Source: Saprospirales bacterium (lineage in GTDB: Bacteria; Bacteroidota; Bacteroidia; Chitinophagales; Saprospiraceae). Taken from it: a stretch of DNA of 64,000 bases. A model generated the notes under the pieces. It made no database searches. It was given only the letters and a program-made list of their open reading frames with translations, and was not told where the DNA came from. The DNA lies in assembly GCA_007695145.1 (NCBI GenBank), contig REEI01000068.1:1-64000 (forward strand). The letters run 5' to 3'. Position 1 is the stretch's first letter. Each line of letters begins with the position of its first letter. The position numbers and the translations under genes were made by a program. Positions 1 through 64,000 of the stretch are shown here, in pieces.

Positions 1-121
1 ACTCGTGTCATATCGAAAAAGTTTTAATTGTGAAAAAATAAAGTTTTAAATCGAGTTGTCAGTTCCATTGAATTGACAGTGCAAATATCAGGGCACTCTT
101 TCGCATGATCCGTAGAATAAA

Positions 122-147
122 CGTTTGCATTCGTTTGTAAGCGTTTG
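122..147. repeat. Three CGTTTG direct repeats at 10-bp spacing
   Basis: CGTTTG occurs at 122-127, 132-137 and 142-147, exactly one helical turn apart, about 135 bases before the kdsC-type start codon. Phased direct repeats of this kind can be binding sites for a regulator that contacts one face of DNA, but no cognate regulator is visible here. The rest of 1-280 is A/T-rich and shows no gene. Confidence 0.4.
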
Positions 148-248
148 CACACGGATAGGTCCCCCAGAGAGCAAATAAATGAGTATTGCAAATTCATTAG
201 CTCGCTAACAGAATGATCTAATTCATACTTTATGTTCCTACTTTTTTA

Positions 249-256
249 TAGGTTTG
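249..256 (+). promoter_or_regulatory. Possible -7 box before the KdsC-type gene
   Basis: TAGGTTTG fits the Bacteroidota -7 consensus TAnnTTTG and lies 24 bases before the ATG at 281. No TTG or TTTG is found at the expected -33 distance, so this is only a half match. Confidence 0.3.
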
Positions 257-280
257 CACATTAATAATTAAACCTTCCCT

Positions 281-802
281 ATGGCCGAGTATCTTAAATT
301 GTTTAAAAAGGTAGAAACCATTGTCCTCGATGTAGATGGTGTACTTACAAACAGTCAAATGCTGATCACAGAAGAGGGACAATTGCTCAGGTCTATGTCG
401 GTAAGGGACGGATATGCTATTAAAAAGGCGCTGATGCACGGAATTCGGATTTGCATCATCACCGGTGGGAGCTCGGCAGGAGTGGAACACAGACTAAGGG
501 CTCTTGGCGTACCACATTATTTTTCAGGAGTGAGCAGAAAGCTGGAAGTGCTTGGTCCGTGGATGAAAAAACACCAGATAAATCCTGATACCACTCTTTA
601 TATGGGAGACGATGTGCCTGACAGATTGGCAATGATGGAGGTTGGATGCCCAGTTTGCCCTGCCGATGCTGTTCCGGAAATTCTCGAAATAGCCAAATAT
701 GTTTCTCCGCTTAAAGGTGGAAATGGCTGCGTACGCGATGTTATTGAAAAGATTTTGAAGTTGCAGGGAGCTTGGTCGAAGCCTGTTTCTGTTACAGACT
801 AA
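281..802 (+). CDS. kdsC: KdsC-type HAD phosphatase (Kdo 8-phosphate phosphatase)
   Basis: The product has 173 residues, the usual size of KdsC, which removes the phosphate from 3-deoxy-D-manno-octulosonate 8-phosphate during synthesis of the Kdo sugar of lipopolysaccharide in the cytoplasm. HAD motif I is seen as LDVDGVLTNS near residue 17 with both aspartates, motif II lies around IITGGSSAG, and motif IV is MGDDVPDRLAMM followed by CPADAVPEI, which is characteristic of the C0-cap KdsC group. The start is an ATG with no Shine-Dalgarno. No kdsA, kdsB or kdsD gene is next to it. A related small HAD phosphatase with another substrate is the main alternative. Confidence 0.85.
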   Translation: MAEYLKLFKKVETIVLDVDGVLTNSQMLITEEGQLLRSMSVRDGYAIKKALMHGIRICIITGGSSAGVEHRLRALGVPHYFSGVSRKLEVLGPWMKKHQINPDTTLYMGDDVPDRLAMMEVGCPVCPADAVPEILEIAKYVSPLKGGNGCVRDVIEKILKLQGAWSKPVSVTD

Positions 803-1035
803 AGCTGAAGTGCTCTCCAGATTTGATTCAGCTGCACCTGGGTGGCAGGTGATTTAGTTGATCCACTTCGATGCAGAATAAATAGATTGGCGGGTGCGAT
901 GGAGGACTTTAACAGACGATTAAAGGATTGAACCTGGTATAGTATTGAAAGGGGAAGTGAATATTCAACCAACCTTCATGCTAAATTATCATAAGCTATT
1001 TAATATCTTAGATCATTTACTAAACAATCCCTTCA

Positions 1036-1638
1036 ATGATTGAATCCCTAGATTTTCCACCCATTCTCCTCGCTAGTCAGTCCCCCAGGCGAAAAGTACT
1101 TTTGGAAATGGCCGGCTTTTCATTCCGTCAAATAAGTCCTCAAGTAAAAGAGGTTTGGCCGGAGTCCTTACCCATTTCCGAGATACCTGCTTATCTAGCC
1201 AAACTTAAAGCAACGGCAGTTGTCGGCATGAGAAAACCCGGAGAGGTAGTCATTTCTGCTGACAGTATTGTAGTTTTGGATGGAGAAGTGATAGGCAAAC
1301 CGATTGACTCACGAGATGCTGCTATGATGTTGCGAAGAATGTCAGACCGCCAGCATACTGTCATCACTGGAGTGTGCTTACTGAGCGATCAGGGCTATCA
1401 AATTGAGTCTGAAACTGCAACAGTAAAAATGGCTCGCTTGTCCGAAGAGGAAATCAGCTATTATATCAATACCTGGATGCCTTTGGATAAAGCTGGTGCT
1501 TACGGTATTCAGGAGTGGATAGGTCTGTGTAGGGTAGCGCGAATGGAAGGGACCTTTTCCAACATAATGGGTTTGCCTATGTATATAATATATGAGGGAC
1601 TGAAAAAAATAGCGCTATCCAGTAAGAGAAAAAAATAA
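1036..1638 (+). CDS. maf: Maf family nucleotide pyrophosphatase
   Basis: The product has 200 residues and opens with the Maf signature LASQSPRRKVLLEMAGF, where SxSPRR forms the phosphate-binding loop. A second motif, SADSIVVLDGEVIGKP, carries the catalytic aspartate region, and DKAGAYGIQEWIG is the conserved substrate-pocket segment. Maf proteins hydrolyse non-canonical or pyrimidine nucleoside triphosphates to monophosphate and pyrophosphate. The ATG at 1036 leaves a 233-base gap after the KdsC-type gene; that gap contains a CACCTG/CAGGTG inverted repeat (835-851) and no convincing gene. Whether this is the dTTP/UTP or the modified-nucleotide subtype cannot be settled by eye. Confidence 0.9.
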   Translation: MIESLDFPPILLASQSPRRKVLLEMAGFSFRQISPQVKEVWPESLPISEIPAYLAKLKATAVVGMRKPGEVVISADSIVVLDGEVIGKPIDSRDAAMMLRRMSDRQHTVITGVCLLSDQGYQIESETATVKMARLSEEEISYYINTWMPLDKAGAYGIQEWIGLCRVARMEGTFSNIMGLPMYIIYEGLKKIALSSKRKK

Positions 1639-1700
1639 GGGTTAACTCTTACTATGCCTCCCAAAAATGGCTGATCTGAATTGTGCTGGAGCAGACTAGC

Positions 1701-2183
1701 TCATTCCTTTTCAAGAAAGTACTTGCCATCCCACCAATTGGTCTCCAGACGGGCGCCTATCTTCTTATAAAAAGAGATGGCAGGCTCATTCCAGTCGAGC
1801 ACTTCCCACTTTATCAATACATAGTTGTGTTTGGTTCCATAATGAATGAGTTCGTCAAATAACATCCGGCCTATTCCCCTGTTTCTCATCGATTGTTCAA
1901 CTACAAAGTCCTCCAACCATAGCATCTTTCCCTTCCAGGTAGAAAATGCATCAAAAAATACCATCATTCCCGCAAGCAAACCTCCGCCTTTGTCTGCTAC
2001 AATGGTTTTAAATAGGCCGGCCTCAAACTGTTGATAGTAATACCCTATGGTGGTGGAGAGTTCTTCCTCCGCCTTTTCATATATCGCCAATTCTCTTACA
2101 AGGCGATATATCTCGGGAATATCTTCTATATTGCCCGACCGAATATGTATCCTTCTAAGCTGGTTCAAATCTTTATTCTGCAT
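1701..2183 (-). CDS. GNAT family N-acetyltransferase
   Basis: The 160-residue product has the single-domain GNAT layout: an N-terminal IRSGNIEDIPEIYRLVREL strand and helix, and the acetyl-CoA loop RNRGIGRMLFDEL around residues 98-110, followed by WEVLDWNEPAISFYKKIGA, the conserved motif B. It resembles the diamine/thialysine acetyltransferase branch (SSAT-like) in its opening and in the N-E-P-A-I-x-F-Y segment, so a small amine or amino acid substrate is possible, but this is not certain. It is divergent from rpsL and convergent with the Maf gene. Confidence 0.8.
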   Translation of the reverse strand: MQNKDLNQLRRIHIRSGNIEDIPEIYRLVRELAIYEKAEEELSTTIGYYYQQFEAGLFKTIVADKGGGLLAGMMVFFDAFSTWKGKMLWLEDFVVEQSMRNRGIGRMLFDELIHYGTKHNYVLIKWEVLDWNEPAISFYKKIGARLETNWWDGKYFLEKE

Positions 2184-2275
2184 GTTAATTTCACTGATTT
2201 ATCGAAAAAAAATAAATATCTAGAAAATTATAAAAAATATTTGACTTAGTGGCCCTCCATTTCATGAAATAGCTA

Positions 2276-2283
2276 TATATTTG
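2276..2283 (+). promoter_or_regulatory. Likely -7 box of the ribosomal protein cluster
   Basis: TATATTTG matches the Bacteroidota -7 consensus and lies 94 bases before the rpsL ATG, in the gap that separates divergent genes. The expected TTTG at -33 is not evident; the nearest TTTG (2240-2243) is too far away. It is the best promoter candidate for the start of the cluster and implies a leader of about 85 nt. Confidence 0.45.
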
Positions 2284-2377
2284 CGGTCTCATTTTCAGGA
2301 CGGGTCAATTTTGCACTCAAACCGCTCAATTTCAACCTGATCTGAAAAATTTTGTGAATATACATTTTTTGTAAAAT

Positions 2378-2752
2378 ATGCCTACAATAAATCAATTGGT
2401 TAGAAAAGGTCGCAAAAAAATTGTGGCCAAGAGTAAGTCGAGAGCTTTGGAAGCCTGTCCACAAAGACGAGGTGTCTGCACCAGGGTCTATACTACCACA
2501 CCCAAAAAGCCTAATTCGGCTTTGAGGAAAGTAGCAAAGGTAAGGCTTACCAATGGGATCGAGGTAATTGCTTACATTCCAGGTGAGGGCCATAACCTGC
2601 AGGAGCACTCGATAGTGTTGATACAGGGTGGTAGGGTCAAGGACCTTCCAGGTGTTCGTTATAGAATAGTAAGAGGTGCACTGGATACTGCCGGCGTTCA
2701 GGATAGAAAGCAGAGCCGATCGCGCTATGGAGCCAAAAAACCCAAGTCGTAA
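2378..2752 (+). CDS. rpsL: Ribosomal protein S12
   Basis: The 124-residue product is a full-length S12, the decoding-centre protein of the small subunit. The segments [18 protein letters not shown] and [17 protein letters not shown] are intact, and the lysines at which streptomycin-resistance substitutions usually arise are unchanged, so a streptomycin-sensitive S12 is expected. It is the first gene of the fused str-S10-spc-alpha cluster; rpsG follows after 67 bases. Confidence 0.98.
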
Positions 2753-2819
2753 CTTAAGAGTGTTAAAGCCGTTGGAAATGCGGTTTGCAAATAAAATTTA
2801 TCAGAGGATATAGTTTAAG

Positions 2820-3287
2820 ATGAGAAAAAGAAAGCCAAAAGTCAGAGCCATACAACCGGATCCACGTTACAACGATCAGATGGTAACGCGTTTCGTTAAC
2901 AACCTTATGGTTCAAGGGAAGAAAAGTGTTGCCTTTTCTGTTTTTTACGATGCTATGGATATCGTTAAAGAACGCACCGGTGAAAATGAGCACGAAATAT
3001 GGAAAAAGGGGTTGAACAACGTCATTCCTCAGGTTGAAGTGAGAAGTAAGCGTATAGGTGGTGCCACCTTTCAAATCCCTACGGATATTCCTGCCAATAG
3101 AAAAGTTGCCATAGGAATGAAATGGATGATACGTTTTGCCCGCCAAAGAGGTGGGAAAGGAATGGCTGAAAAACTTGCTGCAGAAATTATAGCAGCAAGC
3201 AAGGGTGAAGGTGCTGCAGTAAAGAGAAAAGAAGATACGCACAAGATGGCCGAATCAAACCGGGCTTTTGCACACTTCCGCGTCTAA
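2820..3287 (+). CDS. rpsG: Ribosomal protein S7
   Basis: The product has 155 residues, the normal size for bacterial S7, which nucleates assembly of the 16S rRNA 3' major domain. The N-terminal MRKRKPKVR...[17 protein letters not shown] and the C-terminal [19 protein letters not shown]-type ending identify it. It sits between rpsL and fusA as in most bacteria, with 48 bases to fusA. Confidence 0.98.
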
Positions 3288-3335
3288 TTGAGTTTTTAAT
3301 AAATCAGATTTTACATAAAAAACCATTATTTTAGA

Positions 3336-5468
3336 ATGTCCAAGGATTTAACCAGAACCAGAAATATTGGGATCGCCGCCCACATTGATGCCGGAAAGAC
3401 TACCACTACCGAGAGAATATTGTTTTATACAGGTCTCAGTCATAAAATCGGGGAGGTACATGATGGCGCAGCTACAATGGACTGGATGGAACAAGAGCAG
3501 GAAAGGGGAATTACCATTACTTCTGCTGCCACCAAGACCAATTGGAAGTGGAAGGACGACGATTATACTGTAAATATAATCGATACTCCTGGCCACGTTG
3601 ACTTTACGGTTGAAGTAGAACGCTCACTTCGCGTTCTTGATGGAGTAGTTGCTCTCTTCTGTGCTGTTAGTGGGGTAGAGCCTCAGTCTGAAACTGTATG
3701 GCGCCAGGCTGACAGGTATAAAGTCCCAAGACTTGGATTCGTAAACAAGATGGACCGCTCTGGCGCTGACTTCTTTGATGTGGTGCGTCAGGTAAAAGAA
3801 ATGTTGGGTGCAAACCCCGTTCCCATGCAGGTACCCATTGGAGCTGAAGAGACCTTCAAGGGTGTTGTGGACCTCATCACCAATCAGGCTATTGTTTGGA
3901 ATGAAGAAGATATGGGAATGACCTACGAAGTAGTAGATATTCCTGAGGATTTGGTTGATGTTGCTGCTGAGTATAGAGAAAAGCTACTTGAAAGTGTAGC
4001 GGAGTACGATGAATCTCTAATGGAGAAGTTTTTTGAGGACCCCGATTCAATTACTGCAGATGAAATTCGAGCAGCAATTCGTGCTGCTGTAATTGATATG
4101 AGCATTACGCCTATTTTCTGTGGCTCTGCTTTTAAAAACAAGGGAGTACAAGCCGTTTTGGATGCCGTATGCGCATTCTTGCCCTCCCCAGTGGATGTTG
4201 ATGCTGTTACGGGTATTGATCCTGATACGGAAAAAGAAATTACCAGAAAGCCTACTATTAGCGATCCTTTCTGTGCACTTGCATTCAAAATTGCGACCGA
4301 CCCATTCGTAGGGAGATTGTCTTTCTTTAGGGTGTATTCCGGTTCTCTGGATGCTGGCTCGTATGTGTTGAATTCCAGATCCGGAAAAAAGGAGCGAGTT
4401 TCGAGACTGTATCAAATGCACTCCAATAAGCAAAACCCGATCGATAAGGTAGAAGCTGGTGATATAGCCGCAGGTGTCGGCTTTAAGGATGTCAAAACTG
4501 GTGATACCCTCTGCGATCTTGACCATCCAATTATTCTTGAAAATATTACTTTCCCCGACCCGGTTATTGGGCTCGCGGTAGAGCCTAAAACTCAGAAAGA
4601 TCTCGAGAAACTTGGCATGGGTCTGGCCAAATTAGCGGAAGAAGATCCAACCTTCCAGGTTAGATATGACGAGGATACAAATCAGACTGTTATCAGTGGT
4701 ATGGGTGAGCTTCACCTTGAGATCATTGTTGATCGTCTGAGAAGAGAATTCAAAGTTGAAATCAACCAGGGTGCCCCCCAGGTTAATTATAAAGAAGCCC
4801 TTACCAAAACAGTTTCTCACAGAGAAAAACTCAAAAAACAAACGGGTGGTTCAGGTCTCTTTGCAGACATGGAGTTTGAAATTGGCCCTGCTGATGAGGA
4901 ATTTCTCGAGAGCGATGAGTTCAAAGCAGGAAAAGTTAAACTTCAGTTTGTCAATGCCATAGTTGGAGGATCTATTCCCAAGGAATTGTTGCCTGCTGTT
5001 CAGAAAGGCTTCAATGAAATGATGGGAAATGGTGTTTTGGCCGGATATGCCATTGATAGTATGAAGGTCCGAGTATATGACGGTTCTACCCACCAGGTGG
5101 ATTCTAAGCCCATTGCATTTGAATTATGTGCAAAAGAGGGATTCAAGGTCGCTGCTCGTCTGGCTGCTCCGGTTTTACTTGAGCCAATTATGAAACTGGA
5201 GGTGACCACCCCGGATGAGTATACCGGTAATGTTATCGGTGACCTCAACCGAAGAAGAGGATTGATTAAAGGGCAGGAAATGAAAGCCAACGCTGTTGTG
5301 GTTAAGGCTGAGGTCCCATTATCTGAAATGTTTGGTTATGTAACTCAATTGCGTACCATCACTTCGGGAAGGGCTGCCTCTTCAATGGAATTCTCTCATT
5401 ACGCTCCTGCTCCGTCCGGCGTTGCAGAGGCAGTTATTGAAAAAGCAAAAGGTGAGGTTAAAGTCTGA
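3336..5468 (+). CDS. fusA: Elongation factor G
   Basis: The 710-residue translational GTPase drives translocation of tRNA and mRNA on the ribosome. The G1 loop [14 protein letters not shown], the G3 motif DTPGHVDF and the G4 motif [10 protein letters not shown] are all present, followed by domain II, domain III and the C-terminal domain IV/V with [11 protein letters not shown]-like [16 protein letters not shown]. Length agrees with canonical EF-G rather than a short paralogue. tuf does not follow; rpsJ comes next after 64 bases, which is usual in Bacteroidota. Confidence 0.98.
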
Positions 5469-5532
5469 TAGTAGATATTTGATTTCATTCAATGATATAT
5501 AATTTATTTTTTAAGTATTCTCAAAAGAGGCC

Positions 5533-5841
5533 ATGAATCAAAAAATCAGAATCAAGCTCCGGTCTTACGACCACAATTTGGTGGATAAGTCAACGGAGAA
5601 GATTGTAAAGACAGTACGCAACAGCGGCGCTGTTGTTGCGGGTCCGATTCCGCTGCCAACCGAGAAAGAAATCTTCACCGTGTTGCGTTCGCCACACGTC
5701 AATAAGAAATCTCGAGAGCAGTTTCAGATCCGTACCCACAAGCGCTTGATCGAGATTTATACTCCCACACCGAAGACGGTTGATGCTCTATCTAAACTAG
5801 AGCTTCCCAGTGGAGTAGACATCCAGGTAAAGTTGACGTAA
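5533..5841 (+). CDS. rpsJ: Ribosomal protein S10 (NusE)
   Basis: The 102-residue product carries [15 protein letters not shown] at the start and [16 protein letters not shown] in the long rRNA-binding loop, both diagnostic of S10. S10 is part of the 30S head and, as NusE, a partner of NusB in antitermination. AGAGG lies just before the ATG, one of the few purine-rich start regions in this cluster. It begins the S10 portion directly after fusA. Confidence 0.98.
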
Positions 5842-5856
5842 AATTCGCTTTAAATT

Positions 5857-5921
5857 GAGGGGGTCAATTGTATTCCTCCCTCGTTTGTAGTGCATTATTT
5901 TCCCGTTGCAGAACGCTCTGC
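5857..5921 (+). promoter_or_regulatory. Two hairpins in the rpsJ-rplC gap
   Basis: The 119-base gap contains GAGGGGG (5857-5863) pairing with CTCCCTC (5876-5882), including one G-U pair, and a second hairpin GCAGA (5908-5912) with TCTGC (5917-5921). No T-run follows either, so they are not simple terminators. They may be RNA structures used in regulation or processing of the cluster. Confidence 0.35.
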
Positions 5922-5960
5922 CAGGGGATGCATATTATTAACATTTAAAATTGCCATAAA

Positions 5961-6581
5961 GTGAACGGATTAATTGGACGCAAAATAGGCATGACTAGCA
6001 TTTTTAATGAATTTGGCGAGAATGTTGCTTGCACTGTCGTGGAGGCCGGACCAAATGTCGTAACTCAAATAAAAAGTGAGGACGTCGATGGTTACAGTTC
6101 TTATCAAGTCGCTTTTGGAACCGCTAAGGCTAAGAATACCTCAGCACCGCTGATGGGACATCTTGAAAAGGCTGGTACCGGTCCCAAAAAGATCATGCGT
6201 GAATTCAAAGATTTTAACCTCGACAAGGCGTTGGGTGATGAAGTGAGGGTTGAGGAAGTCTTCAATGAAGGTGATCGCATCAACGCAGTTGGTGTTACCA
6301 AGGGGAAAGGATTCCAGGGTGTTGTAAAAAGACACGGCTTTAGAGGTGTGGGTGATGCCACTCACGGTCAACACAACCGTCAGCGAGCTCCAGGATCTAT
6401 TGGTGCAGGATCGGATCCTTCAAAAGTTTTTAAGGGAATGCGAATGGCCGGTAGAACCGGTGGAAATCGCGTTAAGGTTAAGAACCTGAGAGTGGTAAAA
6501 ATTCTTCCTGAAAAGAACCTGATTTTGATTAAAGGTGCTATTCCCGGTCACAAAGGAGCTTTTATACTCCTTGAAAAATAA
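5961..6581 (+). CDS. rplC: Ribosomal protein L3 (GTG start)
   Basis: The 206-residue product begins [15 protein letters not shown], the standard L3 N-terminus, so the GTG at 5961 is the start even though it is rare. The long basic loop that reaches the peptidyl transferase centre is present ([14 protein letters not shown] and [15 protein letters not shown]). In the loop, the segment SIGAGSDPS has alanine at residue 149 where E. coli L3 has the glutamine that PrmB methylates. The gene is followed by a 72-base gap with a hairpin before rplD. Confidence 0.97.
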
Positions 6582-6587
6582 TTATTG

Positions 6588-6616
6588 ATAATTCCCGGGT
6601 TGGACCCCGGTATTAT
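6588..6616 (+). promoter_or_regulatory. Hairpin between rplC and rplD
   Basis: CCGGG (6595-6599) pairs with CCCGG (6606-6610), and the flanks ATAAT (6588-6592) and ATTAT (6612-6616) extend the stem with a small bulge. There is no following T-run. It lies 38 bases before the rplD start codon and could influence L4 expression. Confidence 0.35.
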
Positions 6617-6653
6617 AAACTATGCCCGTTAAGGCAAAATAAATTTTTAAACA

Positions 6654-7277
6654 ATGAAGCTCGAAGTCTTTGATATCAATGGTCAGACAACCGGCAGAAG
6701 CATTGATCTTCCGGATGAGATCTTTGGGATAGAACCCAATGAGCATGTGATTTATCTAGCAGTTAAAGCCGCTCAGGCTAGTCTGCGACAGGGTACGCAC
6801 TCTTCTAAACCGCGAAATGCCGTTAAAGGGTCAACTCGCAAGATAAAAAAGCAGAAGGGGACGGGTACCGCCAGAGCGGGAGATATCAAGAATCCCCTGT
6901 TTAAGGGAGGGGGTAGGATCTTTGGCCCATCGCCGAGAGATTACACTCAGAAGGTTAATAAAAAGGTGAAGCAACTTGCACGCAACTCCGCTTTCAGTGG
7001 TAAAGCTGCAGCCGGCAAAGTGAGAGCAATTGAAAGCTTTACCTTTGATCAACCAAGTACCCGCGAATATTTTGGTGTTCTTCAAAATCTTGAAGTGAAC
7101 AAGTCTAAGACTTTATTCCTTTTGGGAGACTACGATAAGACGCTTTATCTGAGTAGCAGGAATATCCCTAACTCCAGAGTAATGAATATTAAGGATGTGG
7201 GTATACTCGATATTATGAAAGCTGATGTTCTGTTTATTTCTGAAGGATGTGCAGAAAGTATTAACCAACTAGTATAA
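6654..7277 (+). CDS. rplD: Ribosomal protein L4
   Basis: The 207-residue product is full-length L4. The basic extended loop is recognisable in QGTHSSKPRNAVKGSTRK and QKGTGTARAGDIKNP, which in homologues lines the exit tunnel, followed by the globular C-terminal part. In enterobacteria L4 is the repressor of its own operon; whether it does so here is unknown, but the hairpin before this gene is a possible target. rplW follows after 11 bases. Confidence 0.97.
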   Translation: MKLEVFDINGQTTGRSIDLPDEIFGIEPNEHVIYLAVKAAQASLRQGTHSSKPRNAVKGSTRKIKKQKGTGTARAGDIKNPLFKGGGRIFGPSPRDYTQKVNKKVKQLARNSAFSGKAAAGKVRAIESFTFDQPSTREYFGVLQNLEVNKSKTLFLLGDYDKTLYLSSRNIPNSRVMNIKDVGILDIMKADVLFISEGCAESINQLV

Positions 7278-7288
7278 AGAAATTTATA

Positions 7289-7585
7289 ATGGCCATACGT
7301 GTATTGATTAAACCAATTATATCCGAAAAATCGGAAATGTTGACCACAGATGTGAATCAATATTCCTTTGTTGTGGATAAAAGAGCAACAAAGTTGCAAA
7401 TAAAGAAATCTGTTGAAGAGCTGTATGAGGTTAAAGTTGATTCTGTCAACACCATGATTATGCCTTCAAAGAACAAAAACAGGAACACTAAAAGAGGTTT
7501 TGTCCGAGGTAGCGTTCCCTCTTTCAAAAAAGCAATAGTTACCGTTGCAGAAGGAGAAGTGATTGACTTTTTTGGTGAAGTATAA
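7289..7585 (+). CDS. rplW: Ribosomal protein L23
   Basis: The 98-residue product starts RVLIKPIISEKSEML, the usual L23 opening, and contains YSFVVDKRATKLQIKKSVEELY and VNTMIM, the core of the fold. L23 lies at the tunnel exit and docks trigger factor and SRP. It is placed between rplD and rplB as in nearly all bacteria. Confidence 0.97.
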   Translation: MAIRVLIKPIISEKSEMLTTDVNQYSFVVDKRATKLQIKKSVEELYEVKVDSVNTMIMPSKNKNRNTKRGFVRGSVPSFKKAIVTVAEGEVIDFFGEV

Positions 7586-7614
7586 CTTATAGTTGAAGTA
7601 AAAAAATTATTCCA

Positions 7615-8451
7615 ATGCCTGTAAAAAAATACAGACCGATGACCCCGGGTACACGTACCAGAGTAGGATTGGACTACTCTGTTCTGACCGCGGATACTCC
7701 AGAAAAAAGCCTCACGTCCGCAATGAAGAGGACGGGCGGTAGAAATAATGCTGGGAAAATGACCGTGCGTCAAAGGGGTGGCGGCCATAAGCGGCGATAC
7801 AGAGAAATTGATTTCAAAAGAGATAAAGATGGAATTCCGGCAACGGTTAAGTCCATCGAATACGATCCGAATCGCACAGCTTTTATCGCCCTTTTGTTTT
7901 ATGCGGATGGTGAAAAGCGCTACATAATCGCACCCAATGGTATTAAAGTGGGTGATCAGCTGATGTCTGGAGAAGGTGCGCCACCGGATACCGGTAACAC
8001 ACTCTTTTTGAAAGAGGTACCTCTCGGTTCTATGATTCATGCGATTGAACTCGCTCCCGGTAGAGGCGCTGCAATGGCCAGGAGCGCCGGTACTTACGGG
8101 CAGTTGATGGGGCGTGAGGGAAGGTATGCCTCAGTAAAATTGCCGTCAGGTGAGGTGAGAAGGGTATTGCTGACTTGCAGGGCTACTATTGGAACCACTT
8201 CAAATCCGGATCACTCCCAACAAGTCCTTGGAAAGGCCGGTCGAAAGAGATGGCTGGGTAGAAGACCTAGAGTGAGAGGTGTAGCCATGAACCCTGTCGA
8301 TCACCCGATGGGTGGTGGAGAAGGTAGGGCTTCAGGAGGCCATCCGCGTTCTAGAAAAGGACTGATGGCCAAAGGTAAGAAGACCAGAAATAACAAAAAG
8401 TCTTCAACCAAACTGATAATTTCTAAGCGCAAGAAACGAAATCGGAAATAA
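7615..8451 (+). CDS. rplB: Ribosomal protein L2
   Basis: The 278-residue product is a standard L2, a primary 23S rRNA binder near the peptidyl transferase centre. The C-terminal motif [16 protein letters not shown] holds the conserved histidine implicated in peptidyl transfer, and [18 protein letters not shown] is the RNA-binding motif in the first third. The tail is basic and rich in lysine. rpsS follows after 18 bases. Confidence 0.98.
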
Positions 8452-8469
8452 TCTTAAATAAGTAAGACA

Positions 8470-8739
8470 ATGGCAAGATCAATAAAAAAAGGACCTTACG
8501 TATTTCACAAGCTTCTCAACAAGGTTGAAAAAGCCAGAGAGAGCAATAAAAAAACTGTGATAAAGACCTGGTCCAGAGCTTCTATGATCATTCCCGATAT
8601 GGTTGGGTTGACTATAGCAGTTCACAATGGGAAAACTTTTATTCCCGTATACGTCACTGAAAATATGGTAGGCCACAAACTTGGGGAATTTGCCCTGACC
8701 AGAAGCTTTAGAGGTCATGCCGGTAACCGCAAGAAATAA
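8470..8739 (+). CDS. rpsS: Ribosomal protein S19
   Basis: The 89-residue product starts [16 protein letters not shown] and contains [23 protein letters not shown] and FVPVYV-like [22 protein letters not shown], all diagnostic of S19, which forms a head complex with S13 in the small subunit. Spacing to rplV is 24 bases. Confidence 0.97.
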
Positions 8740-8763
8740 TTAATTAGACAAAAAACAGACTCC

Positions 8764-9186
8764 ATGGAAGCAGTAGCAAAACTGAAAAATTGTGGAATGT
8801 CCGCCAGGAAAATGAGACTCGTTGCCGACCTCGTGAGAGGTAAGGGTATAGACGATGCTTTGGATATTCTTCGATTCACCAAGAAAGAGGCAGCATACCA
8901 TATTGAAAAAACATTGTTGTCTGCCATCTCTAACTGGGAGCAAAAGAACGATATGATGGAAAATGCTGAGGATTATGATCTGATCATTTCCCGCATTCAG
9001 GTAGATGACGCTCCTCAGTTGAAGCGTATACGCCCTGCTCCACATGGCCGTGCTCACAGGATTCGCAAAAGATATTGCCACCTTACTCTGGTGCTGGAAA
9101 ATAAAATTCCATTGCCTTCCGAAACGGAGCAAGAGGAAGAATATGAAGAAGAATACGAAGAGGAAGTAACTGAAAACTTAGAATAA
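8764..9186 (+). CDS. rplV: Ribosomal protein L22 with acidic tail
   Basis: The first 110 or so residues are a typical L22, whose long beta-hairpin lines the exit tunnel: CGMSARKMRLVADLVRGK near the N-terminus and RIRPAPHGRAHRIRKRYCHLT in the hairpin. The protein has 140 residues because of an added C-terminal tail of about 20 residues that is mostly glutamate and tyrosine. The tail is encoded in frame with no sign of a frameshift and is likely a lineage-specific surface extension. Confidence 0.96.
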   Translation: MEAVAKLKNCGMSARKMRLVADLVRGKGIDDALDILRFTKKEAAYHIEKTLLSAISNWEQKNDMMENAEDYDLIISRIQVDDAPQLKRIRPAPHGRAHRIRKRYCHLTLVLENKIPLPSETEQEEEYEEEYEEEVTENLE

Positions 9187-9208
9187 TTATCAATATACAT
9201 AATATCTA

Positions 9209-9937
9209 ATGGGTCAAAAAACTAATCCAATAGGGAATCGTCTCGGTATAATCCGCGGCTGGGACTCCAACTGGTTCGGAGGTCATGATTTCGCCGACAA
9301 AGTCATTGAAGACGAAAACATAAGGAATTATCTCGAAGCCAGAATTCAAAAAGGTGGTATCGCCAGAATTATCATTGAGCGAACGCTCAAGAGAATTACG
9401 GTTACCATTCACACCTCCCGTCCCGGAATTATCATTGGCAAAGGTGGGTCAGAGGTTGATTTGATCAAGGAAGAACTTAAGAAGCTCACTGGCAAGGATG
9501 TTCAAATCAATATTGTGGAGGTGCGAAAACCTGAGCTAGATGCAAGCATTGTAGCAGAGAGTATCGCAAGACAAATTGAATCCAGGATCAATTTCCGACG
9601 CGCTGCTAAAATGGCGATTCAGTCCACCATGCGTGGAGGAGCTGAAGGGATAAAAGTTAGGATAGCCGGACGTCTAAATGGTGCTGAGATGGCCAGAACT
9701 GAGGAGTACAAGGAAGGGCGGACCCCACTTCACACCTTTAGGGCAGATATTGACTATTCACTCAAAGAAGCCAATACGGTATATGGTAAGATTGGGGTGA
9801 AGGTCTGGATATGCAAAGGCGAAGTTCTCGGGAAGAGGGATCTTTCTCCTCATATCGGAGTGGATACAAAAACCAAACGACCTAAACGTGGTAGTGGCGG
9901 TTCCGGAGGTGGAAGAAGACCCGGTGGCAGAAGATAA
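9209..9937 (+). CDS. rpsC: Ribosomal protein S3
   Basis: The 242-residue product has the N-terminal [20 protein letters not shown], the KH domain motif [20 protein letters not shown] (GKGG loop) and the C-terminal [18 protein letters not shown] of S3, which lies at the mRNA entry site. A glycine/arginine-rich tail of about 20 residues closes the protein. A 111-base gap with a promoter follows, whereas other gaps in this part are under 35 bases. Confidence 0.97.
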
Positions 9938-9973
9938 TTTCTTTTACCATTATAATTTTATGAATTATCCATC

Positions 9974-10002
9974 TTTGAATTGATTGAAAAAACGTACCTT
10001 TG
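9974..10002 (+). promoter_or_regulatory. Internal promoter before rplP
   Basis: TTTG at 9974-9977 and TACCTTTG at 9995-10002 match the Bacteroidota -33 and -7 boxes with 17 bases between them. The ATG of rplP is 46 bases further on. It lies in the 111-base gap after rpsC, so it could give separate transcription of the downstream rplP-to-rplQ genes. Confidence 0.6.
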
Positions 10003-10048
10003 CGTCTCTTTTGCGAAAAGGACTCGCGGAGGGTAAAAAATAACGAAA

Positions 10049-10468
10049 ATGTTACAGCCAAAACGGACAAAATACAGAAAGCAGCAAAAGGGCAGCTATA
10101 AAGGCCTGGCCTACAGGGGTAGTTCCATATCGTTTGGTTCCTTTGGCCTTAAGTCATTAGATACCTGCCGCATTACCAGTAGACAAATCGAATCTGCCAG
10201 GGTTGCCATGACGCGCTTTATGAAAAGAGAGGGTAAAGTTTGGATCAGAATTTTTCCGGACAAACCTATAACCAAAAAGCCACAGGAAGTAAGGATGGGT
10301 AAAGGTAAAGGACCTCTCGATCATTACGTCGCAGTGGTAAAGCCCGGACGCATTATTTTTGAAATGGATGGTGTACCGCGTCATACCGCAGAAGAAGCAC
10401 TCCGATTGGCTGCACAAAAATTGCCCGTGAAGACGAAGTTCGTAGTCAGACCGGATTTTACAGAATAA
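10049..10468 (+). CDS. rplP: Ribosomal protein L16
   Basis: The 139-residue product starts [15 protein letters not shown] and contains the segments [37 protein letters not shown] and [27 protein letters not shown] in shortened form, all standard for L16, which helps position tRNA in the A site. It is the first gene after the internal promoter. Confidence 0.97.
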
Positions 10469-10496
10469 ATTAACAGACAGAAAAAGCCGAATTATT

Positions 10497-10757
10497 ATGG
10501 CAACGAAAAAATTTCTCGAGCTTAAAGAATTCAATGACCAGGAACTGGCCAATGAACTAAAAGAAACTGAAAAGCAGTATTTAAAATTGAGTTTCGACCA
10601 CTCGGTAAAGGGAATAGATAATCCCATACTGCTGAGAGATATGAGAAGAGATATTGCTCGAATAAATACCGAGATCCGTAGAAGAGAGATCAACAATATG
10701 TCAGAGCAGGAAATTGCTTCGAGATCTAGTTTAAGAAGTAGACGGAGAAAAAGATAA
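10497..10757 (+). CDS. rpmC: Ribosomal protein L29
   Basis: The 86-residue product contains the L29 core ELKEFNDQELANELKE, LKLSFDHSVKGIDNP and the final helix DIARINTEIRRRE. Bacterial L29 is usually 60 to 70 residues, so this one carries a C-terminal extension of about 20 residues ending in a run of arginines. It lies between rplP and rpsQ as expected. Confidence 0.95.
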   Translation: MATKKFLELKEFNDQELANELKETEKQYLKLSFDHSVKGIDNPILLRDMRRDIARINTEIRRREINNMSEQEIASRSSLRSRRRKR

Positions 10758-10787
10758 ATTAGTTATTACCTTATTGATATTTGAACC

Positions 10788-11045
10788 ATGACTGAAAGAA
10801 AATCACGGAAAACCAGAGTGGGTGTAGTTACCAGTAATGCCATGGACAAGAGCATAGCTGTATTAGTGGAGCGTAGACTGCAGCACCCCATGTATGGAAA
10901 ATTCGTAAAAAAGTCCAAAAAGTTCATCGCCCATGATTCTGAAAACCAGTGCAATGTCGGGGATAAGGTGAAAATAATGGAAACCAGACCACTCAGCAAA
11001 ACCAAGAAATGGCGCCTGGTGGAAATTCTGGAAAAAGCTAAATAA
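10788..11045 (+). CDS. rpsQ: Ribosomal protein S17
   Basis: The 85-residue product shows the S17 OB-fold segments [37 protein letters not shown] and [19 protein letters not shown]17 is an early 30S assembly protein. The ATG at 10788 follows a 30-base gap from rpmC. Confidence 0.97.
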
Positions 11046-11077
11046 TTATTACCAGGATAAAGTAAAATCAACCGATC

Positions 11078-11443
11078 ATGATACAGCAGGAAAGCCGGTT
11101 ATCTGTGGCTGACAACAGTGGAGCAAAAGAAGTTCTTTGTATTAAAGTTCTAGGTGGCAGTAAGAGACGATATGCCTCTATCGGTGACCAAATTGTAGTT
11201 ACTGTTAAACACTCAACTCCAGGTGGAGTGAAGAAGGGTACTGTGAGCAAAGCAGTTATCGTTCGAACTAAAAAAGAAATTCGCAGAAAAGACGGCTCCT
11301 ACATCCGATTCGATGACAATGCAGTTGTACTCCTTAACGCTGCAGGAGAACCTCGCGGAACCAGAATCTTTGGTCCTGTTGCAAGGGAGTTGAGAGAGCG
11401 TGACTACATGAGGATTGTTTCATTAGCACCTGAAGTGCTTTAA
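11078..11443 (+). CDS. rplN: Ribosomal protein L14
   Basis: The 121-residue product starts [19 protein letters not shown] and contains [19 protein letters not shown] and [15 protein letters not shown], as in L14, a subunit-interface protein that contacts helix 44. Length is standard. rplX begins 12 bases after the stop. Confidence 0.97.
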
Positions 11444-11455
11444 AGTATTACAATT

Positions 11456-11803
11456 ATGGCAAAGAATAAGCAAAAGAGGTTCAAGCCTAAGTACAAAATA
11501 AAGAAGGGCGATAAGGTTGTCGTTGTAGCAGGAAGCTATAAAAACAGGGACAAGGTCCGAAATGTACTTGAAGTGCTACCAGACAAGGGCAGGATAATAG
11601 TAGAAGATGTAAATATCGTAAAGAAGCACGTTAAACCTACCCAGGATAGTGCCGGTGGTATTCAGGAGAAAGCTGCTCCGATCGATATATCTAATGTGAT
11701 GTTGGTGGATCCAAAAACTGGAGAACCCACCAGAGTCGGGCGAAAAGTTGTCGATGGAAAGGTGGTCAGATATGCAAAGAAATCAGGAGAGATCATTAAG
11801 TAA
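11456..11803 (+). CDS. rplX: Ribosomal protein L24
   Basis: The 115-residue product contains the KOW motif [19 protein letters not shown] and [14 protein letters not shown] with [20 protein letters not shown], typical of L24, which initiates 50S assembly. A 105-base gap with a long inverted repeat separates it from rplE. Confidence 0.97.
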
Positions 11804-11843
11804 TTGAAAGTGAGTCTCCCAAAGGGATAAATAAAAGAGGTAA

Positions 11844-11888
11844 AGACCTGATAGATCAATTGAATAATTCTATTTTTTGGTCAGGTCT
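11844..11888 (+). promoter_or_regulatory. Inverted repeat before rplE
   Basis: AGACCTGA (11844-11851) is perfectly complementary to TCAGGTCT (11881-11888), with a 29-base A/T-rich loop. The structure ends 20 bases before the rplE ATG. In gamma-proteobacteria S8 binds RNA at the start of rplE to repress the spc operon; an analogous role here is speculation, but position and size are suggestive. Confidence 0.4.
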
Positions 11889-11908
11889 CAAAGAAAATTT
11901 TTAAAGCA

Positions 11909-12466
11909 ATGAAATACATACCCAACCTCAGAAGAAAGTACAATGAAGAGATTGTTCCCAAATTGATGGAGCAATTTAACTATAGTTGCGTGATGGAGGT
12001 ACCCAAATTGGTCAAGATATCTATTAACCAGGGATTGGGTGACGCAACTCAGGACAAGAAGATCGTTGACAGTGCTATCCATGATCTTTCATTGATTGCA
12101 GGCCAGCGTGCAGTGCCTACTATTGCTAAGAAGTCTGTTTCGAATTTCAAACTGAGAGAGGGTATGCCCATCGGGTGTAAAGTTACACTCAGAAAAAACA
12201 GAATGTATGAATTTTTGGAAAGGCTGGTGGCAGTCTCTCTTCCAAGAGTTAGAGACTTCAGGGGAATTAATGATAAGAGTTTTGATGGTAGAGGAAATTA
12301 TACCCTCGGTATTTCAGAGCACATTATCTTCCCCGAAATTGATATGGACAAAGTGACTCGAATCAATGGAATGGATATCACTTTTGTAACCACCGCCAAT
12401 ACCGATGCCGAAGCCCTTGCTCTATTAAAGGAATTCGGTATGCCTTTCAAAAATCAAAGAAATTAA
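11909..12466 (+). CDS. rplE: Ribosomal protein L5
   Basis: The 185-residue product has the L5 signature [19 protein letters not shown], then [21 protein letters not shown] and [19 protein letters not shown]5 binds 5S rRNA and contacts P-site tRNA. The protein starts with an ATG and a short N-terminal helix; 26 bases separate it from rpsN. Confidence 0.97.
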
Positions 12467-12492
12467 TTAAAAAACAGAATAATTACTAAAGA

Positions 12493-12762
12493 ATGGCCAG
12501 AAAATCGCTGATAGCAAGAGAAAGAAAAAGAGCCAGGCTGGTTGCAAAGTACGCTGAACTGCGAAAGCAACTGAAAGAAGAAGGCAGATTCGATGAGTTG
12601 GATAAGCTGCCAAGGAATGCCTCTCCGGTGCGATTGCATAATAGATGCCGTCTAACCGGCAGACCCAAGGGATACATGCGCAAGTTTGGTCTCTGTAGAG
12701 TTAAATTCAGGGAAATGGCTCTGGAGGGTAAGATTCCTGGTGTAACTAAGGCCAGTTGGTAA
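12493..12762 (+). CDS. rpsN: Ribosomal protein S14, zinc-independent form
   Basis: The 89-residue product is the long S14 type: [17 protein letters not shown], then [31 protein letters not shown] and the ending VTKASW in shortened form. Only single cysteines remain (in RCR and LCR), not the paired CxxC motifs of the short zinc-binding S14, so it should not need zinc. Confidence 0.97.
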
Positions 12763-12781
12763 TTATTTAAATTATTTTACA

Positions 12782-13186
12782 ATGACACATTCAGATCCAA
12801 TAGCTGATTATTTGACCCGAATCCGCAATGCTCAACAAGCAGGGCATAGGATGGTGGAAATACCTCTCTCAGGTATGAAGAAAAAAATCACTGAGATACT
12901 GTACGACCACGGTTATATATTTCGATATAAAATCGAACCGGACAATGGACCTCAGGGAACCATTAAGATTGCTCTGAAATACGATCAGAAAAGTAAAGAG
13001 CCTGCAATTAAGGCTCTTGGTAGAATCAGCAAGCCCGGACTTCGAAAGTACTCCGGAGTAGAAGGTATACCCAGAGTAATCAATGGCCTCGGACTCTGTT
13101 TGGTCTCTACCTCCAAAGGGGTTATGACAGATAAAGAAGCGAGACGTCACAATTTAGGCGGAGAACTTATTTGCTACGTTTATTAA
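12782..13186 (+). CDS. rpsH: Ribosomal protein S8
   Basis: The 134-residue product begins MTHSDPIADYLTRIRNAQ, and ends with STSKGVMTDKEARRHNLGGE, the conserved rRNA-binding C-terminus of S8. S8 is an assembly protein of the central 16S domain and, in enterobacteria, a translational repressor of the spc genes. Confidence 0.97.
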   Translation: MTHSDPIADYLTRIRNAQQAGHRMVEIPLSGMKKKITEILYDHGYIFRYKIEPDNGPQGTIKIALKYDQKSKEPAIKALGRISKPGLRKYSGVEGIPRVINGLGLCLVSTSKGVMTDKEARRHNLGGELICYVY

Positions 13187-13196
13187 AATTTTTACC

Positions 13197-13751
13197 ATGT
13201 CAAGAATAGGAAAAGCAGTAATACAGCTTCCTGAAAAAGTAGAAATATCGGTAAGCAAGGGTAACGAAGTGACTGTAAAAGGTCCCAGAGGTACCATGGT
13301 TCGCCAAATGGACCACGATATGATTATCGAAGTCAAGGATGGCACATTAGAAGTTAAAAGGCCTACCGACCAAAAAAGGCACAGATCACTGCACGGCCTC
13401 ACACGCTCCCTCATCAGCAATATGGTTGAAGGTGTGTCGACAGGATTTAAAAAAGAGCTCGAACTGATTGGGGTTGGGTATCGTGTTTCCAATACCGGCA
13501 ATCTACTGGAATTGACGGTCGGATATTCTCACCCGGTATACTTCTATGTTCCAGACGATATCAAAGTGGAAACCAAGTCAGAAAAGGGTAAGAGCCCAAC
13601 GATCTTTTTGGAGAGCTCTGACAAGGAAATGCTTGGTCTCGTGGCAACAAAGATCAGATCTTTCAGAAAGCCTGAGCCATACAAAGGTAAGGGTATTCGC
13701 TTTGTGGGTGAGCAGATTAGAAGAAAAGCCGGTAAAACTGCCGCTAAGTAA
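13197..13751 (+). CDS. rplF: Ribosomal protein L6
   Basis: The 184-residue product starts MSRIGKAVIQLPEKVEIS and contains VKGPRGTM, FKKELELIGVGYRVS and the C-terminal PEPYKGKGIRFVGEQIRRKAGK, the hallmark of L6. It begins 11 bases after rpsH. L6 sits near the sarcin-ricin loop where translation factors act. Confidence 0.97.
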   Translation: MSRIGKAVIQLPEKVEISVSKGNEVTVKGPRGTMVRQMDHDMIIEVKDGTLEVKRPTDQKRHRSLHGLTRSLISNMVEGVSTGFKKELELIGVGYRVSNTGNLLELTVGYSHPVYFYVPDDIKVETKSEKGKSPTIFLESSDKEMLGLVATKIRSFRKPEPYKGKGIRFVGEQIRRKAGKTAAK

Positions 13752-13817
13752 AAAAGTCTTTTATCGGACTTTTAATAAATTTTGGATTCATTCCATGGTT
13801 TTTTAAATGAAGTACAA

Positions 13818-14162
13818 ATGAAAATCAACAGACGGAAACGAATTAAATTGAGGGTGCGAAAAAAAATCGCCGGTACGGCACAGCGCCCCAGACTCACCGT
13901 TTACAGAAGCAATAAAAACATTCATTGCCAACTAATCGACGATATTAGTGGGCACACACTTGCTCATGCCTCCTCTGTAGAGGAAGGTATTCCTACTGAC
14001 CTGCCCAAAGGAGAAACTGCTAAAAAGGTAGGAATGGTTATCGCCGAAAGAGCTAAATCCGCTAATATTGAAGAAGTGGTGTTTGATCGATCAGGATACC
14101 GTTACCATGGAAGAGTAAAAGCTCTGGCAGATGGAGCTAGAGAAGGTGGCTTAAAATTTTAA
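13818..14162 (+). CDS. rplR: Ribosomal protein L18
   Basis: The ATG at 13818 gives 114 residues and the expected L18 opening [17 protein letters not shown]; an in-frame TTG at 13782 would add 12 residues with no counterpart in the family. [19 protein letters not shown] and the C-terminal [21 protein letters not shown] confirm it. L18 binds 5S rRNA together with L5. Confidence 0.96.
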
Positions 14163-14180
14163 CATTCATCAACAATTGAG

Positions 14181-14696
14181 ATGAGAGACAATAAACAAAG
14201 GGTAAAACCCGCTGAAACTGAATTACAGGATAAACTGGTCGCTGTTAACAGAGTTGCAAAGGTCACTAAGGGTGGTAGAACATTTAGTTTTTCTGCCATT
14301 GTGGTTGTTGGTGACGGAAACGGGACAGTCGGTCAGGGACTTGGAAAAGCCAGAGAAGTTTCTTCTGCTATCGCCAAAGCCATTGATGATGCAAAGAAAA
14401 ACCTCATTAAGTTTCCCATCATTAATGGTACTATTCCTCATGAACAACGTGGAAAGTTTGGAGCTGGAAAGGTGTTCATCAAACCAGCTTCTGATGGTAC
14501 TGGTGTAATTGCAGGTGGGGGTATGAGAGCAGTTTTGGAGACTGCTGGTGTACACAATGTACTTGCTAAATCTCTTGGTTCTTCTAATCCGCACAATGTG
14601 GTCAAGGCTACCATAGACGCTCTTGCCAAACTTCGGGACCCCAATGAGATTGCCAAAACCAGGAGAATACCTGTGAAAAAAGTGTTCAACGGATAA
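14181..14696 (+). CDS. rpsE: Ribosomal protein S5
   Basis: The 171-residue product shows [40 protein letters not shown] and [20 protein letters not shown], the usual S5 segments that bind 16S rRNA and line the mRNA entry channel. The [10 protein letters not shown] loop, where spectinomycin-resistance changes occur in other bacteria, looks wild-type. Confidence 0.97.
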
Positions 14697-14720
14697 TGCC
14701 GTTTTTAAACTTAGATTCAA

Positions 14721-14906
14721 ATGGAAAGAATTAAGATTACCCAGGTAAAAAGTATGATAGACCGCCCAAAGCGTCAAAAGGATACCCTTAAGGCTCTTGG
14801 ATTAGGTCGAATTAACAAATCTTCTGAACACAACCTGACTCCTCAAATTAAAGGGATGATCAACAAGGTAAGCCACCTGGTAGTTGTTGAAGAAGCTGAT
14901 AATTAA
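14721..14906 (+). CDS. rpmD: Ribosomal protein L30
   Basis: The 61-residue product has KITQVKSMIDRPKRQKDTLKALGLGRINKS in two parts, typical of the short bacterial L30, and ends with MINKVSHLVVVEE. It lies between rpsE and rplO as in most bacteria. Confidence 0.95.
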   Translation: MERIKITQVKSMIDRPKRQKDTLKALGLGRINKSSEHNLTPQIKGMINKVSHLVVVEEADN

Positions 14907-14938
14907 TTTTGTTGAACTCTATTAAAAGATAATTCGTC

Positions 14939-15385
14939 ATGGAATTACACAATCTAAAACCTGCTGAAGGATCAAACAGAAAGCGAAAGATTATCGCCAG
15001 AGGTGTTGGTGCCGGTAGCGGAAGAACTGCAACCAGGGGGCATAAAGGTGCTAAATCCCGATCGGGTTTTAAAAGTAAAAGAGGTTTTGAGGGTGGTCAA
15101 ACACCCCTTCAAAGACGGGTTCCCAAGTTTGGGTTCAACAGCCCAAATAGGGTCGAGTTCTTTCCTGTGAACCTCGATTTGCTTCAGCATTTCGCTGATA
15201 AGTTTGGAACCAACGAGATTTCCACTGAACTGCTGGCCGAAAAGAACGTCATTAAAAAGTATCACAAAGTTAAGGTTTTGGGACGCGGCGAACTTACATC
15301 TTCTGTGAGCGTGAAAGTGAACGCCATATCCGAGACTGCAAAACAACATATTGAAAACAAAGGTGGTACTGTGACCCTTCTCTAA
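14939..15385 (+). CDS. rplO: Ribosomal protein L15
   Basis: The 148-residue product begins MELHNLKPAEGSNRKRK, followed by the glycine-rich RGVGAGSGRTATRGHKGAKS and FEGGQTPLQRRVPKFGF, the two diagnostic segments of L15, a late 50S assembly protein. secY starts 10 bases downstream. Confidence 0.97.
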   Translation: MELHNLKPAEGSNRKRKIIARGVGAGSGRTATRGHKGAKSRSGFKSKRGFEGGQTPLQRRVPKFGFNSPNRVEFFPVNLDLLQHFADKFGTNEISTELLAEKNVIKKYHKVKVLGRGELTSSVSVKVNAISETAKQHIENKGGTVTLL

Positions 15386-15394
15386 ATCTGTACA

Positions 15395-16762
15395 ATGAAG
15401 AAATTAATAGAGACCCTCCAGAATATTTGGAAAATTCCCGAGCTAAGGCAGAGAATTATTTTTACGCTAGGACTACTCGCTGTATTCCGCTTTGGTTCAT
15501 TTGTAGTCCTTCCCGGCGTCATGCCGGATGTGCTTCAAGCAGCTACTGCAGAGAGATCAGCTAATGATATCCTGGGATTGATCAATATTTTTACAGGAGG
15601 TGCCTTTAACAATGCTGCGGTCTTTGCACTTGGTATTATGCCATATATCACCGCTGCAATTATTGTTCAGCTCCTCGGTTTTGCTGTTCCCTATTTTCAG
15701 AGGCTTCAGCAGAAGGAAGGTGAAAGTGGTCGTAAAAAAATAACCCAGATCACAAGATTGTTGACCGTGGCCATTACCCTTGTTCAGGGTGGTGGGTATT
15801 TGAGTTTAGTTGCATCCTTTGGAGCAATTGATCCAAATGTTCCGCCAGGCCTGTTTTGGGTCTCCAATATTATTATTTTAAGTACGGGTACCACCTTTGC
15901 CATGTGGCTGGGCGAGCGGATAACTGATCGCGGTATTGGAAACGGTATCTCACTCTTAATCACTATTGGTATCATTGCCATGTTGCCTCAGGCCTTTGCC
16001 TTTGAGGTGGTATCACAAGTTGAGACCAGTGGCTTTTTTATACTTGTGCTTGAGTTAGCCGCATTGTTCCTCGTGGTAATGGTTACTGTCCTCATAGTTC
16101 AAGGTGTTAGAAAAATTCCCATTCAGTTTGCTAAGCGAATGGTCGGAAGAGGAGATGCCAACATGCCAGTAAGCGGCGCCAGAGATTATATTCCTTTGAA
16201 GGTCAATGCTTCTGGAGTTATGCCTATCATTTTTGCTCAGGCTCTTATGTTTCTTCCAATGACTCTTGCTCAGTATTCGATGGCAGATGGTGAGATGGCC
16301 GGTACCGGGATTTTAAGAGAACTCAATGATCCATTCTCGTTTTTGTACTCACTTATTTACTTTGTCTTGGTAGTTGTATTCACCTATGTATATACTGCCT
16401 TGATTGTCAATCCAAAGCAATATGCTGAATACCTAAAACGTCAAAATGCATTTATCCCAGGAATTAAACCCGGTAAGGCTACGGAGGAGTTTATAGACTC
16501 CACTACCACAAGAGTGACATTGCCTGGATCGATTTTCCTAGGTATTATAGCCATTCTGCCGGCAGTAGCTGTTGCATTTGGTGTCAATCCCGCTTTCGCC
16601 CTGTTTTTTGGTGGTACTTCACTTCTTATTCTCGTAGCAGTTGTTTTGGATACTCTGCAGCAAGTTGAGAGTTATCTACTAATGAGAAAGTACGATGGTC
16701 TGGTTAAAAGTGGTAGGATAAAAGGGAGAAGCTCCGGTATGCAGATTGGAGCTAGTATGTAA
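15395..16762 (+). CDS. secY: Protein translocase subunit SecY
   Basis: The 455-residue product is the ten-helix channel protein of the SecYEG translocon in the inner membrane. The first helix region TLGLLAVFRFGSFVVLPGV, the plug-side segment and the cytosolic loops around AKRMVGRGDANMP and NPKQYAEYLKRQNAFIPGIK are recognisable. It sits inside the ribosomal cluster as usual, but adk, which often follows secY, is absent and map comes next. Confidence 0.97.
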   Translation: MKKLIETLQNIWKIPELRQRIIFTLGLLAVFRFGSFVVLPGVMPDVLQAATAERSANDILGLINIFTGGAFNNAAVFALGIMPYITAAIIVQLLGFAVPYFQRLQQKEGESGRKKITQITRLLTVAITLVQGGGYLSLVASFGAIDPNVPPGLFWVSNIIILSTGTTFAMWLGERITDRGIGNGISLLITIGIIAMLPQAFAFEVVSQVETSGFFILVLELAALFLVVMVTVLIVQGVRKIPIQFAKRMVGRGDANMPVSGARDYIPLKVNASGVMPIIFAQALMFLPMTLAQYSMADGEMAGTGILRELNDPFSFLYSLIYFVLVVVFTYVYTALIVNPKQYAEYLKRQNAFIPGIKPGKATEEFIDSTTTRVTLPGSIFLGIIAILPAVAVAFGVNPAFALFFGGTSLLILVAVVLDTLQQVESYLLMRKYDGLVKSGRIKGRSSGMQIGASM

Positions 16763-16775
16763 TCAGAGCATCCAT

Positions 16776-17588
16776 ATGGTTTTTGGTAATAGATTGAGAG
16801 GGAAGTCAGAGGAAGAAATTGAAATACTACGCGAGAATTGCCTATTGGTTTGTAGAACGTTGGCTCTGATTGCATCCGAGTTGAAACCGGGAATCTGTGG
16901 GATGGACCTCGATAAAATGGCTGAGGATTTCATTAGGAGTAATGGATCAAGCCCGGGCTTCAAAGGTCTTTATGATTTTCCCGCTACCCTTTGTATCTCG
17001 CCAAATAGTGCTGTTGTTCATGGAATTCCCAACAACCAGCCTTTTCAAGAAGGAGATATTATATCTATTGATTGCGGTACATTTAACAATGAATTCTTTG
17101 GTGATGCGGCATATACCTTTGCGCTCAAACCCATCGATACTCCCGTTGAAAAACTTTTAAAAGTAACTAAAGAGGCTCTCTATATTGGGATCGAAATGGC
17201 TCGCCCCGGAAAGAGAACCGGAGATATTGGTTTTGCCATCCAACATCATTGTGAACGATTAAATGGCTGTTCAATAGTTAGAGAATTGGTGGGTCATGGT
17301 TTGGGAAGGAAATTGCATGAACCTCCTGAAATCCCAAATTTTGGTAAAAAGGGTAGGGGAGTTAAATTGGTAGAAAACCTTACTGTGGCGATAGAGCCAA
17401 TGGTTAATTTGGGACGTAAAGAGGTGAGACAGGATGCCGACGGTTGGACAGTATATACCAAAGACGGTAGCCCCAGTGCTCATTTTGAGCACTCGATTGT
17501 TGTACAAAAAGATGGAGCGCAACTGCTTAGTAATCACGATATTATAGAAGAAGCAATAAAAAATAATGATTTTCTTGCAAATATCTAA
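16776..17588 (+). CDS. map: Type I methionine aminopeptidase
   Basis: The ATG at 16776 gives 270 residues starting MVFGNRLRGKSEEEIEILR; a TTG at 16746 would overlap secY and is less likely. The enzyme removes N-terminal methionine from new proteins. Metal ligands are seen in SIDCGTFNNEFFGDAAYTF (two aspartates), in VGHGLGRKLHEPP (histidine), in IEPMV and in FEHSIVV (glutamates). It lies 13 bases after secY and 36 before infA. Confidence 0.96.
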   Translation: MVFGNRLRGKSEEEIEILRENCLLVCRTLALIASELKPGICGMDLDKMAEDFIRSNGSSPGFKGLYDFPATLCISPNSAVVHGIPNNQPFQEGDIISIDCGTFNNEFFGDAAYTFALKPIDTPVEKLLKVTKEALYIGIEMARPGKRTGDIGFAIQHHCERLNGCSIVRELVGHGLGRKLHEPPEIPNFGKKGRGVKLVENLTVAIEPMVNLGRKEVRQDADGWTVYTKDGSPSAHFEHSIVVQKDGAQLLSNHDIIEEAIKNNDFLANI

Positions 17589-17596
17589 AAAAATAA

Positions 17597-17615
17597 TCGG
17601 ATATTTGCAGTCCGA
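17597..17615 (+). promoter_or_regulatory. Small hairpin before infA
   Basis: TCGGA (17597-17601) pairs with TCCGA (17611-17615), ending 9 bases before the infA ATG. The loop contains ATATTTG, which partly resembles a -7 box. It could affect initiation at infA; support is weak. Confidence 0.25.
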
Positions 17616-17624
17616 AATTCAAAT

Positions 17625-17843
17625 ATGGCCAAACAACAGCTTATAAAACAAGACGGTATCATTGAGGAAGCCCTGTCAAATGCAATGTTCAGGGTGAGGT
17701 TGGAAAATGATCATGAGATCATAGCCACCATATCCGGAAAAATGAGGATGAATTACATCCGAATTTTGCCCGGAGACAAGGTAGCGGTTGAAATGTCGCC
17801 ATATGATTTGACGAGAGGAAGAATTACCTATCGTTATAAATAA
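17625..17843 (+). CDS. infA: Translation initiation factor IF-1
   Basis: The 72-residue product has exactly the usual IF-1 size and contains the S1/OB-fold segments [39 protein letters not shown] and [13 protein letters not shown]-1 occupies the ribosomal A site during initiation. It is followed by rpmJ, as in most bacterial spc-alpha junctions. Confidence 0.97.
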
Positions 17844-17867
17844 GTTTAACTTTTAAGAATTTGAGTC

Positions 17868-17984
17868 ATGAAAGTTCGCGCATCAGTAAAGAAAAGATCT
17901 GTAGATTGTAAGATCGTAAGACGCAAAGGAAAAGTCTATATTATTAACAAGAAGAACCCTAAGTTCAAACAACGTCAGGGTTAA
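17868..17984 (+). CDS. rpmJ: Ribosomal protein L36, zinc-free form
   Basis: This 38-codon gene starts with ATG at 17868 and reads [20 protein letters not shown], then [10 protein letters not shown] and PKFKQRQG, before TAA. The order infA-rpmJ-rpsM and the exact 38-residue length identify L36. Of the four zinc ligands of the classical form (three Cys and one His), only Cys14 remains; the others are Ser11, Asn27 and Phe33, so this is the C-minus type that should not bind zinc. Confidence 0.95.
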
Positions 17985-18003
17985 TTCTAAACGATATATT
18001 ATT

Positions 18004-18381
18004 ATGGCCAGAATAGCAGGTGTTGATCTCCCCAGGAATAAAAGAGGCGTTGTTGCTCTTACTTATATCTATGGTATTGGACCTACCAGGGCAGCCAAGT
18101 TACTCGATAGGGTTGGTGTGTCGCACGATGTTAAAGTAAACGATTGGACTGATGATAATATCAGATCCATTGCCTCTATTATCCAGAATGAAGTTAAGGT
18201 TGAAGGTGAACTTCGCGGTGAAGTCCAAATGAACATCAAGAGGTTGATGGACATTGCTTCTTATCGAGGACTGAGACACAGAAAAGGGCTCCCAGTCAGA
18301 GGACAAAGAACCAAAACCAATGCGCGTACAAGAAAAGGAAGAAAGAAAACTGTAGCCAACAAGAAGAAGGTTACTAAATAA
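18004..18381 (+). CDS. rpsM: Ribosomal protein S13
   Basis: The 125-residue product begins [19 protein letters not shown] and contains [14 protein letters not shown] and the C-terminal [20 protein letters not shown], all typical of S13, which contacts the 50S subunit and P-site tRNA. The tail is lysine-rich. rpsK follows after 41 bases. Confidence 0.97.
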
Positions 18382-18422
18382 TATCGTTACATTAACTTTT
18401 ATAGTCCAATATTTTAGACCAA

Positions 18423-18812
18423 ATGGCAAAGGGAAGAAAAGTAGTTAGAAAAAGGAAGGTGAAAATTGATCCGAACGGCCTCGCTTATGTACAGGCTTCG
18501 TTCAATAATATTATCATTTCCTTGACCAATCAACAGGGTCAGGTAGTTTCTTGGGCTTCAGCGGGTAAGGCTGGATTTAGAGGGTCTAAGAAAAACACCC
18601 CTTATGCTGCTCAGGTAGCTGCCGGAGATGCTGCTCAGAAGGCTTATGATGCCGGTATGCGCTCTTGCGTTGTTTATGTCAAAGGCCCTGGTTCCGGCAG
18701 AGAATCTGCTATTCGTGCCATTGACAATAGTGGTATCAAGGTTACGAAGATCAAAGACGTAACCCCTATTCCACACAATGGCTGTCGTCCGCCTAAAAAG
18801 AGACGTGTGTAA
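18423..18812 (+). CDS. rpsK: Ribosomal protein S11
   Basis: The 129-residue product includes [24 protein letters not shown] in the first part and [15 protein letters not shown] with [15 protein letters not shown] at the end, diagnostic of S11, a platform protein near the E site. Position between rpsM and rpsD is standard. Confidence 0.97.
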
Positions 18813-18844
18813 TTTTTTTCATTGTTTTTGTAAGTTTAACTCAA

Positions 18845-19456
18845 ATGGCAAGATATACAGGACCTATTACTAAAAAAGCTCGCGCTATTGGTGAGCCTAT
18901 CTTCGGATACGATCGCGCTTTTGAAAGGAAAAAGCATCCTCCTGGCCAACACGGCCCTTCGAAAAGAAGAAAGCAAAAATCGGATTATGCTATTCAGCTC
19001 CGGGAGAAACAAAAGGCCAAGTATACCTATGGCTTACTTGAAAGACAGTTTCGCAACTTGTTTAGTAAAGCAAACAGCAAGTCAGGTGTAACTGGTGAAC
19101 TTCTACTCCAGCTATTGGAAGCGAGATTGGATAATGTTGTATTTAGGCTAGGTCTTGCTCCTACGAGAAGAGCCGCCAGACAGTTGGTTTCCCACAAACA
19201 TATTGTGGTTAATGGCAGACTGACCAACATTCCTTCTTTTTCACTCAAACCTGGAGATATTGTCACCGTCAGAGGACAATCCAGAAATCTTGAAATAGTT
19301 CAGAACAGCGTCAGTAGCAAAAGTGATGTGCGGAAGTTTCCCTGGTTAGAATGGAATCCCGATAAACTTGAAGGTAAGTTTCTCGAGTACCCTGAGAGGG
19401 AAGCAATTCCTGAAAACATCAACGAACAATTGATTGTTGAACTCTATTCGAAATAA
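18845..19456 (+). CDS. rpsD: Ribosomal protein S4
   Basis: The 203-residue product starts [18 protein letters not shown] and has the S4 domain [28 protein letters not shown] in shortened form. It lacks the N-terminal zinc-binding cysteines found in some S4 proteins. S4 starts 30S assembly and often represses the alpha operon. A 75-base gap with a weak stem (19465-19492) separates it from rpoA. Confidence 0.97.
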
Positions 19457-19464
19457 TATTAGCT

Positions 19465-19492
19465 AAAGCCTTGCCATTGAACGCGAGGCTTT
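19465..19492 (+). promoter_or_regulatory. Stem in the rpsD-rpoA gap
   Basis: AAAGCCT (19465-19471) pairs with AGGCTTT (19486-19492) around a 14-base loop. No T-run follows, so termination is unlikely. Because the gap lies between S4 and RpoA, a role in balancing alpha-subunit expression is possible but not shown. Confidence 0.3.
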
Positions 19493-19531
19493 CGCTCTTG
19501 ACTTAAGTCACTTTTCTAGACCTTTTTTACT

Positions 19532-20530
19532 ATGCGATTACAAAACTTTCATAAGCCTGAAAAGATTATTCTTCAGAAGGCCAATGATTTTGACGGACAG
19601 TTCGAGTTCAAACCTCTTGAACCCGGTTATGGACAAACAATCGGTAATTCCCTGAGGAGAGTTTTGCTTTCCTCGTTGGAGGGTTGTGCCATTTCTGCAG
19701 TGAGAATTGCTGGCGTGGATCACGAATTCTCAACCATCAAAGGCGTTGTTGAAGACGTGGTGGATATTATTCTTAACCTCAAGCAGGTTAGGTTGAAGTA
19801 TCTGCTGGATAGTGAGGATTTTGATGAAGAAATCATCTACCTTACCATATCAGGGAAAGAGGTTTTTACCGGACAGGATATCCAGGCTCACACCAATGTG
19901 TTTGAGGTAATGAATCCCGAAGTTGAAATTTGTCACATGGATTCCTCCGTATCCCTTGAAATGGAGCTGACTGTTACAAAAGGTCGTGGATATGTTCCAG
20001 CGGAAGAAAATAAATCTAAGGACATGCCTATTGGGGTTATTCCTGTAGACGCCATTTACACTCCGATCAAAAATGTTGCCTATAAAGTGTCCAATACTCG
20101 TGTAGGGCAGCGTACCGACTACGAAAAGTTGAACTTAGATTTAGTTACCGACGGTACTGTTCATCCAGAAGAAGCTATTAAAGAAGCTTCACGAATTCTC
20201 ATTCAGCACCTCATGCTCATTACCGATGAGAATATAACATTCGAGGATGCTTCCGGTAAGAAAGAGGACGTGGTTGATGAGCATATCCTTCATATGAGAA
20301 AGTTGCTTAAGACCTCTCTTGAAGATCTTGACCTCTCTGTACGTGCCTATAATTGCCTTAAAGCAGCTAAGATTAACACCCTGGCTGAATTGGTCAGATA
20401 CGAGAGCCATGAATTATTGAAATTCAGGAATTTCGGAAGAAAATCTCTTGTCGAAATTGAAGAACTACTTCAGAATAAGAACCTGGATTTTGGTATGGAC
20501 CTCGCTAAGTATAGATTAGACGAAGAGTAA
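19532..20530 (+). CDS. rpoA: RNA polymerase alpha subunit
   Basis: The 332-residue product has the N-terminal dimerisation domain with EPGYGQTIGNSLRRVLLSSLEG in split form and the C-terminal DNA- and activator-binding domain with LDLSVRAYNCLKAAKI, TLAELV and FRNFGRKSLVEIEELL. Length is usual. It scaffolds assembly of the core polymerase. rplQ follows after 61 bases. Confidence 0.98.
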   Translation: MRLQNFHKPEKIILQKANDFDGQFEFKPLEPGYGQTIGNSLRRVLLSSLEGCAISAVRIAGVDHEFSTIKGVVEDVVDIILNLKQVRLKYLLDSEDFDEEIIYLTISGKEVFTGQDIQAHTNVFEVMNPEVEICHMDSSVSLEMELTVTKGRGYVPAEENKSKDMPIGVIPVDAIYTPIKNVAYKVSNTRVGQRTDYEKLNLDLVTDGTVHPEEAIKEASRILIQHLMLITDENITFEDASGKKEDVVDEHILHMRKLLKTSLEDLDLSVRAYNCLKAAKINTLAELVRYESHELLKFRNFGRKSLVEIEELLQNKNLDFGMDLAKYRLDEE

Positions 20531-20591
20531 TTTTTTTAACCTGCACTTACCGATGGTTTTTCCGGTGGTGCGATGATAAAATTTTTTAATA

Positions 20592-21131
20592 ATGCGACAC
20601 GGCAAAAAGTTTAATCACCTAAAGAGAAAAAAAGGACACAGGGCTGCTACTCTGAAAAATATGTCCAATGCATTGATTAGGCATAAGAGGATCAATACTA
20701 CTCTCGCAAAGGCTAAAGCCTTGAGAGTGTATCTCGAACCCATAGTTACGAAATCTAAAACGAATACTACTCACTCCAGACGCGTGGTTTTTAGCTATCT
20801 TCAGGATAAAAATTCTGTAGATGAGTTATTTTCTGTAATCGCTGCAAAAATAGGCGATAGACCAGGTGGTTATTTACGCGTATTGCGAACCGGTTTTAGG
20901 GCCACAGATGGTGCTGAGATGGCTATGATAGAGTTTGTGGACTTCAATGAAGTTTATACGGGTAAGTCCGGCTCTGAAGATGCAGGAGGAAGAAGAAAAC
21001 GAAGAACCCGTCGAGGTGGATCCGGTGCCTCAAGTGGAACTGCTGCCTCAAGTGGAGCCGCTGCAACCGCAGCTGGAGCAACAGCGGTAACAGCCGCAAC
21101 TGCTTTAGCAGGAAAGGACGAGGAAGAGTAA
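20592..21131 (+). CDS. rplQ: Ribosomal protein L17 with low-complexity tail
   Basis: The first 120 or so residues are a normal L17: [19 protein letters not shown], then [22 protein letters not shown] and [20 protein letters not shown]. The protein has 179 residues because a tail of about 50 residues is added, first glycine/arginine-rich and then alanine/threonine-rich, ending in acidic residues. The tail stays in frame to a terminator at 21187. This is the last gene of the cluster. Confidence 0.96.
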
Positions 21132-21186
21132 AAGCTAAGGCTTCTTCCTTATTTGTTTAAGCGAGAGAATTTCAGACAAATATTTA

Positions 21187-21219
21187 ATGGTCGGTCAGTA
21201 ATGCCCGGCCATTTTTTTT
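21187..21219 (+). terminator. Terminator of the ribosomal cluster
   Basis: ATGGTCGG (21187-21194) pairs with the CCGGCCAT side ending at 21211, with one G-U pair, and eight T residues follow (21212-21219). It lies 55 bases after the rplQ stop. Confidence 0.7.
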
Positions 21220-21269
21220 AACCATAGTCCGATTATCACATTTGGACAATTTAACCGTTTTTTACATCT

Positions 21270-22409
21270 ATGATGGAAGAACTAATAGATGAGTTGATTA
21301 AGTTCAGAAGAGAATTGCACGCTAATCCTGAGATATCCGGGGAAGAAGAGGATACTTCAAGGCGAATTTCCTCCTACCTCAAAGACCAGAACCCCTCTGA
21401 AATTATACAGTTTAAAAGAAATGGCCTCGCAGCGGTGTATGATTCCGGTAATGAAGGCCCAACTGTCCTGTTGAGGGCAGATATGGATGCCTTGCCAATA
21501 GAAGAACTCAATGATTTTGAATACAGGTCCAAGGTTGAGGGAATAAGTCATAAATGTGGTCACGATGGGCACAGCACCATTTTATTGGGTTTGGCTTCAT
21601 TGCTTTCAGTTGACCCTCCCCAAAAAGGTCGGGTAGTGCTCCTTTTTCAACCCGCAGAAGAAACCGGCGAAGGTGCACAGTGGATGCTTGACGACCCATC
21701 CTTTAGCAAGATCAGCCCGGATTATGTGTTTGCACTGCACAATCTTCCTCGCTTTCCTTTGCATTCAATTGTGCACAGAACCGGGACCTTCACTGCTGCT
21801 GTAATTAGTATGGTGGTTAAATTTCGAGGAAAAACGGCACATGCCGGCCAACCTGATCGGGGCATAAATCCTGCATTGGCCATTGCCGAACTCCTTATTG
21901 AATCAAATCGCTTAACTCACAATCGTCCTGAGGATGATGAATTTAGGTTGGTGACTCCTGTACATGTTAGTCTTGGGAAGCCGTCTTATGGCACATCTGC
22001 AGGGCTAGGAGAGGCTCATTTTACTCTTAGGGCATGGACGACTGATAGAATGAAAAAATTGGCTTCTGATATGGCCAAGAAAGCTCGTGAACTGGCCAAT
22101 AAGGAGAAACTAGATTGTAAAATCTCCTGGATTCAGGAATTCATCTCCAATGTTAATGGGCCTCAATCTGTTGAAGCAATTCTCAATTCCGCGTCTAAAA
22201 ATGGATTGCAAACCATTGAAGTCGATCGCCCCTTTCGATGGGGGGAGGATTTCGGACGGCTATCAAGCAAATTTCGTGGAGCAATGTTCGGTCTCGGTGC
22301 CGGGGAAAACACCCCGGATCTCCATAATCCTGATTACGATTTCCCGGATGAACTGATTGAGACTGGAGTACGGGTGTTTAAGGGGATTATTACTCAGTTT
22401 AATTATTGA
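21270..22409 (+). CDS. M20 family amidohydrolase
   Basis: The 379-residue product belongs to the M20D amidohydrolases (hippurate hydrolase, N-acyl amino acid hydrolase and relatives). It opens LIKFRRELHANPEISGEEEDTSRRI, has the metal motif LLRADMDALPIEE and the CGHDGHSTILLGLA ligands, and the general base pair in PAEETGEGA. The lid domain follows around KFRGKTAHAGQPDRGINPA. No signal peptide is seen, so it acts in the cytoplasm. The true substrate cannot be inferred. It is transcribed away from the ribosomal cluster terminator. Confidence 0.88.
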   Translation: MMEELIDELIKFRRELHANPEISGEEEDTSRRISSYLKDQNPSEIIQFKRNGLAAVYDSGNEGPTVLLRADMDALPIEELNDFEYRSKVEGISHKCGHDGHSTILLGLASLLSVDPPQKGRVVLLFQPAEETGEGAQWMLDDPSFSKISPDYVFALHNLPRFPLHSIVHRTGTFTAAVISMVVKFRGKTAHAGQPDRGINPALAIAELLIESNRLTHNRPEDDEFRLVTPVHVSLGKPSYGTSAGLGEAHFTLRAWTTDRMKKLASDMAKKARELANKEKLDCKISWIQEFISNVNGPQSVEAILNSASKNGLQTIEVDRPFRWGEDFGRLSSKFRGAMFGLGAGENTPDLHNPDYDFPDELIETGVRVFKGIITQFNY

Positions 22410-22604
22410 AAAATCAAGGAGAAGTTTGGCTTTTTGCAGGGATTTGTCAAAGTCGCCATTGACAGTTGTTTTCCTCACCTGGACTTCTGACGAGTAAAGG
22501 TTTTTGCAATTCAGTTAATAAAATGGGTTTACCTGCTTCAGCTGGATAAAAACTTTGGTTATTGCTTGCTCATTCTTACTTATTTCCACTTATTCTTTCA
22601 TTAA

Positions 22605-23540
22605 TTACCCACTTCTCAAATCTTTATTCACCCTTATGCTGGCATTTAGTTCAAAGCCGAGAAGGAGGATCAGACAATTGAGTTGCAGCCAAATTAGGAT
22701 GATCAGAAAAGCTCCGATGGAACCGTAAATTTCTGAGTACTGAGCAAAATTGTCAACGTAGAAAGAAAAAAGCAAGGAAGTCAACAAGGATAGTCCAGTG
22801 GCCAAAGTAGCTCCAGGTGAAAAGAATCGAAATCGAGTTTTTAGGCTCGGGCCATAAAAATAAATGGTAGATATACCGCCAAAAAATAGTACGATGACTC
22901 CCACCCATTTAAAAAGGCGAATGACCAATTGGTATCCCCAGCCGTAAAGATCGGCAAAAATAAAGTCGATCAATAGATTCCCAAATACAATTAAGATAAG
23001 AGAGGCGAGGAATAGTAAACCCATTAACAAAGTCAGGTAAATTGCCATGAGTTGATTGGTCCAGAAGGATCTGCTTACGAAGGATTCCTCATGAGCTTTG
23101 TCAAAGCCTTTCATCATTGTTTTCATCCCATTGGAACTGAAAAAAAGTGCCAAAATAAATCCAAGTGAAAGCACTCCCCCTCTCGGAACTTCCAATACAT
23201 CTGAGAGCAATCTTCTAAAGGTTTCACTGGCCTCTTCCGGTATGACCTCAGGAAGACTGTCTATATATCCATCGATGTCAAAATCTATGGGAAGGTAGTA
23301 CATCAAAGACAACATTACCAGTAGGAACGGGAACAAGGCCAAAAAAAAACTATATGCCATCGAATTGGCTCTTGTTACAATATCGTCTCTGGTGATTTCC
23401 CTGTGGATAAAGTAAAGCACATCATAAATGGGTACCCCGTCGAAAAATGGAAGACTCGTACTTTTTGCCTTTATGATGAGCCAGCGCACTCGCCCCTCAA
23501 CCCGGTATTTTTTGCTTAGATTCTCAATCCACTTTTTCAA
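22605..23540 (-). CDS. YihY/BrkB family membrane protein
   Basis: The 311-residue product has about six hydrophobic segments and the family pattern DIVTRANSMAYSFFLALFPFLL, GLIL-like loops and the final IGAFLIILIWLQLNCLILLLGFELNA. These proteins are inner-membrane proteins of unclear function, sometimes misnamed ribonuclease BN. The start is a TTG at 23540 that lies inside the last codons of the upstream thioesterase gene, a 17-base overlap that points to translational coupling. No ATG lies near a plausible N-terminus. Confidence 0.85.
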   Translation of the reverse strand: MKKWIENLSKKYRVEGRVRWLIIKAKSTSLPFFDGVPIYDVLYFIHREITRDDIVTRANSMAYSFFLALFPFLLVMLSLMYYLPIDFDIDGYIDSLPEVIPEEASETFRRLLSDVLEVPRGGVLSLGFILALFFSSNGMKTMMKGFDKAHEESFVSRSFWTNQLMAIYLTLLMGLLFLASLILIVFGNLLIDFIFADLYGWGYQLVIRLFKWVGVIVLFFGGISTIYFYGPSLKTRFRFFSPGATLATGLSLLTSLLFSFYVDNFAQYSEIYGSIGAFLIILIWLQLNCLILLLGFELNASIRVNKDLRSG

Positions 23541-23943
23541 AATACGGTTTTAGTTTTTCTTTGATCTCTTCGGGAACATTGACCCTTTTGAACCCTTCTG
23601 CACTAACAAATACAAGTTTGACCTCTCCTGTGTTTATCAATTCCCCGTCCATTCGCAAAATTTCTGCCCTGAACACAATGGTTCTTTCCGGCCACTCAGT
23701 AATCGTGGTCCTTATTCGCACCTCCTCATCGTAATACGCAGGGCGTAGAAACCGACAACTCAGCGATACAACAGGCATTAGGATTTTGAGCTTATCTTCT
23801 ATGTCCTTGTAAGTGAGCCCCAAGCTTCGAATCATTTCTACCCTGCCAATCTCATAGTATAGAGCGTAGTTTCCATAGTAAAGCACTCCCATTCGATCGG
23901 TTTCACCATATCTGACACGGGTAGTGATTTCATGTGTATACAT
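23524..23943 (-). CDS. Acyl-CoA thioesterase (hotdog fold)
   Basis: From the ATG at 23943 the product has 139 residues, the usual size of the YbgC/4-hydroxybenzoyl-CoA thioesterase family. The active-site region is VRYGETDRMGVLYYGNYALYYE with the catalytic aspartate. A longer open frame extends to 24045, but the added 34 residues do not resemble the family. TAAATTTG, a -7-like box, lies at 23967-23974 on the same strand without a clear -33 box. It overlaps the BrkB gene and probably forms an operon with it. Confidence 0.88.
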   Translation of the reverse strand: MYTHEITTRVRYGETDRMGVLYYGNYALYYEIGRVEMIRSLGLTYKDIEDKLKILMPVVSLSCRFLRPAYYDEEVRIRTTITEWPERTIVFRAEILRMDGELINTGEVKLVFVSAEGFKRVNVPEEIKEKLKPYFEKVD

Positions 23944-24265
23944 TGGTTGTCCGTATTTTTGAAGGTCAAATTTAGCGAACTTTTTACAGAGGCCGGCTAA
24001 GAGTGACTGCACAAAGTGAGAAATCTGGTTTGCCTGGTTTGTCAACCTGGACTTGAAAATGTACTATATGAGGGCCAATCTAAAATTTTGAATCCATGCA
24101 ATGGTTGCAAATTGTGCAACCCAGGATATCTTCGTTCTTTTGCCTCTAAACACCATGGCCAAGTAGAATTTAGCAGCGATTACTGAGGGAATAAGACCTG
24201 TTCCTTTTCTACTTTGGAAAATTTTAAAGAGGCAGATGAAGGGAATCGTCCCAACATTTTTTGAA

Positions 24266-25525
24266 TCAATCTCTCATCAATGGGCATGTCATGCAATGGG
24301 AACCACCCCTCGCTCTTGATAGCTCACCTGAATCAATTGTGATGATGGTATTTTCAATCTGATCAGGCGTTAGGCCTTCTGAAAATTTATTGAGCAAGAC
24401 TTCTGCATGTACAATATCATAGCCAAATTCCCTGAACGCTTTTTCTGTGTGAAGATTTCGCTCGTAGGTGATGGCTACTCCTGGTTTTAAGGTTACGAGA
24501 TTGCAGCCATCTGTCCACTGCTCTCTTTCCTGGTAGGGAGAGATGCCATTGCCAGCAGGAATAAACTTTATCTCAGCTGATATCTCGCTTTTCCAAAATT
24601 GCATTACTGAATTGTATTCTACTTTTGATCCATCATGGCGATGCACGATTACGCTGGACCTCTTACCATCCTCAATGATGGGTTTGAACCCAACAATGTG
24701 GTGATGGTTTATTTGCGTAAAAAGAGTGTCGATATGCATATAAGCCCTTTCGAAGGGTATATTTATTTGTACAACATTCTTTACTACACCTTTTTCAAAC
24801 AAAACTTCTTTAAGCGAATGAATGGAATACTCAGTAGTACGTTCACTATTGCCAATCAATAAATAATCGGGGTGGACAATCATCACATCACCACCCTCGA
24901 TGGAAATTGCCTCTCCATTAATTGAGGGGGGAAAATCTTCGGGAATATTGAGATTGATCAACCTTCCCTCCTTATTCAGATGTGAAAACTTTGGGTGATT
25001 GTAAAAAATATAGCGGGTAAGGAGATTTTCGCGATACCTGGCTGCTTTTGCCGCTTTGGTTAAGAGAACGTGGCCATTGATAGTTACAGCAATATCTCTG
25101 GTGAAGATGAAATTCGGGACAGGATCAAATAGGTATCTTTTTGCTCCCTTGTGATAGCCTGAAATAAGGGTTTCAGCCAACTGAACATCGTCGAGCTCTA
25201 TTAGTAGTGGCTTAAATGTTTTGGGGGTTTCCTCATAATCCAGCACAGTGTCAATAAACTTTGACCTGGATTCATTTCCAAATTGCAGAGCCTTTGTCAA
25301 AAGGTCCTGAATAAAATAAACATTTTCCTGCCCAAGAAAAACTTTGAGCAGTTTTGTGAAAACATCGTGCTCTTCCTGCATTTTTGGGAGGAAAACAATG
25401 TCGTCAAAGAGTAATTCTTCTGCTTTTTTAGGGCTGATTCTGGCAATTCCTGTTTCCGGTCTGTGAACAATGACCGCCTTAAGTGGAGCTATTTCCGAAG
25501 AAACACTCAAATTTAAACCGTCCAT
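24266..25525 (-). CDS. arcA: Arginine deiminase family protein
   Basis: The 419-residue product has the guanidino-modifying fold and the catalytic set of arginine deiminases: FTRD near residue 145, EGGDVMIVHPDYLLIGNSERT, MHIDTLFTQI with the histidine, and the C-terminal GGSHCMTCPL with the nucleophilic cysteine. The reaction would be arginine to citrulline and ammonia. No arcB, arcC or arcD gene is next to it, so it is not part of a classical fermentation operon here; roles in nitrogen release or in a related guanidino substrate are possible. Confidence 0.85.
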   Translation of the reverse strand: MDGLNLSVSSEIAPLKAVIVHRPETGIARISPKKAEELLFDDIVFLPKMQEEHDVFTKLLKVFLGQENVYFIQDLLTKALQFGNESRSKFIDTVLDYEETPKTFKPLLIELDDVQLAETLISGYHKGAKRYLFDPVPNFIFTRDIAVTINGHVLLTKAAKAARYRENLLTRYIFYNHPKFSHLNKEGRLINLNIPEDFPPSINGEAISIEGGDVMIVHPDYLLIGNSERTTEYSIHSLKEVLFEKGVVKNVVQINIPFERAYMHIDTLFTQINHHHIVGFKPIIEDGKRSSVIVHRHDGSKVEYNSVMQFWKSEISAEIKFIPAGNGISPYQEREQWTDGCNLVTLKPGVAITYERNLHTEKAFREFGYDIVHAEVLLNKFSEGLTPDQIENTIITIDSGELSRARGGSHCMTCPLMRD

Positions 25526-25559
25526 AGATTTTTTCTATTCAATTTTCTCTGTCGAACTG

Positions 25560-25586
25560 CAAACATATGGATTTTATTAATGTCAA
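25560..25586 (-). promoter_or_regulatory. Possible promoter of the arginine deiminase gene
   Basis: On the minus strand TATGTTTG (25567-25560) fits TAnnTTTG, and TTG (25586-25584) lies 16 bases upstream, slightly short for the usual spacing. The start codon is 35 bases downstream. Confidence 0.4.
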
Positions 25587-25770
25587 TCCAGTAAATGGCC
25601 TGGTATTGTTGAATGAATTCTTCCCAATTTGAAAGTAGAACGATTTACACCGGTTTTAGCACTCTCATCCCTCCTGCATGACTGTTTGTCTAAAGAAGGA
25701 CTGCAGGATGGAATATTTTGGTAATTTAGCGTTAAATTTGAAGTAATTTTGATACGAATAAAATGTCGTG

Positions 25771-26448
25771 ATGTTGAATAAATTAAAGTCACTCTTTGTT
25801 ACAGAGGTAGTAGAAAGGGAAGAAGAAGAGCTGAAACTTGATAAGATGCAAGAGGAGAAGTCTGTAAGCGGAGAGGAAGAACGAAGAGAAGAACCTGCTA
25901 CAGCAGGGGTTGAGCCACCTGTTTCAGGGCAACCCTCTGCTGAGTTTATGGGTATCTTGATGAATGCCCTCCAGGATTCGCGCAATCAAGACTTCGACTA
26001 CCTGCACTTCAAGGAGAATTTAAAGTCCCTGGACGATCTGAATTTTGATGAAAAGACGAGATTCCAGACAGCTTTTGCTATTGCACGCAATCAGGGAGTT
26101 GATCGGGAGCTATTGATACAGTCCGCTACTTTTTTTCTGTCTGTGCTTGCAAAAGAAGAGGAGAAGTTCAAGCAGACTCTGGAGCAGCAAAAAGATCGAC
26201 GGATACTGTCTAAGAAAGACGATATACGTAAGTTGCGTGAAGAAATATTCAGGAAGCAGACTGAGATTGAGCAACTGCAGGAAGAGATCAGGAAGCTGGA
26301 ATCAAAAATAGACGGGGAGAAAGCTGAGTTGATGTCCAATCGTGCGCGCATTGAGAAGACTTCAGCAGATTTTGGTGGAACACTGGCCTTTTTGCGTAAA
26401 AAGATAGAAGCTGATATCAACCATTTGAAAAAGTATCTTGACCAATAA
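25771..26448 (+). CDS. Unrecognised coiled-coil protein
   Basis: The ATG at 25771 gives 225 residues; a GTG just before it is in frame but adds one residue. I do not recognise the family. The first 50 residues are very rich in glutamate and lysine, a globular helical part follows (about 60-120), and residues 125-225 form a long charged heptad-like helix containing LREEIFRKQTEIEQLQEE. No signal peptide or membrane segment is seen. A -7-like TAAATTTG lies at 25733-25740. The stop is only 6 bases before the next gene, so the two are surely cotranscribed and likely act together. Confidence 0.75.
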   Translation: MLNKLKSLFVTEVVEREEEELKLDKMQEEKSVSGEEERREEPATAGVEPPVSGQPSAEFMGILMNALQDSRNQDFDYLHFKENLKSLDDLNFDEKTRFQTAFAIARNQGVDRELLIQSATFFLSVLAKEEEKFKQTLEQQKDRRILSKKDDIRKLREEIFRKQTEIEQLQEEIRKLESKIDGEKAELMSNRARIEKTSADFGGTLAFLRKKIEADINHLKKYLDQ

Positions 26449-26454
26449 TTAAGC

Positions 26455-27480
26455 ATGACAGGAATGCCTCAGAGTGGAAAGAGTTTTTGGCACAGGCCGG
26501 AGGGAGTAACCGGTGGTCTGGTCCTTTTTCTAGCTGCCGTAGGTGGAGCTTATCTTCTATGGGTATTTCTGCCGGCCTTAATTGCGTTGACAGAATCCAT
26601 TTTAGGGCTCAGTGCCATGTTGATGGTGTTGGCGGCAGTGGTTTATCTGTTGGTTGATCCCAAGCTCAGGACTTTGACCTGGTATATGTACCAAAATCTC
26701 ATGCGCTGGCTGACCGGGATGATTATACAAATAGATCCCATTGGCATTTTGAAAAACTATACCGATGATCTTAGGTCCAATTTGCGCAAAATGTATCGTC
26801 AGATCAATAAGCTCCGGGGGCAAATGCATGTGCTTATGGAGCAAATTCACATCAATCGCAAAGCCATTGCCTCCAATCTCGATCTTGCCAATGAGGCACG
26901 AGAAAACAATGAGCGCTCTGCTATGATTCTCAAATCCCGAAAGGCCGGCAGATTGCAGGAATCCAATATGAAACTGGAAGACCTCTATAAAAAAATGGAA
27001 ATACTCTACCGGGTACTGGTGAGAATGTATGAAAATTCAGAAATACTGGTGGAAGATGTGGAAGATCAGGTGAAAGTAAAGGAGAGGGAAAGGGCCGCAA
27101 TTCACGCCGGACATTCCGCCATGCAGTCTGCCATGAATATGATTTCAGGAAATACCGACAAGCGAATATCTTTTGATAGAGCTCTCGAGGCAGTTGCAGA
27201 CGATGTGGCCGGGAAAGTAGGGGAGATGGAACAGTTTATGGAATTGTCCGAAAACTTTATGTCTTCCATCGATCTTCAAAATGGAATATTTGAAGAAAGG
27301 GGGCTAGAATTGCTTGAAAAATGGGAAAAGCAGGGTGAGTCTATGCTCCTGGGCGAGGACAAAAAGGACCTGCTGGAAATGGCGGATCATTCAGAAAAAG
27401 ATCACAAATTGCCGGATCCTGAAAAACGCAGGGGCAGAAAAGTGAGTTCCACCAATCAATACGATGCATTTTTTGACTAA
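26455..27480 (+). CDS. Unrecognised membrane protein with long coiled coil
   Basis: The 341-residue product has two hydrophobic segments near residues 18-45 and 50-68 (including LVLFLAAVGGAYLLWVFLPAL) and then a long, mostly helical cytoplasmic part. Residues about 100-215 are charged and heptad-like, and a second helical stretch carries RISFDRALEAVADDV and KVGEMEQFMEL. The tail is basic and unstructured. The overall plan, a membrane anchor plus paired long helices, recalls PspA/Vipp1-type proteins, but no motif proves this. It is the second gene of a two-gene operon with the coiled-coil protein before it. Confidence 0.75.
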   Translation: MTGMPQSGKSFWHRPEGVTGGLVLFLAAVGGAYLLWVFLPALIALTESILGLSAMLMVLAAVVYLLVDPKLRTLTWYMYQNLMRWLTGMIIQIDPIGILKNYTDDLRSNLRKMYRQINKLRGQMHVLMEQIHINRKAIASNLDLANEARENNERSAMILKSRKAGRLQESNMKLEDLYKKMEILYRVLVRMYENSEILVEDVEDQVKVKERERAAIHAGHSAMQSAMNMISGNTDKRISFDRALEAVADDVAGKVGEMEQFMELSENFMSSIDLQNGIFEERGLELLEKWEKQGESMLLGEDKKDLLEMADHSEKDHKLPDPEKRRGRKVSSTNQYDAFFD

Positions 27481-27486
27481 AAATTT

Positions 27487-27502
27487 TGTTGAATAGTCAA
27501 CA
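27487..27502. promoter_or_regulatory. Palindrome TGTTGA-ATAG-TCAACA
   Basis: A perfect six-base inverted repeat (seven if the flanking T and A are counted) with a four-base spacer lies just after the coiled-coil membrane gene and 50 bases before the DUF2911 gene. It could be an operator or a weak terminator, since an A/T-rich tract follows. Confidence 0.35.
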
Positions 27503-27552
27503 ATATTTATTTTATTCTCTTATTATTCAATATTCACAAAAAATTTAAACTT

Positions 27553-28407
27553 ATGAAAAATCTGTTACAAATTTCATTGATCTGCCTTTTTGCGATAGGC
27601 TATGTCTCACAAGTAGAGGCTCAATTACAGACCCCCGCAGCCAGCCCCAATGCTAAAGTTATTTTTAATGTTGGCCTAAGCGAGGTTCATATTGATTACA
27701 ATCGACCCAGCGCCAGGGATCGGGAAGTTTTTGGAGGATTGGTGCCTTATGGTGAGCCCTGGAGGACAGGTGCAAATGCATCCACAAAAATTACCTTTTC
27801 CGATGATGTTATGATCATGGGTAATGAACTGGCCGCAGGTACATACTCTCTTTTTTCCACTCCTGGTGAGGCTAGCTGGGAAATTATCTTCCATTCCAAT
27901 TTGACCCACAATACGCCAGGTCCACGCGATGTTGATGAGGATGCACTTGTCGTAACTGTTCCGGCTGAAACCACCGATTTCTTCATGGAGACATTTACCA
28001 TTACATTGAATAATCTCAGAAATAGTTCTGCAGATATCCTCATTATCTGGGAAAATACTTTTGTAAACATTCCCTTTACCATTGACACAGATGCAAAGGT
28101 GATGGCCAATATCGAAAGAGTAATGGGTGGACCATCAGGAAGAGATTATTTTGTGGCTGCCGCTTATTTTTATGAGGAAGGAAAAGACCTGGAAAAAGCA
28201 CTAAAGTGGATGAAAAAGAGTGTTGAAAAAGACGGTGAGCGTTTTTGGGTGTTGAGAACAAAGGGCCTTATTCAGGCTGATCTGGGACATTACTCTGACG
28301 CCATCAAAACATTGGAGAAGTCTTCAAAGCTTGCTAGAGAATGGGGCAATGAAGGCTATGCGAGAATGAACGATGAATCCATCGCTGACATTAGAAGCAG
28401 AAGGTAA
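27553..28407 (+). CDS. Secreted DUF2911 protein with TPR-like tail
   Basis: The 284-residue product has a signal peptide (about residues 1-24, ending VEA) and then a DUF2911 domain, shown by PAASPNAKVIFNVGLSEV, IDYNRPSARDREVFGGLVPYG and WRTGANASTKITFSDDV. The C-terminal 90 residues form two TPR-like helical pairs (YFYEEGKDLEKALKWMKKS and GHYSDAIKTLEKSSKLA). DUF2911 proteins are common in Bacteroidota, and their function is unknown. The protein is expected in the periplasm or outside the cell. A strong terminator follows. Confidence 0.88.
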   Translation: MKNLLQISLICLFAIGYVSQVEAQLQTPAASPNAKVIFNVGLSEVHIDYNRPSARDREVFGGLVPYGEPWRTGANASTKITFSDDVMIMGNELAAGTYSLFSTPGEASWEIIFHSNLTHNTPGPRDVDEDALVVTVPAETTDFFMETFTITLNNLRNSSADILIIWENTFVNIPFTIDTDAKVMANIERVMGGPSGRDYFVAAAYFYEEGKDLEKALKWMKKSVEKDGERFWVLRTKGLIQADLGHYSDAIKTLEKSSKLAREWGNEGYARMNDESIADIRSRR

Positions 28408-28437
28408 TTCAACTTCAAATGGAAAAGTAATACTTAA

Positions 28438-28468
28438 GGCCGCTGTCCATTGGATAGCGGCCTTTTTT
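28438..28468 (+). terminator. Strong terminator after the DUF2911 gene
   Basis: GGCCGCTGTCC (28438-28448) pairs with GGATAGCGGCC (28452-28462) over 11 positions with one G-U pair, and six T residues follow (28463-28468). The remaining bases to 28720 are very A/T-rich with no gene. Confidence 0.85.
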
Positions 28469-28721
28469 AGGTGATGTTCTTTATTGCCGATATTGGTTAG
28501 TCCAAAATTTCAGTTCCTATTCTCCTCACATCTCTAAGCTTACGACCCTAAATTTTTTAAAATTTTTTACACCAATTAATTAGCGTTTTTTTTATTTGTA
28601 AAAAGTTGAGATTCAATCCGTTTTTGGCCTCATTTTGTTGGCCATATAAGTACAGTACATAATTTTTTTACCGCTGATTATAAATTTTTTACAAATTACA
28701 TTTTTTTATCAGATATAGTTG

Positions 28722-28729
28722 TATATTTG
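28722..28729 (+). promoter_or_regulatory. Likely -7 box for the giant gene
   Basis: TATATTTG matches the -7 consensus exactly; no good -33 box lies at the right distance in the A/T tract. If used, transcription would begin near 28736 and leave a leader of about 315 bases. Confidence 0.4.
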
Positions 28730-28735
28730 CCTCTT

Positions 28736-29050
28736 GAATAGAGTGTGGAATAGCCTTTTATGGCTTACTCGCACTTTTGAAACAGTAAAAGTCCGGCATT
28801 TTTTGCCGCCTTGCCCATCCCCAGGTAGTGCACTTCCCGATTCGGAGTGCGTATTCAATAAAACAGTAATAGATTAAGTGACTGCGGTCCAGTCCGTTTA
28901 ACGGTGTTTTGCGCTGTGGGTTTTCTACTTCTTAAAAGTGGGATTCCGCTACAGTCAAAATGCCTTTTGGTGCAGATTGAAGGTCAAATTCGGAATGAGA
29001 TCCAGCAAAGACAGTAGCAAAAATTTATTTGTTGAATACAAAAACTCAAT
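28736..29050 (+). promoter_or_regulatory. Long hairpin-rich leader of the giant gene
   Basis: Between the likely start of transcription and the ATG at 29051 no open frame of note is seen, but several hairpins are: AGCC/GGCT with flanking GAGT/ACTC (28741-28770), CGGCA/TGCCG (28794-28808), GCACT plus CC with GG plus AGTGC (28830-28850), and GACTG/CAGTC (28880-28894). This series in an otherwise A/T-rich gap suggests a structured RNA leader. It matches no riboswitch class that I recognise. Confidence 0.4.
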
Positions 29051-32000
29051 ATGATGGCTAATTTACTAAGAATTACCTGCGGAAGAACAATCGCACTCAC
29101 TGCAGTCCTATTCTGGGTCGCAAACTCAGTCACTCCTGCACACGCACAAACAACATGGAATGTCTGCGACACTTGTACTATCACTACCATTCAGGCAGCT
29201 ATAGATTCTGCAATGGTGGGAGATACAGTATTGGTAGGTGCAGGGACTTACAGCGAAACCATTGACATCAATAAAGATGGTTTGGTCGTCAGATCCGAAT
29301 TGGGTGCTCCTGCAACGATCATATCTGGCTCCGGATCAGGTCCTTCATTGGCAACTGTAAGAATTACTGCCAACAACATTGTCCTTGATGGATTCACTAT
29401 TAATAATATGGACGCTGCCGGTGGATGTGTTTCCGGTGGGAACAATGCATCAGATATACAAATAATCAATAATTTGTTTGTTCAGTCTGACTTTGGGGTC
29501 AGAGGTGACTTCTATGGTAGGTTTGGTAATAATATTTTAATTGCTGATAATGAATTTCAGACCAATCGAGGAGTGGCACAAACTGAAATGTGGACCGGTC
29601 TTTCAATCACAGGAAATTTGTTTACTGGTAATGGGAGTACCGTTAATGCCATTGGATTAGGAGCAGATACTGAAGTGACTGCCATAGAAGACAATACATT
29701 CAATCAAATTAACGGACTGGTTGTAAGAGATTCCATACAGGCTGCAGCAGTAGTTAACAATACTTTCAATAATGGAGGTTTTGCAGGCTTGTATGTTAGA
29801 AATCTTACTGGTACAGATATTTTGGATGCAGTAAATGCTGCCAATACATTTAGTCCGGAAGCAGTAAAAGCGATCGCTTTTGGTGATGAGTATTTGGTAG
29901 CGAGTTTTTCTGATTATGCTCCTGTAGTGAATTTAAATTCGCAAACGGGATATTTAGTCATTCAGGAGGCTATTGATGGAGCAAATGACGGGGATGTAAT
30001 TGAGGTAGGAGCAAATAAATCATTTATTTTCGTCAGTAGTAATTCTGATCCTGATGCTCCAATTACCGTAAACAGGGAGGGTATTACCTTAACTACTGAT
30101 CCTATCAATCCTGCTACATTGCAGGACGATGGTCCAAGCTTTTATCCCATTATTGAAATATTCGCAAATGGAGTGACTATTGAAAATTTCAATCTTGTTA
30201 GAAATAATGCAACAAGTGGTGGTCAGGTTCTGGCTTCACGTAAATCTGATGTGATTATTCAAAATAACACGATAAGCGGTAACAACAATGCTTCTCCTGC
30301 AATTACAGTTGATCATGGCATACCTGGCAATTATGATGATATTGTTACAGGAATTGAAATTATAAATAATAGTATAGTCGGTGAATTTGGCTGGGGATTT
30401 GGGATAAGAAGTGAGAATGGGCCTGGAGAGATTCAAATTGTGAATATTGAGGATAATCATGTCGATGTTACTGGAGGTGGAATGTTTTTATTTTTCACAG
30501 GCATTCATCCAGACAATGGCCTGGAAAATGCAACTATCACTATAGAGGGAAATACCTTTTTGAATCATACCCTGCAAATATTCGACAATTCAGATGCCCT
30601 TAATGATTTACCTGCTGTAATTGCCAACAATACATTTGATCGGGCAGTAATAATTACTGATGGAACCAATGTAGTGGAAAGGAATTCTGCTCGTAGAGTT
30701 TATAGTTTTATTCAGTCTGCAATTAATGATGCCGAAACAGCAGACACCATTCAAGTATCTTCAGGCACTTATTCTGAAAATATTGACTTCACCGGGACCT
30801 CCCAGTTAGTTGTCTTAGGTCCCAATGCGGGAACATCTGGCTGTGACACTCTTAGAAATCCCGAAGCGGTCATTCAGGGTACGATTACCATTTCGACCGG
30901 AGCAGCATTGGATTTTCTCCACTTTGATGGATTCAGAATCGAGAGCGATAGTGTCGATGGTATTATTGGATTGAGATTGCAAGATGGTGGTATATATAAT
31001 AATGTGTTGATGGGTAACTGGGTTGGGGGATCCATCAATGACATAAATGGGATAATGACAGGAGCCGCTACTCCCTCTGCTGTGCAGAACTGGACCATCA
31101 GTGGAAACAAAATAAGCGGGTACTTTCGCGGGTTAGATCTCAGAGGAGACGCCAGCCTTAATAATGCATTTGTTGTTGAAAATTGTTTCGAGAACAATTC
31201 TATAGCTTCATTTTCTAACAATTCCTTCCATGCGGGTACTCCAAATATACAATTTGAACGAAATACAATCGTGAACAATAGTCGAGGGGTGAGATTTGCT
31301 TCCGGTCATTTTGAGTTTAGAGAAAATGCCCTTACCAACAACGGGCTTTTTGGTATTCGGTTAGGAACCGACAGTCCCCTGGAAAATGTGCTGATTGAAA
31401 ATAACTTTATCAACCAGCACGACCTCGCTATTCGCAGCGATAATAATTCTGTGCCGACTACCAATGTAATCATCAGGAATAATGACCTCAGCAATAATGA
31501 TGTGGCCCTTGATACAGAAATTGATTACATCGCCAACTGCAATTGGTTTGGAACAGATGACCTGGACTCTATAACGAATAACCTTGTGACAGGAATGGGT
31601 ACTGTTTATTTAGAGCCTTATCTTATCGATGGCACTGACGGCCAACCCGGTCAAATCGGATTTTTCCCCGATCCGGCCAATTGTCAAAATCCTGACATCG
31701 TATTTAATTTAACCCAGAATAGCTCTTTCTCAAGTATCCAAACCGCTATTGACCTTGCAAATCCCGGAGACACCATTCAGGTGGGAACCGCCACCTTTAT
31801 GGAGAGTATCGTTATTGATAAAGAAGGTCTTACCTTACAAAACGGCTCTTGGCCGGTGATCGATGGGGGAGGAAGTAGTACCCCCGTCCGCATTACCGCT
31901 AATAATGTCACATTGAAGGGTTTTAAGGTGACCAATGCAGCTGCCGATAGTGCATTGATTTGGATAGACAATGTGACCGGAGTAACTGTAGATAGCAATT

Positions 32001-35000
32001 ATCTCACGAATCCTGGAGATGTGTGTTTATACGGTATTGCCATCGATGGTGGTGGGGAACATACGGTAATTCAAAACACCATTGATACTGTCGCTTATGG
32101 AATTGCTTTGCAAAATTCAAGCGACAATAATCTTGGTGTTACAGATTTTGGGAATGAAATATTCACACATGAATACAGTCCTGACCCTACAGTAATTCCA
32201 ACTGGTATTCTGTTGTTTGGATCCAACCAAAATTCCATATCGGACAATGAAGTAAATTCTGTTCGTTACGGAATTCATTTGGCAGACAACTCGGATGATA
32301 ATGCTATCGCATTCAACAGAGTGGAGGGACAGGATCACGGTATAATTTTCCGTGTTTTTAACTTCCCTATGTCGGCATCATATTCTGCTCAGAATAACCA
32401 GATACTCGCAAATGAAATCATTGCAACGGATTCCAGCTTTAAGTATGGGATTAAGTTGCAGGACTCCGCCAATATGAATATTATCACTGAAAACAACATT
32501 CACAGCGGATGGGGCGGTATATGGATAGAAGGATCATCAGATATAAGCATAGTAAATAACTTTGTGACTACTACTGAATACGGTATTCGCCTCCGGACCG
32601 GAGCTGAAAATGTCAATGTCAATGAGAATAGCATTGAAGGTCAAAGTGAAAATGGATTGGAGAATATTTCCGGCAATTTGACCGATGCCACCTGCAACTG
32701 GTGGGGTTCAGCTTCACTTATGGATATCAATGATGCTATTTCCGGTTCTGATGTTGATTCAGTTCCCTATTTATATAGCGGTTTGGATGATGACCCGGTC
32801 TCGCCTGGTTTTCAGCCGGAACCTATGGCCTGTGTTTTTCAGTTGGACTGCCCACAGGATACCGCTTTGATCGGTTCTTCAGCACCTGCTTGCAATACAA
32901 TGGTCGGTGGGTTGATTGCTACATCCAATGATCCGGATGCCATTTTATCCAATGATTTTCAACCTAGTGGAATGGGAAATGCCTCAGACACATATCCATT
33001 TGGAGTAACTGTAGTAACCTTTACTGCTGAAAGTGCCCTGGGCGATAGTTTGAGCTGCACGACTACGGTTAGCATTGAGGAAGAAGTCGAATTGAGTTGC
33101 GTCGCGACGGATACTATTTACCTGGACGCCATGTGCGAGGCTGTTCTTTCCGATTACACCGATTCCATATTTGCCGAAATCATAAATGGTTGCGATTCTG
33201 TTTATATTCTGACACAAAATATTTCTGCCGGAACTCCCCTCACTGCTGCAGGTTTTATTCAGATAGAGGTAGTGGCAGAAAATGCAACCTATGGGAATAG
33301 CGATACCTGTTACATTGAAGTTGCGGTTTTGGATTCCATTCCGCCTTCCATTTTCTGTAATTTGGTATTGGGACTTACGGTAAGTCTTAATGACAGTTGT
33401 GAATCCACTATACCTACTTTTGATGCACCTGCCTTCTATACACTAACTCCTAATTGCGACACCCTGATTACTTTTTCACAGACTCCTGTTCAGGGGACAG
33501 TTATAAGTGGAGTAGGCATGACTCCTGTAGTCTTATCCGTGAGTGACCAATCGGGCAATAGCTCAAGCTGTTCCTTTAACTTTAATACAGCGGACCTAAT
33601 TCCACCAACGGTCACATGTCCTTCATCCTCGGATACGGTTTATGTAGATCAAATGTGTGAAGCCTCCGTACCCAATTATATTTCTTTAACCACCGTCATG
33701 GACAACTGCAGTCCTCCAATGGTTTCGCAGGATCCCGCGCCTCAGGGGCTGATTGGCCTCGGTATTCACACTGTGAGGATCGATATTGAAGATGAGGGCG
33801 GTAACACGGATAGTTGTCTTGTTGAAGTGACCGTACTGGATACCATTTCACCTATGGTATCGTGCACTAGCACCGTTGTGATTGCCCTTGACTCTATTTG
33901 TCAGGCAGAGGTTCCCGATTTCAGAACCACAGGAGACGTTAGTTTCTCTGACAATTGTGTTGCGGATTCTAATTTGATATATAGCCAGAGTCCTGCAGCG
34001 GGCGATTTTTTCAGTGGTGTGGGTATGGATTCTGTATTGATCATAGTAAGTGATTCTTCTGGAAATTCAACAAGCTGTCAATTATATATTGATTTGGTAG
34101 ATTTTTCTGCCCCGCAATTGAGTTGCCTCGATTCTAGTATTACAGTTGCTTTGGATTCCAATTGTCAATATATTGTCCAGGATTTTTCATTCAATGCAAG
34201 TGTTGCGGATAACTGCGATACAGCGGTAGTCCTGAGCCAGTTTCCTTTAATTGGGGACACACTAACAGGTCCCGGCCCAATAACAATTACATTAACTGCT
34301 ACGGATGCCTCTATGAATTCTTCTGTTTGTTCCTTTACTCTTGAAGTGGAGGATCAGGATCCCCCTGTTATTGCATGCCCTGCGAGTCAGGATACGGTGT
34401 ACCTGGATTCTGTTTGTGAGGCCACTGTACCGGATTATGTCACAGCGCTTTCTGTTGGTGACAATTGTGGATTGGATACAGTATTTCAAAATCCTGCAGC
34501 TGGCTCGAGTGTAGGAATTGGTAATCATGTCATAATTATTGAAGCAGTAGATGAAAGTGGAAACGGATCGAGCTGTACAGTTAATTTGGTTGTTCTTGAC
34601 ACCATTCCGCCTGTGGTAAGCTGTGACCCGGATACTCTGTATTTAGGACCGACCTGTGAAGTGTCACTTCCTGACTACCTTTCTCTTGCGTCAGCGACTG
34701 ATAATTGCGATACATTGTTCACTACCAGTCAATCACCGGACATGGGAACTATAATTGATTCTGCCGGGGTTTACAATGTGCTTTTGAGTTTTACAGATCA
34801 AAGTGGTAATACTGGTACATGTACAGCTGAGGTAACTGTCATCGACACTATAGCTCCAACCATTGATTGCCCTTCATCGATCACTCTGGTGCTCGACTTC
34901 AATTGTCAGGCAACTCTCGGTGACTACACCGGTGCTGCCATTATTGATGACAATTGCGGCGGCCCGCTTAATGTTACTCAAAACCCAGCTGCAGGATTTA

Positions 35001-38000
35001 CATTGATAGGAGTAGGATCGCAAACAGTATTTTTAGAAGTGGAGGATGGTTCAGGTAATACAGCAAATTGTAGTTTTTCAGTTATTACAACAGATACCTT
35101 GCCACCTTCTTTGACTTGCCCTATCGCAATGGATACGATTTATGTGGATAGTGCCTGTGAAGCATTGATTCCTGATTATGTGTCCATGGTGAGCGCATCA
35201 GACACTTGTGGCCTGGCCTCGCTTACTCAGGATTCTGTCGCAGGTGAACTCATTGGTTTGGGTATACATACTGTAACGATTACCGCTGAGGACAACAGTG
35301 GGAACGTTTCTACTTGTGCCATTGAATTAATGGTTTTAGATACCATTCCACCTATGGTTTTCTGCCAAAATGACACTATCCAGTTGGATGCCAATTGTGA
35401 GGTTTCGATGCCAGACTACCTGAGTGGAGCTATGGTTAGCGACAATTGCGATACAACTTTCAGCCAGGTTCAGACACCAGCAGTTGGTAGCCCGATTTCT
35501 GCCCCCGGTACGGTTGCAGTAACTATAGAATTTACTGATAGTAGCGGAAATACAGGAAGCTGTGATTTTGATGTAATCGTAATAGACACTATCGCACCTT
35601 CTTTAACTTGCCCGGCTACCATTACTTTGGACCTCGGTTCAAACTGTAGCACAACTTTAGCAGATTACACAGGGGCAGCCATAGTGAATGACGCTTGCGA
35701 CAGTGTATTTGTAATGACCCAATCCCCACCAAACGGCACCATTATTTTTGGTTCGGGCACTCAAACTGTCACCATTACAGCTGAAGATGCTTCCGGCAAT
35801 ATTGGAAGTTGTTCTTTTTCTGTTGTAACTCAGGATATCACTCCTCCAGTTGTCAGTTGTCCAAGCGGACCTGATACATTATATGTAGACGCATCTTGTG
35901 AAGTATTGATGCCTGATTACGCTACTGGATCTGCTTCGGATAACTGTGGAATTGCTTCCGTGACTCAAAGTATTCCGGTCGGTGATGTAATTGGTACCGG
36001 AGCATTTAGCATTACATTATTTGCGAGCGATATCAATGGCAATGTAGATTCATGTGAATTCCTTTTAGAGGTTGTTGACAGCATAGCTCCTGTTGTAGCC
36101 TGTTCTGACGTGACCATATACCTGGATAGTGATTGTATGGTTGCATTGCCTGACTTTAGTGATGACATTGTTGTTACTGACAATTGTGACTCATCCTTTA
36201 TGATTGATCAAAGTCCATTACCCGGAACCATAATTGACTCAGTGGGTAGCTTGAGCGTTTGGATAATGGCAACTGACTCCTCCGGGAATAGTGATGAGTG
36301 CGAAATAATTGTAACCACTATAGACACCATTGGACCATCCATTACATGTATGGGTGCGCTTACGCTATATCTCGATGAGGATTGTCAGGCTATACTGCCT
36401 CCATTGGCACCCTCTGACTTTACTGTTAACTGTGATATCAGTCCTGATATAAGCCAAAACCCTGCAGCAGGCACAATATTTAATGGACCAAGCTCTATTT
36501 CAGTAATATTGACTATTGAGGATGTTTTTGGCAACAGTGATGACTGCTCTATCGATATTGTTGTGCAGGACACAACAGCTCCTGTAGTAGCCTGCCTGGT
36601 TGCAGTAGATACTGTTTATGTTGACTCCTCTTGTGAGGCCTTTGTTCCCGACTTTGTATCGGACACTATGTTTGTTCAGGCATCTGATAATTGTGGAATT
36701 TCATCTATCACTCAGACTCCCGTTCCAGGGTCAACTTTTGCACCTGGACTTGTTCAGGTTATGGTGCTGGTAGAGGACAATAGCGGCAATTTATCTGAAT
36801 GTGAAATTGAGCTGGCCGTTCTTGACAGTATTGCTCCTCAAATTAACTGTCCAGAAGGTCCATTTGAACTGGTTTTAGATGACAATGACTGTACGGCTGA
36901 GTTGATGGATATTACTTCAATGTATTCCTTCTCAGTTAGCGATAATTGCGATACCAGCCTCAGTATTCTTCAAATTCCTGAGGCAGGAACGATTGTCACT
37001 GCTCCGGGATCAATAACTGTAACTGTAAGAGCAACGGACAATTCCGGCAATGAAAGTGAGTGCATGGTTGATGTAAATGTAGTGGACGAGGTCGCTCCAT
37101 TCATTATTTGCCCTGTGTCCATTACAATGCCAATCTTTGGTGATTGTGAGTCATTTATCCCACTTTTAACGCACACACCATTTATTTTTGACAATTGCGA
37201 TACGGCATTTACTGTTACCCAAACTCCTGCAGGATTCAGTCCGGTAATGGGTGGAGATCCCGAGGTGGTAACTATAACTGTTGCTGATATGTCCGGCAAT
37301 ACTGCCACTTGTGATGTAACTGTATTCTTTGAGGACAATGATCCACCGGTGATTGCTTGTCCTGCAAGTTCGGATACTATCTCTGTAAATGGTGATTGTC
37401 TTGCAGCTGTACCTGATTATGTGTCAGGTCTTATGGTTACTGACAATTGCGGTATAGAAAGCATCGAACAGTTTCCTGAATCGGGAATTTTCGTTGGTGT
37501 TGGAAACAGCACTGTAATCATTGTAGCTACTGATGTAAACGGAAATTCGGCTAGCTGCACAATCGATTTGAGTGTTGAAGATGTGGATGCACCAATAGTG
37601 AGTGATTGCAGTGATATCACCATTTATTTAGACCATAATTGTTCGGTTGAATTGCCGGATTTGTCGGATCAGGTAGGTTCACTCAGTGATAATTGTACAG
37701 AGAATCAGGACCTGGATCTTACTCAATCACCAGCTGAAGGCCACCTGATAACTGCTCCTGGGGTTCTGACTGTGAATCTAACATTTACTGATGAGAGTGG
37801 CAACACTGGAGATTGCGACATTGAAGTTACTGCATTGGATACAATAGTTCCCTCCCTGGTGTGCACTACCGGCATCACCCTATATCTAGATACCAATGAG
37901 GAGGCTGAGCTTCCCAATCTGGAAAGTTTGGTGGATGCAATGGATAATTGCGATGCAGATCCAGGTGTTTCCCAAAATCCTGCGCCAGGCACAGTTTATA

Positions 38001-41000
38001 CACAAGCAGGTATGGAGTTGGTAGAAATGACAGCTACTGATGCTTCAGGAAATAGTCAAAGTTGTTTTATTTCAGTGATGGTTGTTGATACTTTGTGCCC
38101 AGGTCTGTCATGTTCGATATCTAGTGATGTGATTTCAGTGGCTTCCAATAACTGTGAAATTTCAGTTCCAGATTATACGCTTTTCGCTTCTGCTTCTGTC
38201 GATTGTGGTCCTGTTGCTTTTAGTCAGAGCATCGTGGCCGGCACTTTGATTGGTCCAGGCGTATACCCAATTACTGTGACAGCAGAGGATACGCTGAGCA
38301 ATAGTTCAACTTGCTCAATTATTCTGACGGTTGAGGATAACACTCCACCGGTTGTTGAGTGCCCTGCGTCATCAGTTACCATTTATTTGGATGAAAATTG
38401 CGAGGTCAATCTTCCTGATTATGCAGCTCAATCAAGTGCTTCTGATAACTGCGGGCCTGGGGGGTTACTGGTTTCTCAAACTCCTGTCGCAGGAACATTG
38501 TATACTGGTACACAAACCATAAATGTGGTGGTAAGTGCATCCGATATTTCTGGAAATGAAGGGTCTTGTACTATCCAGGTTTCTATAGAAGACAACACAG
38601 CACCAACGCTTGTTTGTCCTGAAGTAGTTGAAATCCTGGTAGATGAGGATTGTGAATTTGAAGTCCCCGATATTTCTACATTGGCCACCATTGGAGACAA
38701 TTGTGATAACGACCCTGGTACTTCACAGAGTCCTGCAGTAGGCATTACAATGAGTGGAACTGAAAATGTTACAGTTGACTTTGAAGTTACAGATGCCGCA
38801 GGAAATTCCAATTCATGTTCGGTTACCCTAATCGTAAATGACGAGATAGCACCGGTAATGTCAAATTGTCCTCCGGATTTTTCATTCACCATCTCCTCTG
38901 ATAGCTGCATTGGATTGGTTGAAGTTGATGAACTGGTAGCATTTGATAATTGTACTTCAGTTGATATCACCAATGATTTCAACGATGGGGGTCCCAATGC
39001 GTCCGGTAGTTATCCATTGGGAACCACTGAGGTAACCTTTGTGGTATCTGATGAAAATGGCAACTCATCTACCTGTTTGTTGGTAGTTGAGATTTCAGAC
39101 AATACACCGCCGGTTGTGACCTCATGTCCTGCTGATGTGACAGTGAATTGCGGACAGCCTACCGATCCTTACTATACAGGAGGACTGGCATCCGGAGTGA
39201 ATATATGCAATGGTGATGTTGCTGTAACTTACTTTGATGAGGTGGTTGGTGAATACTGTGAAGACCGGGTAATCACAAGGACGTTTATTCTAACAGATGA
39301 CCTTGGAAATGCTGACTCTTCCTGTGTTCAAATGGTTACGGTATCTAATGATGCAGGGCCTGTAATGGTAAATTGTCCTGAAAGTGTGAATGTGATTCTT
39401 GCCCCTGATTCTTGCGAGGTATCTATTGATTTCCCTGAAAGCATCGAAGCTTACAATAGTTGTTACCACGAGAGTTTTGAGTTTAGCGGATATACACCGG
39501 GTTCTTATCCGGGAGTGCAATCACTGAGCTTTAACCGCAATCAGAGTGACCTCGTGCGCATAAGAGGATTCTTTTTTACACCATTCCCCAATCCGGGAAC
39601 CATGAGTCCTTATTCTGCCACTCACGGAAACTATCATGGAATTATTAAATCCGCGGATGTAAATGCTGACAGTACCGGTACATTCTCAAGACTTGGAGGT
39701 TATTCCTCCACTTTCGCAGGTGGATTTGAAACCTCCATAGACGTTTATATAGAATTAAATGATCCGGCTGTTATCAATGGTACTTATGGATGGGATGTTG
39801 GAGTTGGTGTAAATGACCAAAGTGGGGACTTACTCAGAAATTATTATTTCCATGTTGCCAGCAATGCGACCGGTCAGGTTTTAATCGGGTCTTCCAACCA
39901 GACTGATGGAACGCGCAAAACTGACCTTGCTTCAGGCAATCATGCACAGATTTCAAGCAGTAGATGGTTGAGGTTTGTATGGACATTCCAGGATGCCGGA
40001 GATGGTTCAATGGAAGCCAATCTGACAGTCATGCGATTAAATGGTACCGTAGTTTACAGTGAAAGTTACAATGAGGCTTCAGATGTTATTGCCGACATAG
40101 TTGGTGGGAACAGAAGTATGGACTTCCCATTCCTTGAGGTGGAGGATTTGAGCATCGATAATGTGCGTCTCAAGTACTTCCCGGTATCCACTTCATGTGA
40201 TTTTGCTGGAATACAAACTCTTGGAATTGGCGTTCATGAAATTGAATGTGTGGCAGTTGATGCTTGCGATAATGAAGTGACTTGCAACTACACAGTAACA
40301 GTAATTTCTGAGGATGAACTCAGCCTGAGCTGCCCTTCAGAAATTGAGGTAGCTGCTGGAGAAGGTGATTGTTTTGCTTTCGTTAATCTGGAGGCCGAGC
40401 TTTCTGTTCCATGCGATTTAGAAGTGAGTGTTGAAAATTCCTTTAATAATGGAGGATTGAACGCAAGCGGAAATTATCTGATTGGAACAACTGAAGTTGA
40501 ATTCACAGTGATTTCTGAAGTGGGTGATACTGTTATCTGCATTACTACAGTAGAGGTGACAGGCGAAGAACCAGAAGCTATATCGATTATGTGTCCTATG
40601 GGAGCCAATGTATCCAACGATTCCGGAGAGTGTTTTGCACAAGTAAATCTTGACTCTGCAGTGGTTATGACCGGATGCGATGTTGAAGAAACCCTCTCTA
40701 TAGTCAATGATTTTAATTCCGGTGGTGCTGATGCTTCTGCTGTTTATCCAGTGGGTGTTACAGTGATAACCTATACCGTAACAGATGGCATCTCGAATTT
40801 TGCGAGCTGTAGCATCAGTGTTCAGGTCAACGATACTGAAGCACCAGTTGCAAATTGCTCAGATATTAGCCTTGAGCTTGATGGAAGCGGTTCGGTTGAA
40901 ATAAGCAGCAGTCAGATTGAGGCCATGTTCTCTGATAACTGCGGAATACAGTCAGTTGTAGCTGTACCCTCTACTTTTGATTGCGATAATATTGGAAATA

Positions 41001-43531
41001 ACGTGATTGTATTAACTGCCACAGATGACAGTGGTAATACTGCCAGTTGTTCTATCAATGTTACTGTTAATGATTTGATTGCACCACTTGTTAGCTGTCC
41101 TTCGGAACTAAATATTGAAGCTGAAGAAGGGGAGTGCTTCACTGAGGTAAGTTTAGTGGCTTCGGCTACGGATAATTGCGAAATTGTCTCGGTTGAAAAT
41201 ACCTATAACAGCGGAGGATTGAGTGCAAGTGGGCAGTATGAAATTGGAACCACTGTTGTTACCTTTACTGCTGAAGATGCATCTGGAAATTCTGCAAGCT
41301 GTTCCACTGTTGTTAATGTTACAGGTGATGCTCCTGGCAGCTTTACCCTCAATTGCCCAGGAAATATCACAGTCGATAATGATGAGGGAGAGTGCAGTTC
41401 CGAATTGAATATTCCTGAAGTTACCTTTACTGAGGGTTGTGGATTTGCAGGATCGGTTACTATAGAAAATGATTACAACAGCGATGGGGCTAATGTTTTG
41501 GATGTTTTCCCGGTTGGAACCACCACTGTTGTATTTACTGGAGATGATTCATCCGGCAATACAGCTCAGTGTTCTGTGAATATTACTGTGGAAGATACTG
41601 AAAGCCCGGTTGCAAATTGTGAGCAGATTAATATTGAATTGGACTCTACCAATTCAGCTGTTCTCGTAGAGAGTGATTTTGACTTTATGTTCGAGGATAA
41701 TTGTGGTATTGATTCTTTCCATTTATCCAGGTCTGAATTTGACTGCGACACTTTAGGTTTCAAGAATGTTATCATTACAGCTGTGGATGGAAGTGGAAAC
41801 TCAGTTATGTGTACCACGCTTGTAGTGGTCAGCCCGGGCGAAAGCGATTGCGAACCCGTTACATTTGAGATTGCTAATGTTAGTGGTGAGCCATCGGAGA
41901 CCTTGTGCGTGCCAGTAACGGTTGAACATTTTAACAATGTTGCGGGTGTTCAGGTCTCTGTGATTTCTGAGGATACCAGTGTGTTCAAAATAACAGGTTT
42001 AACCAATATAGCGCTTAATCCCGGTTTATTTTCCTTTAATGTCTTGCCCGGAGGAGAGGTATCAAATATGAGCTGGTTCAATGCTACTGCGATCAATCTG
42101 GCAGACGGTGCTGAGGTTTTCTGTATTAACATTGAAATTACTGGTGAATTAGGTGATTCAGCCGGTCTACTATTTACTAATGCTCCTGTTCCTGCTGAAA
42201 TTACTGTAATTAATGGCAGCCCAACTCAAGGACCAGGCTACTTTATAAATGGATCAGTTGTGGTTGAACCGGATACGGGCGCGATAGCTGGTCTGGAAGG
42301 AACAGTAGTTACTGAGTACGGCTCTGCTGTTTCAGGAGTGGTTATGAGTATTAAGAATACTGAAGCGGCTACCCCGGCAAGCATTAGTGATTCGTATGGA
42401 GATTACTATATGCAAGTTTTTGCCGGTATAGAATTTGAGCTGGCTGCTTCCAGGGAAACAGATCCTTTAGAGGGGGTTACCACTCTTGATCTTGTGAAAA
42501 TTCAACAACACCTTCTACAAATTAGCTTATTGGATTCGCCCTATAAGATTATTGCAGCTGATGTTAATGGTGATGGAGTTTTGTCCACCTTTGACTTGTT
42601 GTTGATTCAAGCTAATCTTGTTGGAAATATTTCAGAATTTCCTGGTAATTCATCCTGGAGGTTTGTTCCTGCTGATTATGAATTCATCAATCCTGAAAAC
42701 CCGCTTGGTGAGGAATTCCCCGAGTCAAAGTGGTATGAGGGAATTAATGGAATGTTGACCCAACAAGACTGGATTGGCATCAAAGTTGGTGATGTAAACA
42801 ATTCCTATAATCCTGCGAATACAGCAGAAATTCGCGATTTGAGACCAGAGTACCATCTGCTTATTTCTGATGTAGAAAAGTTAGATGAAAATACTTACCT
42901 GGTACCTCTTTTCTTTATCGAGTTCGACGGATTGAGTGGCATGCAGTTTAGCCTTCCATTGGAGTCACAACTGGGTAAAATCAAGGCCATCAGCTTTGAA
43001 AATTCTGAACTGGAAACCTCTTATGGATTGGATTATCTAATGGATTTAAAATCCGGCTATCTCAATTTCAGTTGGTATGATGGCAGAGGGGTTTATGTTG
43101 AAAATAGAATGCGAGCATTCAACCTGATTGTTGAAAGCAAGGATTTTGCCAGCTATGTGGAAAATCTAGCATTCAGTGCCGAGGGTAGACTTGTGCCTGA
43201 GGCATACAGCAGATCAGGTGAGATATTTGATCTTGGCATCTTAAGTGAACTGCAACCACCGACTCTTGAGAGGATTTTTGAATTGTATCAAAATGTTCCG
43301 AATCCTTTCAGTTCACATACGACCATTGGATTCACCGTGCCTGAGCGCATGGAGGTTGTTTTAGAAATATACTCCGAAGATGGCAAGTTGATTAGGGTAA
43401 TTGAAACAACTGCTGAGGCTGGGATGAATCAGATTTCAATAAATGATGATGGATTCACATCAGGTTTGTATTATTACAGATTGGAAGCCGGAGAGTTTAG
43501 CGGTGTAAAGAGTATGATAAAAGTTGATTAA
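29051..43531 (+). CDS. Giant secreted HYR-repeat protein with T9SS sorting domain
   Basis: The 4826-residue product is a single uninterrupted frame. It has a signal peptide (cleavage expected after AHA, residue 32), four parallel beta-helix modules (about 35-1255), about 33 HYR modules (about 1265-4265), a cohesin-like beta domain (about 4270-4410), a carboxypeptidase-regulatory-like segment running into a dockerin-like calcium-loop pair (TTLDLVKIQQHLL and ADVNGDGVLSTFDLLLIQ, about 4470-4520), another beta domain, and a T9SS type A sorting domain (about 4740-4826, with YQNVPNPFSSHTTIGF). It should cross the outer membrane by type IX secretion and be attached to the surface or released; an adhesive or structural role is an inference. 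HYR modules carry about four cysteines each. Similar giants are common in Saprospiria. Terminators flank it on both sides, so it is monocistronic. Confidence 0.9.
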   Translation: MMANLLRITCGRTIALTAVLFWVANSVTPAHAQTTWNVCDTCTITTIQAAIDSAMVGDTVLVGAGTYSETIDINKDGLVVRSELGAPATIISGSGSGPSLATVRITANNIVLDGFTINNMDAAGGCVSGGNNASDIQIINNLFVQSDFGVRGDFYGRFGNNILIADNEFQTNRGVAQTEMWTGLSITGNLFTGNGSTVNAIGLGADTEVTAIEDNTFNQINGLVVRDSIQAAAVVNNTFNNGGFAGLYVRNLTGTDILDAVNAANTFSPEAVKAIAFGDEYLVASFSDYAPVVNLNSQTGYLVIQEAIDGANDGDVIEVGANKSFIFVSSNSDPDAPITVNREGITLTTDPINPATLQDDGPSFYPIIEIFANGVTIENFNLVRNNATSGGQVLASRKSDVIIQNNTISGNNNASPAITVDHGIPGNYDDIVTGIEIINNSIVGEFGWGFGIRSENGPGEIQIVNIEDNHVDVTGGGMFLFFTGIHPDNGLENATITIEGNTFLNHTLQIFDNSDALNDLPAVIANNTFDRAVIITDGTNVVERNSARRVYSFIQSAINDAETADTIQVSSGTYSENIDFTGTSQLVVLGPNAGTSGCDTLRNPEAVIQGTITISTGAALDFLHFDGFRIESDSVDGIIGLRLQDGGIYNNVLMGNWVGGSINDINGIMTGAATPSAVQNWTISGNKISGYFRGLDLRGDASLNNAFVVENCFENNSIASFSNNSFHAGTPNIQFERNTIVNNSRGVRFASGHFEFRENALTNNGLFGIRLGTDSPLENVLIENNFINQHDLAIRSDNNSVPTTNVIIRNNDLSNNDVALDTEIDYIANCNWFGTDDLDSITNNLVTGMGTVYLEPYLIDGTDGQPGQIGFFPDPANCQNPDIVFNLTQNSSFSSIQTAIDLANPGDTIQVGTATFMESIVIDKEGLTLQNGSWPVIDGGGSSTPVRITANNVTLKGFKVTNAAADSALIWIDNVTGVTVDSNYLTNPGDVCLYGIAIDGGGEHTVIQNTIDTVAYGIALQNSSDNNLGVTDFGNEIFTHEYSPDPTVIPTGILLFGSNQNSISDNEVNSVRYGIHLADNSDDNAIAFNRVEGQDHGIIFRVFNFPMSASYSAQNNQILANEIIATDSSFKYGIKLQDSANMNIITENNIHSGWGGIWIEGSSDISIVNNFVTTTEYGIRLRTGAENVNVNENSIEGQSENGLENISGNLTDATCNWWGSASLMDINDAISGSDVDSVPYLYSGLDDDPVSPGFQPEPMACVFQLDCPQDTALIGSSAPACNTMVGGLIATSNDPDAILSNDFQPSGMGNASDTYPFGVTVVTFTAESALGDSLSCTTTVSIEEEVELSCVATDTIYLDAMCEAVLSDYTDSIFAEIINGCDSVYILTQNISAGTPLTAAGFIQIEVVAENATYGNSDTCYIEVAVLDSIPPSIFCNLVLGLTVSLNDSCESTIPTFDAPAFYTLTPNCDTLITFSQTPVQGTVISGVGMTPVVLSVSDQSGNSSSCSFNFNTADLIPPTVTCPSSSDTVYVDQMCEASVPNYISLTTVMDNCSPPMVSQDPAPQGLIGLGIHTVRIDIEDEGGNTDSCLVEVTVLDTISPMVSCTSTVVIALDSICQAEVPDFRTTGDVSFSDNCVADSNLIYSQSPAAGDFFSGVGMDSVLIIVSDSSGNSTSCQLYIDLVDFSAPQLSCLDSSITVALDSNCQYIVQDFSFNASVADNCDTAVVLSQFPLIGDTLTGPGPITITLTATDASMNSSVCSFTLEVEDQDPPVIACPASQDTVYLDSVCEATVPDYVTALSVGDNCGLDTVFQNPAAGSSVGIGNHVIIIEAVDESGNGSSCTVNLVVLDTIPPVVSCDPDTLYLGPTCEVSLPDYLSLASATDNCDTLFTTSQSPDMGTIIDSAGVYNVLLSFTDQSGNTGTCTAEVTVIDTIAPTIDCPSSITLVLDFNCQATLGDYTGAAIIDDNCGGPLNVTQNPAAGFTLIGVGSQTVFLEVEDGSGNTANCSFSVITTDTLPPSLTCPIAMDTIYVDSACEALIPDYVSMVSASDTCGLASLTQDSVAGELIGLGIHTVTITAEDNSGNVSTCAIELMVLDTIPPMVFCQNDTIQLDANCEVSMPDYLSGAMVSDNCDTTFSQVQTPAVGSPISAPGTVAVTIEFTDSSGNTGSCDFDVIVIDTIAPSLTCPATITLDLGSNCSTTLADYTGAAIVNDACDSVFVMTQSPPNGTIIFGSGTQTVTITAEDASGNIGSCSFSVVTQDITPPVVSCPSGPDTLYVDASCEVLMPDYATGSASDNCGIASVTQSIPVGDVIGTGAFSITLFASDINGNVDSCEFLLEVVDSIAPVVACSDVTIYLDSDCMVALPDFSDDIVVTDNCDSSFMIDQSPLPGTIIDSVGSLSVWIMATDSSGNSDECEIIVTTIDTIGPSITCMGALTLYLDEDCQAILPPLAPSDFTVNCDISPDISQNPAAGTIFNGPSSISVILTIEDVFGNSDDCSIDIVVQDTTAPVVACLVAVDTVYVDSSCEAFVPDFVSDTMFVQASDNCGISSITQTPVPGSTFAPGLVQVMVLVEDNSGNLSECEIELAVLDSIAPQINCPEGPFELVLDDNDCTAELMDITSMYSFSVSDNCDTSLSILQIPEAGTIVTAPGSITVTVRATDNSGNESECMVDVNVVDEVAPFIICPVSITMPIFGDCESFIPLLTHTPFIFDNCDTAFTVTQTPAGFSPVMGGDPEVVTITVADMSGNTATCDVTVFFEDNDPPVIACPASSDTISVNGDCLAAVPDYVSGLMVTDNCGIESIEQFPESGIFVGVGNSTVIIVATDVNGNSASCTIDLSVEDVDAPIVSDCSDITIYLDHNCSVELPDLSDQVGSLSDNCTENQDLDLTQSPAEGHLITAPGVLTVNLTFTDESGNTGDCDIEVTALDTIVPSLVCTTGITLYLDTNEEAELPNLESLVDAMDNCDADPGVSQNPAPGTVYTQAGMELVEMTATDASGNSQSCFISVMVVDTLCPGLSCSISSDVISVASNNCEISVPDYTLFASASVDCGPVAFSQSIVAGTLIGPGVYPITVTAEDTLSNSSTCSIILTVEDNTPPVVECPASSVTIYLDENCEVNLPDYAAQSSASDNCGPGGLLVSQTPVAGTLYTGTQTINVVVSASDISGNEGSCTIQVSIEDNTAPTLVCPEVVEILVDEDCEFEVPDISTLATIGDNCDNDPGTSQSPAVGITMSGTENVTVDFEVTDAAGNSNSCSVTLIVNDEIAPVMSNCPPDFSFTISSDSCIGLVEVDELVAFDNCTSVDITNDFNDGGPNASGSYPLGTTEVTFVVSDENGNSSTCLLVVEISDNTPPVVTSCPADVTVNCGQPTDPYYTGGLASGVNICNGDVAVTYFDEVVGEYCEDRVITRTFILTDDLGNADSSCVQMVTVSNDAGPVMVNCPESVNVILAPDSCEVSIDFPESIEAYNSCYHESFEFSGYTPGSYPGVQSLSFNRNQSDLVRIRGFFFTPFPNPGTMSPYSATHGNYHGIIKSADVNADSTGTFSRLGGYSSTFAGGFETSIDVYIELNDPAVINGTYGWDVGVGVNDQSGDLLRNYYFHVASNATGQVLIGSSNQTDGTRKTDLASGNHAQISSSRWLRFVWTFQDAGDGSMEANLTVMRLNGTVVYSESYNEASDVIADIVGGNRSMDFPFLEVEDLSIDNVRLKYFPVSTSCDFAGIQTLGIGVHEIECVAVDACDNEVTCNYTVTVISEDELSLSCPSEIEVAAGEGDCFAFVNLEAELSVPCDLEVSVENSFNNGGLNASGNYLIGTTEVEFTVISEVGDTVICITTVEVTGEEPEAISIMCPMGANVSNDSGECFAQVNLDSAVVMTGCDVEETLSIVNDFNSGGADASAVYPVGVTVITYTVTDGISNFASCSISVQVNDTEAPVANCSDISLELDGSGSVEISSSQIEAMFSDNCGIQSVVAVPSTFDCDNIGNNVIVLTATDDSGNTASCSINVTVNDLIAPLVSCPSELNIEAEEGECFTEVSLVASATDNCEIVSVENTYNSGGLSASGQYEIGTTVVTFTAEDASGNSASCSTVVNVTGDAPGSFTLNCPGNITVDNDEGECSSELNIPEVTFTEGCGFAGSVTIENDYNSDGANVLDVFPVGTTTVVFTGDDSSGNTAQCSVNITVEDTESPVANCEQINIELDSTNSAVLVESDFDFMFEDNCGIDSFHLSRSEFDCDTLGFKNVIITAVDGSGNSVMCTTLVVVSPGESDCEPVTFEIANVSGEPSETLCVPVTVEHFNNVAGVQVSVISEDTSVFKITGLTNIALNPGLFSFNVLPGGEVSNMSWFNATAINLADGAEVFCINIEITGELGDSAGLLFTNAPVPAEITVINGSPTQGPGYFINGSVVVEPDTGAIAGLEGTVVTEYGSAVSGVVMSIKNTEAATPASISDSYGDYYMQVFAGIEFELAASRETDPLEGVTTLDLVKIQQHLLQISLLDSPYKIIAADVNGDGVLSTFDLLLIQANLVGNISEFPGNSSWRFVPADYEFINPENPLGEEFPESKWYEGINGMLTQQDWIGIKVGDVNNSYNPANTAEIRDLRPEYHLLISDVEKLDENTYLVPLFFIEFDGLSGMQFSLPLESQLGKIKAISFENSELETSYGLDYLMDLKSGYLNFSWYDGRGVYVENRMRAFNLIVESKDFASYVENLAFSAEGRLVPEAYSRSGEIFDLGILSELQPPTLERIFELYQNVPNPFSSHTTIGFTVPERMEVVLEIYSEDGKLIRVIETTAEAGMNQISINDDGFTSGLYYYRLEAGEFSGVKSMIKVD
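29155..32830 (+). repeat. Four beta-helix modules in the giant protein
   Basis: Each module opens with a related motif of the form IQxAID..GD.I.VG..T: TIQAAIDSAMVGDTVLVGAG near residue 45, IQEAIDGANDGDVIEVGA near 305, FIQSAINDAETADTIQVSSG near 555 and IQTAIDLANPGDTIQVGTA near 895. Between them are many short NxFxxN-type turns of a right-handed beta-helix, as in pectate-lyase-like folds. Confidence 0.75.
32843..41850 (+). repeat. Array of about 33 HYR modules
   Basis: Modules of about 80-85 residues (about 250 bases) follow one another, each built as C-P near the start, a second cysteine in a CEAxVPDY-like segment, DNC, a glycine-rich turn, and D-x-SGN-x-S-x-C before a VxDxxxPP linker. Counting by eye gives 33. 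Modules 4 to 24 fall into three alternating types; modules 25 to 33 are the more classical HYR form with NDFNDGG-like turns. Nucleotide identity between modules is low, so this is an old array. Confidence 0.8.
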
Positions 43532-43600
43532 GGTGTTGGTTTTACTTAATTATTGAGTGATTATGTGCAACCTGAGAGTTGTTTATAATCCTGGAGAATT

Positions 43601-43637
43601 AAATAGTCGGGCTGCTTTTAGTAGTCCGACTATTTAA
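43601..43637 (+). terminator. Terminator of the giant gene
   Basis: AAATAGTCGG (43601-43610) and CCGACTATTT (43626-43635) form a perfect 10-pair stem around a short loop, 70 bases after the stop. The following bases are T-rich (AATTTTC). The rest of the gap to 43831 holds no gene. Confidence 0.7.
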
Positions 43638-43831
43638 TTTTCACTTCAACAATAGATTTTGTAGTTGTCGTTTTAGAAAACCATTTTCTATTTACTTTTA
43701 GGCTTGAGAAGGAGTTATTTCTCAATTGGGATAGGGTATAAATAGAGGAAAATCTATATAACTTCTCGTTCCTATTTATGGATGGAGTGTTTTTTCCAGA
43801 AAATTAATAAAATTTATTTGTGGGTTTAAAG

Positions 43832-44251
43832 TTATTCTGAATTCAATAGGAATTTGATTACATCTGTTGTGGTTACAATTCCCTTTAGTTCTCCGCTTTT
43901 AGCTACAACAGGCAAGGCGTGAAAACCCTCCCTGGCAAATATCTGAGCCACTTCCTTTATGCTTTGGTTCTCCTCAACAGTTCTGGGTTTGCTGGTCATT
44001 ACCTGAGGGATGCTCAACATCTCCAAAATGGCCTCATCAGTACCATCCTGATTGTCAAAGATGCCTCCAAATGTCAGGCGATTTAAATCTGTACTGCTAA
44101 TTATGCCTACTACCGTACCCTGGTCAACAACCGGCAGATGTCTGATCTTATATTTCCTTATCAGTTTAATAGCTCGGTAGAGTTCATCCTCAGGTTTAAC
44201 GGAGTAGACATTACCAGTCATTATTTTGCAAATCTTTGCGTCGAGATTCAT
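43832..44251 (-). CDS. CBS domain pair protein
   Basis: The 139-residue product consists of two CBS domains, seen from IRKYKIRHLPVVDQGTVVGIISSTDLNRL and FAREGFHALPVVAKSGELKGIVTTTDVIKFL in shortened form. Stand-alone CBS pairs bind adenine nucleotides and regulate unknown partners. A -7-like TACCTTTG lies 18 bases upstream (44276-44269) with no clear -33 box. It is not clearly linked to its neighbours. Confidence 0.88.
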   Translation of the reverse strand: MNLDAKICKIMTGNVYSVKPEDELYRAIKLIRKYKIRHLPVVDQGTVVGIISSTDLNRLTFGGIFDNQDGTDEAILEMLSIPQVMTSKPRTVEENQSIKEVAQIFAREGFHALPVVAKSGELKGIVTTTDVIKFLLNSE

Positions 44252-44268
44252 AATAGGAGTATTTTTTT

Positions 44269-44276
44269 CAAAGGTA
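44269..44276 (-). promoter_or_regulatory. Possible -7 box of the CBS gene
   Basis: TACCTTTG on the minus strand is an exact -7 match, 18 bases before the start codon, but no TTG lies 17-23 bases further upstream. Confidence 0.35.
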
Positions 44277-44423
44277 ATCTTAGAGTTGAACTCATTTATT
44301 GATTTAGATCATCGGTTTAATTGAGAGTAATCAGCAGTTTGGGTTTACCCAAGGTTTTCAATGGCTAGAGGTAGGTAATATTCAAAAAATAAATTGAGAC
44401 TTTTGGGTAAAAAGAAGTGATGT

Positions 44424-45206
44424 TTATGAAAGAGGGCCTTCCTTCTCACTAATACTCATGCCAAATAGTGCAAAATCGTACTTAACGGGGTCCTTCGGGT
44501 CAAAAGTTTTTAGCTTTTCTGTGAGGGCCACAACGGTTTTCCAGTCTCTCTGCTTTCTCTCCAGCAGATTTAGGCGTCTTGCGATTCTTTCTACATGAAG
44601 ATCAAAGGGAATAAAAAGTTCTGATGGATCTATTTTATTCCACAATCCGAAATCAACCCCACGTTCATCTTTTCTCACCATCCACCTCAAAAACATATTG
44701 AGTCGCTTACAGGTGCTATTACCCGAAGGTCGGGCTATATGCTTTCGGGTTCGTGGCAAGGCTCCGCTTAGCAACATAAAGGTCTTGTGGAAGTTCTCCA
44801 GGCCCGATTCAACCTTTTGATTTTCATTGTTTCCGCTTGCAAAAAGGGTCTCGAGAGAATGATTGGAGCTGTAATAGGATTGAAGAAACTGAAGAAAGGC
44901 CACCGCATCTGAAGGTTGGAAGGTTCGGTGTTTGAAGTTTTCAAATGCTATACGATCTTTAGGTCTGTGATTTACAGCAAAGTCATAGGGGTCCTCTCCC
45001 ATTAATTCCAGGAATCTTCTGCTACTCTTTATGATGGTTTTTCGTTGCCCCCATGCAAAAATAGCAGAGATCAATGCGGCAATTTCGATATTTTGCCTAC
45101 TGGAATAGGAGTGGGGCACTAAAATGGGGTCATCCTGAATGAAACCTGGCTGGTTAAATCGGTCAGCAAAGTGGTCCAGTTTATTTTTAATTTCACTGTT
45201 TTCCAT
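44424..45206 (-). CDS. TIGR02757 family protein
   Basis: The 260-residue product matches the TIGR02757/DUF2400 family, whose members are about 250-280 residues; recognisable parts are DPILVPHSYSSRQNIEIAAL, AIFAWGQRKTII and the C-terminal KIDPSELFIPFDLHVERIARRL. The family has a helix-hairpin-helix DNA-glycosylase-like look, but its function is unknown. It starts 50 bases after infB, on the same strand, and is likely read through from it. Confidence 0.82.
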   Translation of the reverse strand: MENSEIKNKLDHFADRFNQPGFIQDDPILVPHSYSSRQNIEIAALISAIFAWGQRKTIIKSSRRFLELMGEDPYDFAVNHRPKDRIAFENFKHRTFQPSDAVAFLQFLQSYYSSNHSLETLFASGNNENQKVESGLENFHKTFMLLSGALPRTRKHIARPSGNSTCKRLNMFLRWMVRKDERGVDFGLWNKIDPSELFIPFDLHVERIARRLNLLERKQRDWKTVVALTEKLKTFDPKDPVKYDFALFGMSISEKEGPLS

Positions 45207-45256
45207 CTATCTATTGGGATAGATTTTGAATCTCTTTCACAGGTTCAAAAAAAGGA

Positions 45257-48181
45257 TCAGATTTCTGCCCTGACCTCTACAACTTCGTAGGCCTCAATAT
45301 TGTCCCCCACCTTTAAGTCATTGAAATTCTTGATGGTTACACCGCACTCAAGACCTGTTTTTACCTCCTTAACATCATCCTTGAATCGCTTGAGAGAGCT
45401 TATTTCTCCAGTAACACCTTCCTTAGTCGGATAGATAACGATGCCATCCCGAATAACTCTGATAAAGGAGTTTCGGTGGATTTTTCCATCGGTAACATAG
45501 CAACCTGCCACGGTTCCAACCCGGCTGATTTTATAGACTTCTCTAACCTCAAGATTACCAGTAATATTTTCTTCGCGCACGGGTTCAAGCATACCTTGTA
45601 TGGCAGACTTGATTTCTTCGATTGCTTCGTAAATAATGGAGTAAGTTCTTATTTGAACGCCTTCCTTTTCAGCGAGTTTTCGAGCTGCCATAGAAGGTCT
45701 CACCTGAAATCCAATGATGATGGCATCCGAGGCAGAAGCGAGTAGAACGTCCGATTCAATGATTTGACCTACTGCTTTGTGGATTACATTTACCTGGACG
45801 TTTTCAATCGATAATTTGATCAATACATCTGAGAGCGCTTCGATTGAACCATCAACATCACCTTTAACAATGAGATTGAGTTCTTTGAAGGTTCCGAGTG
45901 CCAGACGTCTTCCAATTTCATCCAGACTGATTCGCTTACTAGCCCGATTGGACTGTTCGCGATTGATTTGAGCTCTTTTTGAGGCCAGGTCTTTGGTTTC
46001 AGATTCAGAGGCCAGCACTTTTACCTGTTCGCCGGCCTGTGGTGCACCGTTGAGGCCAAGAATAAGGACCGGTTTGGAGGGACCTGCTTCTTTTATGCGC
46101 TTGCCGTGCTCATTAAACATGGCTTTGATTTTGCCCTGATATTCGCCTGCGACTACTGGATCACCCATTTGGAGCGTTCCATTTTGAATTAAAACCTTTG
46201 TCACATAGCCCCTTCCCTTATCGAGGGAGGCTTCTAAAACTGTTCCAATCGCGCGTCTTGAAGGATTGGCTTTGAGTTCGAGAAGGTCGGATTCCAAGAG
46301 AATTTTTTCTAGCAACTCATCGACATTGGTACCTTTAATTGCTGAGATATCCTGGGACTGATATTTTCCGCCCCATTCTTCAACCAGGTAATTCATGTTG
46401 GCCAATTCTTGCTTTATCCTCTCTGGATCCGCACCGGGCTTATCTATTTTATTGATAGCAAAAACTATTGGTACATCTGCTGCCTGTGCGTGAGAGATGG
46501 CTTCCTTCGTCTGAGGCATTATCCTGTCATCTGCTGCGACTATAATTACAGCTACATCTGTCACTTTGGCTCCACGAGCCCTCATGGCTGTAAATGCTTC
46601 GTGACCAGGGGTGTCGAGAAAGGTTATCCTGCGGTTTTCCTCACCTACCTTGACCTCGTATGCTCCGATATGCTGTGTGATTCCCCCAGCTTCACCGGCA
46701 GCCACCTTGGCAGAACGAATATAATCCAGGAGAGAGGTTTTTCCGTGATCGACATGTCCCATTACAGTTACGATGGGCGCACGTGGTCTCAGATCTTCAG
46801 GGTCATCTGCGATCTCCTCTTCTTCTGTCACCTGTTCCTCTGCACTTATAAATTCAGTTTCAAATCCAAAGTCCTGTGCTACCAATTCGATGATTTCTGC
46901 ATCCAATCGCTGATTGATTGAAACAATTACCCCCAGGTTCATGCAATTCATGATGACATCGGTGGGAGATACATCCATCAAACTGGCGAGTTCCGAGACA
47001 GAAATGAATTCAGTAACTTGTAGTGTTTGAGTTTCTGATTCGGTTGCTTCCAATTCTTGCTTTTCTTTGTGTCGCTCGCGATTGTCCTTTCTGATTTTCT
47101 GTCTCTTGCTCTTCTTTCCTCCTGAAAGGCGGGCGAGTGTTGCCTTAATTTGCTCGTCAATTTCCTTTTGAGAAACTTCTTTTACCTCATCTTTTTTACG
47201 GGTGGGTTTAGCTCGTCGCCCTCGATCTGTACCTGGACTGGTTCTGGCTGCAACCTTGGTGCGCTTTCTCCTTCTTCTTTTTCTCTTGCCCTCCTCATCC
47301 TTTTCAGCATCACTCTTTTCAGCTTCCTTCGGTTTTGCCTTCTTTTTGGGAGGTTCAAATTTTTTGGTGTCGATTTTACCCAGAATCTTTAAACCCTTGA
47401 GTTGAGGAACTTCCTTTTTGATGTGCATGTCCCCATCTTCATCAGATGCTTTTTCCCCCTTACCTTCAGGTTCTGAAGCTTCTTCAGGGGATTTAGCTTC
47501 TTGTGACTCAGGTTTCTTAGCGGTCTCGACCGGCTTTTCTACTTCTGGTTCTTCTGTAGGCTTTTCAGCAGTTTCGGGCGACTTGGTGGCCGAACCTGGT
47601 TTAACTTCAGAATCGGTTGTTTCGACCTTTTCCTCTACTTTATCTTCAGGGGATATTTGGGGTTTCTCTTTTCGAGTTTTTTTCGCCGGTTTATCCAGCT
47701 CAATTTTTCCAACCACCTTAAGGCCGGTTTTTGGGGCTTCCTCAGGAATTTCAACCTCAGGGGTCTGTTCCTTCGCTTCGGGCTCTTCTTTTTGAATGGC
47801 TGTTTCAGGACTGTTTACTTCCTCTGTTTTTGCTACTACCTCTACCGGCTCGGAAATTTCTTTTTCAATCTCCTGCTCAACTTTCTCCTCTGTCCTTGGA
47901 GCTTCCCTGAATTTAGGAGGGAGCGGAGGCGGTTCCATTTTGGGGCGATCTTTGGACTTTCCTGTTTCTCCTACCGGTCGGTTTCCAATGATGAGCTTAT
48001 CGGCTTTTTCTTTAATGGAAATAGAAGACTGGAACTCGTTGAGGAGTTCTTGGTACATCTCTTCCGTGAGCTTTGCATTAGGCTTGTTTTCTATGTCAAA
48101 CCCCTTCTTAATCAAGTGGTCGACGATAGTGTTTTTACCGACGTTAAGCTCTCTCGCTACTGTAATAATCTTTCTTACCAT
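45257..48181 (-). CDS. infB: Translation initiation factor IF-2
   Basis: The 974-residue product delivers initiator tRNA to the small subunit. After a short N-terminal helical domain (residues 1-55) comes a long low-complexity linker rich in glutamate, lysine and proline (about 60-370). The G domain has [29 protein letters not shown] and [10 protein letters not shown], and the C2 domain follows with the ending [17 protein letters not shown]. In many bacteria nusA and infB are tightly joined; here 281 bases lie between them, with a terminator and a promoter. Confidence 0.97.
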
Positions 48182-48413
48182 TCAAAAATTTAATCCGGCC
48201 TTTACTTATTATTAAGACTTTTTTAATCAATGTCGAAATAAGTCAGTGACCTTCAGCTCCAAAAGGAACCTAATTTAATAGTCATATTTCAATTGTTGCG
48301 ACCAGGTTTCACAAAAAGTCATAATACATCAATAAAAAAATGACTGAAATAATTCAAAAAACCGCCGATTTGCCATTTGATCCAAACTAAATCTCAGGCT
48401 AAATCAACATTTG

Positions 48414-48445
48414 CAAAAATAATAAAAAAGAGCCTTACGGACAAA
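48414..48445 (-). promoter_or_regulatory. Likely infB promoter
   Basis: On the minus strand TTTG (48445-48442) and TATTTTTG (48421-48414) are separated by 20 bases, a good Bacteroidota promoter match. The -33 box lies in the loop of the nusA terminator hairpin. A leader of about 225 bases would precede the infB start codon at 48181; it shows no open frame. Confidence 0.5.
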
Positions 48446-48453
48446 AGCTCTTT
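48424..48453 (-). terminator. Terminator after nusA
   Basis: On the minus strand AAAGAGC (48453-48447) pairs with GCTCTTT (48433-48427) and a T-run follows. It lies 10 bases after the nusA stop. Confidence 0.65.
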
Positions 48454-48462
48454 AAGATTAAC

Positions 48463-49707
48463 TTATTCACCTTCAAACTCAGAGGCAAGAATTTTCAAAA
48501 TATCCTTGACGGTTTCCTCCTCCAAATCTGTTCGTCTGACGAGTTCCTCAGTACTGAGTCTCAACACACTTTTGGCTGTATCACACCCAATATTCTTGAG
48601 CTGATCTAGCACCCAGCTATCAATTTCATCTGAGAATTCATCTAAATCGACATCGTCCTCCAATTCGTATTCATCTGCTTCTCTGAATACATCGATTTCA
48701 TATCCTGTTAATGCTGAAGCCAATTTTATATTGGATCCCCCTTTGCCTATCGCCAGAGAGACCTGGTCCGCCTTGAGGAAAACAGCCACTTTTTTATTTT
48801 CCTCGTCTATTTCCATGCTGCTGATTCTGGCTGGAGTGAGAGATCTCTGAATATAGAGCTGAAGGTTGGTTGTGTAGTTGACAATATCGATATTCTCATT
48901 TTTGAGTTCTCTCACGATGCCATGGATTCTCGAACCCTTCATTCCTACGCAAGCTCCAACCGGATCAATTCGGTCATCATAGGACTCAACAGCCACTTTA
49001 GCTCGCTCTCCAGGCATCCTTACAATCTTTCTTATCATGATGAGGCCATCCTCTATTTCAGGTACCTCCTGTTCTAGTAATTTTTCCAAAAATCTCTCAT
49101 CTGTTCTGGACATGACTACAACAGGATTGTTGTTTTTCATTTCTACGTCCTTGACGACTCCTCTGACTACATCCCCTTTGCGGAAGTAATCGGCTTTTAT
49201 CATCTCATTGCGCGGAAGCAGTATCTCGTTCCCGGTAGCATCATCCAAAATTAGAAGTTGGCGTTTTAGAATTTGATGTACTTCCCCAACAACAAGCTCT
49301 CCGATCCGATCTTTGTACTTTTCGTAAATCTCATCTTTTTCAAGTTCCATTATTCTGGAAATGAGGGTCTGTCTGGCAGCCATGATGGATCTACGTCCAA
49401 AATCCTCTAGAAAAATCTGCTCATAGCACTCTTCATCTATACTGTAATCATCATCTATGAGCAAGGCTTCACTGATAGAAATCTGTTTATTTTCATCAAT
49501 TACTTCCCCATCCGGTACGATAGAGCGAACCCTCCACATTTCCAGGTCTCCTTTGGTGGGGTTGACAATTACTTCGAAATTATCGTCTGATCCGTACTTT
49601 TTCTTGATCAGTGTTCGAAAAACATCCTCCAGTACCCTCACCATGGTAGGTCTGTCAATGTTCTTGTCGGATTTGAATTCCGAGAATGTATCGATTAGAT
49701 TTATCAT
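48463..49707 (-). CDS. nusA: Transcription termination/antitermination factor NusA
   Basis: The 414-residue product has the N-terminal polymerase-binding domain, an S1 domain (GELVVGEVHQILKRQLLILD), two KH domains (GACVGMKGSRIHGIVREL and VSLAIGKGGSNIKLASALTG) and a short C-terminal helix-hairpin-helix-like segment. NusA increases pausing and intrinsic termination and takes part in rRNA antitermination. It begins only 3 bases after the rimP stop, so the two are translated together. An acidic stretch (DEYELEDDVDLDEF) precedes the C-terminus. Confidence 0.96.
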   Translation of the reverse strand: MINLIDTFSEFKSDKNIDRPTMVRVLEDVFRTLIKKKYGSDDNFEVIVNPTKGDLEMWRVRSIVPDGEVIDENKQISISEALLIDDDYSIDEECYEQIFLEDFGRRSIMAARQTLISRIMELEKDEIYEKYKDRIGELVVGEVHQILKRQLLILDDATGNEILLPRNEMIKADYFRKGDVVRGVVKDVEMKNNNPVVVMSRTDERFLEKLLEQEVPEIEDGLIMIRKIVRMPGERAKVAVESYDDRIDPVGACVGMKGSRIHGIVRELKNENIDIVNYTTNLQLYIQRSLTPARISSMEIDEENKKVAVFLKADQVSLAIGKGGSNIKLASALTGYEIDVFREADEYELEDDVDLDEFSDEIDSWVLDQLKNIGCDTAKSVLRLSTEELVRRTDLEEETVKDILKILASEFEGE

Positions 49708-49710
49708 AAC

Positions 49711-50172
49711 TTAATTAAATGAGATCAACACTTTCGCAGAAGCTATAGACTTGAATTCAATCTTTTGGCTCCTGACTATTTCATTTTTCTTTCCTTCTTT
49801 TACTTCCAGTACGATGTAGTCCTCTGCAACCTCCTTCAAGCTTCCTACTGTCTTTTCTTCTGAATGCAAGACTTCTAATTTTCGACCAATATGCTTTGGA
49901 TATTGTCGCCTAAACTTGAGCGGACGATCAACCCCGGGAGAGGATACCTCCAGTAGATAATTGAGATTCATTAAACTTGCCTGCTCAATCCTCTCCTCAA
50001 GGAATCGGCTTATTTTTCTGCATTCAGAAAAACTAACCCCTTTCTCAGAATCAATAAAAACTCTGAGTTTTGAGGTACTATCCAGTTCAATGTCTACTAC
50101 GAAACAGCCCTCAAGTTCCGGATCATTGAACTTTTCCTGCAAAATTTGAATTACCTGATCCTCTGTCAGCAT
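49711..50172 (-). CDS. rimP: Ribosome maturation factor RimP
   Basis: The 153-residue product has the family pattern LEGCFVVDIELDSTSKLRVFID, the conserved SFSECRKISRFLEERIE, and NYLLEVSSPGVDRPLKF, which together identify RimP, needed for 30S subunit maturation. It is the first gene of the rimP-nusA unit. A hairpin with a T-run and two promoter matches lie directly upstream. Confidence 0.95.
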   Translation of the reverse strand: MLTEDQVIQILQEKFNDPELEGCFVVDIELDSTSKLRVFIDSEKGVSFSECRKISRFLEERIEQASLMNLNYLLEVSSPGVDRPLKFRRQYPKHIGRKLEVLHSEEKTVGSLKEVAEDYIVLEVKEGKKNEIVRSQKIEFKSIASAKVLISFN

Positions 50173-50184
50173 TTCATTTTTTTA

Positions 50185-50213
50185 ACTAAAAAAAGGGAAC
50201 CCGCGTTCCCTTT
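50185..50213 (-). terminator. Attenuator-like hairpin in the rimP-nusA leader
   Basis: On the minus strand AAAGGGAAC (50213-50205) pairs perfectly with GTTCCCTTT (50200-50192) around a four-base loop, and a run of T residues follows (to about 50185). It lies between the likely start of transcription and the rimP ATG, so it looks like an intrinsic terminator at the very front of the message. Confidence 0.6.
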
Positions 50214-50227
50214 TCCAAAAACTGCCG

Positions 50228-50259
50228 CAAAGGTACTAATAAATTGATTATTTAGCAAA
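50228..50259 (-). promoter_or_regulatory. Promoter P1 of rimP-nusA
   Basis: On the minus strand TTTG (50259-50256) and TACCTTTG (50235-50228) are 20 bases apart, an excellent Bacteroidota match. Transcription would start near 50221, about 8 bases before the hairpin. Confidence 0.6.
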
Positions 50260-50266
50260 TAAATGC

Positions 50267-50295
50267 CAAAGGTATTCAAACTCAACAGGGGGCAA
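50267..50295 (-). promoter_or_regulatory. Promoter P2 of rimP-nusA
   Basis: A second TACCTTTG (50274-50267) with TTG (50295-50293) 18 bases upstream lies just behind P1 on the same strand. From here to about 50540 no gene or other clear signal is seen. Confidence 0.45.
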
Positions 50296-50545
50296 TGACT
50301 CAGGTTGGCTCCCAACTTTTATATGAATTCATTGGATGCCCGGGCTTTTCTCGAGTTGAGCTAGGTGTAAGTTTCTGAAAAACAATGGGATGAAAAATTA
50401 TTTACCCAAATTAATTATCGTCAACCTTTCTCGTTATTAGTGTTAGAATTTAAAAGTAGAGCGCGATAATAAGACCAATTTATTTTTTACAATGATGATT
50501 AAATCCAGGATTGGGAAATATTTTCTAAAGCTGCTAAAAATCCCT

Positions 50546-50553
50546 TACTTTTG
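50546..50553 (+). promoter_or_regulatory. Likely -7 box of the nucleoside phosphorylase gene
   Basis: TACTTTTG is an exact -7 match 29 bases before the ATG at 50583; the -33 region has no clear TTG. Confidence 0.45.
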
Positions 50554-50582
50554 CGTGTTTAAATTATAAAAACAAGCGCGAA

Positions 50583-51410
50583 ATGACCTATTATGAGAAA
50601 GTGAGGGAGATGGCTGCTGCCGTAAGGCAAATGGTTGGAGAATTTCAACCGGAGGTGGGGCTAATTACCGGTACCGGTCTGGGAGATATAGTGAATCAAT
50701 TTGAGCTTGTCAAGAGAATCCCATATAAGGAAATTGATGGTTTTCCTCTTTCAACTGTGCAAAGTCATGCAGGTGAGATGGTTTTTTCAACTTATAAAGG
50801 GGTGAAGATTGTGACAATGCGCGGCAGATTGCATTATTACGAGGGTTACTCCATGAAGGAGGTTACATTGCCAGTAAGAGTACTAAAGGAATTGGGAGTA
50901 AAGCGCCTACTAATTTCCAATGTGACCGGCAGCGTGAATCCCGATTATGAGATGGGTGACCTTGTTTTCATCAGAGACCACATTAATATGATGCCTGAAA
51001 ATCCATTGAGGGGGAGAAATATAGATGCATGGGGGCCCCGTTTCCCGGATATGAAGTACACCTATAATCGAGAGTGGAACGCCCTTGGTATGAAAGAAGC
51101 AACTGCAGCTGGATTGCGTGTTCACGAGGGTGTATATGTCGCACTTCCAGGGCCCAATCTTGAAACACCGGCCGAGTACATCTTTATGAATAAAATAGGT
51201 GCTGATGTGGTTGGAATGTCCACGGTGCCCGAGGTCATTGCGGCTAAGCACATGGAACTGCCCGTTCTGGTTTTTTCTCTGATATCCAATAAATGCTTTC
51301 CACCGGAAGCAATCCGTGAGACCTCTGTAGAAGATGTAATCAGTGTAGGTGAGTCCCGTGCACCTTTGCTCCAGAAAATGGTTTGCCGCTTGATTGAAAC
51401 AATTCGTTGA
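50583..51410 (+). CDS. Purine nucleoside phosphorylase (trimeric type)
   Basis: The 275-residue enzyme cleaves purine nucleosides with phosphate to base and ribose 1-phosphate. Motifs of the trimeric class are present: GLITGTGLGDIVNQF, the phosphate-site GRLHYYEGYSMKEVTLPVRV, SNVTGSVNPDYEMGDLV, and VGMSTVPEVIAAKHMEL with SNKC near the base pocket. The closest group is PNP-I as in human PNP and bacterial PunA. It lies 35 bases before uvrA. Confidence 0.92.
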   Translation: MTYYEKVREMAAAVRQMVGEFQPEVGLITGTGLGDIVNQFELVKRIPYKEIDGFPLSTVQSHAGEMVFSTYKGVKIVTMRGRLHYYEGYSMKEVTLPVRVLKELGVKRLLISNVTGSVNPDYEMGDLVFIRDHINMMPENPLRGRNIDAWGPRFPDMKYTYNREWNALGMKEATAAGLRVHEGVYVALPGPNLETPAEYIFMNKIGADVVGMSTVPEVIAAKHMELPVLVFSLISNKCFPPEAIRETSVEDVISVGESRAPLLQKMVCRLIETIR

Positions 51411-51445
51411 AGAATTTATTTATACCCCTCTACAACAATTCTTTT

Positions 51446-54253
51446 ATGATTGAGGATTCAGAAAAAATCATAGTTAAGGGTGCCCGCGAGCACAACCTTA
51501 AAAATATCGATGTAGAAATCCCATTGAATAAGCTTACTGTAATTACCGGAGTTAGTGGAAGCGGTAAGTCCAGCCTGGCATTTGACACTATTTACGCAGA
51601 GGGGCAGCGGAGGTACATGGAAACCTTTTCCGCCTACGCAAGGCAGTTTATTGGCAATATGGAACGTCCGGATGTGGAATCCGTCGATGGTTTGAGCCCG
51701 GTGATATCAATCGAACAAAAGACCACCGGATGGAATCCGAGATCTACTGTTGGTACCGTGACGGAGGTTTACGACTTTTTAAGATTGCTTTACGCCAGAA
51801 TTGGGGTTGCAAAATCCTATCTTACCGGACAAATAATGCAGAAGTATTCCGAAGAACAAATCATTGAATTACTCATTCAAAAGTTTGCCGGAATGCCTAT
51901 TTCCATACTTGCCCCTGTAGTGCGTGGAAGAAAGGGACACTACAGGGAGTTGTTTGAGCAGATAAGAAAGCAGGGTTACACAAGAGTAAGGGTCAATGGA
52001 GAGCTAATGGAGCTTAAAGTAGGATTGAAACTCGACCGTTACAAAACCCATAACATTGAAGTTGTTATCGACAGGCTCAAAGTACCTGAAAAAAGGAGCA
52101 GCCGGATTGTGAGTTCCGTTCGCACAGCATTAAATATGGGCGAAGATACTGTCTTTGTCCTGTTTAAGGATGGAGAAGTCAAGCCATTTAGCAAAGAGTT
52201 GGTTGATCCTGAGTCCGGCTTGAGTTATGAGGAGCCCTCCCCCAACACTTTTTCTTTTAATTCTCCTTTCGGAGCCTGTCCCAATTGCAAGGGATTGGGA
52301 GAGGTACATGCTGTCGATAGAGAAAAAGTCATTCCCGATCCTTCATTGTCTATAAATCAGGGGGGAATTAAGCCCCTTGGAGAATTGAGGGACAATATGA
52401 ATTTTAAGGAAATGAGGTCGCTTTCAAAAAAGCATAATTTTTCTATGTCGAAGGCTATTTCCAGTATAGAAGAAAGTAAACTCGAGCTTATTCTCTACGG
52501 AGAAGACCGAAACTCTGCTAGTGGCGCAAGTAAAAGCAAATGGGGAAAGTGGCTTACAGAGGTCGGTATATTTGGAATGATAGAGCAATGGCACAAGGAT
52601 ACCGGTTCAGAAAAGATAAGGCAATGGGCGGAATCCTTTATGACCATAAAGGAGTGCCCAAAGTGCAATGGTGCGCGCTTGAGGAAAGAGTCACTTCACT
52701 TTTTTCTAAGCGATTTAAATATTTCCCAATTGGCCGAAATGGATTTGGAGGAATTGGGTGAATGGATTGATAGTCTGCCCGATTCACTGAACGAGCGACA
52801 GGGGATTATTGCAGGTGATTTGATTAAAGAAATTAAGGATCGCGTTCAATTTTTACTCGAAGTCGGCCTGGGGTACCTCACCCTCAATAGAAGGGCAAAC
52901 ACTCTGTCAGGGGGGGAGTCTCAACGCATCAGACTGGCTACTCAAATTGGTTCCCAACTGACCGGAATAACCTATATCCTGGATGAGCCCTCTATTGGAT
53001 TGCACGCAAGTGACAATGAAAGATTGATCAAATCCCTCAAGAATCTCAGGGATATTGGAAATACCGTAATTGTTGTTGAACACGACAAAGACCTAATGCT
53101 TAATTCTGATCACATCATTGACCTGGGCCCCTTTGCAGGGAAAAACGGAGGACAAATCATCGTGTGCGGTCCTCCTGACTTTGTCGCCAACTCTAAAAGC
53201 GGTCTCACCTCTGATTATTTGAAATCCAGTGGTTTTGACCTAAAAGCCTCTAGAAAGAGAAAGGGCAATGGAAAGAGCTTGAAACTTTTTGGAGCGTCTG
53301 GAAATAACTTGAGGAAAGTGGATTTGAAAATTCCTCTAGGGACCTTTATCTGCGTAACAGGAGTATCAGGTAGCGGTAAATCCACACTAATCAATGAAAC
53401 CCTTTACCCATTGTTGCGAAAGGAGTATCACAATGCAATTAAAAATCCGCTTCCATATGAGCGTGTAGAGGGGCTCATAGGTCTTGATAAAGTCATTGAA
53501 ATAGATCAATCTCCTATTGGCAGGACTCCTCGTTCCAATCCGGTAACCTATACCGGAGTTTTTACTCCAATCAGGGAGTTGTTTGCAGGAACAGCCGAAG
53601 CTAAAGTCAGGGGTTACAAGCCGGGTAGATTCTCATTTAATGTTAAGGGGGGTAGGTGCGAAACTTGTCAGGGCGCTGGAAAAAAGACCCTTGAAATGAA
53701 TTTTTTGCCAGATGTTTATGTGGATTGCGAGACCTGCATGGGAAGGAGGTACAATAGGGAAACACTGGAAGTAATCTATAAGGGTAAAAATATTTTTGAG
53801 GTTCTGGAAATGACCGTTGAAGAAGCCTGTGATTTCTTTAAAAACATTCCTAAGATTTTTGCCATTCTCAACATGATTCGAAGGGTTGGTTTGGGTTACA
53901 TTACACTTGGTCAGAGTGCTCCAACTCTTTCCGGAGGGGAGGCTCAGAGGGTAAAGTTGGCCAGGGAACTCGCAAGAAGGGCTACAGGGAATTCTCTTTA
54001 TATTCTCGATGAACCATCTACAGGACTGCATTTTGAGGATATTAAAAACTTACTGGATATCCTCCATGAATTGGTTGAAAAGGGGAATACGGTATTGGTG
54101 ATCGAGCATCAAACAGACATTATTTCCAATGCTGATTATCTAGTCGATTTGGGTCCGGGAGGTGGAAGAAATGGAGGAAGGATTGTGTTTCAGGGACCCA
54201 TTCATCAAGTTTTTGCATCAAAGGCAAGTCTCACGGCCCAATTTCTGACTTGA
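51446..54253 (+). CDS. uvrA: Excinuclease ABC subunit A
   Basis: From the ATG at 51446 the product has 935 residues; a TTG at 51407 would overlap the previous gene and add 13 unlikely residues. UvrA is the damage sensor of nucleotide excision repair. Both ABC ATPase modules are complete: Walker A GVSGSGKSSLAF and GVSGSGKSTLINET, signatures LSGGESQRIRLA and LSGGEAQRVKLA. Zinc-finger cysteine pairs are in CPNCKGLGEV with CPKCNGARL and in CETCQGAGKK with CETCMGRRY. Bacteroidota often have more than one UvrA; this one looks functional. Confidence 0.96.
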   Translation: MIEDSEKIIVKGAREHNLKNIDVEIPLNKLTVITGVSGSGKSSLAFDTIYAEGQRRYMETFSAYARQFIGNMERPDVESVDGLSPVISIEQKTTGWNPRSTVGTVTEVYDFLRLLYARIGVAKSYLTGQIMQKYSEEQIIELLIQKFAGMPISILAPVVRGRKGHYRELFEQIRKQGYTRVRVNGELMELKVGLKLDRYKTHNIEVVIDRLKVPEKRSSRIVSSVRTALNMGEDTVFVLFKDGEVKPFSKELVDPESGLSYEEPSPNTFSFNSPFGACPNCKGLGEVHAVDREKVIPDPSLSINQGGIKPLGELRDNMNFKEMRSLSKKHNFSMSKAISSIEESKLELILYGEDRNSASGASKSKWGKWLTEVGIFGMIEQWHKDTGSEKIRQWAESFMTIKECPKCNGARLRKESLHFFLSDLNISQLAEMDLEELGEWIDSLPDSLNERQGIIAGDLIKEIKDRVQFLLEVGLGYLTLNRRANTLSGGESQRIRLATQIGSQLTGITYILDEPSIGLHASDNERLIKSLKNLRDIGNTVIVVEHDKDLMLNSDHIIDLGPFAGKNGGQIIVCGPPDFVANSKSGLTSDYLKSSGFDLKASRKRKGNGKSLKLFGASGNNLRKVDLKIPLGTFICVTGVSGSGKSTLINETLYPLLRKEYHNAIKNPLPYERVEGLIGLDKVIEIDQSPIGRTPRSNPVTYTGVFTPIRELFAGTAEAKVRGYKPGRFSFNVKGGRCETCQGAGKKTLEMNFLPDVYVDCETCMGRRYNRETLEVIYKGKNIFEVLEMTVEEACDFFKNIPKIFAILNMIRRVGLGYITLGQSAPTLSGGEAQRVKLARELARRATGNSLYILDEPSTGLHFEDIKNLLDILHELVEKGNTVLVIEHQTDIISNADYLVDLGPGGGRNGGRIVFQGPIHQVFASKASLTAQFLT

Positions 54254-54447
54254 GATATCGTGAACATTGGTTCGTTTTGAGTGGTTTCAATGTCTACCGG
54301 AACTTGAACCTGATGCATTGATTTGTCCCTGACATTGTATTATTTTGCTAGTTTGAAATTAGAAGAAAATTTTACTTGATAATATTTATCTGATAATGAG
54401 ATGATTGTAAGTTTTTTTGAAATTTCTTATTTTTTTTCAAAAAAATA

Positions 54448-54479
54448 TTGGAAAATTGAAACCTATAACACTATCTTTG
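54448..54479 (+). promoter_or_regulatory. Promoter of a possible small RNA
   Basis: TTG (54448-54450) and TATCTTTG (54472-54479) are 21 bases apart. The box lies nearly 200 bases after uvrA and is followed within 70 bases by a terminator. Confidence 0.4.
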
Positions 54480-54485
54480 TCTAAC

Positions 54486-54547
54486 GGAAATTGGTTATTT
54501 TGGGGTTTTTAATGTAAGGGAGGAATCATCTGATTTCTCCCTTTTTT
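54486..54547 (+). ncRNA. Candidate small RNA of about 60 nt
   Basis: Between the -7 box (54472-54479) and a terminator (54518-54547) no coding frame of note is seen, so a short RNA of about 60 bases could be made. Its 3' half is the terminator stem. I recognise no known RNA family; alternatively the promoter match is chance. Confidence 0.3.
54518..54547 (+). terminator. Terminator in the uvrA-AAA gap
   Basis: GGGAGGAATC (54518-54527) pairs with GATTTCTCCC (54532-54541), ten positions with one G-U pair and a four-base loop, followed by six T residues. It is 265 bases past the uvrA stop, which is far for a uvrA terminator. Confidence 0.65.
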
Positions 54548-54689
54548 AATTGAATCAACAATACCAGCCATTCTTAGCTGAGGGTTCAATTTTGGGGTTG
54601 ATTTTTTATTACTTTATTTTTATTTGAGCTAATTTAGGCTTGATTTTCTCTAAATTCTTCCCTTTTCAAATATTTTTCATGGAAATTTG

Positions 54690-54720
54690 TTTGGGAGTAT
54701 AGTCAATGTGATTAAATTTG
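54690..54720 (+). promoter_or_regulatory. Likely promoter of the tandem AAA+ gene
   Basis: TTTG (54690-54693) and TAAATTTG (54713-54720) are 19 bases apart, a near-ideal match. A leader of about 130 bases would precede the ATG at 54857. The rest of the gap is A/T-rich without other signals. Confidence 0.55.
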
Positions 54721-54856
54721 GTCACTATGTGCTATGAGTATTTGGAATTTTTCTCTAAGGCTGACCAGGGTTGATTGTATTTTTTTTATGATTTCCAGGG
54801 AATCTTTCCCCCCGATTCAAAAGTGATTACTATATTTCGGGTTGTAAATTACTATT

Positions 54857-57487
54857 ATGATAAAATCTGATAAGGAATCAGAGGTGAGTAACTTTAAGTA
54901 TCACGAACTGCGCCTCTACAGTTCAACGGAGTGGTTGGCAGATAATCGCAAGAAATACAGGCAGGTTTTTGACCGGCACAGTACCTCATATATATATGCC
55001 GAACTCAGTTTTTACAACAAGCTTTTTGATCGTGAATCCTGGGAAGTCACGGTAGATTTGAAGTGTTATGCTGTGAAAAGAAACAATCGGGAAATGTGCT
55101 CCCTAAATATCAAGAGAAAGGTAAGCAAGTACGATCCGGTAGTTTATGTCCGGGAGGGTTGGGGCAACAAAAGGGAAGGTGTATTTTGGAAGAGGGGTAC
55201 TTATTATTGGGAGGCCTTTATTGATGGCCAGAAGGTCGCCAGTAAATATTTTTATGTTGAAGATGCCGGAATGTCTCTGAGTTCTGACCACAATCCCTTT
55301 TTGGAATTGGAGTCTCTCAAATTGTATGAGGGGCAGTACGACGACGTCGCAGAAGGAGATAGGTCCTATTACAGCAAGTTTTCCAGCGAGGAAACCCGCT
55401 ATATTTATGCCGATATAGTTTTCCAGAATAAGAACCTCAAGTCAGACTGGCAGTGTGAACTTTTTACTAAATATTACAATCAGGCCAGAGAGCTCAAAGG
55501 GCAAATCATCAGGTTGCAACAGGTTAAGAAGGAGGATGATCGAATTCGTCTAACGGCCGGTTGGGGTTCTAATGTTAAAGGTTCCTGGCGCAAAGGACAC
55601 TATTCTGTCGAGTTGGTCTTTATGGACCAGTTATTGGCAGTTTTGCCCTTTGAAGTTGGGGATGAGTTTGAGGAAGGAGTTGGTAATGTTCAGTTTCCGG
55701 TGACCGGTGCTCCAGGCCTGTTTCAGGCAGCAGGGGATTTTAACGGCTCTTTCGATGAGTTGATGGGAAGGCTGGATGAGTTAATTGGACTCGAAGAGAT
55801 AAAGAAGCAGGTCAGGGATCACGCCAGGTATATCAGGTTTCTTAAACTGAGGAAAAAGAAGGGTTTTAAAGAAAAGGAAAACATCAACGTACATTCGGTT
55901 TTTATTGGAAATCCGGGAACAGGCAAGACTACTGTTGCCAAGATGATGGGTAAACTCTACAAGCGAATGGGGCTTCTCTCAAAAGGCCATGTTCATGAAG
56001 TGGATCGTGTGGACCTGGTGGGGGAGTATATTGGCCAGACTGCACCTAAAGTTAAAGAGACGATCGAAAAAGCAAGAGGTGGGGTGTTGTTCATAGACGA
56101 GGCCTATGCCCTTGCGCGAGCCAATGACGATACAAAGGATTTTGGCAGGGAAGTCATAGAAATATTGGTAAAGGAAATGTCGAATGGGAAAGGTGATCTT
56201 GCCGTAATTGTAGCGGGCTACCCAAAAGAAATGAAATATTTCCTGGACAGCAATCCGGGCCTGAAGTCTCGATTTAAGCACCACTTCAAGTTTGATGATT
56301 ACCTCCCTCAGGAATTGCAGAAAATTGCTCGTTTTGCTGCTGCTGAAAAAGAGGTGGTCTTGAGCCCTGAAGCCGAAATGGCCGTTGATAAAATTATTGT
56401 GGATGCCTACAGAGAAAGAAGCCGGAGTTTTGGGAATGCCAGATTTGTTTACGATTTGATTGAGAAGGCTAAAATCAATTTAGGTTTGAGGGTGATGACA
56501 GAAGAAGGTGATCCTGAAATAACCATCCAAAAGCTTGAGACTGTTTTGCCGGTTGATGTAGAAAAAATAAATTTTTCCAAGATCAAGCAAAGTCCAAAAA
56601 TTCCTATCGATGAGAAGTTGCTCGAGGAGAGTCTGGTTGAATTAAATAGTCTCATCGGCATGGAAAATATAAAGAGGGAAATAGGAGAGCTGGTTGATCT
56701 GGTTCGCTACTACCACCTAGTAGGCAAGGATGTCTTGAACAAACTCTATCTCCATACCTTATTTGTTGGCAATCCAGGTACAGGAAAGACAACGGTTGCT
56801 CGAATTTTGACCCGCATTTACAAGGCTCTCGGGATTTTGGAGCGCGGCCATATGGTAGAGACTGATAGACAAGGGTTGGTAGCCGGGTTTGTTGGTCAAA
56901 CAGCGTTAAAAACTGCTGAAAAAATTGAGGAGGCCCACGGTGGTGTGCTTTTTATTGATGAGGCTTATTCGCTGAATACCAATCAGGGGTCCTCCGGCGA
57001 TTTTGGCAATGAGGTTATTCAGACCATCCTCAAAAGAATGGAAGACAATCGAGGAATGTTTTTTGTGTTTGCCGCTGGCTACCCTGAAAATATGGAAGCC
57101 TTTCTCAAAGCCAACCCGGGCTTGCACTCGAGGTTTGAAAAAACATTGAAATTTGAAGATTACAGTCCGGAAGAGTTGGCCCTCATTGCAGAAAAAATGA
57201 TTGTAGATGAAAATCTGCAGCTTACCGGACCGGCAAGAGAACATCTATTGAGGTATCTTGAATTTGTATACCAACTTAGGGATAAGTATTTTGGAAATGC
57301 CCGTACTGTTCGAAATATAGTGCTGGACGTGATAAAAAACCACAATTTGAGGCTTTCAAGAGTGGAGGTTGACAGTTTGAGCGATCGGGATCGCAGGGAA
57401 ATAAATCTTAAGGATGTTTCTCATCTTAAACTTAATAAAGATCAATTGGTTTTTACTAGAAAGGCCATAGGCTTTGGCCGCAAATAA
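54857..57487 (+). CDS. Tandem CbxX/SpoVK-type AAA+ ATPase with duplicated N-terminal domain
   Basis: The 876-residue product has two AAA+ modules of the CbxX/CfxQ/SpoVK group. Walker A is GNPGTGKTTVAKM near residue 350 and GNPGTGKTTVARI near 637; Walker B is GVLFIDEAYAL and GVLFIDEAYSL; both have the group's NPGLxSRF segment (KSRF and HSRF). Before them lie two related domains of about 125 residues (14-137 and 150-275) that share a TxYIYAxxxF-N-K block, a central W, a GWG turn and a GxY ending; I do not recognise this domain. No membrane segment or signal peptide is seen. Relatives act as Rubisco activases, sporulation proteins or type VII secretion ATPases, but the target here is unknown. 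A SulP gene follows after 103 bases. Confidence 0.85.
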   Translation: MIKSDKESEVSNFKYHELRLYSSTEWLADNRKKYRQVFDRHSTSYIYAELSFYNKLFDRESWEVTVDLKCYAVKRNNREMCSLNIKRKVSKYDPVVYVREGWGNKREGVFWKRGTYYWEAFIDGQKVASKYFYVEDAGMSLSSDHNPFLELESLKLYEGQYDDVAEGDRSYYSKFSSEETRYIYADIVFQNKNLKSDWQCELFTKYYNQARELKGQIIRLQQVKKEDDRIRLTAGWGSNVKGSWRKGHYSVELVFMDQLLAVLPFEVGDEFEEGVGNVQFPVTGAPGLFQAAGDFNGSFDELMGRLDELIGLEEIKKQVRDHARYIRFLKLRKKKGFKEKENINVHSVFIGNPGTGKTTVAKMMGKLYKRMGLLSKGHVHEVDRVDLVGEYIGQTAPKVKETIEKARGGVLFIDEAYALARANDDTKDFGREVIEILVKEMSNGKGDLAVIVAGYPKEMKYFLDSNPGLKSRFKHHFKFDDYLPQELQKIARFAAAEKEVVLSPEAEMAVDKIIVDAYRERSRSFGNARFVYDLIEKAKINLGLRVMTEEGDPEITIQKLETVLPVDVEKINFSKIKQSPKIPIDEKLLEESLVELNSLIGMENIKREIGELVDLVRYYHLVGKDVLNKLYLHTLFVGNPGTGKTTVARILTRIYKALGILERGHMVETDRQGLVAGFVGQTALKTAEKIEEAHGGVLFIDEAYSLNTNQGSSGDFGNEVIQTILKRMEDNRGMFFVFAAGYPENMEAFLKANPGLHSRFEKTLKFEDYSPEELALIAEKMIVDENLQLTGPAREHLLRYLEFVYQLRDKYFGNARTVRNIVLDVIKNHNLRLSRVEVDSLSDRDRREINLKDVSHLKLNKDQLVFTRKAIGFGRK

Positions 57488-57590
57488 GTAAAAACTTATC
57501 AGGGCGCTAAAGCAATGTTGATAAGTGTTGCCAAACAGAGGACCTTTTATTGAGCGACTTATTGAAGTTTAGCATTTTCAATTTTTTACA

Positions 57591-59327
57591 ATGAAGTTCA
57601 ATCTCAAGGGAACATTCCCTATTATAGACTGGTTGCCATCGTACAATAAACAAATTTTTAGATATGATCTCATTGCAGGTCTGACAGTAGGTGTCATGCT
57701 AATCCCACAGGCCATGGCCTATTCCATGCTTGCGGGTTTGCAGCCGATCCATGGCCTTTATGCCGCATCTCTTCCATTGATTTTGTATGCGATTTTTGGA
57801 AGTTCTCGCCACCTTGCAGTTGGCCCGGTTGCTATTGTTTCCATTCTTACAGCAGCTGGAATTGGAGCTTTAGAGCCCGGAGATTATCAGCAATATCTGC
57901 TATACACCATAACTCTTGCCTTTATGGTAGGTGTCCTGCAGTTTGGGATGGGGTTATTGAAAATGGGATTTATTGCCAACTTTCTATCGCATCCGGTGAT
58001 CAGCGGTTTTACCTCAGCTGCAGCCATTATTATCGGTCTGAGCCAAATTCGGCATTTGTTTGGTATTTCAATGCCCTCCTCAGATAAATTTTACGAAATC
58101 GTCCTGGCGTTTTTGCAAAATGTTGGGGAGATGAACCCTCTAACCCTTATAGTGGGAGTAGTTGGAATTATAGTGATTAAATTTTCCAAAAAGATTCACT
58201 CCGCCATGCCGGGCGCCTTACTCGCTGTTGTTTTAGGAATTTTGTCCGTTGCATTTTTCAATCTATCCGACAGAGGGGTTGCCATATTGGGAGAAGTTCC
58301 AGGGGGACTGCCCGCTCTCATGTTGCCTAGTTTTGAAGGAGAAGTTTGGATGAAGTTACTGCCAATTGCATTGACGATTGCCCTGATAGGATTTGCTGAA
58401 AGCTACGCTGTGGCAAAGACTGTTCAGTCCAGGCATAAGGATTATAAACTCAATGGCAATCAGGAGTTGGTAGGCCTGGGAGTGGCCAATTTTGGATCCA
58501 CTTTCCTCCAGGGGATTCCTGTAACGGGTGGCTTCTCCAGAACTGCAGTCAACGATCAAACTGGTGCTAAGACCGGGATGGCTGCCATTATCAGTGCAGT
58601 TTTAGTCATTATGACCCTTCTTTTTCTTACCCCTTTGTTTTTTTACCTCCCCAATGCAATATTGGCTGCAGTGATTATAGTTGCCGTACTCGGTTTGGTG
58701 AATATTAAAGAACCTATGAGACTTTGGAAGAAAGACCGGGCTGATTTTTACCTGCTGCTCTCCACCTTTTTAGTTACGCTTACAGGAGGAATTGAGGTTG
58801 GAATAGTCGTCGGTTTTGCTCTTTCCATTATTTTAGTAGTATATAGGGCATCCAATCCTCATATGGCCAGATTGGGGAAGGTACCGGGTACCAATCTTTA
58901 TCGAAACATTGAGCGATTTAAAGAAGTGGAAGAGAGAGAAGAAGTGTTGATTTTCAGAGTAGATGGCCCACTTTATTTCGCCAATATGGATTACATAAAA
59001 AATAAACTGGATCACTGGATAGAAGATAAGGGGGAAAAGCTGAAAATAATTGTATTGAATGCCCATACGCTCACATATGTTGACAGTTCGGCTGCTCATG
59101 TTCTCAAGGATTGGATTTTAGAATGGAATCGTGCCGGTTTGGAGACCTATCTAACCGGAGCCCGGGGCCCTGTGAGAGATGCGTTGGAAAGATGGGGTAT
59201 AACAAAGGAACTGGGCGTAGACCACACCTACTCATCCAATGAGCATTTATTCCTATTTTTAGATGGGAAAATAAGCGAAACCGACAAAGAAAAATGGGAT
59301 ATCTATGCCCTGCAGTGCAATGACTAG
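57591..59327 (+). CDS. SulP family anion transporter with STAS domain
   Basis: The 578-residue product has the SulP signature near the N-terminus (GLTVGVMLIPQAMAYSMLAG, then PIHGLYAASLP), about a dozen hydrophobic segments up to residue 430, and a C-terminal cytoplasmic STAS domain with IIVLNAHTLTYVDSSAAHVL. SulP proteins move sulfate, bicarbonate or related anions across the inner membrane; the substrate cannot be told. No clear promoter lies in the 103-base gap after the AAA+ gene, so the two may be cotranscribed. That gap holds an ACTTATCA/TGATAAGT inverted repeat (57494-57526) without a T-run. Confidence 0.92.
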   Translation: MKFNLKGTFPIIDWLPSYNKQIFRYDLIAGLTVGVMLIPQAMAYSMLAGLQPIHGLYAASLPLILYAIFGSSRHLAVGPVAIVSILTAAGIGALEPGDYQQYLLYTITLAFMVGVLQFGMGLLKMGFIANFLSHPVISGFTSAAAIIIGLSQIRHLFGISMPSSDKFYEIVLAFLQNVGEMNPLTLIVGVVGIIVIKFSKKIHSAMPGALLAVVLGILSVAFFNLSDRGVAILGEVPGGLPALMLPSFEGEVWMKLLPIALTIALIGFAESYAVAKTVQSRHKDYKLNGNQELVGLGVANFGSTFLQGIPVTGGFSRTAVNDQTGAKTGMAAIISAVLVIMTLLFLTPLFFYLPNAILAAVIIVAVLGLVNIKEPMRLWKKDRADFYLLLSTFLVTLTGGIEVGIVVGFALSIILVVYRASNPHMARLGKVPGTNLYRNIERFKEVEEREEVLIFRVDGPLYFANMDYIKNKLDHWIEDKGEKLKIIVLNAHTLTYVDSSAAHVLKDWILEWNRAGLETYLTGARGPVRDALERWGITKELGVDHTYSSNEHLFLFLDGKISETDKEKWDIYALQCND

Positions 59328-59441
59328 AAGGGAGTTTTGGCTATAAAAGGATTGAATCCATCTTCCTTGTTGATAAATATTGGGGATTTTAATCATTTTG
59401 CCCATTTTTTTGTTTCTAATCCAATTGTTTAAAATCCTCCT

Positions 59442-60488
59442 ATGGATTCCAAAAGAAATGACGGTATTGAAGATGCTAAGGTTTCCGAGTCAAGGAAGAA
59501 AGATCATATTGAACTCGCTTTTCGTTCGGCTCAGGACCGCGAAGCAATAGACCAAAGGTTTTATTATGAACCTCTTTTGAGTTCCCACCCAAATCCATTA
59601 AACACTGATGAAGACCTTTCCTTTGCAGGGAAAAGTTTAAAGGTCCCTATTTGGGTGTCGAGCATGACAGGAGGTACCGAACTTGCCGAGAGGATCAATC
59701 ACAACCTTTGCCGGGCTTGTCGGGAATTTGGAATGGGTTTTGGCCTGGGATCATGCCGCCCACTGCTTGAGGGAAATAAAAGTAGATGGAAGGATTTTGC
59801 TTTTAGAGATGTAATCGGAGATGAGCAACCATTTTACGCAAATCTGGGCATTGCCCAGTTAGAACCTTTTGCCGGCTCAGATAAGTGGGACAGAGTGGTG
59901 GAATTGGTGCACAACCTAAAAGCTGATGGCTTGATCATTCATGTGAATCCCCTACAGGAAGCTCTGCAACCAGAAGGGGATCGCTTCAACCTTAGCTCAT
60001 TGGACGTGATTAAGGCTGCAGTTGAGGAAACCGAACTCAGGATTATTGTCAAGGAAGTTGGACAGGGATTTGGCCCTGAAAGTCTGAGAGAATTGCTTCG
60101 CCTTCCTCTGCAGGCCGTTGAATTTGCTGCTCATGGAGGAACCAATTTTAGCAAATTAGAATTGATGAGATCTGACGAACAAAAGATGAACACCTTCGCT
60201 CCACTTTCAATGGTTGGTCATACAGCTGATGAGATGGTTGAGTTTACAAATACCCTAAAGGAAAAGTTAGACGATGAAATCAAGGTAAATCAATTGATTA
60301 TTTCCGGTGGTGTTAGAAATTATTTGGATGGATATTATCTGATTAATAAGTCTGTTTTTTCAGCCGTGTATGGTCAGGCCTCCGGCTTTTTAAGGCATGC
60401 AACAGGCGACTATGAACAACTCCACAGCTATGTAAAAAGCCAAATCAAGGGATATTTTTTGGCAAAAGCCTTTTTGCGAATAAAATAA
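59442..60488 (+). CDS. fni: Type 2 isopentenyl-diphosphate isomerase
   Basis: The 348-residue product is the FMN- and NADPH-dependent IDI-2 that interconverts IPP and DMAPP. Evidence includes the flavin-binding WVSSMTGGTE, the active-site HVNPLQEALQPEGDRFN with its conserved N, Q and E, and KEVGQGFG and the GGVRN phosphate region. It is not related to the type 1 enzyme. The class II HMG-CoA reductase gene follows, so it belongs to the mevalonate pathway group. Confidence 0.93.
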   Translation: MDSKRNDGIEDAKVSESRKKDHIELAFRSAQDREAIDQRFYYEPLLSSHPNPLNTDEDLSFAGKSLKVPIWVSSMTGGTELAERINHNLCRACREFGMGFGLGSCRPLLEGNKSRWKDFAFRDVIGDEQPFYANLGIAQLEPFAGSDKWDRVVELVHNLKADGLIIHVNPLQEALQPEGDRFNLSSLDVIKAAVEETELRIIVKEVGQGFGPESLRELLRLPLQAVEFAAHGGTNFSKLELMRSDEQKMNTFAPLSMVGHTADEMVEFTNTLKEKLDDEIKVNQLIISGGVRNYLDGYYLINKSVFSAVYGQASGFLRHATGDYEQLHSYVKSQIKGYFLAKAFLRIK

Positions 60489-60563
60489 TTGATCAACTTT
60501 GTATTAAATTTGACGGTACTGCGATTTTTTTATCGTTGTTCAATCCCTGTGAATCAAAAAGAA

Positions 60564-61904
60564 ATGGGAGAAAAAAGGATAAGTGGACAAATAAAGGGTT
60601 TTTCTAAACTTTCGAGAGATCAAAAGTTGCAGTGGTTGAGTGATTCCTTCTTTGAAAATGGAAAGGAGGCAATAGAAGATTTTAACAGATTCAGATTGTC
60701 TGACCCTAAAACTCAGAAAGTACTCGATGGGTTTTCAGAAAATACGCTTTCGAATTACTTTCTACCATTCGGCATCGCTCCTAATTTTTTGATCAATGAC
60801 AAGGTATATGCAGTTCCGATGGTGATTGAGGAGAGTTCAGTAGTGGCTGCTGCTTCGAGTGCTGCTAAATTTTGGTTGACCAGAGGGGGATTCCGCTTTG
60901 AAATTGAGGATGTCGAAAAGTTGGGGCAGGTACATTTTTTCTGGAGCGGCAACCCATTACAGTTGAAGGAGTTATTCGATAGGGAATTGTGCGAAATTCT
61001 AAAAGAACATATTGCCCCTTTTATTTCCAATATGGAGAAAAGAGGTGGTGGGGTTCGGAATATAGATTTGCTCGATAAAACACATGAACTGGACAATTAC
61101 TATCAGCTGTGGTTGAGCTTTGATACCTGTGATTCAATGGGTGCCAATTTTATTAACACTGTGCTAGAGGAGTGCCTAAAAAAAATGAAGATTCATTTTG
61201 CTGAAACCGATTATCTGCGAAATGGACCTCAGCCGGAGTTTTTGATGGCTATTCTGTCAAACTATACTCCTGATTGTTTGGTTCGGGCCAGTGTAGATTG
61301 CCCCGTGTCTGAATTGCAAGATGCTTCATTAACATTGGAGGCTTCTGAGTTTGCTGACAGATTTTACAAAGCTGTCCGGATAGCCGGATTTGACAAGTTT
61401 AGGGCAGTAACCCATAACAAGGGTATATTTAATGGGGTAGATGCTGTGGTCATTGCATCCGGCAACGACTTTAGAGCCGTGGAGGCCTGTGGCCATGCTT
61501 ATGCCTCTAGAACGGGAACATACAGAAGCCTCACATTTTGCGAGATCGTAGACGATCATTTTACCTTTCGCCTGGACATTCCACTGGCCCTCGGCACGGT
61601 AGGTGGATTGACCTGCCTTCATCCATTGGCTAAAAGAGCTCTGGAGTTATTGGGAAATCCTACTGCTAAGGAGTTAATGGGTATAGCTGCCTGTACTGGT
61701 TTGGCTCAAAATTTTGCAGCCATTAGGTCCTTAATTACCACTGGAATTCAATACGGGCATATGAAAATGCACCTCGACAATATCCTCAATCACCTCAATG
61801 CAAGTGATGATGAGGTGGGAAAAGTTGTAACATTCTTTGAGGGCAAAACTATTTCATTTAATTCAGTGCGAAACTATCTGGAAGAACTGCGTTGTCGCCC
61901 TTGA
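60564..61904 (+). CDS. Class II hydroxymethylglutaryl-CoA reductase
   Basis: Starting at the ATG at 60564 gives 446 residues; upstream TTG and GTG codons in frame would add residues that do not look like the family. The class II pattern is clear: ENTLSNYFLPFGIAPNFLI and VPMVIEESSVVAAAS (catalytic Glu), DSMGANFIN, THNKGIFNGVDAV (catalytic Lys), ASGNDFRAVEA (Asp) and GIQYGHMKMH (His). It is soluble. In databases such proteins are often called degradative, but next to IPP isomerase and a GHMP kinase a biosynthetic role is more likely. Confidence 0.93.
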   Translation: MGEKRISGQIKGFSKLSRDQKLQWLSDSFFENGKEAIEDFNRFRLSDPKTQKVLDGFSENTLSNYFLPFGIAPNFLINDKVYAVPMVIEESSVVAAASSAAKFWLTRGGFRFEIEDVEKLGQVHFFWSGNPLQLKELFDRELCEILKEHIAPFISNMEKRGGGVRNIDLLDKTHELDNYYQLWLSFDTCDSMGANFINTVLEECLKKMKIHFAETDYLRNGPQPEFLMAILSNYTPDCLVRASVDCPVSELQDASLTLEASEFADRFYKAVRIAGFDKFRAVTHNKGIFNGVDAVVIASGNDFRAVEACGHAYASRTGTYRSLTFCEIVDDHFTFRLDIPLALGTVGGLTCLHPLAKRALELLGNPTAKELMGIAACTGLAQNFAAIRSLITTGIQYGHMKMHLDNILNHLNASDDEVGKVVTFFEGKTISFNSVRNYLEELRCRP

Positions 61905-62114
61905 CATTCTTTTAGTGATTGTTTATTTGTGTAAATGCCTGACAGATTTTCCATTAATGGATCTCTTTTCCTGGATGTTGATTTAGATGAGCATACCTAT
62001 CTGCCAGCATTTCAATAATTCCTTTTGCGGAAATTCAACATTTTATTATTTGTTTGCCTCAAATGCATAAGACTTTAAACTTTTGAAAAAATAATATATA
62101 ATTTTGGCATATGT

Positions 62115-63110
62115 TTGCAGATTATAAATATAGCGTTAATTTTACGCCCAAATACTGAAGCTATCGAAACGTTCTACGGGAAGGGGAAATTGATGTTGAC
62201 AGGGGAGTACTTTGTGCTTCAAGGTGCTACAGCCTTTGCTATGCCATTAAAACTGGGTCAATCCATGGAGGTAAAGAGAGGCAGAGGGTCGGACATCAAG
62301 TGGAATGCTCTGGATGCAGATGGTAAAGAATGGTTTAAAGGTGTGTGCTCACTTTTTGATATGAAATTTGAGAAATCAAGCGATGAGTCCATCGCGAATA
62401 GGTTGTCTCAAATTCTCAATGAAGCCTGCCGCCTCAATTCAGATTTTCTCTCGCAGTGGTATGGTTTTAAAATTACTACCAGATTAGATTTTTCCAGAAA
62501 TTGGGGTTTCGGCTCTTCCTCTTCATTGGTTTATTGCATAGCACAATGGGCAGATGTAGAACCCTATGAACTGTACGACCGAACCTTCGGGGGTTCCGGT
62601 TACGATATTGCCTGTGCACGCGCAGACAGCCCACTTTTATTTACCAGAAAAGAGGAAGAAATTAATATTTCTTATGTAGACTTTGATCCGCCCTATTCTG
62701 AAAACATGTACTTTGTCTATTTGGGAGAAAAGGCCAACAGTAGAGATGCTATCCGGCATTTCGATTCCAGACGAAATAAAATCTCTTCAAATAGTATTGC
62801 ATCGATGAGCGAATTAAGCCGATCTTGCGCAGAGGCAAATTCTCTTAAAGAGTTTACTGAGGTGTTATCGGAGGTTGAAAATTTGGTTGCTGCTGAATTA
62901 AAGCTGCAAAGGGTTCAGGATACTCATTTTTCTGATTTTGACGGGATCATAAAAAGCCTCGGAGCTTGGGGAGGAGACTTTGTACTTGCGGTCTCTGAAA
63001 TGGATTCAGATTCCGTGAAGTCTTACTTTTCTGCAAAAGGCCTTCCCCTTGTAAAATCATTTGACGAACTGGTTTGTTGTGAGAATGAGCAACTCGCTCA
63101 GGTTTCCTAA
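62115..63110 (+). CDS. GYDIA family GHMP kinase
   Basis: The product is a GHMP kinase: FYGKGKLMLTGEYFVLQGA at the start, the ATP-binding WGFGSSSSLVY, the name-giving GGSGYDIACARADSPLLF, and the C-terminal LGAWGGDFVLAV. In Bacteroidota this family accompanies mevalonate genes and probably phosphorylates a mevalonate pathway intermediate. The only in-frame start before the conserved part is TTG at 62115, which adds 20 residues that look non-conserved; an ATG at 62111 is in another frame and stops after 15 codons. So the 5' end is uncertain. Confidence 0.85.
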   Translation: MQIINIALILRPNTEAIETFYGKGKLMLTGEYFVLQGATAFAMPLKLGQSMEVKRGRGSDIKWNALDADGKEWFKGVCSLFDMKFEKSSDESIANRLSQILNEACRLNSDFLSQWYGFKITTRLDFSRNWGFGSSSSLVYCIAQWADVEPYELYDRTFGGSGYDIACARADSPLLFTRKEEEINISYVDFDPPYSENMYFVYLGEKANSRDAIRHFDSRRNKISSNSIASMSELSRSCAEANSLKEFTEVLSEVENLVAAELKLQRVQDTHFSDFDGIIKSLGAWGGDFVLAVSEMDSDSVKSYFSAKGLPLVKSFDELVCCENEQLAQVS

Positions 63111-63335
63111 TAGGGCAGCGCCTAACCTCTTTTATCTGTTTCCGCCATAGTCTCATGAGTTTTTGCTGTTAAATCAACCTTTTTACAGCTATAGAATTGT
63201 GGGCCCGGTGAACCCAAATCCTACCAGGAACTTGCGTTAGATTCTAATGGAACTTAAATTTTTTTGATATGTTTTATTTAACAAGCAGCGCTTTATGGAT
63301 TAAAGTGTTCTATTAATTGATTAAGTCGACCGACC

Positions 63336-63872
63336 TTGACCGATCGTGAACTCATAGAAGGGTGTTTAAAAGGGGATGCTCAATGCGAGCAGTTGTTGTA
63401 TGAGCGTTTCTCGCCCAAAATGTTCGCGCTTTGTCTGAGGTATGGACGAAATAGGGAAGAGGCTGAAGATATATTACAGGACGGCTTTATCAGGGTGTTC
63501 AGAAAGTTGCACACCTTCAAGTTTGAGGGTTCCTTTGAAGGTTGGATTAGGAGAATTATGGTTCATACCGCATTGAAACTGCTGAAAAAAAGTTCCAATA
63601 AGAATGAATTTAGCAATCTGGATGAAGTCAGAGGTGAAAAGGTGGAAAGTCGCGCTGTTACCAATCTTTCTGAACAGGAACTCATGGATTTGATAAACAG
63701 TATGCCCGAGGGCTACAGGACGGTTTTTAATCTGTATGTCATCGAAGGTTATAAACATAATGAGATAGCTGAATTGTTGGACATAGGTGAAAGTACATCG
63801 AGGTCCCAATTGCTAAAAGCAAGAAAATTTTTGCAGTCAGCGCTCAAGCATTTGCAAATGATGCTAATTTAA
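63336..63872 (+). CDS. ECF RNA polymerase sigma factor
   Basis: The 178-residue product has sigma region 2 (LYERFSPKMFALCLRYGRNREEAEDILQDGFIRVF in shortened form, ending in EGSFEGWIRRI) and region 4 (LINSMPEGYRTVFNLYVIEG and HNEIAELLDIGESTSRSQL). It lacks region 3, as ECF factors do. The start is a TTG at 63336 giving MTDRELIEGCLKGD, the usual opening. The gene after it is probably its regulator or target membrane protein. The 225-base gap before it shows no clear promoter. Confidence 0.9.
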   Translation: MTDRELIEGCLKGDAQCEQLLYERFSPKMFALCLRYGRNREEAEDILQDGFIRVFRKLHTFKFEGSFEGWIRRIMVHTALKLLKKSSNKNEFSNLDEVRGEKVESRAVTNLSEQELMDLINSMPEGYRTVFNLYVIEGYKHNEIAELLDIGESTSRSQLLKARKFLQSALKHLQMMLI

Positions 63873-63881
63873 ATTGATTGA

Positions 63882-64000
63882 ATGAACCTGGATCACAAAA
63901 ACATTGACTCATTATTCAGAGGCAAATTAGGAGCGTACGAAGTGGCTCCTCCTCCTGACCTTTGGAGTAGAATCGCAAGCAAACGAAAGTCTGCGACCCT
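63882..64000 (+). CDS. Partial gene cut by the window end
   Basis: An ATG at 63882, 9 bases after the sigma factor stop, opens a frame of 39 codons to the window end, starting MNLDHKNIDSLFRGKLGAYE and continuing VAPPPDLWSRIA. This opening is typical of Bacteroidota proteins encoded directly after ECF sigma factors, which carry a cytoplasmic N-terminus and one membrane segment and may act as anti-sigma factors or outer-membrane-linked proteins. The rest is outside the window. Confidence 0.7.
   Translation, partial: MNLDHKNIDSLFRGKLGAYEVAPPPDLWSRIASKRKSAT

Follow-up and report, generated by a model that had tools for sequence, protein, structure and literature searches.

A gene of a Saprospirales bacterium (positions 54857–57487, forward strand, of the window, i.e., the 64,000 nucleotides of contig REEI01000068.1 that were analysed) encodes a chain of 876 residues in which two copies of an Ig-like, putative recruiting domain precede two AAA+ modules of the type found in SpoVK, CbbX and EccA. 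The protein is probably a stand-alone chaperone of this clade, dedicated to protein remodelling, whose paired N-terminal domains recruit one conserved cytosolic client. The layout, the intact nucleotide and pore-loop motifs, the predicted fold of the pair, its wide occurrence and the lack of a conserved operon are established directly. We infer in addition that the chains assemble into rings, that recruitment is the task of the pair and that the client is threaded.

The AAA+ modules and their relatives

The gene is a single open reading frame with an ATG start in the ORF list of the window, and its assignment draws on this frame, on the domains and on orthologues of the same layout. The parts of the gene and the promoter-like match given below lie on the same strand. 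Pfam detects PF00004 (E 2.9e-35) and PF17866 (AAA_lid_6, E 4.9e-25) in two stretches each, and NCBIfam finds two stretches of the SpoVK/CbbX/EccA type. Together with phmmer these searches define module D1 (residues 301–570, 55757–56566) and module D2 (residues 589–856, 56621–57424). Judged by their sequence, both are complete AAA+ modules of this clade, and the original prediction that tandem CbbX-type motors are united in one chain is borne out.

For each module the best NCBIfam model is SpoVK (TIGR02881; 275.7 and 243.0 bits). Neither module alone reaches the SpoVK cut-off of 422.95 bits, and the whole chain passes it only because the two modules add up to 503.8 bits. PMC10659427 describes the N-terminal domain of SpoVK as short and reports the protein from sporulating Firmicutes only. 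The window protein, in contrast, comes from the Bacteroidota and has two modules, with some 290 N-terminal residues, two Ig-like domains among them, ahead of the first motor.

CbbX (TIGR02880; 3syl, 3zuh), the activase of red-type Rubisco, is the closest solved relative of D1, with 207 bits for 3zuh and 154 bits for EccA1 in phmmer searches, and its pore-loop Tyr is kept. A role as a Rubisco activase is nevertheless hardly conceivable. The window protein differs from CbbX by its two modules and paired N-terminal domains, and the whole chain obtains 418.7 bits (240.8 and 187.7 per module) against a cut-off of 459.25. The Rubisco large subunit (PF00016) has no match in the window's genome, a 99 % complete assembly, while the controls of this search gave matches in 5 of 14 named genomes. 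The large subunit is matched in 7 of the 296 genomes of the class, a single one of which (G034) is among the 75 that carry the N-terminal domain, and a Rubisco client was rejected on these grounds.

EccA (TIGR03922; 9lur), the ATPase of type VII secretion, also has an N-terminal extension before its motor, and EccA1 is slightly closer to D2 than CbbX (164 versus 157 bits). However, the extension is of another kind: the TPR N terminus of EccA is not present in the window protein, whose N-terminal model is nearly all beta and whose residues 1–298 have no match in Pfam. The chain again has two modules and scores 420.9 bits against a cut-off of 466.65. p97/Cdc48 and NSF likewise have an N-terminal client domain in front of tandem AAA+ rings, and on paper the window protein resembles them, with an N-terminal recruiting part and two AAA+ modules per chain. 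Its motors, however, are of the CbbX clade (39.9 bits with the CDC48 model versus 503.8 with SpoVK) and its N domain is the Ig-like pair.

Motifs were counted in an alignment of 116 two-motor proteins, which includes the window protein and all 75 orthologues; 14 of the 70 fetched neighbourhood proteins, of other length, and six truncated pieces from five of the 80 named loci were left out. Kept in all 116 are the Walker A K/T (GNPGTGKT; K357 and T358 in D1, residues 351–358, 55907–55930; K644 and T645 in D2, residues 638–645, 56768–56791), the Walker B D/E, the sensor-1 GY and the sensor-2 N/R, one sensor-2 gap in D2 apart. A Tyr in the sensor-1 region, in the form of a GY signature, is described as a feature of the clade in PMC10659427; here it is G454-Y455 and G741-Y742 in 116 of 116 rows. 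The second arginine finger at sensor 2, likewise a clade feature, is R529 in every row and R816 in 115, with one gap. Within the NPGxxSR motif the Asn (N466 and N753) and the last Arg (+6) are invariant in both modules, and the second variable position (+4) is an Arg in 9 of 116 rows per module, being mostly Lys in D1 and mixed in D2. Since this Arg is rare, unlike in CbbX and EccA1, inter-subunit catalysis may differ if it is the finger.

Pore loop 1 of D1 (EYIG, residues 390–393, 56024–56035) aligns through Y391 with the Tyr of the CbbX stretch QYIG and has Tyr in 108 and Phe in 8 of the 116 proteins. Its D2 equivalent (GFVG, residues 677–680, 56885–56896) carries an aromatic residue or His at position 678 (Y 57, F 48, H 10, W 1). 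Mean column identity amounts to 0.74 and 0.66 for copies 1 and 2 of the N-terminal domain and to 0.76 and 0.71 for D1 and D2; the pair is thus conserved nearly like the motors, which fits one conserved client. The model of the full-length chain has a pTM of 0.40. Two rings are not strictly required, since two single-motor relatives retain D2 only.

The paired N-terminal domain

Residues 13–137 (54893–55267) and 149–272 (55301–55672), both predicted beta-sandwiches, are diverged copies of one domain, as delimited by internal alignment, the AF2 model and the family alignment. The two align with a score of 111, compared to 30.2 ± 5.5 and a maximum of 50 in 500 shuffles, and have in common a YIYA block, a GWG turn and a G-x-W...G-x-Y...E ending. 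This confirms the duplication, which had been proposed with the first two of these features in mind.

The domain had been taken for an unnamed one, with a match to a named domain as the proposed refutation. At the sequence level no such match turned up: HMM searches with the N-terminal region alone gave zero matches up to E = 1 in Pfam (residues 1–298), NCBIfam, PADLOC and PHROGs. When 32 single domains were scanned against Pfam, the best match was DUF3859 (E 0.0017, in one of the 32), and PapC_N appeared in two. Copy 1 of the window protein obtains 17.4 bits with DUF6625 (cut-off 27), while the protein of locus L139 reaches 18.2 bits with DUF3859 (cut-off 24) and 23.8 with PapC_N (cut-off 27), all of them below threshold. 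In the PDB, a search with a single sequence of the domain gave a best E of 0.23, taken as chance, and its profile no sequence match at E up to 10. “Unnamed” is meant relative to the databases searched, and the domain could coincide with the “beta-prism” N domain that is mentioned for some CbbX-like proteins in PMC10659427.

Structure prediction leaves the domain without a name but makes its fold an ordinary one. The AF2 model of the pair shows two beta-sandwiches, nearly all beta (pLDDT 86, pTM 0.80), and the best structural matches are generic Ig-like domains. They include the Wzt O-antigen-transporter domain (Z 10.3, rmsd 2.9, 111 aligned residues) and GH2 glycosidase domains, and invariant Trp and Tyr residues abound in the sequence. 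The pair might on this account bind a cell-envelope sugar or lipid-linked sugar, with the machine remodelling an enzyme of envelope synthesis; PMC10659427 has SpoVK acting on MurG and ties EccA1 to mycolic acid synthesis. We consider such a role unlikely. A Z near 10 is shared by numerous domains of the list that have nothing to do with each other, such as AlkC, transglutaminases and PECAM-1, so that the fold of the pair gives no function, and no envelope gene is a conserved neighbour across families.

Recognition of a substrate, which the original prediction had suggested, is the likely role of the pair and fits the variable N-terminal client recruiters proposed for the clade (PMC10659427). 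A candidate contact site is the loop S23–N30 of copy 1 (STEWLADN, 54923–54946), which is nearly invariant among close orthologues and further out keeps E25 (0.97), W26 (0.91) and A28 (0.91); residues 25–32 have a pLDDT under 50 in the AF2 model despite their strong conservation. The domain need not catch clients for an ATPase in every setting, since it is also found in motor-less proteins whose start resembles a signal peptide, as judged by eye (L136, L144, L301 and L302).

Occurrence, sister forms and gene neighbourhood

In a survey with at most 14 candidates scored per genome, the N-terminal domain was found in 75 of the 296 genomes of the window's class, 73 of which have exactly two copies, and was not found in the other 221. 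The frames listed for the positive genomes are mostly 865–930 aa long. The pair is matched in 40 of 60 relatives, the window's own genome counted, and was not found in 20. The client, or the need for it, is therefore not universal. In the named-genome scan, which covers the best 80 of 322 loci, 79 of the 80 relatives carry Bacteroidota names and one is called “bacterium”. The architecture, which had not been assigned to a known system, is not isolated but belongs to a widespread Bacteroidota family.

A sister form of about 1300 aa, with TPR, one copy of the domain and three AAA+ modules, is common in another Bacteroidota class. Its N-terminal domain is of the same family, whereas the window protein has no TPR-bearing N terminus, two domain copies and two motors. 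The middle AAA+ of the three-motor form groups with D2 of the window type (tree support 100/99). As seen in the 73 two-copy genomes out of 75 and in this common sister form, the domain is tied to CbbX-clade motors.

In a small branch of the three-motor cousins (L305, L306, L307) the gene shares an operon with REC/kinase genes, a REC-SpoIIE phosphatase, DUF6272, SiaC and an 85-aa helical protein, which raises the question of whether the window protein, too, is the output of a SiaABC-type phosphoswitch. This is very improbable. In the cousins' class, only 3 of 293 genomes hold the branch when at least 60 % identity over its length is required. The PF09345 model found no SiaC in the 40 pair-matching genomes among the 60 relatives, the window's own included, and the 4 of the 60 that have SiaC are all without the pair; SiaABC control of the window gene is thus not supported. 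The literature searched, which left most subscription journals outside, yielded no description of the architecture or of the cousins' operon.

Around the window gene, the long upstream gap that had been noted is real, the nearest upstream ORF being 603 bp away, while the good promoter claimed along with it is plausible. A Bacteroidota-type promoter-like match, TTTG-N19-TAAATTTG, lies at 54690–54720, about 136 bp 5' of the ATG, but the pattern is not above chance: it has 4 matches in the window where 1.98 are expected, and at least as many arise in 10 of 100 shuffles. Downstream, the anion transporter is indeed next, as a SulP-family permease with a STAS domain (57591–59327), 103 bp from the gene. 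Across the window and the best 80 of 322 loci (61 of these 81 extend at least 2 kb downstream), SulP is a neighbour in four, namely the window and its three closest relatives. The transporter was rejected as a partner; it is incidental and says little on function.

The proposed check for genes recurring beside homologues revealed no cassette. In a comparison of 71 loci, of which 54 lie outside the named set, every neighbour within four ORFs is limited to 6 loci at most, and those recurring at 6 or 5 represent local synteny or a short-chain-dehydrogenase-like gene. The gene stands alone, without a conserved operon, its neighbours being kept only among close relatives.

A divergent AAA+ protein of about 1100 aa, Clp-like and of the P0006 type, is encoded nearby in 33 of the same 81 loci, including 29 of the 57 that hold at least 4 kb upstream; its gene is always on the opposite strand (33 of 33) and, with one downstream exception, lies upstream within three called ORFs (32 cases). 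It is present in 13 of 60 relatives, over its whole length in 12 and over residues 190–1093 in G014. The best match in the window's genome covers residues 482–778 in an 852-aa frame and is read as an ordinary Clp protein. The N-terminal pair is matched in all 13 holders; since 33 of the 37 family f1 genomes match it as well, the co-occurrence carries little weight. Among 14 loci with the Clp-like gene or one of its paralogues, the two-motor gene is adjacent at two, and some synteny genes occur at two more. With 13 holders in 60 relatives and a partial match in the window's genome, an obligate partnership was rejected.

The nearness of this gene could also be read as a sign of an anti-phage or conflict system, in which the pair would sense an invader signal and the motors would switch an effector. 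The PADLOC models for IetA and TRIP13 touch the motors (best E 8.4e-17), and a motor-less copy of the pair (genome G471, locus L236) ends in a sub-threshold EAD11 stretch (E 0.055, 13.9 bits versus 26); EAD-type adaptors occur in conflict systems. Several observations make this quite improbable, however. The best PADLOC score of 59.6 bits (IetA model) is far under the 503.8 bits of the clade's own model, and 49.5 bits with NF042959, which has a cut-off of 510, place the protein outside the IetA/TRIP13 type. The neighbours at the 71 loci include no recurring partner cassette, and the recruiting pair is highly and evenly conserved, which is not the pattern expected of an arms race. The N-terminal domain was not found in plasmids, the three pattern hits in viral contigs were not confirmed, and all 11 phage records that match the protein do so from residue 295 onward. 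An origin from mobile elements or viruses was likewise rejected, the domain having no match in plasmids and no confirmed one in viral contigs.

Proposed mechanism and significance

We thus favour a dedicated remodelling chaperone. Several chains would form a ring-shaped oligomer, probably hexameric like that of CbbX, in which D1 and D2 make up two stacked rings. The Ig-like pair would catch the conserved cytosolic client and present its flexible tail or loop to the pore, where both rings may hydrolyse ATP and pull with their aromatic pore-loop residues; CbbX threads the Rubisco tail by its pore-loop Tyr (PMC5437159). The client would be activated, assembled or taken apart, not degraded. In PMC10659427, the clade members that have been characterised act as dedicated chaperones; their N-terminal recruiting domains vary, and a peptidase partner was not found for them. 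Varied recruiting domains are thus already known in the clade, and the window design adds another.

A wider scheme is possible and offered tentatively. CbbX-clade machines with two or three motors would form a family in the Bacteroidota, marked by an Ig-like recruiting domain that is unnamed and private to it. The two-motor form would act on a conserved housekeeping client in roughly one in four genomes of a single class, and a small three-motor branch would be under a SiaABC partner switch via the 85-residue helical protein with its SiaC-binding-like motif. If true, the SiaABC switch in that branch would have a protein-remodelling engine as its output in place of a diguanylate cyclase.

A new family could be defined for the N-terminal recruiting domain. 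There is also an annotation trap: as its two summed modules pass the SpoVK cut-off, the protein may be labelled a sporulation protein, while Bacteroidota are not known to form endospores. Characterised members of the clade each serve one client or setting, namely Rubisco repair, type VII secretion or MurG activation (PMC10659427). A widespread, conserved and uncharacterised Bacteroidota branch with a recruiting domain of its own implies an undiscovered client in an ecologically weighty phylum.

Gene layout and the N-terminal pair

The gene at window positions 54857-57487 (+) is called as one open reading frame of 876 residues. Family models place two AAA+ modules, each with an AAA_lid_6, at residues 301-570 (D1) and 589-856 (D2), behind two segments, residues 13-137 and 149-272, that are diverged versions of a single domain (local score 111 versus 30.2 +/- 5.5, maximum 50, in 500 shuffles). 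These modules and this score bear out the original prediction of tandem CbxX-type motors behind a duplicated domain. Both matches to AAA_lid_6 in the whole genome (E <= 0.001) lie within this gene, and the protein searched against its own genome returns a single match, the gene itself. Elsewhere in the window, one uninterrupted reading frame at 29051-43531 (+) spans 4826 residues.

The N-terminal domain had also been held to be unrecognised, and searches with this part alone agree: up to an E value of 1, residues 1-298 have no match in Pfam, NCBIfam or PADLOC, nor residues 1-290 in PHROGs. A 46-sequence profile of the pair matches no PDB chain, and a Pfam scan of 32 single domains gave weak matches only, the best being DUF3859 (E 0.0017, 1/32). 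Structure prediction, proposed earlier as a check on this domain, does supply a beta-sandwich fold but no functional clue. AlphaFold2 models the pair (46 sequences) as two beta-sandwiches (mean pLDDT 86.4, pTM 0.80). Foldseek ranks RbmA, a biofilm protein, first among chains (E 2.0e-8, 12% identity, TM 0.30 by query length). With VIA-align, the single domain matches an AlkC domain (Z 10.8, rmsd 3.0, 107 aligned), a GH2-type enzyme domain (3fn9; Z 10.7, rmsd 2.3, 103 aligned) and a Wzt transporter domain (6o14; Z 10.3, rmsd 2.9, 111 aligned), all of which we take to be Ig-like. Since these matches spread over less than one Z unit, the modelled fold is a common one, silent on function. Within copy 1, the loop S23-N30 (STEWLADN, residues 23-30) is nearly invariant in 48 close orthologues and well conserved further out, and residues 25-32 have a pLDDT below 50; this conservation and low pLDDT fit a candidate contact site.

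Conservation, distribution and ancestry

Among solved structures, D1 is closest to CbbX (207 bits; EccA1 154) and D2 to EccA1 (164 bits; CbbX 157). Motifs were counted in 116 aligned two-motor proteins, the window's included, after 14 of the 70 fetched proteins had been set aside for their differing length, together with 6 truncated pieces that came from 5 named loci. Both modules keep the Walker A K/T, Walker B D/E, sensor-1 GY and sensor-2 N/R, as well as the Asn and last Arg of NPGxxSR in all 116, the sole exception to the kept motifs being one gap at the D2 sensor-2. The pore-loop aromatic of D1 is Y in 108 and F in 8, while the D2 position is Y in 57, F in 48, H in 10 and W in 1. Averaged over columns, identity is 0.74 and 0.66 in the N-terminal copies versus 0.76 and 0.71 in D1 and D2.

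The pair is matched in 40 of 60 relatives (the window's own genome counted), the weakest being G016 (E 2.4e-6, internal stop). Named genomes hold 322 matching loci; of the best 80, 79 are named as Bacteroidota, for the most part as Saprospiraceae, and the remaining one as 'bacterium'. In the window's class, with at most 14 candidates scored per genome, a single-domain profile matches 75 of 296 genomes at E <= 1e-5, with exactly two copies in 73 (three in G465, four in G471); among the frames listed for these 75, most are about 865-930 aa, with shorter ones of, for example, 603, 614, 631 and 368. In a second class the domain occurs in 77 of 293 genomes (E <= 1e-4), the commonest form among the matches listed being about 1300 aa, with N-terminal TPR matches, one domain and three AAA+ modules. 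Across 345 genomes of the phylum, a two-domain profile found 19. The two-domain, two-motor architecture, with the layout, motifs, conservation and distribution observed here, is real and conserved. No description of it appears in the literature listings that were searched; it falls in a known clade, the SpoVK/CbbX/EccA branch, whose N-terminal variability is already on record.

Variants also occur. Two fetched proteins (L148, L222) join the pair to a single motor, and two loci, L236 and L269 (the latter near a contig end), have the pair without a motor; the motor-less protein at L236:8268-9371 has a C-terminal helical-looking stretch weakly like effector-associated domain 11 (sub-threshold). 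Tandem copies without a motor follow a start resembling, by eye, a signal peptide at L301:7670-8497, L302:7418-8338, L136:7526-8362 and L144:6475-7311, apparently cases in which the domain is exported.

A tree of 122 modules (the window, 4 of 80 named loci, G-handle genome loci and CbbX) lacks some motors of loci L141, L142 and L145, missed by the search motif, and its root is not settled, CbbX being a long branch. All 45 D1 modules of the two-motor form make one clade (support 98/93). A second clade (100/94) unites the D2 of that form with the two single-motor versions, and it joins the middle module of the three-motor form (100/99). Because the single motors nest inside D2, it is D1 that those two versions have lost. 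D1 and D2 are old, distinct modules and not a recent duplication.

Neighbours and three-motor cousins

The anion transporter noted downstream is indeed a SulP gene, but SulP recurs in only 4 of 81 loci surveyed, many of which end early at contig ends. A Clp-like AAA+ gene is found in 33 of the 81 (29 of the 57 whose upstream sequence extends at least 4 kb); its strand is the opposite one in every case, and in 32 loci it lies within three called ORFs upstream. Remaining recurrent neighbours amount to local synteny. The original prediction had looked to recurrent neighbours of homologues, and in a second survey of 71 loci (54 outside the named set) no gene within four ORFs recurs in more than 6. 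The Clp-like gene, not found in the window's genome, is held by 13 of 60 relatives. With no widely recurring neighbour and the Clp-like gene in so few relatives, the two-motor gene is therefore a functional unit of its own. The Clp-like protein, as seen at L037:6547-9849 (-), has about 1100 aa, with no match for its N-terminal region and an extension of about 340 residues at its C terminus; some of the genomes that carry it also encode relatives at about 30% identity at other places.

In the cousins, a three-motor gene stands in an operon with SiaABC-type genes (L306:4893-13119), an arrangement conserved in loci L305 and L307. In all three it directly follows the genes for a helical protein of 85 aa and a SiaC-like protein, which are themselves preceded by a REC-SpoIIE phosphatase, a further REC protein and REC/histidine kinases. 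A SiaB-like DUF6272 has an ORF of its own in L306 and L307; in L305 it forms, by eye, the phosphatase's tail. Pfam matches in the L306 set are SiaC PF09345 (E 1.1e-36), DUF6272 (E 1.6e-29), and Response_reg with SpoIIE; the 85-aa proteins of L306 and L307 have no Pfam match, and the remaining genes of L305 and L307 were assigned by eye. Pseudomonas SiaC is described as binding a stalk helix of the cyclase SiaD, where the contacted residues include R80, I81, S82, D83, R84 and Q86 (PMC8457831). The 85-aa proteins, lined up by eye with this stalk, read RLGDKAQ, RMGDKAQ and KMGDKAQ, and apparently carry a SiaC-stalk-like motif, a SiaABC switch being seemingly wired to the AAA+ machine in these cousins. 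With an identity threshold of 60% over its length and at most two candidates scored per genome, this branch occurs in 3 of 293 genomes, the query's own counted. SiaC is present in 4 of 60 relatives and was found neither in the window's genome nor in any of the 40 pair-matching relatives, and the SiaABC lead therefore concerns the cousins, not the window gene.

Probable mechanism and naming

Published work describes members of this clade as dedicated chaperones whose N-terminal domains vary and for which no peptidase partner has been found (PMC10659427), serving Rubisco (CbbX), type VII substrates (EccA) or MurG (SpoVK) (PMC10659427; PMC5437159). By analogy we infer assembly, recruitment and threading: the pair would catch a client protein, on which two AAA+ rings would then pull. 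A search of the window's genome found no Rubisco; it occurs in 7 of 296 class genomes, just one of which (G034) is among the 75 domain-positive ones. Locus L360 (G034:C7), in a genome of the window's family, has a 508-aa Rubisco large-subunit-type ORF. Whereas CbbX and EccA1 have the first Arg in NPGFRSR/NEGLRSR, two-motor proteins mostly have Lys or another residue (Arg in 9 of 116 per module), a difference that speaks against a mechanism just like that of CbbX.

On the curated SpoVK model (TIGR02881; cut-off 422.95) the full-length protein reaches 503.8 bits, while D1 and D2 singly score 275.7 and 243.0, each below it, and by its per-module scores the 876-aa protein is not SpoVK. The cut-off is passed solely by summing the two modules, so that automatic pipelines could mislabel two-motor proteins as sporulation proteins.
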